A stretch of 64,000 nucleotides of DNA from positions 148,192,961 through 148,256,960 of the forward strand of contig OZ038382.1 in the NCBI GenBank assembly GCA_964036045.1. Reading direction: 5' to 3'. This stretch comes from Eutreptiella sp. 'Long Island Sound 2002' (Eukaryota > Euglenozoa > Euglenophyceae > Eutreptiales > Eutreptiaceae). The translations under genes were made by a program, and so were the position numbers. The notes beneath the pieces are model-generated. The model ran no database searches. It worked only from the letters and a program-made list of their open reading frames with translations, and had not been told where the DNA came from. Below, one piece after another: positions 1 to 64,000 of this stretch (within the stretch, counting starts at the first letter, position 1; every line of letters starts with the position of its first letter).

Positions 1-2
1 GG

Positions 3-2306
3 AGGGTCTTTGCCCTCGAGTGCGAGGTAGACACGGGCAAGGTGGAGATGGCTCGCATCTCCGGGGTCGCCGCGCGCGCGCAGAAGGACCTGGACATCGC
101 CAGGGCCGAGACCAAGTCGCTGACCAACGTCGTCAGCGGCCTGCAGGAGAGGCTGGATGCGCTGGAAGCCCGTAGGAGCGTCGGCAGCGACCACCCACCC
201 CTGGAGTCTGGCTCGTCGGACGACGGCTGGGGACCCGGACCAGGTCCAGGCAGACCCCACGCCCCCGGCGGAGCCCCCAGGAGTCGCCCCAGCGCCAGTG
301 CCCCCTCTCTCACCGCCCCCTCTCACCACAGCGCGGGCCGCCGCAACGAGCGCGTGCCGCCCGGCAGTGGCAGTGAGGAATGGCGCGATGAGTGGCTCAG
401 CGCGGACTACCACAACCGCCGTGCTCCACCGCGGACGCCTGTACGCCCCCGACGCCCGCCACCAGCCCCGGTGCCAATCCCCAGGGCTGGAGGACGTTAT
501 GGTGGACTCAGGGATGAGGTCCCCAGAGGAGACGTGGAGTGGGATGTCGGCGAAGGTGAGGACCTGGACCTGGACCTGGACCTGGAGGAGTTCGACATCA
601 GCCCGCCGCGTGGTGTACGACGGGAGGCCGCTGAACGCAGCCGCCGGCGCCGTGATGAGGATGCGTACATGGATGCAGTACGGCGTGAACATTTTGGTTC
701 AGCGTACGTGGAGGAACCGCGGCGTAGCCACAGGGACTCCATGGAGGAGATGGACGTGGCGGCCGTGGGAGTCCGTGGGCGAGGCCGATGGGAACCTCGG
801 TCGACCTCGCGGCCGGCGTTCATGGTCTCTAAGGCCGCGGACGCCGCCGTGTGGGAAGACTTGAAGGACATCAAGCCCCCCATGTACGATGGCAACCCCC
901 TCAACCTCGACCGCTTCTTGGAGAAGCTGGACGATTGGGGGCTGACCGTCACTGAAGACCTACCTCCCGCGGATGCGGAGAGATATGTCTTCAAACGGTT
1001 CAGGTACCGCCTGCCGGAAGTGCTCGGCGAGCTATACTTCGTGGCGACCAAGGAGGGGAAAATCAAGACCCTCAAGGAAGCCAAGAAGTGGCTCAACGAG
1101 CAGGAGCGGGTGGACGCTCCGCAGGTGGCTGCCAAGCGCTGGAAGTCCATCAAGCTTGAGCACGATGGACGGGAGATCCGCCTACGGGACTGGCGTGACT
1201 TCCGAGGGAAATACACCCTCTTCCGCCGCAACGTGGAGGATTGGAACGAGGGTGACGAGCAGGCTCGCCTGCTCTCCATGCTGCCGGAAGCATGGATCAA
1301 AAGGGTCACCAAGGAGGAATCCAAGCGGGCCAAGTCCAACCACACGGTCAAGATGATGCTCCCCAAGGAGTATCATACGAACGTGGTGGCTTGGGCGAAG
1401 AAGAACGTGGCCCGGGATGTCAAACGGCACTCCCTGCGGAACGCTCTTCTCATCACCGTCTCGGGCGATCGCGAGAAGACCGCGATGTGGCGCCTTGACG
1501 ATTGTGAGTTGAGCGGCCAGACCATCCGTCTGCAGCCCATCCCGGCGCGGATGAGCTGCGACGAGATCCTGGAGTGGGTTGGCGAGGAAGTACTCAAGGG
1601 GTACCGAAACCTCCACCACACCCGCGGGTTGAGGCCCGGCGACCGCGACGTCAACTACGTTGGCGAGGGACCTGGCGGGGAATCTGCCATGGACCCAGCG
1701 GGAGCCGGCGGCGATGAGACTCTCGTCGACGACGACGACGACGATGAGCCCGCCGAAGTGGCCGTTTGCGCCTTCGTGGCCAACAACCTGAGCGCGGGAA
1801 GCAAACCGGGAAACTGGAAGCCCCTGCAGCAGGGTTGGAGGAAGAAGGAGAAGAGGGACCCTCGCCGCATTGGCGACCCTCCGCTGTCCTTTGGGGAGTT
1901 CATACGAGCTCACCCTCAGGGCTGTTTCGTGTGTTATGGGAGGAAGAAAGGCTTCAACCATGACCACCGAACATGCCCCGTCCACAAGGCCGACACGGAG
2001 GCTTACAAGAAGGCGCACGGGTCGAAGAAGCGTGCACCCGCGGGTATCCGGGAAGCCAAGATGGAGGTGGACAAGGACGAGCTGGCCAAGCTGATGTCGT
2101 CGGTGGGAACCGAGTTGGCCAAGGAGATCCAGGAGATCAAGCGGAACTGGGTCCCCAGGTCGGATAACAAGAACAAGGAGAACAACCAGAATGACCAGAA
2201 CAAGGACAAGGACAAGAACAAGGGTAAGAAAGGGGGAAGGAAGAAGGGCATCAACGACGTTGAGGCCGAGGAGAACACCCCCTCTTCCACAACCGACGCC
2301 CCCTAG
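3..2306 (+). CDS. gag: Gag polyprotein of element A, C-terminal part
   Basis: Structural capsid/nucleocapsid precursor of a Ty3/gypsy element; the frame is open from the window edge, so the N-terminus is outside. Seen: a P/G/R-rich linker, a gag core beginning near IKPPMYDGNPLNLDRF (about 870-920), an acidic DDDDDDE run, then one zinc knuckle near 1920-1980 of unusual spacing C-X2-C-X8-H-X4-C (CFVCYG...HDHRTC). The C-terminal tail is lysine and asparagine rich and probably binds RNA. It ends at TAG 2304-2306, after which the same frame continues open into pol. Compared with element C, it lacks the premature TGA that C has in the linker. The long ORFs antisense to it are shadows. Confidence 0.88.
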   Translation, partial: RVFALECEVDTGKVEMARISGVAARAQKDLDIARAETKSLTNVVSGLQERLDALEARRSVGSDHPPLESGSSDDGWGPGPGPGRPHAPGGAPRSRPSASAPSLTAPSHHSAGRRNERVPPGSGSEEWRDEWLSADYHNRRAPPRTPVRPRRPPPAPVPIPRAGGRYGGLRDEVPRGDVEWDVGEGEDLDLDLDLEEFDISPPRGVRREAAERSRRRRDEDAYMDAVRREHFGSAYVEEPRRSHRDSMEEMDVAAVGVRGRGRWEPRSTSRPAFMVSKAADAAVWEDLKDIKPPMYDGNPLNLDRFLEKLDDWGLTVTEDLPPADAERYVFKRFRYRLPEVLGELYFVATKEGKIKTLKEAKKWLNEQERVDAPQVAAKRWKSIKLEHDGREIRLRDWRDFRGKYTLFRRNVEDWNEGDEQARLLSMLPEAWIKRVTKEESKRAKSNHTVKMMLPKEYHTNVVAWAKKNVARDVKRHSLRNALLITVSGDREKTAMWRLDDCELSGQTIRLQPIPARMSCDEILEWVGEEVLKGYRNLHHTRGLRPGDRDVNYVGEGPGGESAMDPAGAGGDETLVDDDDDDEPAEVAVCAFVANNLSAGSKPGNWKPLQQGWRKKEKRDPRRIGDPPLSFGEFIRAHPQGCFVCYGRKKGFNHDHRTCPVHKADTEAYKKAHGSKKRAPAGIREAKMEVDKDELAKLMSSVGTELAKEIQEIKRNWVPRSDNKNKENNQNDQNKDKDKNKGKKGGRKKGINDVEAEENTPSSTTDAP
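2304..2306 (+). promoter_or_regulatory. Amber codon separating gag and pol in one frame (A)
   Basis: TAG followed by CGGAGCCCC. The pol frame is the same as gag (both start positions are divisible by 3) and no stop occurs between this codon and the pol ORF. The same arrangement is found in C, B and D/E, so I infer stop-codon readthrough to make Gag-Pol. Known retroviral precedents exist, such as murine leukaemia virus, but Ty3/gypsy elements usually use frameshifting or one fused ORF. Confidence 0.65.
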
Positions 2307-5300
2307 CGGAGCCCCTGCAGCCAAGGGCCCCAGCTAGGGCGGTCGCAGGATGGTGACGTGGGAAGCGCCGATCCATCCCAGTCGGGAGTCGATAAGCACA
2401 AGGGGACTGCCGCGGGCGGAAGGCCTGGTCTGGCGCCCAATCGCGGAGGCGGGGTGAGGGCAAGTGAAGGCACGAACCCTTGCACCCGTCCGTCCTTCGC
2501 GACCAAGAACGTGTTTGATGTACTACAGGATCTATCCGAGAGTATCGGAGGATCACCCGGACCGCAGCTGGATGCTGCAGATGGGCAGCCTGAGCCCATT
2601 GTCCACGACCTGCACCAGTCGCTTGTTGAGCTTCTGGAACGGCCGGAGATCCTGAGTTTGCACGCCGTGCGCCGTGTCGGTCGCGAGCGGCAGTTGCATC
2701 TTAAGGTCCGTGCCCTATGCGGGGAAGTGGAAAAGGTTTTCGACGTGTTGGTCGACACGGGAGCTCAAGTCAGCTTGGTCAAGGCTGGCCTACTTCCACC
2801 AGAGTGTCTGACCGACAGTCGGAAACCTGTCAGGCTGAAGGTGGCGAACGGCCAGTACATGGTGGGAGGCACGAAGGAAGCGGCCATGGGGCTGCAGTTC
2901 GTGAACCATCGTGAGCTGAGCCGCCCAGACCTCGGCAAGGAAATCCTCCTGCACGGTAGCTTCTACGAGGCCGAGATGGACTGGGACATGATCGTCGGGT
3001 ACGACTTCATGATGGAGACGGACTCCGGCGTTCTCCCGGCCCAGGCCTCCATGACCCTGTACCAGGACGACCAGCTCTCGTGGCTTTCGTCACCTGAGCA
3101 CCATGTGGAATGCCAATGGATCCACCCCGAACGCAATCAGCTCGAAGTGGCCGCGCTGGACACTGAGCCAACTGGTCCTGCAAACCAGGAGTACGGCGTA
3201 AGGCCGGAAGTGGCGAGCCGAGTTGTCGCGGACTTGGGAGCTTCGGATCTGGCCCTGGATGCGTTCTCTTGAGGAACCTCCGCCCATCTTCGGGTATGTG
3301 AGAAGTACTGGAGCGCCCAGGACTCCGCGTGGAAGAAGCACTGGGGTCCGCATCAGGGATTGATGTGGATCCATTGCCCCCGTTGGGACATTCCAAGAGC
3401 GATAGCGAAGATTCGCAAGGACCGCTCCAAGGCAGTGCTGGTTGTTCCTATGGGATGCACCGAGGAGGAAAGTACCCGACATTGGGTAGCCTCATTGACC
3501 AGCATGACCTTGAACAAGGTCGTCCTACCGGCTGGAGAGAGTGTCTATCAGGACGCTAAGGGACAGCCCATGCCACCCCAGAGATGGCCAACAGAATTCC
3601 ACTATGTGGATGGGGGCCTTGATCAGGCCGACACCACGGACTTCGTGTGTGTCAACCGTATCATAGCAGAACCTTGGAGGCAATGCTTTGCGGTTCCCCC
3701 TGTTGACATCGAAGAATGGGACTCCGAAGACCCCCTCACTGAAGAGGAGTGGGATCTGGCTCAGGAATATATGGATCAGCCCTTTCACGACTGGGGAAAC
3801 CAGCGTGAGGGCAAAGGCCAGGACAAAGCCTGGTGGGAAGTGGACTCAATCGTCTCCGGTTCCTATGACGGGGATACCTTCGTGCAGAGGGTGCTGGATC
3901 ACATGTCCAGCCAAGACGAGCCGCCTGGCGGTAACCCACCCACCTACGGCGATCTGTTCCGAGGCAAGACCAGAGATGGCCTTTTGGGCCACCTGGGAAG
4001 ACCACCTGAGCCGAAAGCGAGCGGGGTCGCTACCCCTCAAGTAAGCTCCGTGGTTCAAGTGCCCGGAAAAGCCAAGGCGGAGTCCGATGACTGCCCCAAG
4101 ATCCAGGCGTTGAGGGCCAGGCTGAAGCAGAAGTATGGCGAGACCTTCTTCAGCGGCAAACCTGTGTTCCCCCCACCGGTGCGTGGACCGTATGGCGAGG
4201 CCAAGATACGACTGAAGCAGGACCCCCGTGTGTATCGTCACCGGGAGTTTGCCCTGAGGGGCGAGAGGAAAGAGGCCATGGAGAAGATCCTCCGTGACTT
4301 CATCCAGAGAGGCTGGCTCGAGCCGTGCCACTCCGAATGGGCCTCTCCTTGCTTCGTCGTCCCCAAGAAGGTTGCCGGTGAGTGGCGGCTCGTGGTCGAC
4401 TACCGCGGCCTGAACGCCGGAACGCAGCACGACAGCTACACGCTGCCCCTCATTGAGGACATGCTGCAAAAGCAACACCGGCGGAGGATCTTCACGGTGA
4501 TTGACCTGAAACATGGTTATCATCAGATGCCTCTCGCCGAGGAGTCCCGTGCCTGCACAGCCATGAGCACCCCACTTGGACCTCTCCAGTGGAAGGTGAT
4601 GCCCATGGGCGTTACCAACGGCAATGCGGCTTTTCAGCGGATGCTGGAGAACCTGCTCGAGCCGGTGCGCGACTGTGCGGACCCCTTCGTGGACGACGTG
4701 ATCATCGCGTCCGGGGACCCCAGCATGAGCTACGAGGAGCTCCTGGAGGCACACGAGAGGGACGTCACTCGGGTGCTGGACCTTCTGGTTCGGCACAAAC
4801 TCACGGGCAGCAGTGACAAGGCCACCATTGCGGTAAGCGAGGTGGTCTTCGCTGGCCACGTAGTCGGGAACGGGCAGCGAAAGCCCATACCTGGCAAGGT
4901 GGCTGCGATCGAGCACTGGGAAAAGCCCAAAACGGTCTCTGAGCTACGGGCGTATCTGGGGTTCTGCAACTACTACTCGGGGTATATCAAAATGTATGCC
5001 GAGTATGCAGCCCCCATGACGACCATGCTCAAGGGCAACCGAGAGGAGACCAAGAAGGGGTCCAAGAAGGCTTTGGTCTGGACTGAAGAGTCTGACCGTG
5101 CCTTTGAGGGGATGAAGCAGGCGCTGCTATCCGCAGTGGGTCTGCACCTCGTGGATCCCGACCGAGGGTTCGTCCTGCGCACCGACGCTTCCGACTACGC
5201 CATTGGCGCTGTGTTGGAGCAAGTGCTTGACGATGGGAGGCGCGTGCCCGTGGCCTTCTGGAGCCGAGTCCTGGCGGAAGGCCAGAGACGGACGTGGACG

Positions 5301-7328
5301 CCCCGGGAAAAGGAGGCGTATGCCATTGTCATGGCTCTCAGGAAATGGGCTGGGTACATAGCCCTCCATCCCGTCACCGTCTGCACCGACCATCAGAGTC
5401 TGCAGTCGTGGCACAAGGAGCACGTGGACACCCCCTCGGCTCCCGCCTCCCGACGGGCAAGATGGCACGAGACCTTGGCCAAGTTCGACCTTACGGTTGT
5501 TTATATTCCTGGAAAGGATAACACCGTGGCGGACTGTCTCAGTAGGTGGGCCTATCCCGCCAGCAAGGGCATGCAGGATATCTCTGCCCATGGCGATGAG
5601 GCTGAGAACGCTGAAGCCAAGAGGATCATTGAAATGGAGCGCCTGATGGAGGAGGAGGGTGCCAAATGCTTCGTCGTCATGGCCGCAGATGCCCCCCTCG
5701 CTTCGGGGGTGAGCAGAACGGTCAGTGTACTCGCCCCTGTGGGTGCCGCGGGCGGAAGGCCCGGTCCGGCACCCCCTGTGGGAACTGAGTCCGACAAGCA
5801 CCTCTTCCCTGAGTCTTGCCTCCAGGACGACTGGACCGACGATTACGCCAAGTCTGAGGCCTTTGCGGCCGAGTATAGGGCTGTGACCGACCCTGACGAC
5901 GGGCAGAAGTGGCCAAAGGGGCTGACCGAGGAAGATGGGAAGCTCTACCGGAATGGTAAGCTGCTAGTCCCGGAGTCCCGGGTGCTCGAGCTGTGTGAAG
6001 CTTGGCACCACCACATGCTGCACCCAGGGGTCAAGAAGCAAGCTCTTGACATGCAGCGTCGGTTCGAGATCGACCATATCGTTCTCTACACCGCCATCAA
6101 GAAGGTCAGGAAGGGTTGTTCGGTCTGTCAGGCCTGCAATCCCGATAACCGGAACGTCAAGGGGGAACCCCAATGGACCCCGGTTCCTGACCAGCCCATG
6201 GAGAGCGTGGCCATGGACGTCTTCTCCATGCCCGAAGTGCACATTGGCAAGGAGACCTTTGACTGTGTGGTTCTCTGTGTGGACCGCCACAGCGGCTACG
6301 TTGTAGCCGTTCCGGCACGCAAAAAGGGGTTGCTTGCCAAGGAGGTGGCAGTCATGATGATTCGTCATTGGCTGACCGTCTTTGACATCCCCCGCACCAT
6401 TTGCAGTGACCGAGGGCCCCAGTTTACTGGTGGCTGGTTCAAGGCTATGTGTTCCCTCATGGGGATACGTCATGCCAAGAGCGTGGCCTATCTCAGCCGG
6501 TCTAACGGCCGTGCTGAGGTGGCTGGACGGCAGCTGTTCGAGAAGCTGCGCAAGATCCACATCACCAATCCACGTCGGAACTGGTTCGAGGAGATGTGGC
6601 CTGCTCTGAAGGCCCATCATGACACCCCCACTCCGGGCGGTTTGTCCCCTCACCAGATCCTCTTCGGCAGGGACCCCCTGGGTAGGGGACTTCCCTTGTC
6701 TGGTGATGGCATGGCTATGGATGCCAAGGAGTTCTTCGCGCGGCAAGAGCAAACGGCGCGGGACATCCGCCAGCAGCTTGAGAAGGAGCATGCTGAGCGT
6801 CAGAAGTCCGCCCCGAGCTCGACAGCGCAGAAGTTCAGGGTGGGAGACCCGGTGTGGGTGATCAGACCCCGCCCCATGGGCACCCACCGCACCAAAACCT
6901 GGTTCACACCCGGCGAGGTGGTCCGCAGGATCGGTGAGGACACCTACCGCATCAAGGTGGGTCACGGACAGTTCCGGGAGCGCCACGAGAGTCAACTCTG
7001 TGTGCGGGAACCCGACCTCCGTGGCCGACATGTGTCCCTGGACTACGCCAAACATGAGGCCGATTCGGACGACGACTATGCTGAGCAGGACGACTATACT
7101 GTCGAGAAGATCCTGGCTCAGCGTCCGAAGGCCTCGGCACCCGGAGGTCTGGAGTTCAAGGTTCGTTGGCGAGGCTATGGGCCGTCCCACGACACCTGGG
7201 AACCCGTCTCCTCATTCGTGCCGCGGGTCAATACTCCCTTCATGGAGTACATCCGCAAACACAAGACCAAGATCCACGTTTCGGACTTGGCAGCACTCAC
7301 CCGGGCGATTGCAGCCAGGGGTGCCTGA
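2307..7328 (+). pseudogene. pol: Pol of element A: PR-RT-RH-IN-chromodomain, one internal stop
   Basis: Polyprotein for reverse transcription and integration. Order: aspartic protease with VDTGAQVSLV (about 2750); reverse transcriptase with VDYRGLN, IDLKHGYHQM and a catalytic FVDD box (about 4686-4697); RNase H starting RTDASDYAIGAVLEQ (about 5180); integrase with an HHCC finger (HHHMLHPG to CSVCQAC, about 6000-6140) and DDE residues in AMDVFSM, CSDRGPQF and NGRAEVAGR (about 6210-6510); and a C-terminal chromodomain (DYTVEKIL to WEPVSSF, about 7088-7230), which places it among chromoviruses. One nonsense codon, TGA at 3270-3272, replaces TCA of element C between protease and RT; otherwise the frame is open. 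A 30-bp patch at 5745-5774 duplicates sequence from the gag-pol junction. Confidence 0.93.
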
Positions 7329-8781
7329 TCAGCGCCCTGGGCTCTCCCCTGATGTGTTGTGAGCGCTTGTGAGGCCGACGAATCGTCCCTTACTTGCTTG
7401 CTCTCTTCCATCTTTCGGTGACAGAGTGGCCATATACCCCCCCCTGCTGAATCCAGAGGAGGATGGCCCCTCTCTTCTTCTACTCGTCACTCCCCCCCCT
7501 GCTGAATCCTTGGGAAACCAGGTAGGGCGACTGACCTTCACAATTCTGAGCTCTTGGGGCCTTGAAGCCCATACGACGTTGCGCAACGGATGCCGCTGTC
7601 ATCGGCATTGCGAATTTTGAGTGTGTGGTTTGGTTCCATGGCATTTGCGGAATCCAGGCCAGTCGACGTGTGTCTCGAGACTATATATGCCTGAACTCAG
7701 GCGTTATCCTGTCCATCCTCCTGCATTTGCCTTATCCTGACCGTGGCGTGGTTTGGCACTCTGTTCTGAGTGTGTTTACACGCCTATTTACCCAAATTGT
7801 TGCTTGTTTTTCTGCCCTCCAGGATATGTGCATCTGTATGTTAAGTGTCATCAGCCCATCGCTGAGGGATGGACTGTTTTTCACCACGAATCGGGATACA
7901 GAGGCGCCTTGAGTCACCGTGTACATATCCTTACAGCCTGGTCCAGCCTGGACCAGTACTTGATTACAGATTCTACTGTTTGAGTGCCCGTGATACCGTG
8001 TTGCCCTATTCGCTGTGATGTGTGGAGATCCTGATGGCGCCAGGCGGGAAGCCCAGTTGCCTGACTACACTCCCAGCGGTCCGCCACTGTCAGTCCCAGT
8101 GTGAGCCTACCGATTTGCAGACGCACTTGCATTCGGATGGCGGCCTCCGGTGCTCCTGACCTCGGTCAGTCTGCCTTGGAAACTGGTGGTTTGAGGAGTC
8201 GACGCCTCCGCCCACACTGCATGAGGACTCCCTCATGTATGGCCTTCGTGGCAGTAGGGCGAGGGAAAAGACGGCCTTGATGCCCGATACCTTCAGGAGG
8301 AGTTCCCTTACGATCTGGGGTTCGTAAGGAGTTCGACTATGGCACTCTGGACTCGCGTCGTATGGATATGGACATGGTGCGCCCGAGGAAGGACCCGTGG
8401 GGACTCTCCCCAGTCGGCGGGCCTTGGGAAGCTTGGGGTAGCCGGATGGATCTTTGTGGTCGCTCTCGACTTGTGGGACCACCTCGGTCGTCGTGTGTCG
8501 CCTATGTTGGCCGTGTATGCCACTGCCACTGTGGTGGTGACCGTAGCAGCCGGCACCCGGTGCGCCTGGTATGGGTTAACGGGTCCTTTGGATTTTGATA
8601 CTATACATGTGCTACAAGCTGTTACAGCAGCATACCTATCCCACTGTGGGGTACCTATCTTACTTTGACTTACTGAAGTGAGGATGTGACACCCCCCCCC
8701 CCTTCAGGAAGTGGTCCTGGGTACCCGCTGCCATGCTTGGGTGTTATCGAGCCCCCCCAGGGTTTGCTCTAAGGAGGGGGG
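7329..8781 (+). other. Element A 3' untranslated region with polypurine tract
   Basis: No gene recognised. The stretch is shared with element C (57102-58604). It holds two copies of a C-tract followed by TGCTGAATC (near 7438 and 7493). It ends with the polypurine tract AAGGAGGGGGG at 8771-8781, directly before the LTR TG, which would prime plus-strand DNA synthesis. No envelope-like ORF with a signal peptide or transmembrane segment was seen. Confidence 0.75.
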
Positions 8782-11725
8782 TGAAGCGGTACCCAGAACC
8801 CCATGGCCAGGTTACGGCATACAACCGGTCTCCGGTCCACTAACCCCATGCACGGCGCGTTCCGTGCCGTGAAGCCCCGCATCGGCAACCGATGCACCGC
8901 CAGCGGAGATTTGTGTATCAGAATATCAGGAATCAACAGGGTTTTATTTTCATATTGTTTCCGTCAATTTTTACGCTTCCGTTCCGATACTCACTGTTTT
9001 GACTGCTGGCGGTTGGTTCGCGATTTTACCGTAACCGCCAGTTTAACTGTTTATAATGGAAATTTTAACGCTATCCGTCACGAAGGCTCCAAAGTCGCCA
9101 GGAACTGCATGAATGCTTCCGCAATTTTCATAATTAATACTCGCAACCTTAATCCGAATTTTTCAGGATGCCGAAATCGGATTTTCGACTTCGACATCCC
9201 CGCACTTGATTTGGCCTCTTTCGAGTGGACCTACGTGCTTCCGTATGCACGAATCAACTTCCCTTTCATCCTGCCCTCCATTTGTCTTAAAGATATGGGC
9301 AAAACAAAGTTGATTCGTGAGGCCACTTGTGAAGGTCATATCTCGTGTTGCTTGCGAGGAATTACGATAAGGAAACGTGGGATGTGTTTACAATACTCCC
9401 GACGTAATTTAGGAAGCATTATATGCCTTGCGTTTCCACACGTGCGCGCTAGTGTAATGGACCATGGTCAATTGGGTAGAGTTTGCGTTATAACTCTTTG
9501 GCCATGATATTGCGTGCGTTAAGATAACTTTCGAGTGTAGCGCGCAAGTGTTGGTGTGGCATAGGAACTCTCCTTGAGTTCCTATGAGCGATTGACACAA
9601 AGTTATGCCCTTGGAGGGGCATGACATATCGTGGTGGGAGCTACCTTTTTGGGCAATATGTGGTATGTGCCATGTGTTGTGTTGCGTGCCCATTTGGCGG
9701 GTCCATTGCTCCAAGTCGAACCCGCCAATGGACCTCATATTGTGCAAGCCCCTTCTCCATACTCCCTACGGTCAATTGCATGCCTAACCTTCGTGAAGGG
9801 AAGCTTGTGTGGTGATCCCGAAGCGATGCGTTGGGAGCAAGGTGTGTGTTTTACAATTTTCCATATTTTCATGTGCCCACTTGGGAAGTAGCGCTCGTAA
9901 CCTTTCAAGGCGCCCCAAGTGGAGCACATATGTGGGATCGAAGGTCAATGGTGTCAAGTCATTGTGTTTAGAAGGATTAAGTGATTGCACGATCCAGGCC
10001 GGAGATATTATAATATAATTGTAGACCTTTCAATGCACTTTTGTGTATCTTTGTGCCAATTTTGCCGTTTTTGGCTCGTCATGATGTCAAGTGGCGACCG
10101 TATATCTCAACGTTGCGCTCAATTGACATCATGACCCAAGTATGTTATGGGGGTACATACTTCGGTAGCCAACATATCTTGGACCCGGCGAATAACTCCT
10201 CTTAGGCTTGGCATACCGTGGCCGCCATGTTGGCGATTTGGGACTATCCCAAATCATGGGCTCACTTGGCGACCCTGCCATTTCCAATACCGGAGGGGTT
10301 GGGCGACGCCCCAAAGATATGTTGGACACATATGACTTGATATCAATCCTATGGCACACTCCGGTCCAAGTCGGGCATGTGCCTCATTTGCCCCAACCAT
10401 GAGTGTGCGCATTTTTGACCATATTGAGCAATTTTCTACTTTTGCTGCCCGCCGTGCACTATGTTCTAACCCTCGTGCACGCCGGACGCATGGACCAATG
10501 GACCATATATGACATGGGTGTTATGGGTAATGGTCCCCATGGTCCACACACCACGTGGGCGAAGCGGAGCCGCCTTCGTTAAGGCGCTAGGCCAAATTGA
10601 GTATGGGCAATTTTGCCATTTTTGCATTTGTGGACCCAATTGGGATCGTCACCACGCCGAGTGGCATCGAGATCTTTGAGAGCCAAGGGCATGGAAGTCT
10701 TCGTTGGACTCCTGCTGGATCACGTATGGAATGGCGGATCCGATCTCCAAGCCGGCGTGGAGATATACTATTGGGAGCACACCGAATTTTGGCTCATTTC
10801 AGGCAGCCAAAATGACCCAATTTTGGGACCCCAATTTCCCCCCTCCGTGTGGTCAATTGGCGGCCCCATTCCTCTAAGCCCATAGGGAGCCCGGACCCAA
10901 ATCCAAGTTGTACACTCAGATATGAGTCCTAGGTCCTGCCTCCTACCCTGTGAGCCATTGATCTTACCTTGGCCGGGCGAGCCACGCGTGGGAATGACGC
11001 CAATTTTGGTGATTTTGGCATCATGACCCCACATGATCCATCCGTGTTGCCCTGATGCCGGGACCTCAGAGGAAACCAGGTTGGGTGAGGGCTCCAGGCG
11101 GTTCGTACTCGAAGGGCATAGGGTCAGTTGCCTCGTCCCTACCTCTGGCGGGTCCGGACGAGGGGTCAATTTTGGGGATTTTTGAGTTAATTTCAGTTTG
11201 GGCTGAAACAGCCCATTTTCAGCTACCAACTCCTGGGTGATAATGGCGGGGCCATATCTCTGGCTCAGAGTGGAGTTGGGACCTCCCTTAGAGGGAGCAT
11301 AGGGAGCCACTATCGGTTGGCCTTGGAGCCCCTTGGTTCCCAGGAACTCGCCTGTGGCTGGGCGGGACACCCCCCCTATTGTCAGGGTTTCAGGGTCCGG
11401 ACTGAGCAGGGCATGGGTTGTGTTTGAGCCCCCGCCCCCATCAGCCACTGAGAGGGTCGGACCTGGGATTGGGATATGAGTTGGGACTGAGTGTCTATGG
11501 TCCTGTGATGCCCTTACCCCAGTCCAGTCTTAACCCCATGTGTACATATCCTGATGTGTTGCTGTACATACTTTCGTTCCCTCTTTGCAGAGTGGCAAGG
11601 ATTCTGAAACGCTTTGTCACATGACACGAGCGTATTGATGCCCTTGTGAGCGTAGTGCCTTGCCTGCCTGCTCACTTGTGCGTGTCACCGCAGCGTCCCG
11701 TGGCCGGCCCCCCACGGGAACGCGT
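8782..11725 (+). repeat. 3' LTR of element A (about 2.94 kb)
   Basis: Begins TGAAGCGGTACCCAGAACC right after the polypurine tract and ends at ...GGGAACGCGT. It matches both LTRs of element C over its length but lacks their 40-bp tandem duplication near the start. The end is CGCGT or CGCGTCA: both A and the 5' LTR of C continue with CA, the 3' LTR of C does not. Unusually long for an LTR. Confidence 0.92.
8803..9507 (+). CDS. LTR-embedded ORF (234 aa), function unknown
   Basis: Open frame inside the LTR, collinear with the 216-aa ORFs in both LTRs of element C and ending at the same VTLWP stop. A part (from about YTRNLNP to SCCLRG) aligns without gaps to the minus-strand frame in the D/E LTR at 62749-63021, with mainly conservative changes. 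No signal peptide, transmembrane segment or known domain recognised. It could be a chance ORF in conserved LTR sequence; coding status is unproven. Confidence 0.35.
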   Translation: MARLRHTTGLRSTNPMHGAFRAVKPRIGNRCTASGDLCIRISGINRVLFSYCFRQFLRFRSDTHCFDCWRLVRDFTVTASLTVYNGNFNAIRHEGSKVARNCMNASAIFIINTRNLNPNFSGCRNRIFDFDIPALDLASFEWTYVLPYARINFPFILPSICLKDMGKTKLIREATCEGHISCCLRGITIRKRGMCLQYSRRNLGSIICLAFPHVRASVMDHGQLGRVCVITLWP

Positions 11726-14700
11726 CAGTCCACGCACCGCATAGGTGCCTCCGGTATAGCCGTATACACCGGGTTGTCCGCTGTGGAGTGGTTGGGGCTC
11801 TTCGTGGCCCGACACACGGCACAGTCGCTGCAGTACTTGTCCAGGACGGCGTAGTACCCCGGTGGGAACTTGAAGCGCCACTCCAGGTCCTGCTGCATCT
11901 TGTCTCGGCCAGGGTGCATGAGCTGGGCGTTGTGCCAATGGTCAATGAGCTCCTCCACTCGATTCTCGGGCACCAGCAGCTTGTCCTTGAGGAACAGCTT
12001 GTCTCCATCCTCAGTCAAGCCCTCGGGCCATTCGTCGTCTGACGGGGCGCTCACGGGGTTCCAGTACCTGCTCCAGTGTTCGGATGCCGCATAGTCATCC
12101 GACCAGTCCTCTGTGAGCACCGACCTGACCAGCTCTACAGGGGCCACCATCCATTGCCCGAGGGTTTCCTCTCGAATAGCTTGGACGCGGGCACCCCGGA
12201 ACTTGGCCAAGTCCGTACGGTTTGCCATCAGCACAAAGCACTTGACCCCCTCTTGCTCCATGGCCTTCTCCATCTCGATGATGCGCTTGGCCTCCTCGGT
12301 CTCCTCGGCGTCTCCATGGCTGGATATGTCCATCCAAGCCTTGCCCGCGGGGTAGGCCCATCGACTGAGGCAATCTGCCACAGTGTTGTCCTTCCCCGGG
12401 ACATACACGACGCTGAGGTCGAACTTGGCGAACGTCTCGTGCCATCGGGCCCTCCTTGCCGCCGGTCCCGAGGGGGTGTCGACGTGCTCCTTGTGCCACC
12501 TCTGCAAGGACTGATGGTCTGTACAAACAACCACCGGTTGCAATCCGATGTGGCCAGACCACTTCCTGAGCGCACAAACAATGGCGTACGTCTCCTTCTC
12601 CCTCGCGGTCCAGGTGCGGCGTTGGCCCTCAGCCAGGATCCGACTCCAAAACGCCACGGGTACGTGTGACCCGTCGTCCCGGATCTGCTCGAGGACTGCC
12701 CCTACAGCATAGTCCGAGGCGTCCGTCCGTAGCACGAATCCCTTGTCCGGGTCCACAAGGAACAGCCCCAACTGCCCCAGGAGTCGCTCCTTCAGGCGGC
12801 TGAACGCATCCTCAGCCTCAGGGGTCCAGGCAAGCTTCTTCTTGCTCCCCTTCCGGCCATCGAACTTCCCCACCTGCAGCATCTTGTGCAGAGGCCCCGA
12901 AAGTTCTGCATACATCCGGACATAGCCCGAATAGTAATTGCAGAACCCCATGAAGGACCGGAGTTCGCTGATGGTCTGGGGCTTCTCCCAGTGGTGCAGG
13001 GACGCCAGCTTCCCAGGCATGGGACGGCGTTGCCCATGACCAACCACGTGACCCGAGAACTCCACTTCCTTCACGAAGAGTGAGGCTTTGGTGGGCTTGC
13101 ACACCATGTTGTGCTTGTCCAACTCACTGAGCACTCGGCGCAGGTCCTTCTCATGCGCGTCGATGAGCTCGTCCTCAGTCATGTTCTCCGTGCCGGACCC
13201 GATGATGATGTCATCCACGAAGGGATGGGCACAGTCCCGGACAGGACCGAGTAGGTCCTCCATCATGCGCTGGAAAGCGGCGTTGCCATTCTTGGCGCCC
13301 ATAGGTACCACTTTCCACTGCATGGGCCCCAGCGGCGTCGACATCGCTGTGCAGGGCCTGGAGTCCGGGTGTAGCGGCATCTGGTGATAACCGTGTTTTA
13401 GGTCCAACACCGTTAAGATCCGCTTTTTCTGTTGTTTTCGGAGGATGGGGTCGATCAGGGGATGCGAGTACGAGTCGTGCTCGGTTTGCTCGTTCAAACC
13501 CCTGTAATCCACCACCAACCTCCACTCGCCCTTCTCCTTCTTGGGCACGATAAAGGCTGGGCTGGCCCACTCACTGTCGGAGGGTTCGATCCATCCCCGC
13601 TCAATGAACTCGGCCAACAGCTTCTTCATTGCCTCGGCCCGATCGCCCTGAAGTTGGTACTCCCGATGACGATAGATCTTCGAGTTCCGCTTCAGCTTGA
13701 TCTTCGCTGTACCAAACATCCACGATCTGGAGGGTTCTTGTTGGCGACGCCACTGAATGGCCGCAGATAGGCATGGATCAGCCTCACCTTCAGCTCGGCG
13801 ACCTTCGGGTTCTCCTGGGCCTCTTCAGCCGCTTGCTTCGGTATAGATACAACCGACCGCACTGCCGTATAGGCCTCTTCCGGATCCGATTCCGACCTCT
13901 CCTCGTCTGATATGCCGTCTTCATCGTCGTGGGGAGCTCTTCCCACCGATAATCTTCGGAAATTTGCGGCCTCGGGCTGGTGACTGTCGCTATCGGCACC
14001 CATTCTCGGAAAATCCCATGTTGGTGGGTCCGACCCAACCGGACCATCGTATTGGTCCGCGATGTGATCCATGACCCTCGCCACGAACTCATCCTTCTCG
14101 TACTTGCCGGTGACCAACATCTTGTCATCCCACCAATGCGGAGATGTGACCATGGCCCGCCTCTTCTTGGCTGCCACACGGTCGTGCATCCCCATCCGCA
14201 TGTAGTTGACGACGTGGTCGATCTCGGCATGGGACAGGACGTCAATGCCATCAACTGGCTGATCCGTCCCCTCCTTGGGCTCAAACATGACCTTCATGGG
14301 CACCGCCTCCACCCTACGAATGAATGCTTCATCACCCGTGGGCTGGGCTTGCGCCCCATCCACCTGGAAAGCCTTGGTACCCCACGCTTGACCAGGGGAA
14401 GGCATTGATACACCCTTGGCGTCGATGAACAGCTCCTCCTCTGGCCCGAATGACATCTGGTTCAGGGTGATGGAGTCCAGCGTCGACTTGAGATCTTCCA
14501 ACGGACATGGGGTGGATCCTATGCCGGTTATGACCAGGATCCCCTTTGCCCTATCCGCGACGATCTTCTCCACCGCACGTCTGCTATTGTCCAGGGAGCC
14601 ATGCCAATACATGGGCCCCCACTCCTTCAAACCCCAATGCCTATGCCAGGCTGAGTCTCCTCGATGCCAATGCCTCCTACACTTCCGCAAAAGTGGGGCA

Positions 14701-15644
14701 TCCCGGGAAGCGAAGACGTCCGTCTCGGGCGCTTCGGCTCCCAGCTTCTGGATCATCCTGGCATACACCTGCGGCGCCATTCCATACTCCGTGAGCTGAA
14801 CTCCGCGGTCTCCTCTGGACTTGGCACCCACAGCTTGCACCGCTTGGACGATCCGATCCTCTTCCTCAGCATTCCATTGGGATGATCCGCATGCATACAC
14901 CGTGGACAGCCATGTAAGGCATTCATCATCCTCCCGGACCAGCGTTGCACGATGGGGAAGGGCTCCAATGGCATTCGCCACCATAAAGTCATACCCCATG
15001 ATCATATCCCAATCTGTAATGTCGGCCACATAGAAGTTCCCGGATAGAGTGCTTCTCTTCGCCTGATCAGGGCGGTTCAAGCGCTCATGCTCCCAGAATT
15101 CCATACTGATAGTGGCCTCATGGGTACCACCACCCATGATCTCTCCATTGGCCACCTTCAGGCGCACCGGTCTACGGCTGGCCTGCAGGGATTCCTCCTT
15201 GAACAACCCTCTCCGGACCAGGCTCACCTGGGCACCCGTATCCACCAACACATCCACCATCTTCTCCTCTCGTCCGCACCGTACTCGCACTTTCAAGTGC
15301 AACTGCCGCTCGTCACCATGCGGTGTATGGACGACTCTCACGGCATGCAACTCTAGCACGTCCGGGTGCATCAGGACTTCAAGGGTATGGTCACGGATGG
15401 TGTAGATCTTGGGCTGGTCCTGCCCGTCCACGGGGCTCTCCGTGGTCGCTCCTTCCTTCTTGCCATGTCCCGTACCCACATGTACTTCCCTTGGCAGGGC
15501 GCTCCAGGTGTTGCGAGTGGCGAAACTCAGTGGTTTTGGCTCTTCCGGAGCCTTCTTTGGCACCCGATGTGCCTTCGCTTTCTCTGGGATTCCTCTGATT
15601 TCCGGAGGAGAGACCTCCGAGGTCCCACTCCCGTGGGGGCTCCT
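11726..15644 (-). pseudogene. pol: Pol of element B: PR-RT-RH-partial IN, frameshifted and truncated
   Basis: Aspartic protease (VDTGAQVSLVRRGL, near 15230), reverse transcriptase (VDYRGLNEQ, LDLKHGYHQM, PFVDDIIIGS), RNase H (RTDASDYAVGAVLEQ) and the integrase HHCC finger, ending inside the integrase core at PEAPMRCVD where element A begins. The protease and RT parts are in different frames: a small deletion near 13705-13719, just before MFGTAKIKLKR, breaks the polyprotein. Upstream the frame is open to the TAG at 15645-15647. Chromodomain and integrase catalytic residues are missing from this side of the A insertion. Confidence 0.9.
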
Positions 15645-15647
15645 CTA
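15645..15647 (-). promoter_or_regulatory. Amber codon between gag and pol (B)
   Basis: GTC TAG AGG AGC CCC on the minus strand. Reading on in the same frame is open through to the protease ORF. Equivalent position and context (TAG NGG AGC CCC) to A and C. Confidence 0.6.
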
Positions 15648-18600
15648 GACTTGGCTTCCCGCAGCCCCTTCCGGCTGCGATCCGCCAGGATTTTGTCCAC
15701 CACGTTGCTGGGCTTTGAGTTCCTCCAACGTCCTCAACATGTCCTCAGCAACTTCCTCGATCGACCTCACTGGTCGGTCTTGGCCAGGTCCACCTCCCTA
15801 GCCTCTTCCTCCGCCTTTTCCTTGACCTTTGCCTTGGCCTTTTCCCCCGTCTCCGCCCTTCGCCTTCCAACCGGAAATCCGCTGCTCCTTGGGCTTCTTC
15901 TCGGGGTGGGCGGCGAAGTAGGCCTTCTTGTCCGCCTCATACACCTTGCACTGACGGTGGTCGTGTGCATGGTTGTTTCCCTAGCCGTAACAGACCCAGC
16001 ACCCGTCGTGCTGAGACCTGTACTCCGGGAACGAGAGCGGTGGGTTCCCGATCCTCCTTGGCGCGTTGCCCTTCTGGGGTCCCACCCGGCTCCATCTGGA
16101 CGGATCCTGCCCATGTTCCCTCGCGTTGTGCGCCACAAACGCGAAGAAATGGGCCTCCTCGTGATCTTCCCGGGACCAGTGGTCTTGGCCACTTCCACTA
16201 CCATTCTCCGCGGAGTTGGCCGTGTCCTCCTGGATCTCCTGATGATGGCGGTCTTCTCGGTGGCCTCGTTGTCCATGACCATGTCGATCCTGCACGTGGG
16301 CCTCGTTCTTCGCATTGAGCTTCAACTCCACCGTGATGTACTTCACGATCTCGTCCAGGCTCATGCGGGCGAAGATGACCTGCATCCTCAGCGGCTCCCC
16401 GCGCCTCCACTCCACGTTGTTGAGGCGCAGCAACCTTTGCCCCATGGAGTCTCCAAATACCTCCACGTACACGGCGTTCTTCAGTCCCAACATCCGGTTG
16501 GGCTCGCCCAGGTTCCTCCTGAAGAACTCAGTGATACCCGCATGGGTATCCTCCGCCGCCATGATCCTGACCGCCACCCGCTTCTTGGCCCGCTTCCTCT
16601 CCTCGTCCTCCACTCTCCTCTTCCAGTTTCCGGGGAGGACGTCCTTCAGCAAGTGGCGGATCTCACTGGCCTCGTTCCAGTCCTCCACCAGCTTGAGGCA
16701 TCTGCGGTACTTCCGCAGATACCGGTTCCACTCCCGGACCCGCAACTCACCGCGGTCCAGCGGCAGCGGGATGGACCACAAGTCCTCCAGCTTCTGGTTC
16801 GGAGCGTCCACCCGCTCCTCATCCTCCAACCACTGGAGGCAGGCCTGCTCCGTACGGATCAGTCCTTCCCGGATCTGATCCTGCAGCTCCTCCTTCAGGT
16901 CCTGCGCCAGCCGGTGTGGGAATGTCCGGCATACCCACTTGTCCCGCGGCGCTCCGCGCATCTCACCGACGACCTCCTCGGCGAAGTCCTCCCAATCCAG
17001 GATGAAGTCATCCAGGTTGGAGGGATTGCCATCGTAGTAGGGGATTTTGATTCCCCTGAGGTCGTCAATCCTGATGGCGTCTCCGACGTCCCCAGCCACC
17101 ACTTCACCGAGGCGGATACCACCTGTGGCCGGGGGTCGTGAGTACACTCCCCGTACATCCCTCTCCTCCATGGAGTGCGGTCCAGTTGGGCCTGAACCCA
17201 TGGGGTTTGGAATGCGGGAAGGACTTGCTCCGTCGGCCGTCCATATCCCCGTATTGGGGTCCTTTGCCCACAGGTTTCCGCCTGGGTGGCCTCGACCATG
17301 TCCGTCGGCGCTTCCCATGGTTCGCCCCTGCATGGTCTGGCTCTGGATCTCCTCTTCCGCATAAACTGCATGGGTATTCGTAGTTGGCGGTAGATCCTGG
17401 GCGGTGTGCAACATCTGTACCGTCAGGCTCCTCGGGTCCGTGGTTACGTGCCCTTCCCGCATGGACCCAGCCGGTGCCGTGTGTTCCCCGAGCATTGTGG
17501 ATTCGCTGAACATGGGAACAAACGGCAGCGCACCCGGGTCAACACGCGGAGGCGCGTAGGGTGCCTCTGCAGGGCCGCCCATGGGTTTATTCATGGCGCT
17601 CCTGAGGGTCTTAACCCGCTCCACCAGCTCTGCCGCGGCTGGCTTTGCCGGGAGCTCCGGACCCGAGGCGAGGGGCTGTAGCTCCTCTAGCCTTTTCAGG
17701 CGTCCCGACATGTCCTCCACTAGGTGGAGGAGGCTGTCCACCACTCGCTGCTGCTTCTCCAGGGCCAGCTTCAGATTCTCCCGGTACCGGTCCCGTTCCG
17801 CTCGCAGCTCCTCCATGTCTTTCTCCGCGGCCGACTGGTATTCCAGGATCCCCGCGACGTCCTCCTCTAGACCGTCCTTCGCGTTGTCCAGGCGGTCTAG
17901 GCGATGCACGATGGCGTCCATCCCCATCTTTGGGTACTTGCCCATGAGGAACGACACGTGATCGCAGTGGCACTCAGCGTGCTTTCCACCTGATCCGGCG
18001 CATCCCGCGGTTCCCGGCGCCTCGGAGTCCTCCGCCATGGGTGTGTCGCCCATGCTATCCCGCGTTGGCTCCGTGTGCCGGGCCACAGGCGCCGTCCTGG
18101 CTCTGGCGGGCCTCTCCAACGCCTCGGCATCATGCTCCAGGCTGGGTTCTGGGGCCGTGTTTGCCCTTGTGGGCGGTCTGGCCGTCTCCTCCGACTCCGA
18201 GGGTTGCTCATAAGCTGTCCAATAGCCCTCGGAGTGCTCGGAGTCCCACAGCCTGACCGGGCTGGGGTCCGTATCCATAGCCCTGGCGTCCCCTGCCGCA
18301 GACTTGGGTGACGCGCGCTTCCGGTAGCGCCGGGCCCGTCCTCCACTGCTGCCTGACTGGCAGGCCTCGTCAGAGTCTTCCGCGGCGGATCGGAGGTTGC
18401 ATGCCTTTCGACAGCGACGCTCGCACATGGAGACCAGGTCCTCCATGTCAAGTCCTCCTCTTCCCGAATGTCGTACTTCTCTTCGGGCTTCAACTTCCGG
18501 AGTTCGCCATGTTCTTGAGCGTCTCGCCTCTTCTCTGGCTCCAATCTCCGGCGTGGTCTCCGCCGAGTCCACAATACGCACCCGGGGCGTACTTGGGCAG

Positions 18601-18752
18601 GGCTCATAGGGGCCCAAGTCCCCGGGTCGGCGGTAGGTAGGGGCAGCAGGTACGCCTCTGCTACCATAAAGAAGGTCCCTACCAGGACCAGCCCCCGCTG
18701 TGCCCCTTCCGCCTGTTACCCCTGCTGATTTACTCCGGATCAGTGATTGCAT
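15645..18752 (-). pseudogene. gag: Gag of element B, with a stop in the zinc knuckle
   Basis: Gag precursor starting with MQSLIRSKSAG at 18752. A disordered N-terminus and a probable coiled coil (about 17700-17900) are followed by the gag core with IKIPYYDGNPSNLDDF (about 17020-17060) and a knuckle HDGCWVCYG...HAHDHRQC. An in-frame TAG at about 15978-15980 replaces the lysine codon found in D/E between the second Cys and the His, so the ORF formally stops at 15981. The same frame then continues through a G/K-rich tail to the TAG at 15645-15647 shared with the other elements. Similar in layout to gag of D/E. Confidence 0.85.
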
Positions 18753-18892
18753 TCCTCAGATTCCAAAGGGTCCAAAGTCCAAAAATATAGAAAATAAAAT
18801 CCTCCCTCAACCCTGAAACAGCAACCAGATCCCACAAATACAGCAATAACCCAATTCACAATCCAAATCAGGCTGCGGGCTTCCGTTCAGCA

Positions 18893-21025
18893 CACCGGTC
18901 GTCTCACGGTGGCGGGCATGTACAAGAATTGCACCAAGGAAGAAAGCCCCGAAATTGGCATATGAACACAAATAAAGCAAAGTTGGGAAAAGAGGTAAAC
19001 ATACACATTCAGAGCCATAAACCCCTCATTCCCTGGACTCAAGACCTTCCCTTGACTCACCAACATATTGCCCTGAACCAGGTCAAATGGGATGGCTGAA
19101 TGCCATGTGTCCCAAGTCACTACACAAACCCCAAACATGTGTTCACTCCCAAGCCTATAAATCCTAGCCCAATAGGGGAGGTGGCGTGTCATGGCCTAGA
19201 GTGGCACTCAGGACCATGCCCTACCCTGACATAACCTTGGTTGGGCTTGGAGTCGATTGGGCTTGGAGAACTGCCCCATGATGATGACCTCACAACATGG
19301 CAAAATCAGGCAAATCACACCATTATGCCCAAAAGTCAATTATATACTCAAAAATGCGTACGGCAAATATTCAAATGCTCCATGCATGTGTCAAACCGGA
19401 GAGTAATATACAGGGGTGATATAGACCAAAGCTCCATGCCCAAGAATATCCCATCATTGGCTCCGAAACCCCTCCGGTTATGTACATGACATGCTTCACA
19501 AGTGAACTCATGAATACGAGACCTAACTTTGTGAGGCCTCGTGTGCCAAGCCAAGGTGACCATGTGATCTGGCATATGGTGAGGTACAACACCGAAGCAT
19601 ATGCCAACATATAAGCAACATACCATAGTTCACGGATCTCTAGGCACTTTACTGTTAGCCGACCAGTTGAGCACATAAAACACAAAAATGAGCATAAAAG
19701 GAGGTCAAAAACATGCAAATATGTCCAAATACAAAGTTGTCATGATAGTATATCTCTATGCTCACCCATGATATCCGCGCATGGTTCAATATAAAAATGA
19801 TTGGAACCATTTGCGAACAATTTTCCCACTTGGATCCCCAACCGGGCGCATGGAGATACCTTCGCCACTCATATCTACATGCCCCATGAAAATGGGAGTG
19901 CACTCATGGATCTCCTTGCCAAACATACCATGAGCAATACATATGCGGTAGACTTAGTCTAGCGCTTTGAATTCCACAATTGGGACATGGGCAAAGCCCT
20001 TGTCACGTGTGGCTCCCCATCTCTTCGGCCACACGAAGATATATAACATGGGCGTGAGCATATCGAAGCACATACCATACATATAACACAACCCTCAAAA
20101 AGTGGCTCCCACCATGGTATGCCATGTCCCTCCATGGACACAACTTCACGTTAAAAATACGTGGGAACCCAAGGAAAGTATCTATGCAACCCCAACACTC
20201 ATGCAGTACAGTCGAAAGTCGCAATAAAATATTCGGTTGCACGGTTCAAGAGTTATATATCCCTTTCTACCCTCTTGACCCTTATTCCTTGCTACATCAG
20301 GCATGTGTACACAACAAAGGCGTTTGATGCTTCCTAAATTAAGTTGAGACCAAGGCGCTTGCAACGCAACCTTTCTTATTCTCTTTCCTCACACTCGCTC
20401 GTAGATATGGCCCTTCAAAGTGGTCCCACGATTCACTTTTGTTTCCCTTATATCTCCAAGTCAAATTGGTGGCAAGTATAAGGGAAGCCTGATTTGGGCA
20501 TAGGGAAAAGAGTATGACCACTCGAAGAAGACCAAATCAAGTGCCGCGATGTCGAAGTCAAAAATCCGATTTCGACATCGCGAAAAATTCAGCATAAAAT
20601 TTCCAGTGCATATTTAGAAAATTGCGGAAGCAACGAACCCTTTACTGATGAAATCTGACCCTTCATCGGGGTTTCCGCCAAAATATCTGGAAATAACAGT
20701 TAACCAATCGGTTAACGCAAAATCGCGAGCCAACTGACAGTCGCCGATACATTGACCATCAGAACGAAAGGCTGAAAAATTACGGAAACATTATGATAAT
20801 AAAACCCTGTTGATTCCTGATATTCTGATATATAAATCTCAGCTGGCGGCGCCTCGGTACTGAATATGGCCGCTCATAGCCGGAATGGCCAAACCTATCA
20901 CACTATCACATCGGGTTAGGTCAGGTGGATGGGAGAGTACGATATCAGCCAATGGCGGCTTGCCGGCATATAGATACACACCCCAAGTTACCCAAAGATG
21001 GCCACGGGGGTCCGAACCGGCTTCA
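18893..21025 (-). repeat. 5' LTR of element B (about 2.1 kb)
   Basis: In element orientation it begins TGAAGCCGGTTCGGAC at 21025 and ends near the conserved CCGTGAGACGACC at about 18890; the inner edge is approximate. It aligns with the D/E LTR (43985-44360 plus 61628-63424). The LTR segment homologous to the A/C LTR ORF is here broken by two in-frame TGA codons. Between the LTR and the gag ATG (18753-18892) there is an AT-rich leader with no convincing tRNA primer site. Confidence 0.82.
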
Positions 21026-22199
21026 TGGAATCCAGCGTCCACTTGAGACCTTCCAGCGGACATGGGGTGGATCCTATGCCCGTCATGACCAGGATTCCCT
21101 TTGCCCTATCCGCTACGATCTTCTCCACCGTACGTCTGGTATTTTCCAGGGAGCCATGCCAATACATGGGCCCCCACTCCTTCAAACCTCAATGCCTGTG
21201 CCAGGCTGAGTCTCCTCGATGCCAATGCCTCCTACACTTCCTCAAAAGTGGGGCATCCCGGGAAGCAAAGACGTCCGTCTCGGGCGCTTCGGCTCCCAGC
21301 GTCTGAATCATCCTGGCATACACCTGCGGCGCCATTCCATACTCCGTGAGCTGAACTCCGGGGTCCCCTCTGGACTTGGCACCCACAGCTTGCACCGCTT
21401 GGACCATCCGATCCTCTTCCTCAGCATTCCATAGGGAGGATCCGCATGCGTAGTTCGTGGACAGCCATGTAAGGCATTCATTATCCTCCCGGACCAGCGT
21501 TGCACGATGGGGAAGGGCTCCAATGGCGTTTCCCACCATGAAGTCATACCCCATGATCATATCCAAATCTGTAATGTCGGCCACATAGAAGTTCCCTGAT
21601 AGAGTGCTTCTCTTCGCCAAATCAGGGCGGTTCAAGCGCTCATGCTCCCAGAATTCCATACTGATAGTGGCCTCATGGGTGCCACCACCCATAATCTCTC
21701 TATTGGCCACCTTCAGGCGTACCGGTCTACGGCTGGGCTGCAGGGCCTCCTCCTTGAACAAGCCTCTCCGGACCAGGCTCACGTGGTCACCCGTATCCAC
21801 CAGAACATCCACCACCAACTCCTCTTGTCCGCACTGTACACGCACCTTCAAGTGCAACTGCCGGTCGTCACCCTGCAGTGTATGGAGGACTCTCACGGCA
21901 TGCAACTCTAGCACATCCGGGTGCATCAGGACTTCGAGGGTATGGTCACGGATAGTGTAGATCCTGGGCTGGTCCTGCCCGTCCACGGGGCTCTCCGTGG
22001 TCGCTCCTTCTTTCTTGCCATGTCCCTTGCCCACATACACTTCCCTTGGCAGGGCGCTCCAGGTGTTGCGAGTGGCGAAACTCAGTGGTTTTGGCTCTTC
22101 TGGAGCCTTCTTCGGCACCCGATATGCCTCCGCTTTCTCTCAGATTCCACTGATTTTCGGAGGAGAGACCTCCGAGGTCCCACTCCCGTGGGGGCTCCT
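21026..22199 (-). pseudogene. pol: D/E pol, protease region, cut by element B
   Basis: Minus-strand continuation of D/E gag after the amber codon. Holds a retropepsin-like domain; the active-site triplet is within LVDTGDHVSLVRRGL, the usual Ala after DTG being Asp. An in-frame TGA lies about 15 codons after the amber codon, a stop that element B does not have. The sequence ends at 21026 with ECAG-like linker sequence matching B near 14477, where the 5' LTR of B begins. RT and integrase of D/E are outside the window, beyond B and A. Confidence 0.85.
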
Positions 22200-22706
22200 C
22201 TAGACGTGGCCTGCCGCAGCTCCCTCCTGCTGCGATCCGCTCAGACTTTGTCCACCACGTTGCTGGCCTTTGAGTTCCTCCAACGTCCTCAACAGGTCCT
22301 CAGCAACCTCCTCAATCGACCTCACGTGCCGGTCTGGGCCGGGTCCTCCACCATAGCCTTTTCCTCCGTCTTTCCCTTGGCCCTTTCCTTGGCCTTTTCC
22401 ACCGTCTCCGCCCTTTGCCTTCCAATCCGCAATTCGTTGCTCCTTGGGCTTCTTGTCGGGATGGGCGGCGAAGTAGGTCTTCTTGTCTTCCTCATATACC
22501 TTGCAATGCCGGTGGTCATGTGCATGGTTGTTCCCCTTGCCGTAGCAGACCCAGCAACCGTCGTGCTGTGATCGGTACTCGGGGAACGAGAGCGGCGGGT
22601 TCCCGATCCTCCGCGGTTCCTTACGGTTCTTGGTCCTTGGGTCCAGGCGGTTCCACCTGGATCTGTCCTGCCCATGCTCCTTCATATTGTGCGCTACGAA
22701 CGCAAA
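22200..22706 (-). pseudogene. gag: D/E gag, C-terminal fragment with zinc knuckle
   Basis: Contains FAFVAHNMKEHGQDRSRW, IGNPPLSFPEYRSQHDGCW and the knuckle CWVCYGKGNNHAHDHRHC, then a G/K-rich tail ending at TAG 22200-22202 (context GTC TAG AGG AGC CCC). At 22706 the gag sequence is interrupted by the LINE tail; the upstream part of the same gag resumes at 41222. The open frame runs on into LINE sequence up to 22916, but that part is not gag. Confidence 0.87.
22683..22706. repeat. Target-site duplication of the LINE, left copy
   Basis: Pairs with 41222-41245; both begin CATAT and contain GTGCGCTACGAA. Three mismatches in 24 bp. On the gag reading this is the FVAHN codon region, so both gag halves belong to one element. 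Confidence 0.8.
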
Positions 22707-22727
22707 GTAAGTAAGTAAGTAAGTAAG
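22707..22727 (-). repeat. LINE 3' tail, (TTAC)5 microsatellite
   Basis: Tetranucleotide run directly next to the target duplication, at the 3' end in LINE orientation. Simple repeat tails are typical of several LINE clades. Confidence 0.75.
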
Positions 22728-25600
22728 GGCGGCCGCGTCCGCAGCCTCATCTGACTCCTCCTTGTTTGTTTTACATGGTGGCCGCCTCCGGCGGGAAGGA
22801 GTGCTCTCCACCATCAGTTCCCCTGGCGACCCCTGTCTCACCTCACGGCCGAGAACTTCAATCAGGTTCCCTTGGGGCATGACCGGTGGTAGGCTCCCTT
22901 CAGTCGCTGCCCTCACGGTTTCAGCTCCTTCCGGTCACCCTTTGAAGGATCCCCCGTCCTTCCCCCCCTGGCACAGCCTATTGGGCGCCTGCAGGCGGGT
23001 TTCCTGTGGATAGCCCTCGCCGACAGCGGAGCATTTCTCTCTGTCACCCACATTCCACCTCTCCCCATCCCTCACGGGCTGGAGTGCCCACTCGGCTCCC
23101 GGATGCACTTGGTTGTCGTCTGTCCACGGCTGGAGGCCAGGGGGCGACCCTTTCCACGTTCCCCCTGGTCCCGCTCACGCTTGAACCTACGTGTACTCAG
23201 GCCATTGACCCGGGGATCTCAAGGTCAACCCTCACCCCTGCGGACACCTCACGGCCGTCCCGGAGTTCAGGGCATTTTCCCGACTTCCCGTGGCCAGGTT
23301 CCCCATGGTTGGCCCATGGTTCACCACTCCATGGCGACTGGTTTCCCAATCCCACGGGGCTGTTGCTTGGCGCTTTTGGCCTCCCTGCCCTTCCCATGTC
23401 CCATTCTTCTTTGCCTCATCCCGGCACCGGCCCGTTTCGAGCGTCCCATGGACTCCCTACCCCTTCGGGCCGTTGTGCGGCCCTAGCCACACGCCCTTCT
23501 CGCCCCGTCCCCTTGTCCCATCATCCCGTGTTTATACCCCACCGGGTCGCCTGCTACCCTGTGGCGCTGGCCCACTGGGGCCTCTTCCATCCAGGGACCC
23601 TTTCGTGCGCCTAGCACGGGTCGCTCCCTTCCTGCCCCCGTCCCTTTCCCCTGTGCCGCGGCCCTGGCCTAATCCCCCGGGCTGTCTTGCGGCCCCATCC
23701 CATCCCTCATCCCGTGTTCATACCCCACCGGGCCGCCAGCAACCCCGTGGCGCGGGCCCACTGGATCCTCTTCCATCCGGGGACCGTTTCGTGCGCCTAG
23801 CACGGGTCGCTCCCTTCCCGCCCCCTTTCCCGGTGCCGCGGCCCCGGCTTATTCCCCCGGGTTGTCGTGCGGCCCCATCCCATCCCTCTTCCCGTGTTTA
23901 TACCCCACCGGGCCGCCAGCAACCCTGTGGCGCGGGCCCACTGGATCCTCATCCATCCGGGGACCATTTTGTGCGCCTAGCACGGGTCGCTCCCTTCCCT
24001 TCCCCGCCCCTCTCTCCTGTGCCGTCTCCCTAGCTGTCCTAGTCACCTGGGGCCGTCGCGTGGCCCTAGCCACCCGTCCTTTTCTGTCTCGCCTCCTTGT
24101 GGTGCTGCGGGGTGTTGTCCGCGTTTGTTTCCCTTTTTTTTTTTCTCTTTTCCGCTTGGTTCCCTCCTCCCTGCATGCACGCACAACAACACTGCATCGC
24201 CATCTGTCTCGGTTCTGTTCGGTGCTCAAGTCCAGTCCCTCCGCCATCCTGTGGCGTTGCCCCTGGCGGTCCCCGGCCATGCCGGGCATCCCAGCCATTC
24301 AGCCCGCTTTGCTGTACTTGTATCCGCTCTCTCTCCTCTCTACCCTCCCCTCCCCTCTGTCTCCTGTCCGCCCTCTTAGTGTTGTTCCCCTGCTCCGTGT
24401 GCTCGCCGCTGGTCGTCTCCGCGCCATGGTTGCATCTCGCGCGCCCTTACGTGCCTCAGGACCTCCCCCCTGTCTTCCGACCTGCAGGCCGACCTGGGCG
24501 GCCTCCCCTGACACCCCTTCGGGGGGACTCCCCCGTCGTCATCTCCTGCCGGCCGCCCCTCCTTCAGTTCCCTGATGGTCGGGCGGGGCGGCCGGTACGG
24601 CTCTATGCGGGTCATCAGCTTGGTGCTTCTCTGTGAGAGACATTGTGTTCCCTTGCGCCCTCGTTGGCCCCCTGTTCCCCCCACCTCCCGCGCCCTGCCA
24701 CCTCTATGTGCCCTTCCTGTGTGTCCGCCCGTCCTGCCGTTGTTTTTTTTTTCTGTGCTCGCGCTCCTTGTTGCTCCCGCGCGCCCTGCGTGTGCCCTCT
24801 GCTCTTCTTCGTGTTACGCTGGTCCCGCTGCCCTGCGCCCCCTCTCTCGCCTGTCTCCCCTCCCATTCTCCTTCTCGCTGTCGACCCTGCCTGCACGTCT
24901 GCCCTTCCTGTCCGTGCAGCGCTGTCACTCGCGTGTGCCACTCGCGTGCCCTACCCCTGCCTCTCCCCCTCGCCCCTACCCTTTCCCCTGGGTGCTCCCT
25001 CGGTCCACGCCTCTCACCCCATCCTGGCTGCCTGGCGCCCTGTGTGTGGGGGGGGGGGGGTGTATCTGTGGTCTGGACTGTGGCCCTGTACCCCCCATGC
25101 ACTCCATCACAGCAGGGAGTTGAGGTACGGAATGCTGGTCATTGTGCTGCAGTTGCGCCAGTAGTTGAGGTGCCGGCGGCAGTGCGCTCCCCACTTGTTG
25201 TCCCGGTGCTAGCACCCAGGCCTGGGGTGCCTGATTCTCTGCACTTGTCGTCTCGTCATCGAGCAATATTTGTCGATTACGGGACATGTTCTTTACTTTA
25301 TTTACAATCTGATACGGGAAACGCGGTCCCTCCCCCCCACTGTGGTGTGAAGATACTGTATATACCCAATGCATCCGCAGCAGCCAATAACAGTCTTAGG
25401 CTTGTGGTTATGTTACCAAAATCATAGGGTTAGGTTACCAGAATTGGCATACATTCGGAACCACAAAACATGTACATGCACCTCGGAAGGAAATTTCAAC
25501 CCAATGTATTGCACCTAACCTGTCTGTCCAACCACCGGGTGTGTTCTGCCGCCGTTTGTTCCCGGACAGCTGTGATGCGTTCATTCCCGACCTGCCGGAC
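22728..25600 (-). other. GC-rich LINE-internal or second-element sequence, no gene recognised
   Basis: Strongly C-rich on the plus strand up to about 25090, with several long overlapping ORFs in many frames that look like composition artefacts. Contains a minisatellite (23525-24000), a T-tract near 24130 and a G12 run near 25050. From about 25100 the composition becomes more balanced. Nothing resembling a known domain was seen. Confidence 0.5.
23525..24000. repeat. Tandem repeat, about 2.6 units of 180-186 bp
   Basis: Units start at the CCCGTGTTTATACCCCACC motif at 23525, 23711 and 23891. Each contains GTGCGCCTAGCACGGGTCGC. The third is partial. Confidence 0.85.
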
Positions 25601-25607
25601 CAAGTGT

Positions 25608-28600
25608 TCACCGACCAAATAGGGATAGTGGTACAAGAGAGTCTGGCGTCCATTGCCTGCTTCTGTACAAAGATGTCAACCACAGTGGATTATCCGGCGG
25701 AGGTCTGAAACATGGCGCACGAAAGCTCAATGTTTTCAATGCAGCACCTTCCTGCCACGCAGAGAGCTGCAAGCCCGAGCCCTGGCGCCGTGCTGCACCC
25801 GAGGGGCACAGCGCTGCTCCACGCCTTCGCCGGCCGTTCACGCCACTCACGACCTCCTGCTCCGCTCCGTCACTGTACCACATTCCGATACTGCTTCCCG
25901 TCTGCTGCCCTTTCTGCCCCACTCTGCTCGCCGTACCCACGATACGTCGCGCGTCCCACTGCCCGGTTGCTTCCTCCGCACTCTCCTGCGCCCCCGTACT
26001 CCGCCGCCCCTTCTCCCCTCCCCCCCGCCGCTGGTCCTGTGCTCTCCGCTTGGGGTTCTCGTCCGCGTCCTCCATCACCACATCCCCCTCCACTTTCAGC
26101 CGTGTCCCAGTCCTCCTCTGCGCACCTGCACCTCTCTGCTCCCCTCCTCCCCTCCCCGTGTCCGTCACATCCCCTCCTCACCCTCATCCACCTCCGCCGA
26201 CCCCCTGTGTCCGCCTCCCCGCATCCCATCTGCCCGTCCCTCCGCACGCCCCTGGCCCCCTGCCCCTAGCGCTCCCCGTTCCTGCCCCTGCCCGGCCCTA
26301 CGCGTCGCCACCGTACTGTCCCTCCCGCTGCAACAGCTCTCGCAGCATCTGAACCCTGGGCTTCTTCCCCCTCTCCTGGGGACAGTCCAGGCGCACCCCC
26401 GGGAGCGCCGCCCCCAGCATCCTCCTCCACCGCCACTCTTCCATCTCCGGCCCCCTTTCCCCGGGCCTCCCCGCCCTGCCGACCGGGTCACTGAAGGGGC
26501 GGGGCCCCCTCCCATCCCGCCTTCCCCTCGGCTTCCCCGCCCACTTCACGTAGCGGGCCAGCTCCGCCACGTCCCCCTCCGTCCATCCCGCGACCGTCCC
26601 GCGTCAATTCCGCACCGGCGGCGGCGCATACTACCGCGGCGGCGGGGACTCCGAGTCCCAGTCCGTCGGCGTCGGCTCCCGACTGGGGCTGGCCGGCCGC
26701 GGTGCCCCCTCCGCCCCCCCTGCCCCTCGCTCCTCCCCCCTGCGCCGCTTCCCCCTATCCTGCCCTGCCTCCTCGCCCTCCTCCCTGGCCCTTCTCCCTG
26801 ACGGCGACCGCCCCTCCACATCCGTGGAGGGGGTGTCCCCTTCCGGATCCGGGAGGACCCAGCGGGCGCCCCGGGCCACCACCTCCTCCTCCTACCGCAC
26901 CCTGCGCACCCGCGCTGCCACCGCCCTGTCCCTGTCCGCCAGCCTCGCCGCCTCCCCCCTGATCCGCCTCCATGCCCTCTCCTGCATCTCTCCCTCTTGC
27001 TCCGGTGGGATAGCCGCTTGTCGGAACGGCACCAGCGGGGTATCCTCCCGCCCCCTACCCTCCTCTTGTTGTCCTCCCTCCCGTTCCGCCCTCTCTTCCC
27101 CCTCCTGCCTCCTCCGAAGGTCCGCCCACGCCCTCTGCGGCTCCTCCACTGCCTGTACTTCCCCTCCCTGCGGCCTGTCGGTCCCCTCCGTCCTCCCCTC
27201 CCCCGTTTCGCCCACCTCACCCTTTTCTCTGGCCTCCCTCTCCCGCAGGCTCCTCTACGCCTCCCCGAACCTCTCCGACGCCCTCCTGTGCTCCTATCCC
27301 TTGCCTTCCTGCGCTCCCCACGCTGTCCCACTGGCCTGCTGGTGCTGCTGCATGTGCGCCTGTGGCTGCATGCCCCGGTACGTTGGCAGGGGCGGGTACA
27401 TCATCCCCATCGCCGGGTACGGCGGCGGCGGGAATGGTGGGACGACTGGTGGGCCGACTGGCGAGACTACACCTCCCCACCATCCCCATCCCGTCCCTGG
27501 GAACACCGGCGAGCCCATGTACCCAAGGCCACCCCCCTTCCCCTGCCCCTTGCCTTGTGGCCCCATCGCCCCGCGTCCCTTGCCGCCTACTCCGTGGAGT
27601 CCTGCCCTCCCCTGTCCCTTCCCCCGTAGCCCTTGTTGCCCCGCCCCTTTCCGCTGCTTGCCCCTGCCGGCCTCTACCTGTTCCGCACCACTGCCCTGCA
27701 CCGCTGCGCTGCTCTGCTCCGCCTGCCCCCCCCTCATCCCCGTCCTCCCTGGCTCCATCTCCAACTGGTAGATGGTGTCCGGCTCTTGCCCTGGGGGCTG
27801 GCGGCGACGGCGCTGGTGCTCCACGTGCGCCAGCGCCTCGTACCGCGCCGCCTGCTGGCGGCGCGCCTCCCTCTCCTCCTCCGCCCTTACCGCCGCACTG
27901 ACCCCTGGGGGCGACCTCGGCGGCGGCTGCCTGAACAAGCATTGGGGCTGCGGCCACTGTCGCCCCCGTCCACTCCCTTTTCCCCCCTTTCCTGCCAGGT
28001 GTCCCTTCGCGTGTACAGCCCCCGTCGTCCCTGCCTGCCCTTTCCCTCCTTTGCCCGTCCGCCCTCTCCCTCCGGTGCTCACGCTGCTGTCTCCGCTCCC
28101 TGCCACTCCCGCCTCTAGCTGCCCTCGTCCGCCCTTGCCTTCCTCCTGCCTCCGCACCTCCGGGAGGATGGACTTCATGGGAGCCGCCGGCACATTGGGC
28201 GCCGACGGCTGTCCTGGGCCTCCCTCCACCGCCATCCTCCCCGCCCCTTCCCCCTCATCCTCCGACACCTCGAGGATGTCGGCGATTACCGACTCCCTCT
28301 GACTCCTCCACTCCTTCCTCCTCACATCCACGCCCGCCCTCACATCCACGACATTGAACAGGTCCGCCCCTGGTCCTTCTGCTGCCCTTTGCACCTGCCC
28401 CTCCCCTTGCCCTTCTGCCCCTGCTGCCACCCCCTCTGCCCCGCCCTTCCCCGCCTCTGCCTGCCCTCTCTTTTTCTTCCCCTCTCCCTTCCCCACCACG
28501 GCTCCTTCCCCCCTCCGTCGCCCTGTAGCCCCCGGCCCTTCCTCCCTGAGCGTCTCCGGGCTATCCGGAGACGAGGGCGACGACACGCCTGCAGACGTCG

Positions 28601-28781
28601 CCGAGGACGCCGGCGAGGGGGGCCGCAGGGCTGCGCCCGCCTGCATGCGGGCCACTGCTGCCCGCACCGTCGGCGGCTGGCTCGGCTGTGGGTCAGGCAT
28701 TTGTGACATTGCGCTGCACATGGGATCACGCTTGAGCCCCGTGCCCTGTCGCCGTTTTCCCCCACCTCCCCCGCCCTTCAC
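25608..28781 (-). pseudogene. Gag-like or ORF1-like low-complexity region, several stops
   Basis: Minus-strand reading begins with a 495-aa ORF at 28781-27294 (SQMPDPQPSQPPTVRAAVAR, then G/E/Q/P-rich, an EEEREARRQQAARYEAL helix, and a Q/M/P-rich end). Reading continues in other frames with plausible protein texture (27215-26892, 26882-26631, 26570-26298, then 26168-25608 containing DVVMEDADENPK), separated by stops and frameshifts. No recognised domain and no zinc knuckle. It lies downstream of ORF2, the reverse of normal LINE order, so it may be ORF1 of a second, head-to-tail LINE or an unrelated element. Confidence 0.45.
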
Positions 28782-28840
28782 CCCCGCTGTTCGCGCGCCC
28801 TACGTGTGGGGTGCTCTGTCATATTCTCCCTGTTGCCTCG

Positions 28841-29085
28841 GACGCTCCAGTCCGTGGCACCGGGTTCACCCCCGGACGGTTCAGTCCTGGGGCTAATGCC
28901 GTGCTTCTTTCCGCCCCGGATGCTCCAACCCGGGGCGCCTTTTTTTTTTTTTTTGTATTCTCTCAGTTGCCTCAGACGCTCCAGTCCGTGGCACCGGGCT
29001 CACCCCCGGACGATCCAGTCCGGGGGCTAGCGCCGTGCTTGATTCCTCCCCGGATGCTGCAACCCCGGGCGTCTTTTTGTCGCAC
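28841..29085. repeat. Two tandem units of about 134 bp
   Basis: Units begin GACGCTCCAGTCCGTGGCAC at 28841 and 28975; the first contains a 15-T run at 28940-28954 (poly-A in LINE orientation). They lie between the end of LINE ORF2 and the ORF1-like region, where a 5' promoter monomer array of a second LINE could be expected. Confidence 0.75.
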
Positions 29086-29279
29086 ACTCTCTGTCGCAGT
29101 CTGCACTGTCGCCGTCCTCGTCCCCGCTTCACTTTCCCCGCTTCTTGCTCCGCCCTACGACTCTGCGTGCCCAGTCCCGGACGCTCCAGTCCATGCGACG
29201 GGCGCTTCCGCTGTCCCTTTCCCTCCGGTCCTCTTCTTGACGTCCCCCTGTGCGGTGAAACCGTACACCTGTCCCGCCC

Positions 29280-29816
29280 TCATATCTGCGGGATTCTCTT
29301 TCGTCTGCGTGCCATCAGGCGTTCCCTCTGCTCGTCTCCCTCTCTGTCCTCCATTCCCGTCTCTCCCCCTGACCGCCTTTGCCGCCAATCTGGCCGGCTC
29401 CGTGCTTCCATCTCCGTGAGTTTTGGGTTGTACCTGATGACTGGATCACGCATGTCTTCCGCCCGCGCCTCCAACTGCGTCTCTCTGCACGCCATGCGTT
29501 CCTTGAGATGTTCCACCATACGCCGCAACAGCCTGTGCGCCATGGCCTCCGGTGCCACTGTATGCTCCTGGAGCGCCCGCCACAGCGGTTTCACTATCAC
29601 CATGTGCCATAGTCCCTTGCGGTGCCCTTCTCTTCTCAGCTCTCTCTCCACCGCGCTTCTGCCTCTCGCACCCTTCTTGAGTAACGGGACGTCCTGATCC
29701 CGAACCAGTGGTTCCTCGATCCCCTTATACTGTGCACACCGCATGAAGTATTCGTATGTTTCTTGTCCTTGGCCACAGTGGCATCTCATGTACTCCTCCG
29801 GGAGGTCCATACCCTT
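29280..29816 (-). pseudogene. LINE ORF2, C-terminal part with zinc motif
   Basis: End of the LINE reverse transcriptase protein. Shows the CCHC-type motif MRCHCGQGQETYEYFMRCAQ (about 29735-29795), typical downstream of the RT in many LINE ORF2 proteins, then a basic helical tail ending at 29280. Removing transposon K and one copy of its TT duplication joins this in frame to the part ending at 37350 (...MRWYRH then KGMDLPEEY). The ORF formally extends to 29885 by reading into the K inverted repeat, which is not LINE. Confidence 0.85.
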
Positions 29817-29843
29817 CCCTACGTGCTCATTTGGATCAGGTAC
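29817..29843 (+). repeat. Left terminal inverted repeat of K
   Basis: Begins CCCTACGTGCTCATTTGGAT; exact reverse complement of 37323-37349. Followed within 25 bp by the first GGTTCAACC sites. Confidence 0.92.
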
Positions 29844-29864
29844 CCTTGAATTACCCAAGTGAAA

Positions 29865-29925
29865 CCGTGGTTCAACCGAGTTCAACCGCGCACTTTCATT
29901 ACGGCTTCCCCACGGTTGAACCCCT
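29865..29925. promoter_or_regulatory. K palindrome cluster, left subterminal
   Basis: Several copies of GGTTCAACC or GGTTGAACC, some with CGCG arms, just inside the left TIR. Placement is that of transposase-binding subterminal repeats. Confidence 0.6.
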
Positions 29926-30312
29926 ATCGAGGTACAGCAACAAATTGCTAAGTAGCAACCTGAAAACCGCTATTTTTCAGCCCTGCAAGAGATGCCACAC
30001 CCCCTAAAAAGAATGTTTTTGAAAACCCTCTTACCTCATTGCTGCAAAACACTGGAGACATATTTCTCTTGGATCATATTTCACGGCGGTGGTGTTGTAG
30101 GTGCCAGTGGCAGCGGCTGTATTGGTGAAACCGCACGGCTTCACCGTCAACTTTTCGTTAGGCGTGGTGACATACACCCCTGCGCCTTGTTCGGATTCCC
30201 CTTAGGACTTTGGACCCTTTTTAGTGAACAACAATTACATGCAAGCCTACACTTGATTGTCAGAAGCTTGTTTCCTCATAGATTGCACTAAAATGTAACC
30301 GGCTTTCGAGGT

Positions 30313-30365
30313 GGTTCAACCGCTGGACAGGCGCGCGGTTGCACCGGCTTCACCGGTTCAACCGC
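30313..30365. promoter_or_regulatory. K palindrome cluster downstream of the dioxygenase exon
   Basis: Includes GGTTCAACCGCTGG, GCGCGGTTGCACCGG and CACCGGTTCAACCGCTG. It follows a possible splice donor (CCAAG/GTGAAG, about 30402) and so may be intronic or 3' untranslated. Confidence 0.55.
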
Positions 30366-31787
30366 TGTTGCACGAAGCGCTACACAAAAAACACATCTTC
30401 ACCTTGGGAAGCCAAACGTGACCAGTTTGTTCTGCATCGCCACAGGCAGACGTCCCCATGCAATGCCTGTGTACGGTACGAGCACAATGCGCTGTCCAGA
30501 CCACGCCAGAGGCACGTGGGGCCTAAGAGCGTTAAACATGACCCCATATCGAGGATCCACAATGTGTCCCCATAATAAATCATGCCCCCAACGTATCCAT
30601 GCAGGACGAGAAGGCCCATTTGCACAATGTAGGGCACTGGTAAACAGTTCCCCCCCCACAAAATCACCCAGGGCTATTTCCCCCGTAAGGGGACTGTCAT
30701 CCTTTGGATGCGTATGTACAAGCATGGGATGATCGCCCACCCCATGGACCACTGCGAGCGCAGTGTAGGTTAGTTGGGGGAGTACACTTCGGATGTGTGC
30801 GTTCACGCGCCGGACCAGTTCCGGATCTCTCCTCGTTTGCACTGCAACTTGCACACGGTGATGCCCCTGCACTATTACGGCCCCCCACAACTGCCTACGG
30901 TACCGTGCTCCATGTCCTTCCCGCCACTGCCGCCCCCTCATTCCCTTGAGGCACGTAAAAAGTCAGTCGTTTGGGAGTGGCTCTTCCTTCACGTGAGGCA
31001 CTGGTGCACCAACCTCTGGGGCTGCCTCTTCATTATCTTCCTGCTTACATGCAGGCATTTCCTCGTCCTTCCGCGCTTCACCAACCTCCTCAATCTCCTG
31101 TTGCCCAACCGGGGCTGCAGGCGAGTCCTCCCCACTGTGCTGGTGCTCCTGCACCCCTGGACCAGCAGACTCCACCTTTTCCTCTTTGACCACCTGTTCT
31201 TCACTCTCCTTTGGCTCTGGCACCTCCGGCGGACTAGGCACAGGAATGTGCTTCTCAGTGTCCTTTGGCTCTGGAATCACGGGCGGCGTCGGCACAGGAA
31301 CCCCATTGTCACTGTCCTTTTCCGCTTCAGCTTCCGGCGCGGGAGTGACCTCCTTCTCCTCGAGTGGACTGTACGAGGGGGACTTCTCCTCGAGTGGACT
31401 GTACGAGGGGGAGTCCTCCATTGTCTTCTTGCCCTCCTCATCGATCGCTTCCTGTTTCTGGGCGCGGCGCTCTTTCAACGCCTCCTCGGCAGCGTGGGGG
31501 TTACTGAAGCTTGTGTCCTTGACTGCAATAACTGGCCACGTTGTCCCAGCTGCATCGCCCTCCTCCTCCCACTGTGGGGGAAGGAAGACCAATTCTTCCC
31601 CCTTTTTGGGCCGGGGGGTCCCCTTCGTGGCTTTCCCCGGGGTACCCACGGCCAGACGTGGCTCGCCATCAGGACCGTCCACAATGACCCATCGAATCGG
31701 CGTGTTGGCCGCCCATCCGAACCGCTGTCGCAGCTGTTTGCGTGTGTCCTCAAGCGCCAGTCGTCGTTGTTGGGCTTGATCCAGGCT

Positions 31788-31874
31788 CTGCAAAAAGGAA
31801 AAAATAGTGAAACCGTGGTTCAGGCGGTTCAAGCGTGCGGTTGAACTACACTTCACCGGTTCAACCGCGCACAC
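31788..31874 (-). other. Intron 3 of the K dioxygenase gene
   Basis: 87 bp, donor GAG/GTGTGCGCGG, acceptor TTTTTGCAG/AGC, phase 0 on both sides. Nearly half is made of GGTTGAACC and GGTTCAACC sites. Confidence 0.7.
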
Positions 31875-31972
31875 CTCCAGAGCTGACGCATGCACCGATT
31901 CTGCCCTGATCGCTTTCTCCTCGTCGCCATCCTTGGATCCCGCAGCCAACTCTGTTGCCAGGGCCTTTACAT

Positions 31973-33182
31973 TAGGGATGCAGGTTCGAATTCGCACGAA
32001 TTCGCTCGAATTCGAATTCGCCCCGAATTCGCACGAATTCGTGGACCCCTCCGAATTCGAATTCGCAACTTCAAATTCGAATTCCCCCTTGATTCGCTTG
32101 AATTCCCCCGAGGCTTGGATTTCCATAGGCACCTACAATTTACCTTCACCTCTTTGCATATGGGTATGCTTGTACCCACTACCATATGGCATAAAACATT
32201 TCAAGTCCAAAAGCTTCCATAACCTTGCAATTTTTGTTGTTTGTTGTTGCTTGCATTCACCGTGCCTAAACTATTTGACAAAAATAAAGACAAATCAAAA
32301 CCAAGAATTCCAAATATCGAGGTATACACCCTTCCTTCATTCTTTCAAATACCTTTTGGAAAAAAAGCAACGAAGCATGCAAAATCACCAATCCACACAC
32401 AAACCATCACATGTGAACCACTTCTTGCCCTTATTGGGCCTTCATTCATTGTATTCTTGCATTGAATCATGGGACTTGAATTCATCTAAGGGAGAGGATA
32501 ACAAAGACAAGGGAAGCATAAAGCAAACTAGCAATGGGCATTCAATTAACATTATTATTGTCATGATGCTCAATAATCATCACTATGTGATTGTTACAGT
32601 ACACTGTCAAATCTGGACTTTTTCGAACCTCGTAACAAGGATTTCTCTGCGTGCACGGAGCCGACGAGGGCAAGGAGGGTACCAAAATGAAGGGTAGGCA
32701 AGGGGGAACACGTTTTGACTGTCCAAAGTCGAAAAAAAAAGGCGAAAATGAAAAGTTCGCGACGCGGTTTTCTCCGAACTGGTGCGGTTTTGGGAGGAAC
32801 GGAGGGCACCGTCGTGTTCAGTGCAACGAGGCGGACACAGCGGTGCGTTCAAAACTGAAAAACAAGTTTTTTTCTCGGGAACCAGTAGGCATGCACCGCA
32901 CAAGCAACTGAATGGGTCAATCAGAGCACAATGATCATGGTTTTAATTGTATAAAGTCAAAAAAATTATTGCATGGCACAGTTCAAAGTTAGGTTTTCAT
33001 CTGGAGAAAAGACGGCGCACGCGTGGTCATTTGGCTGTCACCTGCGAATTCGCAGTGCGAATTCGCCCCGAATTCGCAGTACTGTGAATTTCAGGCCGAA
33101 TTCGGAGCGAATTCGCGCTGCGAACGAATTCGCAGCGAATTCGGCGAATTCAAATTGAATTCGCTGCGAATCTGCATCCCTA
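31973..33182. mobile_element. hAT-like non-autonomous element, 1,210 bp
   Basis: Flanked by an exact 8-bp duplication CTTTACAT (31965-31972, 33183-33190). Inverted ends read TAGGGATGCAGGTTCG and TAGGGATGCAGATTCG, fitting the hAT pattern of 8-bp duplications and YAGGG-type termini. Both subterminal zones (31986-32112 and 33048-33172) are packed with GAATTCG-type repeats. The centre is AT-rich with no transposase ORF. Removing it with one duplication rejoins the dioxygenase exon in frame (DTAQDVK then ALATELAAG). Confidence 0.88.
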
Positions 33183-33953
33183 CTTTACATCCTGCGCCGT
33201 GTCGCTGGGGAGCTTGCCGGAGTCACTGTCGGAACTGGGGGCCGGAACTACCTTCTTCTTCTTCTTCTTTGGGATATGCTTTGCGGCTGGGACCCATTCG
33301 TGCTCTTCAAAAAGGGGGTCTGACTCGTCCATCCCACTGCTGTCCGGGGCAATTCTCCGCTTTTTCGAGGAAGCACCGCTGCCAGTTTTGGCTTTCTTTT
33401 TCGGCTTCTTGTCGCCAGAGACTTGGGCCTTCGCGGGCGGTGCTTCAGCCTTTGCACTTGTCCGCTTCTCCTTCCGGAGCTCCTTCCGGGCGGACTGAAA
33501 CAGGGACTTCGGAACCACTTTGCTGCCAGGGGTGCTCGTCTCTTCGGGTGGCGGTGGTGCTGGAAGACGTGGAGGCTTGGGGGCCTTTCCACTGCTCTCG
33601 GATGCTGCACCTGCTCCAAGTGGGCGGTCCCACACACTCTTGTAGAACTCCTCAAAGCTCTCTCCCACACGACTTGGTTGGGGCGCGGTGGTGACGGCTG
33701 GACTGGACTCCAGAGGCGTTGACCTCTGCTGTTCTGGCGCAGGACTGCCTTGCCCGGCATTGCCCAATTCCCGCAAGCCCCGCTGCACGCCACGACTCAT
33801 GCGGTCGACCACTTGAGCGGCGCCAGGGATCTGCCGATACCACACGTCCCACCACTCCACGATGGGCATGGGTGGCCATCGCCCGCGGACGACAATGCCA
33901 GGGCCACGCCGATCCACCACGAACATGTGCTCAGGCACATCACTGGCGGTCAA

Positions 33954-34109
33954 CTGCAGAGAAAGCAAGGAGGCCGGTGAACCGCAGAAGTGGGGGAACG
34001 CGATTCAGTGTGTAGGAAGGTGATGCTCAAAAGTGCATGGTTGAAGACGGTGAAGGCGGTTCAGCCGCACGGTTAAACCCGCTGAAACGACGGTTGAACT
34101 ACTGCACAC
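33954..34109 (-). other. Intron 2 of the K dioxygenase gene, with palindrome cluster
   Basis: Donor CAACAG/GTGTGC, acceptor TCTCTGCAG/TTG; phase 0. Contains degenerate GGTTSAACC sites between 34038 and 34100. Confidence 0.65.
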
Positions 34110-34523
34110 CTGTTGCACCCCTTGGATCGCTTGAACCACACTTGGCTGCACGAATGGCGATGGTGCCATTGCCGGTGGCGCCGCTGCTGCCGTCGCGGCG
34201 CTTGCCTTGGCCTTCTTGTGCTTTCCCCCACCTGAGATGGTGGCGCCCATACCCAGCATGCTGCTCGGAGTCGCCGTGTACCGCTGGACCTCCGATTCGT
34301 CGAACCAGCCTGGTGGCAACTCCACCGGGGCCTTGAAGAAGAAGCGCGGACCGTGTCCTGCGCTGTGACCACCGCCGCGGCCCACGGAGTCCGCGCCAAA
34401 CCAGGACGCGCTCCTGGCAACACCGCACCCCGCGGTCGCCCATATCCTGAACAGGGCATCCAGCCCTGGTTCGTCCAGGGACATGTGGCCCTGGGGGTCG
34501 CTCGACAGACCCACACTGAGCAC

Positions 34524-34669
34524 CTACAATCAGAAAAACGCACATCAGAACATTCATAAACAGAAAAACACACAGCAACGAAACGCAGCATGCGCCATAT
34601 CAAAACATTTACCAAAAGACCGAAAAACACCAGCACAATCAACTAGCAAACAACAAGACAACAGCAGAC
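34524..34669 (-). other. Intron 1 of the K dioxygenase gene
   Basis: Donor TGGAAG/GTCTGC, acceptor GATTGTAG/GTG, phase 0. T-rich on the coding strand; the only clear K intron without the palindrome. Confidence 0.6.
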
Positions 34670-35045
34670 CTTCCACTCCGAAAACTCCCCGGCGCTCAGG
34701 CACTTCGTCTCCCAGGGGTACAACTGTACCCCATCCTTGTCTTCTTGGCGGTGCTTCTTCATCCACAGCGTCATGGCACGGCGGAACACGTACTTCGGCG
34801 TCACGTCAGCCAGCCACCGCCACTCAGGCGTCTCGGGCGCCAGGGTGGTGTCGGGGTTGCAGGTGTTGTGGACCACCACTTTTTCCTTCAGCGGGAACTT
34901 GTCTGCCAGGTGGGGGGCTGGAGGCGCTGCCGCTGCATGTGGCGCTGGCGCGGCAGGGGGATCGGCGCCTTGGCCCGTACCCAGTGCGCGCAGGCAGTCC
35001 TGCAAGGCCTTCCCCAAAGACTCGGGGTCCATGGTGCAAACGCAC

Positions 35046-35134
35046 CTGAGAGAAGCAGGGGTAAAACCGTGGGGAAGCCGGTTCAACCGCGCGGATGAAC
35101 CTCCTGAACCACGGTTGATACACACACACACCTC
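35046..35134 (-). promoter_or_regulatory. Spacer between K transposase and dioxygenase genes
   Basis: Just after the transposase stop there is GAG/GTGTGTGTG, then GGTTCAACC and CCGTGGTTCAGG sites, and a CTTCTCTCAG/GTGCG acceptor shortly before the dioxygenase ATG (35032). It may be a 5'-leader intron, or the two genes may share a transcript. Confidence 0.45.
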
Positions 35135-37117
35135 CTAGTTGCCAACTTCCAATTGAGCGTGCACTACGTGCTCATCTTCCCGTTGCCGCCGCCCGTCCCA
35201 TCGAGGCATCTCCTTGTAGAGGAAGGTGCGCTCGTGCGCATGGCGGAGCATTGCCTCATCCTTTTCCTCCTTGGTAGCCTTACGACCACCACCCCGGGAA
35301 CTTGTGGTTAGAAAGTTGTCTTTAAAGACATAGTTAAGCGACTCAACAATGTCGCCACAAAACATGCCCCCCCCCCCCCAAGGTTGCAAATTACCCAATA
35401 CGATGGCCCCCTCGTTGCGGAGCCACAGCAAGTAGGGGGATCGTTTATGGGGACATATAGTGTTTTGAAACCTCTTTGCAATTTGTGCACACCCTTGGAC
35501 GAATGGATCATATGTCCACCGATAGATAGCGGTTAGCAATTTCCCCATGTCCTCAACGGTAGTGGTGACATGTGGTGTTAGACGCAAACTCTTTGCAATG
35601 GGCAACCAATTGGCAAACAAGTGCCATGTCTCTTCCCCATCGGGGAAGGACCGGCCTTTCAAAGAAACATTGGTCTTAGCGTCCTTTAGGAGGCTTTGAA
35701 CCTTGGATCGTTGTGGTACCGTCAACATTGTGGCTTGTGTGCGCACAAACGTTGTTAAGTATTCACCACATCGTATCACAAGATGAAGAACACACATGAT
35801 AACACACCCTATACGGTCATCCACTTTCAGTAATGGACTTTCGATGCACCCTTTTGCGCCAACACAACTAACTCCTTGTTTCCTATACTTTAGGAATTTT
35901 GCTTCAAGTCTTGTACTTCGTCGCCATTCACACCCTACCAATCTTTCTTTCTCCCTAGACCATGTCGCAAAAGAATAAATTGAACCAATTTCATAAAATG
36001 TTGATAGACCAAGTATATGACGAAGCCAAGGGCTATCGCCTCCAATAATGACAACCGTTCGCACCCAAAACCCTCGGAGCAACATGTAGCCACGGTCAAT
36101 AATTTGTTGTATTTTTTTTAGTGTCTCTCCAAAGAGGACACGCACAAGATCCGTTTCATGCTCACTTACGAGAGCAAGATCAAGGGTCCAATTGTAGAGC
36201 AAAGTTCGTGCTTTTTGCATGTGGTTTGCAAAACCACATGCAATTTGGCACCATGACCTTGCTCAAAATGGAAACCCATCACCACGCATCATAAGTACAT
36301 AGGGGTGATCATCCCTAAATCTTGGGAAGTGCATTTCTTCTAGCACATCCCTTTGATCACCTATATATTGTATCCAATCATCCACATCCCAACGAACCCC
36401 AACTCTTCCATCCTTTATGGTCGTTTTTAGTACTTGTCTCTTACTTAACGTGGACCAAGCTTTATCCATCGTTGCATACGACGGAAAGCAATGTGTCCAT
36501 GGGACGGTGCTTGCACGGGTTTTCTTCTCTTTGGCATCGGCCCACGAAATAAGCTTCTTGTACCTAGGGACGGTTGAACCGAGAAATTGGGATAAAGTGC
36601 GCGGTTGAACCGGCGGCTGAATGGGTTGCCGTCATGGCACCAAAAAGCGTGCAATGGTACAAACCACAAAGTATTCACATTTGTGACGCGGGCAACACGT
36701 TGCAACTCATATGTTCATGCTTTGGGCAACATTAAGCGATTATTTTGCCGTGCAAACGTTGTCATGAAGCACAATCACAATTGTTCATTTGTGATAAGGG
36801 TTCACCTGCACCGTTGAACCCCGTTGAACCCCGTTGAACCACTTGTAGGCATGTGTGCATTATGCCACATACCTTCGCTTCGGCATCCCAAGGTCCAAAA
36901 TGAGGCGCACAGCGTCGGATCCTGTGAAAGCTTTTTTTGTAGCCCTTTTTGTCTGTTTGGAAGCCCTCTGTGTGTTACCAATTCGGTCAGCAAGTTGTTT
37001 CCATAGGCGTTTTGTCGTGCCGTTTGTGCAAAAAAAGGTGAACAAGTTGTCCACCAGCTGTTGGTCCCCCCACCCGCTGTAGTGGTCGTTCACCACTTGC
37101 AGCCAGTGGTGGGACAT
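35135..37117 (-). pseudogene. K transposase-like gene, two exons, one internal TGA
   Basis: Model: exon 1 37117-36873 (MSHHWLQVVNDHYSGWGDQQ...) and exon 2 36563-35135, joined with matching phase (AG/G); donor CGAAG/GTATGT, acceptor CCCTAG/GTAC. Together about 557 aa. Exon 2 has LMMRGDGFP, then GGDSPWLRHILGLST, VLHLVIRCGEYL, WLRNEGAIV and CGDIVESLNYVFKDN followed by SSRGGGRK. The spaced Asp/Glu residues and the GD...L...G, LHL.IR..E.L and E.LN..K blocks resemble large DDE transposases of eukaryotic cut-and-paste transposons, but I cannot name the superfamily. TGA at 36263-36265 interrupts exon 2 in frame after GDGFPF. Its position beside the right TIR supports a transposase role. Confidence 0.6.
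36564..36872 (-). other. Intron of the K transposase gene, with two palindrome clusters
   Basis: 309 bp, GT-AG, phase 2. Clusters lie at both intron ends: 36811-36841 (three tandem GGTTCAACGG-type copies) and 36568-36612. Confidence 0.65.
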
Positions 37118-37322
37118 TTTTTGATTTTTTTTAAAAAAGCTTTGTCACGCGTCAGTTTCAGGCGGTTATGTAAATATTTTGTTCAGAAACGCGCGCGCCG
37201 CTGGCGCAGCCGCCACCGCCAGCGCTGGCGGTGGTTCAACCGCGGTTCAACCGCGGTTCAGCGGTTCAACCGCGCCCCTTCCGAGTTCAACCGGGTTAAA
37301 CCGGGTAAAACCACTGTGTGAA
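37118..37322 (-). promoter_or_regulatory. K right subterminal region and putative transposase promoter
   Basis: Between the right TIR and the transposase ATG. Contains at least four GGTTSAACC sites (37230-37312), two with CGCGGTT arms, plus a CGCTGGCG-rich inverted stretch near 37195-37230. Also an A/T tract next to the ATG. The cluster could serve transposase binding and promoter control together; that is inference. Confidence 0.5.
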
Positions 37323-37349
37323 GTACCTGATCCAAATGAGCACGTAGGG
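37323..37349 (-). repeat. Right terminal inverted repeat of K
   Basis: Perfect 27-bp match to the left end in inverted orientation; immediately inside it (37230-37312) is a dense cluster of GGTTCAACC and related sites. Confidence 0.92.
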
Positions 37350-40300
37350 TTATGTCTGTACCATCTCATGATCGTTTCACGCACCGGCACCTGCCCCGAG
37401 ATCGCCTGCAGCCCTCTGGTTTGCAGCCTTTTGGGCAGCGATTCCGGCCTCAGCACATTGGGGTAGTGGACCCGCTGTCCCACCTTGCCCTCCAAGTACT
37501 CGTTCAGCTCTACCACCTCCGGCCCCCCTCGTACTTGGGCTAGCATGTGCACCAGCTGTGGATACACCCTTAGTTCCTGCTTGCCTCTGTCCTCCTCCAC
37601 CACCCACCTGGCCTTCTCCTCTTCCCCGACCCTTGGAGGTATATGCACCAAGTGGAGGTGCCCCTTGCTCTCTGGCACCCTCCACTCTGGTTCCTGCTCC
37701 TTATTCACCGCTTGCGCCGCCCCATCCGCCTCATGATTCCCCACTCCCGCCCTGTGTGACTCCTGTTTCACCAGGTGTATGACTAGGGGCACTTTCTTCA
37801 TCTCCAGCCCGTGCCATATCGCGTACACCTGTGACGACAGTCCTGTGCCCAGGGCCTCATGCAGTGGCCTGCTGGCCAGTCTCCTGAGGGACGCCATGTC
37901 CGCCTCCGCGTCCACCAACATCCACACTTCCCGTACGTCCTCCCCTATCTCCCCAACCACGTCCGCCACCGCCTGCACCTCTCCATGGGACGCTGCTCCG
38001 TACACCATGTTTTCCACCACACTCTCCGTCACCTGTCCCATCCCCTTGACCCTTACCGCCGCTGCCCCCGCCATGAGCGGCTGTCCTTCCACCCCGGACC
38101 CGTTCAGAAATAGCACCACCCTCTCCTTCGTGGGCTCCGGTATGCGCACCACCTCACTCGGGTAGTGGCAGTATACTTTGTGCTTCCCAATGCCATACTC
38201 TCGTACCCCATCCCCGATGCTTAGCTCTCTTACCCCTCTGTACACCGCCCACTTATTGTCCGTCCTGGCCTTCCATCCCTTCATCACCACTACTCCGTGG
38301 CACCATGCCCTGTCCCCTTTCGCCCTGCCCTGCTCTAGGTATGCCTGTACCAGAACCAGGTACCATACCCTGTCTGCTGGCAACCCGTGGACCGTCAGCC
38401 TGATCCTCCTCGCACTCTCTCCACACTTGTGGCCCACGGGCACTATGGGCGCCTCCTCGTCGAGCCTCCCCGTGTCCGTCATCCGGAAACTCACCGCCAC
38501 CCCATCATCCTCTTCTTGTAGTCCCCGCACTGTGTCCCATCCAAACTGGACCCCTGTTCTTTTCCCCTCCTTTTCCTCTCCCCACCAGACCTCCACGTCC
38601 CCCTGGGCCTCCTCATCCTCCCGCACCTCCTTGGGCAGCCGCAGCACCGGCCCCCACCACTGCCCCCTGGCGTCCGCAGTGCGCATGGTCGCGTTCGGGA
38701 ACGCCCACGCCGTCAGTCGTAGGACTGGCCACGGGATTTGCCCCGCCTCCTTGGTGCACCTCCAGCACTGGTCCCTCTGTCCTGCCTCTTCTGGGATGTT
38801 GTCTTTCCGGAACATATCTGCATGGACATCATACCACTGCCCGGCCGCACTCTGTACCTTCCCCCTCGGTCCTTTGAGTCCCAGCGGCGCACACAACAGT
38901 ATGCCCGGTCTGGCCTTGTCCCTCTCCCCCCTGTCCAGCACCACTCTCTCTTGCTGCGCCCCCTCTCCTCTCCCGCCTCTTGGCTTCCTCTGCTGGATCC
39001 CCCACAGCGCCACCCACTCGTTCCACATCGCGCGCATCCTCCTGCTCCACCTTGCGCGGTCCTCTTGTCCTCTTGCTCTCCTCATCATCCACCTGTATAC
39101 ACCCCATTCCACCACCCTGGTGTCCCGATAGAACTCCGCATGGTGCAGCCCCGCCTTCTCATATTCATTCAAATCCTTCCTGCGCACGTGCAGCACCTCC
39201 ATGTTCACTCCTTCCTTCCTGATCCACCGTACCGTCCCATGTGCCGCCCCCCCGAAGTCCGTGTCCAGGACCAGGACTGGTCCCCGCCTACCGCACGTCC
39301 TGTTGGTTGCCAGCATGTGTTCTTCCCCCGGCAACACTGCCTGTAGGGCGCGCCACATGCGCTCCTTCTTCCCCGCCGCCAACCGCCTGCGCCGGTGCCA
39401 CACATAGCGCGGGCACATGTTCTCCTCCTTCTGAACCTCTGCGACCCCGTGATAGCACACCCGTCTCACCACCTCTTCCTGATTGTGGCACATCCTGCTC
39501 AGCGTCCTCGCCGTGTGTGCCCTGTACGCCTCCCCCGCCGTGGGCATCCCTTCTCCATAGTAGGCCTTCGGCGACCGCAACACGCACCACGGCACCTCTG
39601 TGGGTATCCCCTCATACCCTCTGATGAGCCTCCGCACTTCTCCCTCCACCTCCTCCAGCTGCTCCCTCCAGTACGGGAGGTGCATCCCCTGGTACCCTAC
39701 CGCCGCATTGAGCACCGCCCGCAGGTAGTACAGGGTCGTCTGCACTGACGGGGGGTGATGCCGCAGGACCACCAGCATCGCCCTGAACCCCCTGACTAAT
39801 TTGTCAGGTAGCCTGACCCCCCTCGCCTCCATGGCCTGCACATGTCCCAGCACCACCGCTTTCTCTGCCCTCTCCAGCCATGCCACTCCGTCTCCTACAT
39901 CCAGCGCCATGCCTTCCTCTCCACCCCTCCTCAGAACCGCCGACTTCTCCGCGCTCCAGACAAGGTGGTTATCCCTCCCGTACCTCTGCATCAGGTCCTG
40001 TACCACCTGTTGGGCCTTTTCATCCCGCGCCATGGGTACCGCATCGTCCACATACGCCTGCGCCGGCGACGTGTGTGGCGCCCGCGCCAGTTGTGGATAT
40101 TCCCGCGCTATCCAACTCATCAGGGGGAGCATGGCCAGCAAGTACAGGAACGGGCCCTCCACCCCGCCTTGTGGCACCCCGCTGCCTGGGGTTACCAACT
40201 CGGTACACCCCATCCCCGTGGCGACCGTGTACCTCCTTGAGCGCAGGTACTTTTCCATGAAGTCACCATATGGGAGTCCTAGCTGTTGCCATACCTCCTC

Positions 40301-41221
40301 TATGAGCCTATGCGGCGTGTTGGGGAACGCCCCCTTCACGTCCACAGACGCCATGAACGCCTCTAGGTCCTCATCATCGAGGTGCATATCGTACAGGAAG
40401 CTTGCTTCCTGTGTGGACCTACCCGGCACTGACCCCCACATATTGTCCGGTATGACCCCCGCTGCATACAGCCGCCGCTGTATCCTCCCGAAGATCACCA
40501 TCCAGACCCACTTGGCCTCTGTGACGGCACAGCATATTGGTCTCCAGTTCCCCGGCCTGAGGTGATCCCCCTTCTTGTACAGGGGCCGCACCTTGCCCCC
40601 CCATTCCTTTGGGGGCTCGCCTGTGCGCAACACCTCCGTGACCCTCCCCGCTAGACCATCCAGCTCTGGCGCCTCCAGGTGCTGGTACGCCTCCGCCACC
40701 AGCTGGTACACTCCCGGGCTCTTCTTCCCCTTGAGAGCCTTCACTGCCTCTTTAATTTCCCGTAGCATTACCCTGCTGCGGTGTATGTCCTCGCTCCGTT
40801 CCGCTGTGAACACCCGCGGTAACGCCCTTACCATTCTCCTTGTGATCCCGCTTAGCTTCTGCTGCCCCTGGTTGTGCTGCCTCCTGAAACTCTGCGCCGG
40901 CTCCTCCAGCACTTCCTTTTTGTTGCCAGTGACCCTGCCACACTGCAGTCTCACCGCCCTGATTTCCTTTGGTTCTCCAGCCTCAGCGAGCTCTCTCATG
41001 TACCGTAGCGACTTGTACGGCACCGCCCTTTCCATGTATCTCTCATGCTCCGCCACCACTTTCTGGTATATCCTCTCGTGTTCCTCCTGCACAGCCCTCC
41101 TCGCTGTTCGCACCCTCTTCTTCGCCTGTGTCACCTCCGTTTCCCACTCCGTCCCCTCTCCTCGCGCCCGTGCCTCGACCTCCTCTTGCTGCCGTTTCCT
41201 CAGTGTGGCCACCAGCCTTTG
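37350..41221 (-). pseudogene. LINE ORF2: reverse transcriptase and RNase H
   Basis: Reading starts in mid-protein at the truncated 5' edge (the apparent Met at 41224 comes from the target duplication). After a basic helical linker come RT blocks: RPLYKKGDHLRPGNWRPICC, ASVDVKGAFPNTPH, GVPQGGVEGPFLYLL and the catalytic AYVDD box (about 40043-40057), then thumb and connection regions. A C-terminal RNase H-like domain has LFLNGSGVEGQ, SHGEVQAV and NHEADGAAQ (about 38100-37720). No endonuclease is present. The frame is open for 1,290 codons to the K insertion at MRWYRH; its C-terminus lies at 29816-29280. Confidence 0.9.
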
Positions 41222-43809
41222 CATATGGTGCGCTACGAAAGCGAAGAAGTGGGCTTCTTCCTGATCCTCTCGGGTGGTCGCGGTCCAGAGACTTTGGCCG
41301 CTTCCACTCCCTTCCTCCGCGGTGCCGACCGTGTCCTCCTTGACCTCTCGGTGTTAGCGATCTTCCCGATGACCTCGATGTCCATGGCCCTGTCGATCCT
41401 GCACGTGGGCCTCGTTCTTGGCGTTGAGCTTCAGCTCCACCGTGATGTACTTCACGATCTCGTCCAGGCTCATGCGGGCGAACATGACCTGCATTTTCAG
41501 CGGCTCTCCGCGCCCCCACTCCGCGTTGTTGAGGCGCATCAGCCTTTGCCCCATGGTGTCGCTGAACACCTCCACGTAGACGGCGTTCTTCAACCCAAAC
41601 ATTCGGCTGGGCTCGCCGAGGTTTCGCCGGAAAAAATCCATTATTCCGGCGTGGGTGTCCTCTGATGCCATGATCCGTACAGCCACGCGATTCTTTGCTC
41701 TCTTCCTTTCCTCGTCCTCCACTCTCCTCTTCCAGTGGCCGGGGAGGACGTCCTTCAGCAGGTGTCGGATCTCCCTGGACTTGTTCCAGTACTCCACCAG
41801 CTTGAGGCTTCTTCGGTACTTGCGGATGTACCGATTCCATTCCCGGACCCTCAACTCTCCGCGCTCCAGCGGCAGCGGAATGGACCACGAATCCTCCAAC
41901 TTCTGGTTGGGGGCGTCCACTTGCTCCTCGTCCTCCAGCCACTGGAGGCAGGCCTGCTCCATCTGCATCAATCCCTCGGGGATCTGATCCCTGAGCTCCT
42001 CCTTCAGGTCCTGCGCCAGCCTGTGTGGAAACGTCTGACATACCCACTTGTCCCTTGGCGCTCCCTTTGTCTCGCCGACGACCTCCTCGGCGAAGTCCTC
42101 CCAATCCAGGATGAAGTCATCCAGGTTGGAGGGGTTGCCATCGTAATAGGGGATTTTGATTCCCCTGAGGTCGTCAATCCTGATGGTGTCTCCGACGTGC
42201 GCAGCCACCACCCCACCTAGACGGATACCATCTGTGGCCGGGGGGTGTGAGTACACTCCTCGTACATCCCTCTCCTCCATGGAGTGCGGTCCAGTTGGGC
42301 CTGAACCCATGGGATTTGGGATGCAGGACGGACTTGCTCCACCAGCTGTCCATATCCCCGTAGTGGGGTCCTTCACCCACAGGTTTCCGCCTGGATGGCC
42401 TCGACCATGTCCGTCGGCCCTTCCCATGGTTCGCCCCTGCATGGTCTGGATCTCATCTTCCGCATAGACTGCATGGGCAGTCGTAGTGGTCGGTGGATCC
42501 TGGGCGGCATGGGACATCTGTACCGTCAGGCTCCTCAGGTCCGTGGTTGTGTGCTCTTCCCGCATGGACCCAGCCGGTGCCGTATGCTCCCCGAGCATTA
42601 TGGATTCGCTGAACATGGGAACAAACGGCAGCGCACCCGGGTCAAGACGCTGAGGCGCGTAAGGTGCCTCTGCAGGGCCGCCCATGGGTTTCTCCATGGT
42701 GCTCCTGAGGGTCTTAACCCGCTCCACCAGCTCTGCCGTTGCCAGCCTTGCCGGGAGCTCCGGACCCGAGGCGAGGGGTTGTAACTCCTCTATCCTTTTC
42801 AGGCGTCCCGACATATCCTCCACCAGGTGGAGGAGGCTGTCCACCACTCGTGCTGCTTCTGCAGGGCCATCTCCAGCTTCTCCCGGTACCAGTCCTGCTC
42901 CGCTCGCAGCTCCGCCATGTCTCTCTCTGCTTCCGACTGGTCATCCAGGATCCCAGCGATGTGCTCCTCTAGGCCGTCCTTCTGGTTGTCCAGGCGGTCG
43001 AGGTGCTGCACGATGGCGTCCATCCCCATCTTTGCATACTTGCCGATGAGGAAGGATACGTGCTCGCAGTGGCACTCAACGTGCTTTCCACCTGATCCGG
43101 CGCATCCCACGGTTCCCGGCGCCTCGGACTCCTCGGCCATGGGTGTGTCGCCCATGTTATCCCGCGTTGGCTCCGTGTGCCGGGCCACAGGCGCCGTTCT
43201 GGCTCTGGTGGGCCTCTCCAACGCCTCGGCGTCATGCTCCAGGCTGGGTTCGGGGGCCGTGTGCGTCCTTGTGGGCGGTCTGGCCATCTCCTCCAACTCC
43301 GAAGGGAAAGCCGTCCGATAGCCATCGGAATGCCCCTCGGAATCTGCAGCTGACCACAGCCTGACCGGGCTGGGATCCGTCTCCATCGCCCTCGCTTCCG
43401 CCGCGGGTTTTGGGGACCCGCGCTTCCGGTAACGCCGGGCCCTGCCGTTGCTGCCAGTCTCCTCCAACTCCTCCGCAGCGGAGCTGAGATTGCAAGCCTT
43501 GCGGCATTGCCTTTCACACATGGAGGCCAGGTCCTCCATGTCTAGCCCATGTCCTACCAGGGCTCTCCGTCCTGAGCATCTTCGTTCTTCTCGGGCTTCC
43601 AAGTCCGGCGTCGACTCCACGGACTCCACGATCTGCACCCGGGGCGTCCTTGGGCAGGGCTCATGAGGGCCGAAGGCCCCGGTGCGGCGGTAGGGGGCAG
43701 GTACTCCTCTGCTACCATAAAGAAGGTCCCTACCAGGACCGGCCCCTGCTTCACCCCTTCCACCATTTCCTGTCACTCCTATGGTCTTGCTTCTCACCAG
43801 GTTCTGCAT
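41222..43809 (-). pseudogene. gag: D/E gag, N-terminal part, frameshifted
   Basis: Starts MQNLVRSKTIGVTG at 43809, clearly related to B gag. The first 336 codons (43809-42799) lose frame near 42850, where B has QQRVVDSLLHL and D/E has lost one base; the frame change continues as 42847-41354 with the gag core IKIPYYDGNPSNLDDF. A TAA at 41354-41356 (after HREDR) interrupts it again, after which the frame runs open through FFAFVAH to the LINE edge. The remainder is at 22706-22200. Dead copy. Confidence 0.88.
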
Positions 43810-43984
43810 GATCTTGCCCTATCCTGCACAATTTCCCACAAAAAATAGTAAAATATGGCTCCTTCACACAAATCCTGATCCCTTGCAATAGACAACTCCC
43901 AAGTACAATAGCTCCAATCCAAATAATCCACACTGTGCGCTTCCAAGGGCGTTTGAGGTCCCGCGTTGACACTCAACAACTCCT
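43810..43984 (-). other. D/E leader between LTR and gag
   Basis: AT-rich untranslated leader; no tRNA primer-binding site beginning TGG recognised. The LTR inner boundary here is approximate. Confidence 0.5.
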
Positions 43985-44360
43985 TTTAACACGCTGGTGG
44001 TCTCACGGTGCACACGGAGACATGGGCGTTGGGCATGTACATAGAATTGCACCAATAGAATAATGGAAAAAGCCCTGAAATTGGCATATGAACACAAATC
44101 AAGCACAATTGGGGAAAGATGGAGACATACACAATCACAGCCATAGACCCCCCATTCCCTGGACACAAGACCTTCCCTTGTCTCGCCAACATGATGCCCT
44201 GAACCCAGTCAAATAAGATGGCTAAATGCCATGTGTCAAAAGTCACTACACAAACCCCAAAAATGTGTTCACTCCCAAGCCTCTCAATCCTAGCCCAATG
44301 GGGGAGGTGGCGTGTCATGGCCTAGAGTGGCACTCAGGACCATGCCCTACCCTGACATAA
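43985..44360 (-). repeat. D/E 5' LTR, inner fragment
   Basis: Matches the B LTR from about 18893 to 19229; the remaining LTR continues at 61628 on the far side of element C. Confidence 0.85.
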
Positions 44361-47300
44361 TGAAGCGGTACCCAGAACCCCATGGCTAGGTTATGGCATA
44401 CAACCGGTCTCCGGTCCACTAACCCCATGTACGGAAGGGAAGACCGGTCTCTGGTCCACTAACCCCATGTACGGAAGGCGCCCGTTGACGCCCGGTGCGA
44501 GCCCGGCGGGAGCGTGTTCCGTGCCGTGAAGCCCCGCATCGGCAACCGATGCACCGCCAGCGGAGATTTGTGTATCAGAATATCAGGAATCAACAGGGTT
44601 TTATTTTCATATTGTTTCCGTCAATTTTTACGCTTCCGTTCTGATACTCACTGTTTTGACTGCTGGCGGTTGGATCGCGATCTTACCGTAACCGCCAGTT
44701 TAACTGTTTATAATGGAAATTTTAACGCAATCCGTCACGAAGGCTCCAAAGCCTTCAGGAACTGCATGGACGCTTCCGCAATTTTCACATCTTACACTCG
44801 CAACCTTAATCCGAATTTTTCAGGATGTCAAAATCGGATTTTCGACTTCGACATCCCCGCACTTGATTTGACCTCTTTCGAGTGGACCTACGTGCTTCCC
44901 TATGCACGAATCAACTTTCCTTTTATCCTGCCCTCCATTTGTCTTAAAGATATGGGCAAAACAAAGTTGATTCGTGAGGCCACTTGTGAAGGTCATATCT
45001 CGTGTTGCTTGCGAGGAATGACAATAAGGAAACGTGGGATGTATTCACAATACTCCCGACGTAATTTAGGAAGCATCATATGCCTTGCGTCTCCACACGT
45101 GCGCGCTAGTGTAATGGATCATGGTCAAGAGGGTAGAGTTTGCGTTGTAACTCTATGGCCATGATATTGCGTGCGTTAAGATAACTTTCGAGTGTAGCGC
45201 GCGAGTGTTGGTGTTGCATAGGAACTCTCCTTGAGTTCCTATGAGCGATTGACACAAAGTTATGCCCTTGGAGGGGCATGACATATCGTGGGGGGAGCTA
45301 CCTTTTTGGGCAATAAGTGGTATGTGCCATGTGTTGTATCGCGTGCCCATTTGGCGGTGTTGGCTAAGAGCGATGTGCCCGCCAATGGACCTCATATTGT
45401 GCAAGCCCCTTCTCCATACTCCCCACGATCAATTGCAAGCCTAACCTTCGTGAAGGGAAGCTTGTGTGGTGATCCCGAAGCGATGCGTTGGGAGCAAGGT
45501 GTGTGTTTTGCAATTTTCCATACTTTCATGTGCCCACTTGGGAAGTAGCGCTCGTAACCTTTCAAGGCACCCCAAGTGGAGCACATACGTGGGATCGAAG
45601 GTCATTGGTGTCAAGTCATTGTGTTTAGAAGGATTAGTTGATTGCACGATCCAAGCCGAAGATATTATAATATAATTGTGCGCCTTTCAAGGCACTTTTG
45701 TGTATCTTTGTGCCAATTTTGCCGTTTTTGGCCCGTCATGATGTCAAGTGGCGACCGTGTATCTCAACGTTGCGCTCAATCGACATCATGACTCAAGTAT
45801 GTTATGAGGGTAAATACTTCGGTGCCCAACATATCTTGGACCCGGCGAATAACTCCTCTTAGGCTTGGCATACCGTGGCCGCCATGTTGGCGATTTGGGA
45901 CTATCCCAAATCATGGGCTCACTTGGCGACCCTGCCATTCCCAATACCGGAGGAGTTGGGCGACGCCCAAAAGATATGTTGGACACATATGACTTGATAC
46001 CAATCCTATGGCACACTCCAGTCCGAGTCGGGCATGTGCCTCATTTGCCCCAACCATGAGTGTGCGCATTTTTGGCCATTTTGTGCAATTTTCCACTTTT
46101 GCTGCCCGCCGTGCACTATGTTGAGCCCACTCGTGCACGCCGGACGCATGGACCAATGGACCATATATGACATGGGTGTTATGTATGTTGGCCCCCATGG
46201 TTCACACACCACGTGGGCGAAGCGGAGCAACCTTCGTTAAGGCGCTAGCCCAAAGTGAGTGTGGGCAATTTTGCCATTTTTGCATTTGTGGACCCAATTG
46301 GGATCGTCACCACGCCAAGTGGCATGGAGATCTTTGTGAGCCAAGGGCATGGGAGTCTCCCTTGGACTCCCGGTGGATCGCGTAATGAATGGCGGATCCG
46401 ATCTCCAAGCCGGCGTGGAGATATACTATTGGGAGCACACCGAATTTTGGCTCATTTCAAGCAGCCAAAATGACCCCATTTTGGGACCCCATTTTCTCCC
46501 TTCCGTGTGGTCAATTGGCGGCCCCATTTCTCTATGCCAACAGGGAGCCCGGACCTAATTCCAAGTTGTACACTCAGATATAAGTCCTAGGTCCTGCCTC
46601 CTAACCTGTGAGCCATTGGCCTCACCCTGGCCGGGCGAGCCGCGCGTGGGAATGACGCCAATTTTGGTGATTTTGGCATCATGACCCCACTTGACGAACA
46701 TGTGGTGCCCTGATTCCGGGACCTCAGAGGGAACCAGGTTGAGTGAGGGCTCCAGGGAGTTCGTACTCGAAGGGCATAGCGTCAGTTGCCTCGTCCCTAC
46801 CTCTGGCGGGTCCGGACGAGAGGTCAGTTTTGGAGATTTTTGAGCTAACTTCAGTTTGGGCTGAAACAGCCCATTTTCAGCTACCAACTCCTGGGTGATA
46901 ATGGCGGGGCCATATCTCTGACTCAGAGATTAGTTGGGACCTGCCGTTAAGGGAGCATAGGGAGCCACTGTCGGTTAGCCTTGGAGCCCCTTGGTTCCGA
47001 GGAACTCGCCTGTGGCTGGGCGGGACACCCCCCCTATTGGCAGGGTTTCAGGGTCCGGACTGAGCAGGGCATGGGTTGTGTTTGAGCCCCCGCCCCCACC
47101 AGCCACTGAGAGGGTCGGACCTGGGATTGGGATACAAGTTGGGATAGAGTGTCTATTGTCCTGTGATGCCCTTACCCCAGTCCAGTCTTAACCCCATGTG
47201 TACATATCCTGATGTGTTGCTGTACATACTTTCGTTCTCTCATTTCAGAGTGGCAAGGATTCTGAAACGCTTTGTCACATGACACGAGCGTATTGATGCC

Positions 47301-47383
47301 CTTGTGAGCGTAGTGCTTTGCCTGCCTGCTCACCTGTGCGTGTCACCGCAGCGTCCCGTGGCCGTCCCCCCACGGGAACGCGT
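44361..47383 (+). repeat. 5' LTR of element C (3.02 kb)
   Basis: Begins TGAAGCGGTACCC and ends GGGAACGCGT (CA follows). Carries a 40-bp tandem duplication near the start (44403 and 44443, ACCGGTCTC...CCCCATGTACGGAAGG). Near-identical to 58605-61627, implying a recent insertion. Confidence 0.95.
44514..45164 (+). CDS. LTR-embedded ORF (216 aa), 5' LTR of C
   Basis: Same frame and stop as 8803-9507 and 58758-59408. Starts FRAVKPRIGNRC; no recognised domain. Coding status uncertain. Confidence 0.35.
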   Translation: MFRAVKPRIGNRCTASGDLCIRISGINRVLFSYCFRQFLRFRSDTHCFDCWRLDRDLTVTASLTVYNGNFNAIRHEGSKAFRNCMDASAIFTSYTRNLNPNFSGCQNRIFDFDIPALDLTSFEWTYVLPYARINFPFILPSICLKDMGKTKLIREATCEGHISCCLRGMTIRKRGMYSQYSRRNLGSIICLASPHVRASVMDHGQEGRVCVVTLWP

Positions 47384-47799
47384 CAAGAGCGTTTCACCGC
47401 CGCGGGGTTACCCAGCCCTGGCGTGCCACTCGGGGCCACCAACCCCGAGCAGCGCGGCGCAGCCGCTCGCAGCTCGCGGCTCGAAGCGCAGCGCAGCAGC
47501 CCGCAGCGCAGCGCAGCAGCTCGCAGCGCCGCCCAGCGACAGCGCCGAGTTCGTCACGGAGCCTGCAGCGCTGTCCAGAGCATCGCCCTGACCGCGCCGC
47601 GACCGTGGAGGAAGTGGACAGACCAGACCCATCGGCCGACCAGCAAGGCCGCGTCAACCACCTCCACAACCACCGGCTGACCAGCACCAGCCGCACTCCC
47701 AATCCAGTGCTGCAGCACCCGCCTCAACAACCACCACCAGTTCGTTGAGTGGAACGAGTGCACACCAAGGACCTCAAGACCAACTACGCCCCCGCTGCC
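47384..47799 (+). other. Element C leader
   Basis: Untranslated region from LTR to gag ATG. No TGG-type tRNA primer site was found after the LTR (sequence continues CAAGAGCG), so priming may be unusual or the site diverged. Contains GCGCAGC-type short repeats near 47455-47535. Confidence 0.55.
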
Positions 47800-50700
47800 A
47801 TGGTAAATTGGCAAGAAGCGGGCAGGACGTGGCCGCGGCCCCACCCCCATGCAGCACGCCTGCTGCGTGGATTGGTATGGGACCAGCACTACCGCCACAG
47901 CCAGCCCCAGTGCGAAGGCGGCATGCCCAGGAGCTTCGAGCTCCGCACGGACATCGCCCCCGACCGCCTGCAGGCCGTGGAGGACTGGCTGCGGGCGGAA
48001 GGATTCGCCTTCCGCTTCCAGCAGAGGCGCTGGAGGACGTGGGCCCGGCCGGACAGGCCCGGCGAAGGGCTGCGCCCCGACGGGATTGAGGAGGACGAGG
48101 ACCCCAACGCCTACCCGTCGGGCGCCTCGATCAATGTCTCCATGTGGGACATGATCGAGAAGAAATTCCCGGAACCGGGGAGCGAGCGCAGGCTGCAGGG
48201 CAGCAGCAGCGCGTCTCCGGTGAAGGAGAGACGGTCCGCCGGGGACAGGAAGCGGGACCGGAGGTGGCAGGAGTACCAGGAGTCCCTGGCCGCCGAAGCC
48301 GCCCAAGGCGCCAAGGGCGGAACCCCAGCCCCCAGTCCCCAACGGGCCAATGGTGGTCATCACCCCGGCCACGCCACCCTCGGCGACTTCATCCAAGTCG
48401 CCAGGCAGACCAAGGCCAAGCCCCGTCAGCTGCTCCTGAGGCCCCAGCAGGCCCCAGCAGGCCCCAGCAGCGACGTGGAGTCGGCCCACCGCGGGAGGAT
48501 GCCGGCGGACCAGGCCAGCTCCAGCAGCAGCGTCGCTCCCGACAGGGACGTGGTGCGCGCCTGTGAGCGCGTCTGTGGGGTGCCCTGCAACCTTCGGGTT
48601 GTCCGGCAACGGGCCAGGCAGCACAGCGCTGCCGTGGAGGGCGCCGTCGGCATCGCCCAGGAGGAGGCTGCGGAGTGGGCGCATGGCATGGCCATCCACG
48701 CCCGGACCGTGGCGGCCATTGCGGCCGGACTCACGGCCGTAGCCGCCCATGGGGCAGCGACTGCCCAGGTCAACGGTGAGTTGGCGGCAGCCGACGAGGA
48801 AGCCCGCCTGACGCAGGAGGCCATTGCCTGCAGGGAGGCCGAGGTGAGGGCGCTGGAAGAGGCGCTTGCCCAAGAGAGGGCAAAGAAGGAGGCGGAGGAA
48901 AGGGCCCACGCCGAAGCGACGGCCAAGGCCCAGGCGGACGCCGCCAAGAAGGACGCCATCGAGCCCGGGCGACGGAAGGTCGCTGAGGAGAAGGCCAAGA
49001 CAGAGGCGGAGCTGGCAGCGTTCGAAGCGCAGAAGGCGCGGCTGCAGCAGGCCCGGGAAGCCGAGGCGGCTCGTGCTCGGGAGGAAGCCGAAGTGCGAGC
49101 TGCCGCAGCCACCGCCGCCGCAATGGAGGAGGCAGAGGCCAAACTCCGCCGCGAGACTCCCCCGGGAGGATCACGAGTGGAGACCCTTCGAAAGCTTTTC
49201 GAAGGGGACGCCTCCTCCAGGATGACGCTGGATGAGGCGGACACGGGCAGCAGTGGGAGGTGTGGCCCCACCGCCCATCGACGGAGGAAGGGCAAGGGGA
49301 AGACCCCCGAGAGGCCGCGGAGGCCAGCGGCTGGACACCCCCACGACTCCGACCCCTCCTTCACCGCCAGTGACGGGGATGAACGAGGCCGCCGACATCG
49401 CCAAGTGGTGGCTTCGACGGGCGGAGGAGGCGGAGACGTCCCCATGGAGCCGGAAGGCGAGGATGAGGATCTCCCTCCTCCCTACCGGAGCTCGGAGTCT
49501 TCCGAGACCGAGACGCCCAGGTGGGGCGACATGGACGAGGATGACGACATGGACTTCGGCATTACGAAGAAGCGCCCATCCTCGGACCCACCGAGGCGAC
49601 CCGGCGGAGACCCACCGGGACCCCCTGGCGGAGGACCATCAGGACCCCCTGGAGGACGCCCACCAAGTGGACCCCCTGGAGGCGGACCACCGGGCGGGGG
49701 AGGACCCCCTGGACCGGGCGGACCCGGTGGAGGCCCTCCTGGAGGACCCCCTGGGGACCCCGACAACCCACCAGGGAACGGCCACCCGGATACCACCTGG
49801 CGGTGGATTGTCTACCTCCGCAGGAGAGTCCAGTTGCTCGAGCTGGAGGTAGACACGGGCAAGGGCGAGATGGCTCGCATCTCCAGGGTCGCCGCGCGCG
49901 CGCAGACTGACCTGGACATCGCCAGGGCCGAGATCAGCGGGCTGAACACTGTCATCAGCGGCCTGCAGCAGAGGCTGGACGCGCTGGAAGCCCGTGGGAG
50001 CGTCGGCAGCAACCACCCACCCCTGGAGTCTGGCTCGTCGGACGACGGCTGGGGACCCGGACCAGGTCCAGGCAGACCCCACGCCCCCAGCGGAGCCCCC
50101 AGGAGTCGGCCCAGCGCCAGTGCCCCCTCTCTCACCGCCCCCTCTCACCACAGCGCGGGCTGCCGCAACGAGCGCGTGCCGCCCGGCAGTGGCAGTGAGG
50201 ATTGGCGTGATGAGTGGCTCAGCTCGGACCACCACAACCGCCATGATCAACCGCGGACGCCTGTACGCCCCCGACGCCCGGCACCAGCCCCGGTACCAAT
50301 CCCAATGGCTGGAGGACGTTATGGTGGACTCAGGGATGAGGTCCCCAGATGAGACGTGGAGTGGGATGTCGGCGAAGGTGAGGATCTGGACCTGGACCTG
50401 GAGGAGTTCGACATCAGCCCGCCGCGTGGTGTACGACGGGAGGCCGCTGAACGCAGCCGCCGGCGCCGTGATGAGGATGCGTACATGGAAGCAGTACGGC
50501 GTGAACATTTTGGTTCAGCGTACATGGAGGAACCGCCGCGTAGCCACAGGGATTCCATGGAGGAGATGGACGTGGCGGCCGTGGGAGTCCGTGGGCGAGG
50601 CCGATGGGAACCTCGGTCGACCTCGCGGCCGGCATTCATGGTCTCTAAGGCCGCGGATGCTGCCGTGTGGGAAGACTTGAAGGACATCAAGCCCCCCATG

Positions 50701-52119
50701 TACGACGGCAACCCCCTCAACCTCGACCGCTTCTTGGAGAAGCTGGACGATTGGGGGCTGACCGTCACTGAAGACCTGCCTCCCGCGGATGCGGAGAGAT
50801 ATGTCTTCAGACGGTTCAGGTACCGCCTGCCGGAAGTGCTCGGAGAGCTATACTTCATGGCGACCAAGGAGGGGAAAATCAAGACCCTCAAAGAAGCCAA
50901 GAAGTGGCTCAACGAGCAGGAGCGGGTGGACGCTCCGCAGGTGGCTGCCAAGCGGTGGAAGTCCATCAAGCTTGAGCATGATGGACGGGAGATCCGCCTG
51001 CGGGATTGGCGGGACTTCCGAGGGAAATACACCCTCTACCGCCGCAACGTGGAGGATTGGAACGAGGGTGACGAGCAGGCTCGCCTGCTCTCCATGCTGC
51101 CGGAAGCATGGATCAAGAGGGTCACCAAGGAGGAATCCAAGCGGGCCAAGTCCAACCACACGGTCAAGATGATGCTCCCCAAAGAGTATCATACCAACGT
51201 GGTGGCTTGGGCGAAGAAGAACGTGGCCCGGGATGTCAAACGGCACTCCCTGCGGAACGCTCTTCTCATCACCGTCTCCGGCGATCGCGAGAATACCGCG
51301 ATGTGGCGCCTTGACGAGTGTGAGTTGAGCGGCCAGACCATCCGTCTGCAGGCCATCCCGGCGCGGATGAGCTGCGACGAAATCCTGGAGTGGGTTGGCG
51401 AGGAAGTACTCAAGGAGTACCGAATCCTCCACCACACCCGCGGGTTGAGGCCCGGCGACCGCGACGTCAACTACGTTGGCGAGGGACCTGGCGGGGAAGC
51501 TGCCATGGACCCAGCGGGAGCCGGCGGCGATGAGACTCTCGTCGACGATGACGACGACGATGAGCCCGCCGAAGTGGCCGTGCGTGCCTTCGTGGCCAAG
51601 AACCTGAGCGCGGGGAGCAAGCCGGGAAACTGGAAGCCCCTGCAGCAGGGTTGGAGGAAGCAGGAGAAGAGGGACCCTCGCCGCATTGGCGACCCTCCGC
51701 TGTCCTTTGGGGAGTTCATACGAGCTCACCCTCAGGGCTGTTTCGTGTGCTATGGGAGGAAGCGAGGCTTCAACCATGACCACCGAACATGCCCCGTCCA
51801 CAAGGCCGACACGGAGGATTACAAGAAGGCGCACGGGTCGAAGAGGCGTGCGCCCGCGGGTATCCAAGAAGCCAAGGTGGAGGTGGACAGGGACGAGCTC
51901 TCCAAGCTGGTGTCGCAGGGGACCCAGTTGGCCAAGGAGATCCAGGAGATCAAGCGGAACTGGGTCCCCAGGTCGGACAACAAGAACAAGGAGAACAACC
52001 AGAACAACCAGAACAAGGACAAGGACAAGAAGCCTACTCGCAGCGAAAGAAGGAAGAAGGGCATCAACGAGGTTGATGCGGAGGAGAACACCCCTTCTTC
52101 CACAACCGACGCCCCCTAG
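47800..52119 (+). pseudogene. gag: Gag of element C, full length with one TGA
   Basis: First ATG in a strong context (GCTGCCATGG) at 47800. About 1,440 codons, very long for Gag. Order: an unrecognised N-terminal region; a long Ala/Glu/Lys coiled coil (about 48770-49150); a Pro/Gly repeat linker (49560-49790); another coiled coil (YLRRRVQLLELEVDTG, 49810-49990); the P/R-rich linker; the gag core IKPPMYDGNPLNLDRF (about 50690); an acidic run; and the C-X2-C-X8-H-X4-C knuckle near 51740-51795. TGA at 50350-50352 replaces a GGA of element A in the linker; the same frame continues on both sides. Ends at TAG 52117-52119, in frame with pol. Confidence 0.9.
52117..52119 (+). promoter_or_regulatory. 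Amber codon between gag and pol (C)
   Basis: TAG CGG AGC CCC TGC AGC, identical to element A for at least 50 bp downstream, with open frame into pol. Confidence 0.65.
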
Positions 52120-55100
52120 CGGAGCCCCTGCAGCCAAGGGCCCCAGCTAGGGCGGTCGCAGGATGGTGACGTGGGAAGCGCCGAACCATCCCAGTCGGGA
52201 GTCGATAAACAAAAGGGGACTGCCGCGGGTGGAAGGCCCGGTCCGGCACCCAGTCGCGGAGGCGGGGTGAGGGCAAGTGAAGGCACGAACCCTTGCACCC
52301 GTCCGTCCTTCGCGACCAAGAATGTGTTTGATGTACTACAGGATCTATCCGAGAGTATCGGAGGATCACCCGGACCGCAGCTGGATGCTGCAGATGGGCA
52401 GCCTGAGCCCTCTGTCCACGACCTGCACCAGCCGCTCGTTGAGCTTCTGGAACGGCCGGAGATCCTGAGTTTGCACGCCGTGCGCCGTGTCGGTCGCGAG
52501 CGGCAATTGCATCTTAAGGTCCGTGCCTTATGCGGGGAAGTGGAAAAGGTTTTCGACGTGTTGGTCGACACGGGAGCTCAAGTCAGCTTGGTCAAGGCTG
52601 GCCTACTTCCGCCAGAGTGTCTGACCGACAGTCGGAAGCCTGTCAGGCTGAAGGTGGCGAACGGCCAGTACATGGTGGGAGGCACGAAGGAAGCGGCCAT
52701 TGGGCTGCAGTTCGTGAACCATCGTGAGCTGAGCCGCCCAGACCTCGGCAAGGAAATCCTCCTGCACGGTCGCTTCTACGAGGCCGAGATGGACTGGGAC
52801 ATGATCGTCGGGTACGACTTCATGATGGAGACGGACTCCGGCGTCCTCCCGGCCCAAGCCTCCATGACCCTGTACCAGGACGACCAACTCTCGTGGCTTT
52901 CGTCACCTGAGCACCATGTGGAATGCCAATGGATCCACCCCGAACGCAATCAGCTCGAAGTGGCCGCGCTGGACACTGAGCCAACTGGTCCTGCAAACCA
53001 GGAGTACGGCGTAAGGCCGGAAGTGGCGAGCCGAGTTGTTGCGGACTTGGGAGCTTCGGATCTGGCCCTGGATGCGTTCTCTTCAGGAACCTCCGCCCAT
53101 CTTCGGGTTTGTGAGAAGTACTGGAGCGCCCAGGACTCCGCGTGGAAGAAGCACTGGGGTCCGCATCAGGGATTGATGTGGATCCATTGCCCCCGTTGGG
53201 ACATTCCAAGAGCGATAGCGAAGATTCGCAAGGACCGCTCCAAGGCAGTGCTGGTTGTTCCTATGGGATGCACCGAGGAGGAAAGTACCCGACATTGGGT
53301 AGCCTCATTGACCAACATGACCTTAAACAAGGTCGTCCTACCGGCTGGAGAGAGTGTCTATCAGGACGCTAAAGGACAGCCCATTCCACCCCAGAGATGG
53401 CCAACGGAATTCCACTATGTGGATGGGGGCCTTGATCAGGCCGACGCCACGGACTTCGTGTGTGTCAACCGCATCATAGCGGAGCCATGGCGGCAATGCT
53501 TTGCGGTTCCCCCTGTTGACATCGAAGAATCGGATTCGGAAGACCCCCTCACTGAAGAGGAGTGGGATCTGGTTCAGGGGTATATGGATCAGCCCTTTCA
53601 CGACTGGGGAAACCAGTGTGAGGGCAAAAGCGAGGACAAGGCCTGGTGGGAAGTGGACTCGATCGTCTCTGGTTCCTATGACGGGAACACCTTCGTGCAG
53701 AGGGTGCTGGACCACCTATCCAGCCAGGACGAGCCAATCGGGGGTAACTCACCCACCTACGGCGATCTATTCCGAGGCAAGACCAGAGATGGCCCTTTGG
53801 GCCACCTGGGAAGACCGCCTGAGCCGAAAACGAGCGGGGTCGCTACCCCTCAAGTAAGCTCCGTGGTTCAAGTGCCCGGAAAAGCCAAGGCGGAGTCCGA
53901 TGACTGCCCCAAGATCCAGGCATTGAGGGCCAGGCTGAAGCAGAAGTATGGTGATACCTTCTTCAGCGGTAAGCCTGTGTTTCCCCCACCGGTGCGTGGA
54001 CCGTATGGCGAGGCCAAGATACGACTGAAGCAGGACCCCCGTGTGTATCGGCACCGGGAGTTTGCCCTGAGGGGCGAGAGGAAAGAGGCCATGGAGAAGA
54101 TCCTCCGTGACTTCATCCAGAGAGGCTGGCTTGAGCCGTGCCACTCCGAGTGGGCCTCTCCCTGCTTCGTCGTCCCCAAGAATGTTGCCGGTGAGTGGCG
54201 GCTCGTGGTCGACTACCGCGGCCTGAACGCCCAAACGCAGCACGACAGCTATACGCTGCCCCTCATTGAGGACATGCTGCAAAAACAACACCGGCGGAGG
54301 ATCTTCACGGTGATTGACCTGAAACATGGTTATCATCAGATGCCTCTCGCCGAGGACTCCCGTGCCTGCACAGCCATGAGCACCCCACTTGGACCTCTCC
54401 AGTGGAAGGTGATGCCCATGGGCGTTATCAACGGCAATGCGGCTTTTCAGCGGATGCTGGAGAATCTGCTTGAGCCGGTGCGCGACTGTGCGGACCCCTT
54501 CGTGGACGACGTGATCATCGCGTCCGGGGACCCCAGTATGAGCTACGAGGAGCTCCTGGAGGCACACGAGAGGGACGTCACTCGAGTGCTGGACCTTCTG
54601 GTTCGGCACAAACTCACGGGCAGCAGTGACAAGGCCACCATTGCGGTAAGCGAGCTGGTCTTTGCTGGCCACGTAGTCGGGAACGGGCAGCGAAAGCCCA
54701 TACCTGGCAAGGTGGCTGCGATTGAGCACTGGGAAAAGCCCAAGACGGTCTCTGAGCTACGGGCGTATCTGGGGTTCTGCAACTACTACTCGGGGTATAT
54801 CAAAATGTATGCCGAGTATGCAGCCCCCATGACGACCATGCTCAAGGGCGACCGAGAGGAGACCAAGAAGGGGTCCAAGAAGGCTCTGGTCTGGACAGCT
54901 GAGTCCGACCGTGCCTTTGAGGGGATGAAGCAGGCGCTGCTATCCGCAGTGGGTCTGCACCTCGTGGATCCCGACCGAGGGTTCGTCCTGCGCACCGACG
55001 CTTCCGACTACGCCATTGGCGCTGTGTTGGAGCAAGTGCTTGACGACGGGAGGCACGTGCCCGTGGCCTTTTGGAGCCGAGTCCTGGCGGAAGGCCAGAG

Positions 55101-57101
55101 ACGGACGTGGACGCCCCGTGAAAAGGAGGCGTATGCCATCGTCATGGCTCTCAGGAAATGGGCTGGGTACATAGCCCTCCATCCCGTCACCGTCTGCACC
55201 GACCATCAGAGTCTGCAGTCGTGGCACAAGGAGCACGTGGACACCCCCTCAGGTCCCGTCTCCCGACGGGCAAGATGGCATGAGACCTTGGCCAAGTTCG
55301 ACCTCACGGTTGTGTATATTCCTGGAAAGGATAACACCGTGGCGGACTGTCTCAGTAGGTGGGCCTATCCCGCCAGCAAGGGCATGCAGGATATCTCTGC
55401 CCATGGCGATGAGGCTGAGACCGCTGAAGCCAAGAGGATCATCGAAATGGAGCGCCTGATGGAGGAGGAGGGTGCTAAGTGCTTTGTCGTCATGGCTGCA
55501 GATGCCCCCCTCGCGTCGGAGTGAGCAGAGCGGTCAGTGTACTCGCCCCTGAGGGAGCTGAGTCCGACAAGCACCTCTTCCCGGAGTCTTGCCTCCAGGA
55601 CGACTGGACCGACGATTACGCCAAGTCTGAGGCCTTTGCGGCCGAGTATAGGGCTGTGACCGACCCTGACGACGGGCAGAAGTGGCCAAAGGGGCTGACC
55701 GAGGAAGATGGCAAGCTCTACCGGAATGGTAAGCTGCTAGTACCGGAGTCCCGGGTGCTCGAGCTTTGTGAAGCTTGGCACCACCACATGCTGCACCCAG
55801 GGGTCAAGAAGCAAGCTCTTGAAATGCAGCGTCGGTTCGAGATCGACCATATCGTTCTCTACACCGCCATCAAGAAGGTCAGGAAGGGTTGCTCGGTCTG
55901 TCAGGCCTGCAGTCCCGACAACCGGAACGTCAAGGGGGAACCCCAATGGACCCCGGTTCCTGATCAGCCCATGGAGAGCGTGGCCATGGACGTCTTCTCC
56001 ATGCCCGAACTGCACATTGGCAAGGAGACCTTTGACTGTGTGGTTCTCTGTGTGGACCGCCACAGCGGCTACGTTGTAGCCGTTCCGGCACGCAAAAAGG
56101 GGTTGCTTGCCAAGGAAGTGGCAGTCATGATGATTCGTCATTGGCTGACCGTCTTTGACATCCCCCGCACCATTTGCAGTGACCGAGGGCCCCAGTTTAC
56201 TGGTGGCTGGTTCAAGGCTATGTGTTCCCTCATGGGGATACGTCATGCCAAGAGCGTCGCCTATCTCAGCCGGTCTAACGGCCGTGCTGAAGTGGCTGGA
56301 CGGCAGCTGTTCGAGAAGCTGCGCAAGATCCACATCACCAATCCACGGCGGAACTGGTTTGAGGAGATGTGGCCTGCTCTGAAGGCCCATCATGACACCC
56401 CCACTCCGGGCGGTTTGTCCCCTCACCAGATTCTGTTCGGCAGGGACCCCCTGGGTAGGGGACTTCCCTTGTCTGGTGATGGCATGGCCATGGATGCCAA
56501 GGAGTTCTTCGCGCGGCAAGAGCAAACGGCGCGGGACATCCGCCAGCAGCTCGAGAAGGAGCATGCTGAGCGTCAGAAGTCCGCCCCGAGCTCGACAGCG
56601 CAGAAGTTCAGGGTGGGAGACCCGGTGTGGGTGATCAGACCCCGCCCTATGGGCACCCACCGCACCAAAACCTGGTTCACACCCGGCGAGGTGGTCCGCA
56701 GGATTGATGAGGACACCTACCGCATCAGGGTGGGTCACGGACAGTTCCGGGAGCGCCACGAGAGTCAACTCCGTGTGCGGGAACCCGACCTCCGTGGCCA
56801 ACATGTGTCCCTGAGCTACGCCGCACATGAGGCCGATTCGGACCACGACTATGCTGAGCAGGACGACTACACAGTCGAGAAGATCCTGGCTCAACGTCCG
56901 AAAGCCTCGGCCCCCGGGGGTCTGGAGTTCAAGGTTCGTTGGCGAGGCTATGGGCCGTCCCACGACACCTGGGAACCCGTCTCCTCGTTCGTGCCGCGGG
57001 TCAATACTCCCTTCATGGAGTACATCCGCAAGCACAAGACCAAGATCCACGTTTCGGACTTGGCAGCACTCACCCGGGCGATTGCAGCCAGGGGTGCCTG
57101 A
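52120..57101 (+). pseudogene. pol: Pol of element C: PR-RT-RH-IN-chromodomain, one frameshift
   Basis: Same domain order as element A: DTGAQVSLV protease (about 52567), RT with FVDD (about 54499), RNase H (about 54995), integrase HHCC and DDE (55780-56300) and a chromodomain (56865-57030). The frame is open from the amber codon to 55524, where loss of one base relative to A (TCGGAGTGAGC against TCGGGGGTGAGC) creates TGA between RNase H and integrase. The integrase-chromodomain part continues in the next frame to 57101. The 30-bp patch seen in A at this place is absent. Confidence 0.93.
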
Positions 57102-58604
57102 TCAGCGCCCTGAGCTCTCCCCTGATGTGCTTTGAGGCGCTTGTGAGGCCGACGGATCGTTCCTCACTTGCTTGCTCTCTCTCATCTTCCGGTGACCTGC
57201 CATCAGAGTGGCCATATACCCCCCCCTGCTGAATCAAGAGGAGGATGGCCCCTCTCTTTCAATTCTATTCGTCACCCCCCCCTGCTGAATCCGTGGGAAA
57301 CCAGGTAGGGCGACTGACCTTCATATTTCTGAGCTCTTGGGGCCTTGAAGCCCATACGACGTTGCGCAACGGATGCCGCTGTCATCGGCATTGCGAGTTT
57401 TTTGGTGTGTGGTCTGGTTCCATGGCACTTGCGGAATCCAGACCAGTCGACGTGTGTCTCGAGACTATATATGGCCTGAACTCAGGCGTTTTCCTGTCCA
57501 CCCTCCTGCATATGCCTTATCCTAACCAGGGCGTGGTTTGGCACTCTGTCCAGAGTGTGTTTACACGCCTGTTTACCTGATTATTGTTTACTTTTTCTGC
57601 CCTCCAGGATATGTGCATCTGTATGTTGCTGTCTTCAGCCCATCACCGGAGTGTGGACTGTTTTTCCCCTTGGAAGGGATGCGAATTGTATACAAAGGCG
57701 CCTTGAGTCGCCGTGTACATGTTCATACATCCTGGTCCAGCCTGGACCAGTACCTTAGTACAGATTCTACTGTTTGAGTGCTCGTGATACCGTGTTGCCC
57801 TATTCGCTGTGATGTGGAGATCCTGATGGCGCCAGGCGGGAAGCCCAGTTGCCTGACTACACTCCCAGCGGTCCGCCACTGTCAGTCCCAGTGTGAGCCT
57901 ACCGATTCGCAGACGCACTTGCAGTCGGATGGCGGCCTCCGGTGCTCCTGACCTCGGTCAGTCTGCCTGGGAAACTGGTGGTTTCAGGAGTCGACGCCTC
58001 CGCCCACACTGCATGAGGACTCCCTCATGTATGGCCTTCGTGGTAATAGGGCGAGGGAAAAGACGGCCTTGATGCCCGATCCCTTAAGGAGGAGCTCCCT
58101 TAAGATCCCTTAAGGAGTTCGGCTGTATCACTCTGGACTCGCGTCGTATGGATATGGACATGGTGCGCCCGAGGAAGGACCCGTGGGGACTCTCCCCAGT
58201 CGGCGGGCCTTGGGAAGCTTGGGGTAGCCTGATGGATCTTTGTGGTCGCTCTCGACCTGTGGGACCACCTCGGTCGTGGTGTGTCGCCTATGTTGGCCGT
58301 GTATGCCACTGCCACTGTGGTGGTGACCGTAGCAGCCGGCACCCGGTGCGCCTGGTATGGGTTAACGGGTCCTTTGGATGCCGAACAATCGCCGCCAGGA
58401 CCCGGGACTTGATACTTGATACTATACTAAAAGTTACAAGACCCTACAGCACTATACCTGTCTTACTGTGGAGTTTGGGGCCTAACCTGCGAATCAGCCT
58501 GAAGTGAGGATGTGACACCCCCCCTTCAGGATATGGTCCTGGGTACCCGCTGCCATGCTTGGGTGTTATTGAGCCCCCCCCAGGGTTTGCACTAAGGAGG
58601 GGGG
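57102..58604 (+). other. Element C 3' untranslated region with polypurine tract
   Basis: No gene. Homologous to 7329-8781 and ending with polypurine tract AAGGAGGGGGG at 58594-58604 directly before the LTR. Confidence 0.8.
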
Positions 58605-61600
58605 TGAAGCGGTACCCAGAACCCCATGGCTAGGTTATGGCATACAACCGGTCTCCGGTCCACTAACCCCATGTACGGAAGGGAAGACCGGTCTCCGGTC
58701 CACTAACCCCATGTACGGAAGGCGCCCGTTGACGCCCGGTGCGAGCCCGGCGGGAGCGTGTTCCGTGCCGTGAAGCCCCGCATCGGCAACCGATGCACCG
58801 CCAGCGGAGATTTGTGTATCAGAATATCAGGAATCAACAGGGTTTTATTTTCATATTGTTTCCGTCAATTTTTACGCTTCCGTTCTGATACTCACTGTTT
58901 TGACTGCTGGCGGTTGGATCGCGATCTTACCGTAACCGCCAGTTTAACTGTTTATAATGGAAATTTTAACGCAATCCGTCACGAAGGCTCCAAAGCCTTC
59001 AGGAACTGCATGGACGCTTCCGCAATTTTCACATCTTACACTCGCAACCTTAATCCGAATTTTTCAGGATGTCGAAATCGGATTTTCGACTTCGACATCC
59101 CCGCACTTGATTTGACCTCTTTCGAGTGGACCTACGTGCTTCCCTATGCACGAATCAACTTTCCTTTTATCCTGCCCTCCATTTGTCTTAAAGATATGGG
59201 CAAAACAAAGTTGATTCGTGAGGCCACTTGTGAAGGTCATATCTCGTGTTGCTTGCGAGGAATGACAATAAGGAAACGTGGGATGTATTCACAATACTCC
59301 CGACGTAATTTAGGAAGCATCATATGCCTTGCGTCTCCACACGTGCGCGCTAGTGTAATGGATCATGGTCAAGAGGGTAGAGTTTGCGTTGTAACTCTAT
59401 GGCCATGATATTGCGTGCGTTAAGATAACTTTCGAGTGTAGCGCGCGAGTGTTGGTGTTGCATAGGAACTCTCCTTGAGTTCCTATGAGCGATTGACACA
59501 AAGTTATGCCCTTGGAGGGGCATGACATATCGTGGGGGGAGCTACCTTTTTGGGCAATAAGTGGTATGTGCCATGTGTTGTATCGCGTGCCCATTTGGCG
59601 GTGTTGGCTAAGAGCGATGTGCCCGCCAATGGACCTCATATTGTGCAAGCCCCTTCTCCATACTCCCCACGATCAATTGCAAGCCTAACCTTCGTGAAGG
59701 GAAGCTTGTGTGGTGATCCCGAAGCGATGCGTTGGGAGCAAGGTGTGTGTTTTGCAATTTTCCATACTTTCATGTGCCCACTTGGGAAGTAGCGCTCGTA
59801 ACCTTTCAAGGCGCCCCAAGTGGAGCACATACGTGGGATCGAAGGTCATTGGTGTCAAGTCATTGTGTTTAGAAGGATTAGTTGATTGCACGATCCAAGC
59901 CGAAGATATTATAATATAATTGTGCGCCTTTCAAGGCACTTTTGTGTATCTTTGTGCCAATTTTGCCGTTTTTGGCCCGTCATGATGTCAAGTGGCGACC
60001 GTGTATCTCAACGTTGCGCTCAATTGACATCATGACTTAAGTATGTTATGAGGGTACATACTTCGGTGCCCAACATATCTTGGACCCGGCGAATAACTTC
60101 TCTTAGGCTTGGCATACCGTGGCCGCCATGTTGGCGATTTGGGACTATCCCAAATCATGGGCTCACTTAGCGACCCTGCCATTCCCAATACCGGAGGAGT
60201 TGGGCGACGCCCAAAAGATATGTTGGACACATATGACTTGATACCAATCCTATGGCACACTCCGGTCCGAGTCGGGCATGTGCCTCATTTGCCCCAACCA
60301 TGAGTGTGCGCATTTTTGGCCATTTTGTGCAATTTTCCACTTTTGCTGCCCGCCGTGCACTATGTTGAGCCCACTCGTGCACGCCGGACGCATGGACCAA
60401 TGGACCATATATGACATGGGTGTTATGTATGTTGGCCCCCATGGTTCACACACCACGTGGGCGAAGCGGAGCAACCTTCGTTAAGGCGCTAGCCCAAAGT
60501 GAGTGTGGGCAATTTTGCCATTTTTGCATTTGTGGACCCGATTGGGATCGTCACCACGCCAAGTGGCATGGAGATCTTTGTGAGCCAAGGGCATGGGAGT
60601 CTCCCTTGGACTCCCGGTGGATCGCGTATGGAATGGCGGATCCGATCTCCAAGCCGGCGTGGAGATATACTATTGGGAGCACACCGAATTTTGGCTCATT
60701 TCAAGCAGCCAAAATGACCCCATTTTGGGACCCCAATTTCTCCCTTCCGTGTGGTCAATTGGCGGCCCCATTTCTCTAAGCCAACAGGGAGCCCGGACCT
60801 AATTCCAAGTTGTACACTCAGATATAAGTCCTAGGTCCTGCCTCCTAACCTGTGAGCCATTGGCCTCACCCTGGCCGGGCGAGCCGCGCGTGGGAATGAC
60901 GCCAATTTTGGTGATTTTGGCATCATGACCCCACTTGACGAACATGTGGTGCCCTGATTCCGGGACCTCAGAGGGAACCAGGTTGAGTGAGGGCTCCAGG
61001 AAGTTCGTACTCGAAGGGCATAGGGTCAGTTGCCTCGTCCCTACCTCTGGCGGGTCCGGACGAGAGGTCAATTTTGGAGATTTTTGAGCTAACTTCAGTT
61101 CTGGCTGAAACAGCCCATTTTCAGCTACCAACTCCTGGGTGATAATGGCGGGGCCATATCTCTGGCTCAGAGAGGAGTTGGGACCTGCCGTTAAGGGAGC
61201 ATAGGGAGCCACTGTCGGTTAGCCTTGGAGCCCCTTGGTTTCGAGGAACTCGCCTGTGGCTGGGCGGGACACCCCCCCTATTGGCAGGGTTTCAGGGTCC
61301 GGACTGAGCAGGGCATGGGTTGTGTTTGAGCCCCCGCCCCCACCAGCCACTGAGAGGGTCGGACCTGGGATTGGGATACAAGTTGGGATAGAGTGTCTAT
61401 TGTCCTGTGATGCCCTTACCCCAGTCCAGTCTTAACCCCATGTGTACATATCCTGATGTGTTGCTGTACATGCTTTCGTTCCCTCATTTCAGAGTGGCAA
61501 GGATTCTGAAACGCTTTGTCACATGACACGAGCGTATTGATGCCCTTGTGAGCGTAGTGCTTTGCCTGCCTGCTCACCTGTGCGTGTCACCGCAGCGTCC

Positions 61601-61627
61601 CGTGGCCGGCCCCCCACGGGAACGCGT
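58605..61627 (+). repeat. 3' LTR of element C (3.02 kb)
   Basis: Near-identical to 44361-47383 and with the same 40-bp duplication. Ends ...GGGAACGCGT, then D/E LTR sequence. Confidence 0.95.
58758..59408 (+). CDS. LTR-embedded ORF (216 aa), 3' LTR of C
   Basis: Differs from the 5' LTR copy by a single noticed residue (GCQNR becomes GCRNR). See the 8803-9507 entry for the conservation argument; function unknown. Confidence 0.35.
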   Translation: MFRAVKPRIGNRCTASGDLCIRISGINRVLFSYCFRQFLRFRSDTHCFDCWRLDRDLTVTASLTVYNGNFNAIRHEGSKAFRNCMDASAIFTSYTRNLNPNFSGCRNRIFDFDIPALDLTSFEWTYVLPYARINFPFILPSICLKDMGKTKLIREATCEGHISCCLRGMTIRKRGMYSQYSRRNLGSIICLASPHVRASVMDHGQEGRVCVVTLWP

Positions 61628-63424
61628 TGGACTTGGTTGGACTTGGAGTCGATTGGGCTTGGAGAATTGCCCCATGAAGATGACCTCACAACATAGCAAA
61701 ATTAGGCAAATCACACCATAGTGCCCAAAATTCAATTATATACTCAAAAATGCATACGGCAAATATTCAAATGCTCCATGGATGTGTCAAACCGGAAAGT
61801 AATATACAAGGGTGATATACACCAAAGATCCATGCCCAAGAATATCCCAACATTGGCTCCCCAACCCCTCCGGATATATACATGCCATGCTTCACAAGTC
61901 AACTCACGAATTTGAGACCTCATTTTGTGAGGCCTCGTGTGCCACGCCAAAGTGACCACGCAATCCAGCATATGGTGAGGTGCAACACCGAAGCATATGC
62001 CAACATATAAGCAACATTCCATAGTTCACGGATCTCTAGGAACTTTACTGTTAGCCGACCAGTTGAGCACATAAAATACAAAAATGAGCATAAAATGAGG
62101 TCAAGAACATGCAAATGTTGCTAGGTTCAAGATAATCACAATAGTATATAACTTCGCTCACCCATGGTATCACCATATGGTTCAACACGCAATTGCTTGG
62201 GACCATTTGCGAACAATCCTCCCACTGGGATCCCCACATGGACGCATAGGGACACCTTCAAACCTCCTCCCGACACGCACCATGAAAATGAGAAAATTGA
62301 TAGTGGCGCTGGTTCGTCGCTCCGTAAGGCTTCCCACATGCACTATATGTGCGGTAGACTTAGTCTAGTGATATGGAGCTCACCATTGGGACATGGGCAA
62401 AGCCCTTGCCTCGTATGACTCCACATATCTTCCTTCAAACGGGATATATAACATGGGCGTGAGCATAGCGAAGCACATACCATGCATATAACACATACCC
62501 TCAAAAGGTGGCTCCCACCATGGTATGCCATGCCCCTCCATGGACATAACTTCACGTTAAAATACGTAGGAACCCAAAGAAAGTTTCTATGCAACACCAA
62601 CACTCATGCGGTACACTCAAAAGTCGCATTAAAATATTCGGTTGCATGGTCCAAGAGTTCTATATCACTTTCTACCCTCTTGACCATTATTCCTTGCTAC
62701 ACCCGGCATGTGTACACATCAAAGGCGTTTGACGCTTCCTAAATTAAGTTAAGACCAAGGCGATTCCCGCCCATATCTCGAAATTGATATTCCTCGCAGT
62801 GAGCCGGAGATATGATCTTTCAAAGTCGCCTCACGAATCAATTTTGTTTCGCCTATATCTCCAAGCAAAATGAAGGAGACAACAAAACGAAGGTTGATTC
62901 GTGCACGGGGAAAAATGTACGACCACTCGAAATTCATCATATTAAGTGCGGCGACCACGAAATCGAAATTCCGATTCTGCATGTCTGAAAAAATCGGATT
63001 AATTTTGCGAGTGTATAACATGAAAATTGCGGAAGCAACGAACCCTTTTCTAATGAAATCTGACCCTTCATCGGGGTTTCCGCTAAAATATCTGGAAATA
63101 ACAGTTAATCAATCGGTTACCGCAAAATCGCGAGCCAACTGACAGTCGCCGATACATTGAAAATCAGAACGGATAGCTGAAAAATTACGGAAACATTATG
63201 ATAAAAAAACCCTGCTGATTCCTGATATTTGGATATATGAATCTCAGCCGGCGGCGCCTCGGTATTGAATGTGGCCGCTCATAGCTGGAATGGCCAAGCC
63301 TATCACACTATCACATCAGGTTAGGTCAGGTAGATGAAAGAGTATGATATCAGCCAATGGCGGGTTGCCGGCACATAGATACACACCCCAAGTGACCCAA
63401 AGATGGCCACAGGGGTCCGAACCG
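61628..63424 (-). repeat. D/E 5' LTR, outer fragment
   Basis: Continuation of the D/E LTR after element C; in element orientation starts TGAAGCCGGTTCGGACC at 63424. The minus-strand frame 63021-62749 (YTRKINPIFSDMQNRNFDF...) is the counterpart of the A/C LTR ORF. 63424 is the outer edge of the whole nested stack. Confidence 0.88.
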
Positions 63425-64000
63425 GCTTCACTAGGTTGCCTTGGCACGCGCCCGTGTGGGTGCCTGGTTAGTTGCACATAGAACTGGCGGATTGACGGAA
63501 TGAGATCAGGATTGAAGGGGGGGATGGAGGCGTTGTGGTGTGAGACGTGGTGAGACGTGAGACGTGGACGAAATCAGCCGAGGCTTACTCAAATGTTGGA
63601 ACAAATCAGAAGTACTTAAAAGTGAGGACGGGGTTCACTCTCTGTTTGGTCGAGAAGAAACCGAATGTTGAGGAGGGGTAGGGCAAGCGATGGGGGGGGG
63701 GGGTGAAAAGGACTCTGGTGTTGAACCCACTGATTGGGGCGGCTCGGCCGGAGGCGGGGGGGGGGCTGGAGCTCGGAAGAAATCTGTAATTCGTCGGTTG
63801 GAACTGTCAGCGCCGGGGGGTGGGGGGGGTGCCACCTGTTTAGGGGCGTAGGTGTCACTACGTGTTTGGCGTGGTGGAGGGTCTTCAGTGTCCCGGCTGC
63901 GTTTCGTGGGTGGTTGTTTGGGGCGCATGGGCATTTTGTTTTTGTGGGTGCGTGGCTTTTTTGAGGGGGGGGGGTTGGACTGAGTCTGGCAGGTGGTCTG
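63425..64000. other. Flanking DNA outside the nested stack
   Basis: Begins CTAGGTTGCCTTGGCACG. GT-rich with several G runs (63690s, 63760s, 63830s, 63965s) and a GTGAGACGTG repeat near 63540-63565. No similarity to the LTR elements seen. Only the short ORF below is noteworthy. Confidence 0.5.
63635..63934 (-). CDS. Proline-rich ORF with PIP-box-like motif
   Basis: 99-aa frame starting MPMRPKQPPTKRSRD, with a likely basic nuclear signal, then NRRITDFFRAP followed by proline runs. I-T-D-F-F matches the core of PCNA-interacting (PIP) motifs, although the usual leading Gln is absent. It may be the first exon of a host or transposon gene continuing left or right; G/C homopolymers make the frame fragile. 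Function unknown. Confidence 0.3.
   Translation of the reverse strand: MPMRPKQPPTKRSRDTEDPPPRQTRSDTYAPKQVAPPPPPGADSSNRRITDFFRAPAPPPPPAEPPQSVGSTPESFSPPPPIACPTPPQHSVSSRPNRE

Follow-up and report, generated by a model that had tools for sequence, protein, structure and literature searches.

A cut-and-paste TIR transposon with a TET/JBP-like oxygenase domain encoded beside its transposase lies in the window, that is, the whole stretch of 64,000 nucleotides of Eutreptiella DNA that was analyzed. The transposase/oxygenase pair is kept in two diverged families of this one large genome. Such a pairing is known in fungi, and the present element is a new form of TET-carrying transposon. The features of the window copy are listed in Table 1.

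Table 1. Positions of the transposon and its parts in the 64-kb window (position 1 is the first letter of the window)
Feature	Position	Strand	Evidence or remark
Whole TIR element	29817..37349	-	7,533 bp in window copy; TIRs, 2-bp TSD, other copies
5' terminal inverted repeat, 27 bp, exact	37323..37349	-	CCCTACGTGCTCATTTGGATCAGGTAC inverted
3' terminal inverted repeat, 27 bp, exact	29817..29843	+	CCCTACGTGCTCATTTGGATCAGGTAC
Target site duplication TT, one copy	29815..29816	.	
Target site duplication TT, other copy	37350..37351	.	
Transposase exon 1, ATG at 37117	36873..37117	-	Copies retain frame and gt donor; homologous piece in sister
Transposase exon 2, candidate DDE residues D102, D183, E414	35135..36563	-	Alignment A4
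Premature TGA in window transposase	36263..36265	-	
Gene 2 exon 1	34670..35032	-	Frames in copies; sister homology
Gene 2 exon 2	34110..34523	-	Frames in copies; sister homology
Gene 2 exon 3, first part	33183..33953	-	Frames in copies
Nested hAT-like insertion, 1,210 bp	31973..33182	.	Ends TAGGGATGCAG; 8-bp duplication CTTTACAT at 31965-31972 and 33183-33190
Gene 2 exon 3, second part	31875..31964	-	Joined directly to first part in other copies
Gene 2 exon 4 up to TGA: acidic, proline-rich tail	30966..31787	-	Frames in copies
In-frame TGA splitting gene 2 from oxygenase	30963..30965	-	Common to copies, also in sister
TET/JBP-like oxygenase domain, 187 aa	30399..30962	-	Gene 2 frame; stop 30399-30401
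Three exact GGTTSAACC sites, 5' subterminal	37233..37271	.	
Two exact GGTTSAACC sites, transposase intron	36572..36611	.	
GGTTSAACC site between genes	35080..35088	.	
GGTTSAACC site, gene 2 intron 3	31858..31866	.	
Two exact GGTTSAACC sites, 3' noncoding region	30313..30363	.	
Two exact GGTTSAACC sites, 3' subterminal	29869..29922	.	

Structure, copies, and transposase of the element

The exact ends reported in the first-pass annotation, namely perfect TIRs (27 of 27 bp), a TT duplication (+ strand), and a restored ORF2 frame, were borne out and are backed by the flanks of other copies. The element sits within a LINE ORF2 (RVT_1 match in ORF2, E 1.9e-17), and rejoining the flanks without it gives ...AGA CAT AAG GGT ATG GAC..., an open ORF2 frame. 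Its ends are CCCTA..TAGGG, and the 2-bp target duplication has no fixed sequence. The 2-bp flanks were identical in 17 of the 18 elements having both TIRs, giving a constant duplication length; the sole exception was L055 (TA/AT). These 18 comprised the window element, 13 of 20 copies retrieved with the oxygenase end, and 4 of 8 retrieved with the transposase end, and the count omits the other 7 and 4 copies, in which a second TIR was not found in the fetched stretch. On the basis of the matching flanks the family is young, and divergence among the compared copies was 0.6-2.3%. Full-length copies lacking the nested insert were mostly 6.2-6.3 kb (range 5.9-6.33 kb; the 5.9-kb copy, L042, carries a deletion). 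The window copy is decayed and not working, because its transposase has a premature TGA and exon 3 of gene 2 holds the hAT-like insert, which had no match in 28 other fetched family stretches.

The presence of two spliced genes is supported by - strand frames kept across copies. The two also travel together: transposase and gene 2/oxygenase were both present in 13 of 13 full-length elements examined, and a sister family in the same genome, with a transposase 51% identical, is likewise paired with an oxygenase domain. Sister-family gene 2 is 33-45% identical to that of the window family (oxygenase domain, 45%) and is longer in all sister copies except L060.

The transposase is spliced, comprises 557 codons, and is uninterrupted in 6 of the 10 full-length copies. 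Three acidic residues, among others, are well conserved in an alignment of 41 sequences (A4): among rows with a letter, D102 is found in 21 of 24, D183 in 38 of 38, and E414 in 24 of 27 (numbered on the translation of window positions 35135-36583). The transposon is probably of the DDE type, its group being unclassified. A Pfam-A scan of the 41 transposase relatives gave no convincing match, the lowest E being 0.0011 with an unrelated family, and the transposase profile had no meaningful match in PDB; against seven viral TET-like proteins it scored 22.1, with a highest shuffle score of 21.8, scores near 22 being uninformative. The scan agrees with the earlier remark that obvious KDZ motifs are lacking, and the transposase is not plainly KDZ, as judged from Pfam-A models. 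KDZ transposons (Zisupton) have an 8-bp TSD according to the available text of PMC12730594, as against the 2-bp TSD found here. The element does not fit the CMCT clade (EnSpm, Plavaka, ESTA, Transib) in two features: the C(2)C motif between the second D and the E is absent, no two of the conserved Cys columns in that interval (246, 264, 365, and 377) being spaced by two, and the ends are CCCTA..TAGGG as against the 5'-CA..TG-3' typical of most members.

The 64-kb window contains 11 instances of the 9-bp motif GGTTSAACC, all of them in the noncoding DNA of the element, and the sister family has a related motif, GGTTGAACA. Such clusters might simply be where the transposase binds, or might belong to short repeats. 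Neither these arrays, nor the related motif of the sister, nor the in-frame TGA described below appeared in the first-pass annotation.

Gene 2, its in-frame TGA, and the oxygenase domain

Gene 2 lies on the - strand and has four exons, each divisible by three and with frames kept across copies; its introns are in phase 0 throughout. A Pfam search with E values up to 10 gave nothing for it, so that DUF1985/DUF287 (VANC) were not seen. Changes common to copies numbered 4 nonsynonymous and 4 synonymous in one of its two parts and 3 and 2, respectively, in the other, and constraint on gene 2 appears weaker, as judged from such shared changes outside the transposase.

One continuous protein of about 1,000 aa had been proposed; this did not hold, since a conserved in-frame TGA precedes the oxygenase. 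The TGA was present in 19 of 19 family copies (the window and 18 of 18 fetched copies holding the place) and at the equivalent position in 3 of 3 copies of the sister; it is not universal, as the predicted relative P0004 lacks a stop at this point. The context is mostly UGA CUU in the window family (CGU in one copy and CCU in another) and UGA-CUA-G in the sister, UGA CUA being a strong context. Because of this stop between gene 2 and the oxygenase, either readthrough or a small intron is needed for the oxygenase to be joined to the gene 2 product.

It is possible, if somewhat doubtful, that no readthrough is involved, the oxygenase being a separate third gene or joined by short-intron splicing over the UGA. 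In-phase candidate donors and acceptors occur in both families (in the window GAG/GTTGGT...CTCAAG/GG, 69 nt, phase 0), the introns of gene 2 all share that phase, and the window family has an ATG at the eighth codon past the UGA. The first Met past the UGA in the sister, however, falls inside the domain, the sister intron options (57 or 84 nt) have no clear pyrimidine tract, and the context UGA CUA G is common to all three sister copies.

The assignment of a TET/JBP-like Fe(II)/2OG domain stood with respect to fold and viral homology; an ordinary HxD was not supported, the motif being out of register in both families. The two-family domain alignment matched TET/JBP-like proteins of viral contigs (hhalign probability 96, E 2e-9), the viral relatives having been picked from IMG/VR contigs by the pattern HxDxxN. 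The proposed profile check was answered in part: the oxygenase itself had no direct Pfam match and no convincing match to PHROGs, phage, or PDB sequences, and its homology to accepted TET/JBP members is indirect, through the viral relatives, of which L013 matches PF12851 at 2.1e-5, below Pfam's own cut-off. A protein search with a TET-type consensus returned nothing at E 0.01, none of the 50 pattern matches obtained when viral contigs were scanned with the family alignment was confirmed, and nothing was found with one further core pattern over viral contigs. The best solved structural matches of the predicted domain model, which is not independent of the sequence match in that its input alignment included viral TET-like sequences, were NgTET1 (4lt5, 5cg8, 5cg9; 17% identity in the structural alignment), with CcTet (7w5p) at 11%; other 2OG and AlkB-type structures come first in the Foldseek ranking, and Foldseek against viral models gave a mix of 2OG/AlkB and polyprotein matches. 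A three-sequence AlphaFold model of the domain was of no use (pLDDT 34.7), and metal-loop residues 83-89 are among the worst parts of the domain model (pLDDT <50). On these matches and this model, the domain is TET/JBP-like, with a predicted double-stranded beta-helix fold of the 2OG-oxygenase type. The metal loop reads HTHPKDDS and HKHPRDDS in the two families as against HxDxxN in the viral relatives, and the last His is kept. Because HxD is not in register, metal binding at this site may be changed or lost. The C-terminal SGQR / EGER aligned with GTR, GTK, GKK, and GNR of the viral relatives; the C-terminal Arg/Lys of TET/JBP dioxygenases has a role in handling 2-oxoglutarate.

Unlikely, though by no means negligible, is a domain related to TET/JBP that has lost catalysis and helps the transposition complex to bind DNA or to hold its structure, with ordinary transposase-binding sites as the motif arrays. 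The out-of-register HxD in both families is consistent with such a role, as is the position of 7 of the 11 window motif sites near the two ends of the element, and the last His and Arg could be retained for structure. Nevertheless, the two families, whose domains are only 45% identical, have in common HxHPxDDS, the Arg, and the last His, as expected of an active site, and motif sites also lie distant from the ends, in introns and between genes.

Only one oxygenase change, synonymous, was common to copies, too few for a within-family selection test; singleton changes numbered 29 nonsynonymous to 6 synonymous, and the codon log-odds were near zero, yet the best of six frames. A nonsense mutation of one founder, with the gene as a decaying passenger amplified with the element, would fit young copies (0.6-2.3% apart) that inherit the founder's stop, P0004 without that stop, and undetectable within-family selection on the oxygenase, but is very improbable and already weakened by the sister, which has the stop at the same place and in the same frame despite a gene 2 only 33-45% identical, and whose domain past the stop is open and conserved.

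Proposed mechanism and significance

The element is proposed to be a sequence-targeted anti-silencing module of VANC-like layout with a TET-like enzyme, carried beside the transposase, a reading for and against which we find the case evenly balanced. Gene 2 would yield a protein of about 820 aa, to which the TET/JBP-like domain would be appended only by passing the conserved UGA or, alternatively, if a short intron spanning it were spliced out. GGTTSAACC would be bound across the noncoding DNA of the element by the product of gene 2 or by the transposase, and through this binding the oxygenase would reach its own element, oxidise methylated bases there, and keep the element expressed and mobile. 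A more specific version is decidedly unlikely: a transposon-encoded, sequence-addressed DNA demodification enzyme made from one gene by programmed UGA readthrough, most of the product being a binder that coats the GGTTSAACC arrays and a minority bearing the TET-like domain, whose HxHPxDD would be a metal site of a new kind, enzyme and motif co-evolving in each family.

The element would take transposon-borne TET/JBP genes beyond the fungi so far described and into a transposase group unnamed by any Pfam model, and in it two anti-silencing devices known apart come together, an oxygenase for bases and a motif array specific to the element. This would be a direct, testable case of a selfish element aiming a demethylase at itself alone, and the conserved UGA, if read through, would be a rare programmed recoding in a transposon.

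Comparison with known systems

TET-carrying DNA transposons of fungi were reportedly treated by Iyer et al. in 2014. DNA transposons with TET/JBP genes have already been published for fungi (Kojima 2025, PMC12730594) and, like those covered in the available text of that paper, the present one is a complete TIR element with a transposase and a TET/JBP-like gene; the fungal set also includes very diverged TET-like types (PE type). The CCCTA..TAGGG ends and the 2-bp duplication without fixed sequence differ from those of the fungal lineages whose ends are described there, and nothing similar to the GGTTSAACC arrays is described for fungal TET+ transposons in that text (PMC12730594). Further differences from the fungal transposons are the host, here a 2.28-Gb genome, the HxHPxDDS in place of H, D/E, and H in the usual register, and the in-frame UGA ahead of the domain.

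The predicted domain fold is like that of NgTET1 and CcTet, and the metal loop is unlike theirs. Beyond the element families, the closest relatives found by sequence are the IMG/VR proteins L003, L004, L007-L009, L012, L013, L021, and L022, which retain HxDxxN (the pattern by which they were selected), whereas the element domains do not.

Unlike VANC, gene 2 has no DUF1985/DUF287 match and has an oxygenase-fold domain. VANC has been shown to bind its motif and to cause hypomethylation (PMC5735166); for the present element both are proposed. Like VANDAL21 with VANC21 of Arabidopsis, as presented in the available text of PMC5735166, the element has a second gene besides the transposase and a 9-base motif enriched in its noncoding DNA, and related families carry related but shifted motifs.

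Copies of the element and its insertion site

The genome that contains the window (2.28 Gb, 2,205 contigs) was searched with each end of the transposon, designated family 1. The oxygenase-end search returned 692 first-look candidates and the transposase-end search 660; the best 40 of each were scored, and the 99-100% identity of all of them indicates that family 1 is large and young, although older copies would stay hidden when only the best candidates are scored. Twenty of the 40 scored places were fetched for the oxygenase end and 8 of 40 for the transposase end, the latter to avoid selection by the oxygenase gene. Both TIRs, with at most 4 mismatches each, were present in 18 elements including that of the window, and identical 2-bp flanks (among them AT, CT, TT, AA, GG, TA, TC, TG, and GA) were found in 17 of these, the exception being copy L055.

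Thirteen of the 18 were full-length (>5.9 kb, window counted) and five were internally deleted. Transposase and oxygenase sequence occurred together in all 13, and no full-length copy without the oxygenase gene, which the first-pass annotation had named as grounds against the pairing, was found among them. The unbiased transposase-end set comprised two full-length elements, two internal deletions, and four stretches with no second TIR within 6.6 kb, so that co-travel of the genes is read there from 2 of 8 stretches. Parts of gene 2, the second gene beside the transposase, were missing from full-length copies L042 and L054. Divergence among the window element and ten full-length copies was 0.6-2.3%.

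Internally deleted derivatives included P0002, P0003, P0005, L031, L039, L048, L053, and L055; in the three predicted proteins among them, transposase pieces were fused to the oxygenase. In predicted protein P0001, approximately 350 residues unlike the element were followed by a 92%-identical oxygenase domain.

The first-pass annotation was borne out for the element ends, for the 2-bp duplication, and for the ORF2 frame regained on joining the flanks; the interrupted gene was an ORF2 of a LINE and encodes a reverse transcriptase domain. Two further stretches of the window are possibly copies of one large element, judging from their similarity.

Features of the window and the sister element
Feature	Position	Size	Remarks
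LINE split by the transposon	37352-42940 and 29280-29814		ORF of 1,368 aa (RVT_1); further upstream ORF of 528 aa
Nested hAT-like element	31973-33182	1,210 bp	many GAATTCG repeats; 8-bp duplication
Paired stretches	15-11725 and 49837-61627	nearly 12 kb	93.7% identical
Tandem unit	44403, again at 58647	40 bp	
Sister element	L060 joined to L065	6,079 bp	ends CCCTAGTGACCCC; other end 1 mismatch in 24

In-frame stop and the sister family

The oxygenase, earlier described as the end of a single protein, is preceded by an in-frame TGA, and for this reason the first-pass description is confirmed only in part. Gene 2 reads into the TGA in the window and in all 18 fetched copies that have that place (10 others do not), mostly as AAC GAC TGA CTT, and in the window's model the oxygenase is in frame with gene 2 beyond it.

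A sister family was represented by P0012, a transposase approximately 51% identical to that of family 1 and with a 100% match in the same genome. It is very abundant (8,785 first-look candidates, best 86 scored), with no stop in 65 of the 87 rows listed. The joined sister element has a TG flank at each side and the family 1 gene order of transposase, gene 2, and oxygenase. Its gene 2 is incomplete, as a part retained in other sister copies is missing from L060. Identity to family 1 was 43%, 33%, and 35% in three stretches of gene 2, the third extending into the oxygenase, and 45% over 187 aa of the oxygenase. Three of three sister copies carried AAG TGA CTA GCC in frame at the homologous place, and the first Met beyond this stop falls within the oxygenase domain.

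In the available text of PMC4359377, the readthrough consensus for human cells is UGA CUA, best with G next, and UGA CUU is one tested case outside those rated high. The family 1 context is therefore weaker than that of the sister family, a ranking that follows the human-cell consensus and may not apply in the host. Short in-phase introns at the stop are possible, and of the two families, family 1 offers the better candidate sites. In P0004, a predicted relative, the stop is absent at the corresponding place.

Decay, constraint, and the metal site

The copy in the window shows decay in both genes. A premature TGA stands at codon 182 of the transposase, and exon 3 of gene 2 is interrupted by the nested insertion with hAT-like ends, for which no counterpart was found in the other fetched family 1 copies. 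The transposase frame was unbroken in 6 of 10 full-length copies, one of them with an altered splice acceptor. Across the 11 elements, transposase changes common to at least two were 3 nonsynonymous versus 7 synonymous, and singletons were 57 (5 of them stops) versus 18, a pattern that points to constraint on the lineages that moved, followed by decay after insertion. Nonsynonymous to synonymous ratios of shared changes in gene 2 upstream of the TGA were 4 to 4 and 3 to 2. For the oxygenase (singletons 29 to 6) the test was uninformative because just one change was shared.

The TET/JBP-like viral relatives (IMG/VR contigs) have HxDxxN, then G(D/S/P)(F/Y)xGG 15 residues after the His. Both element families have HxHP(K/R)DDS instead, at a spacing one residue more or fewer according to the His chosen, and retain the last His and the Arg. 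This could mean that the site has shifted, that it is built of three His, or that iron binding has been lost.

Noncoding motif and known transposons

All 11 occurrences of GGTTSAACC in the window lay within the 1,622 bp of noncoding element DNA (by exon models), with none in the element's 4,701 coding bp or the 56,467 bp outside it. The 11 aligned full-length elements had 11-15 exact sites each, none coding, and L052 and L054 had 11 and 12 within the sequence fetched for them; 6 of 7 noncoding segments were occupied when all copies were pooled, and five in the window copy. The commonest 8-mers of sister noncoding DNA were GGTTGAAC, CGGTTGAA, and GTTGAACA, none of which occurred in the sister coding stretches tested. 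VANC21, a protein of the Arabidopsis transposon VANDAL21, is described in the available part of PMC5735166 as working via a 9-base motif, mainly in its own element's noncoding DNA.

The element transposase departs from the CMCT clade on two tests, and the 2-bp duplication differs from the 8-bp duplication of Zisupton. The accessible text of an open-licence review (PMC11065753) places TET/JBP proteins in green algae; no TET/JBP-bearing transposon of green algae was found in that text. Kojima 2025 (PMC12730594, available portions) describes TET/JBP genes in 11 fungal transposon lineages and proposes that they erase silencing marks. The pairing of a transposon with a TET/JBP gene is thus already known from fungi, and the element is a variant on it.
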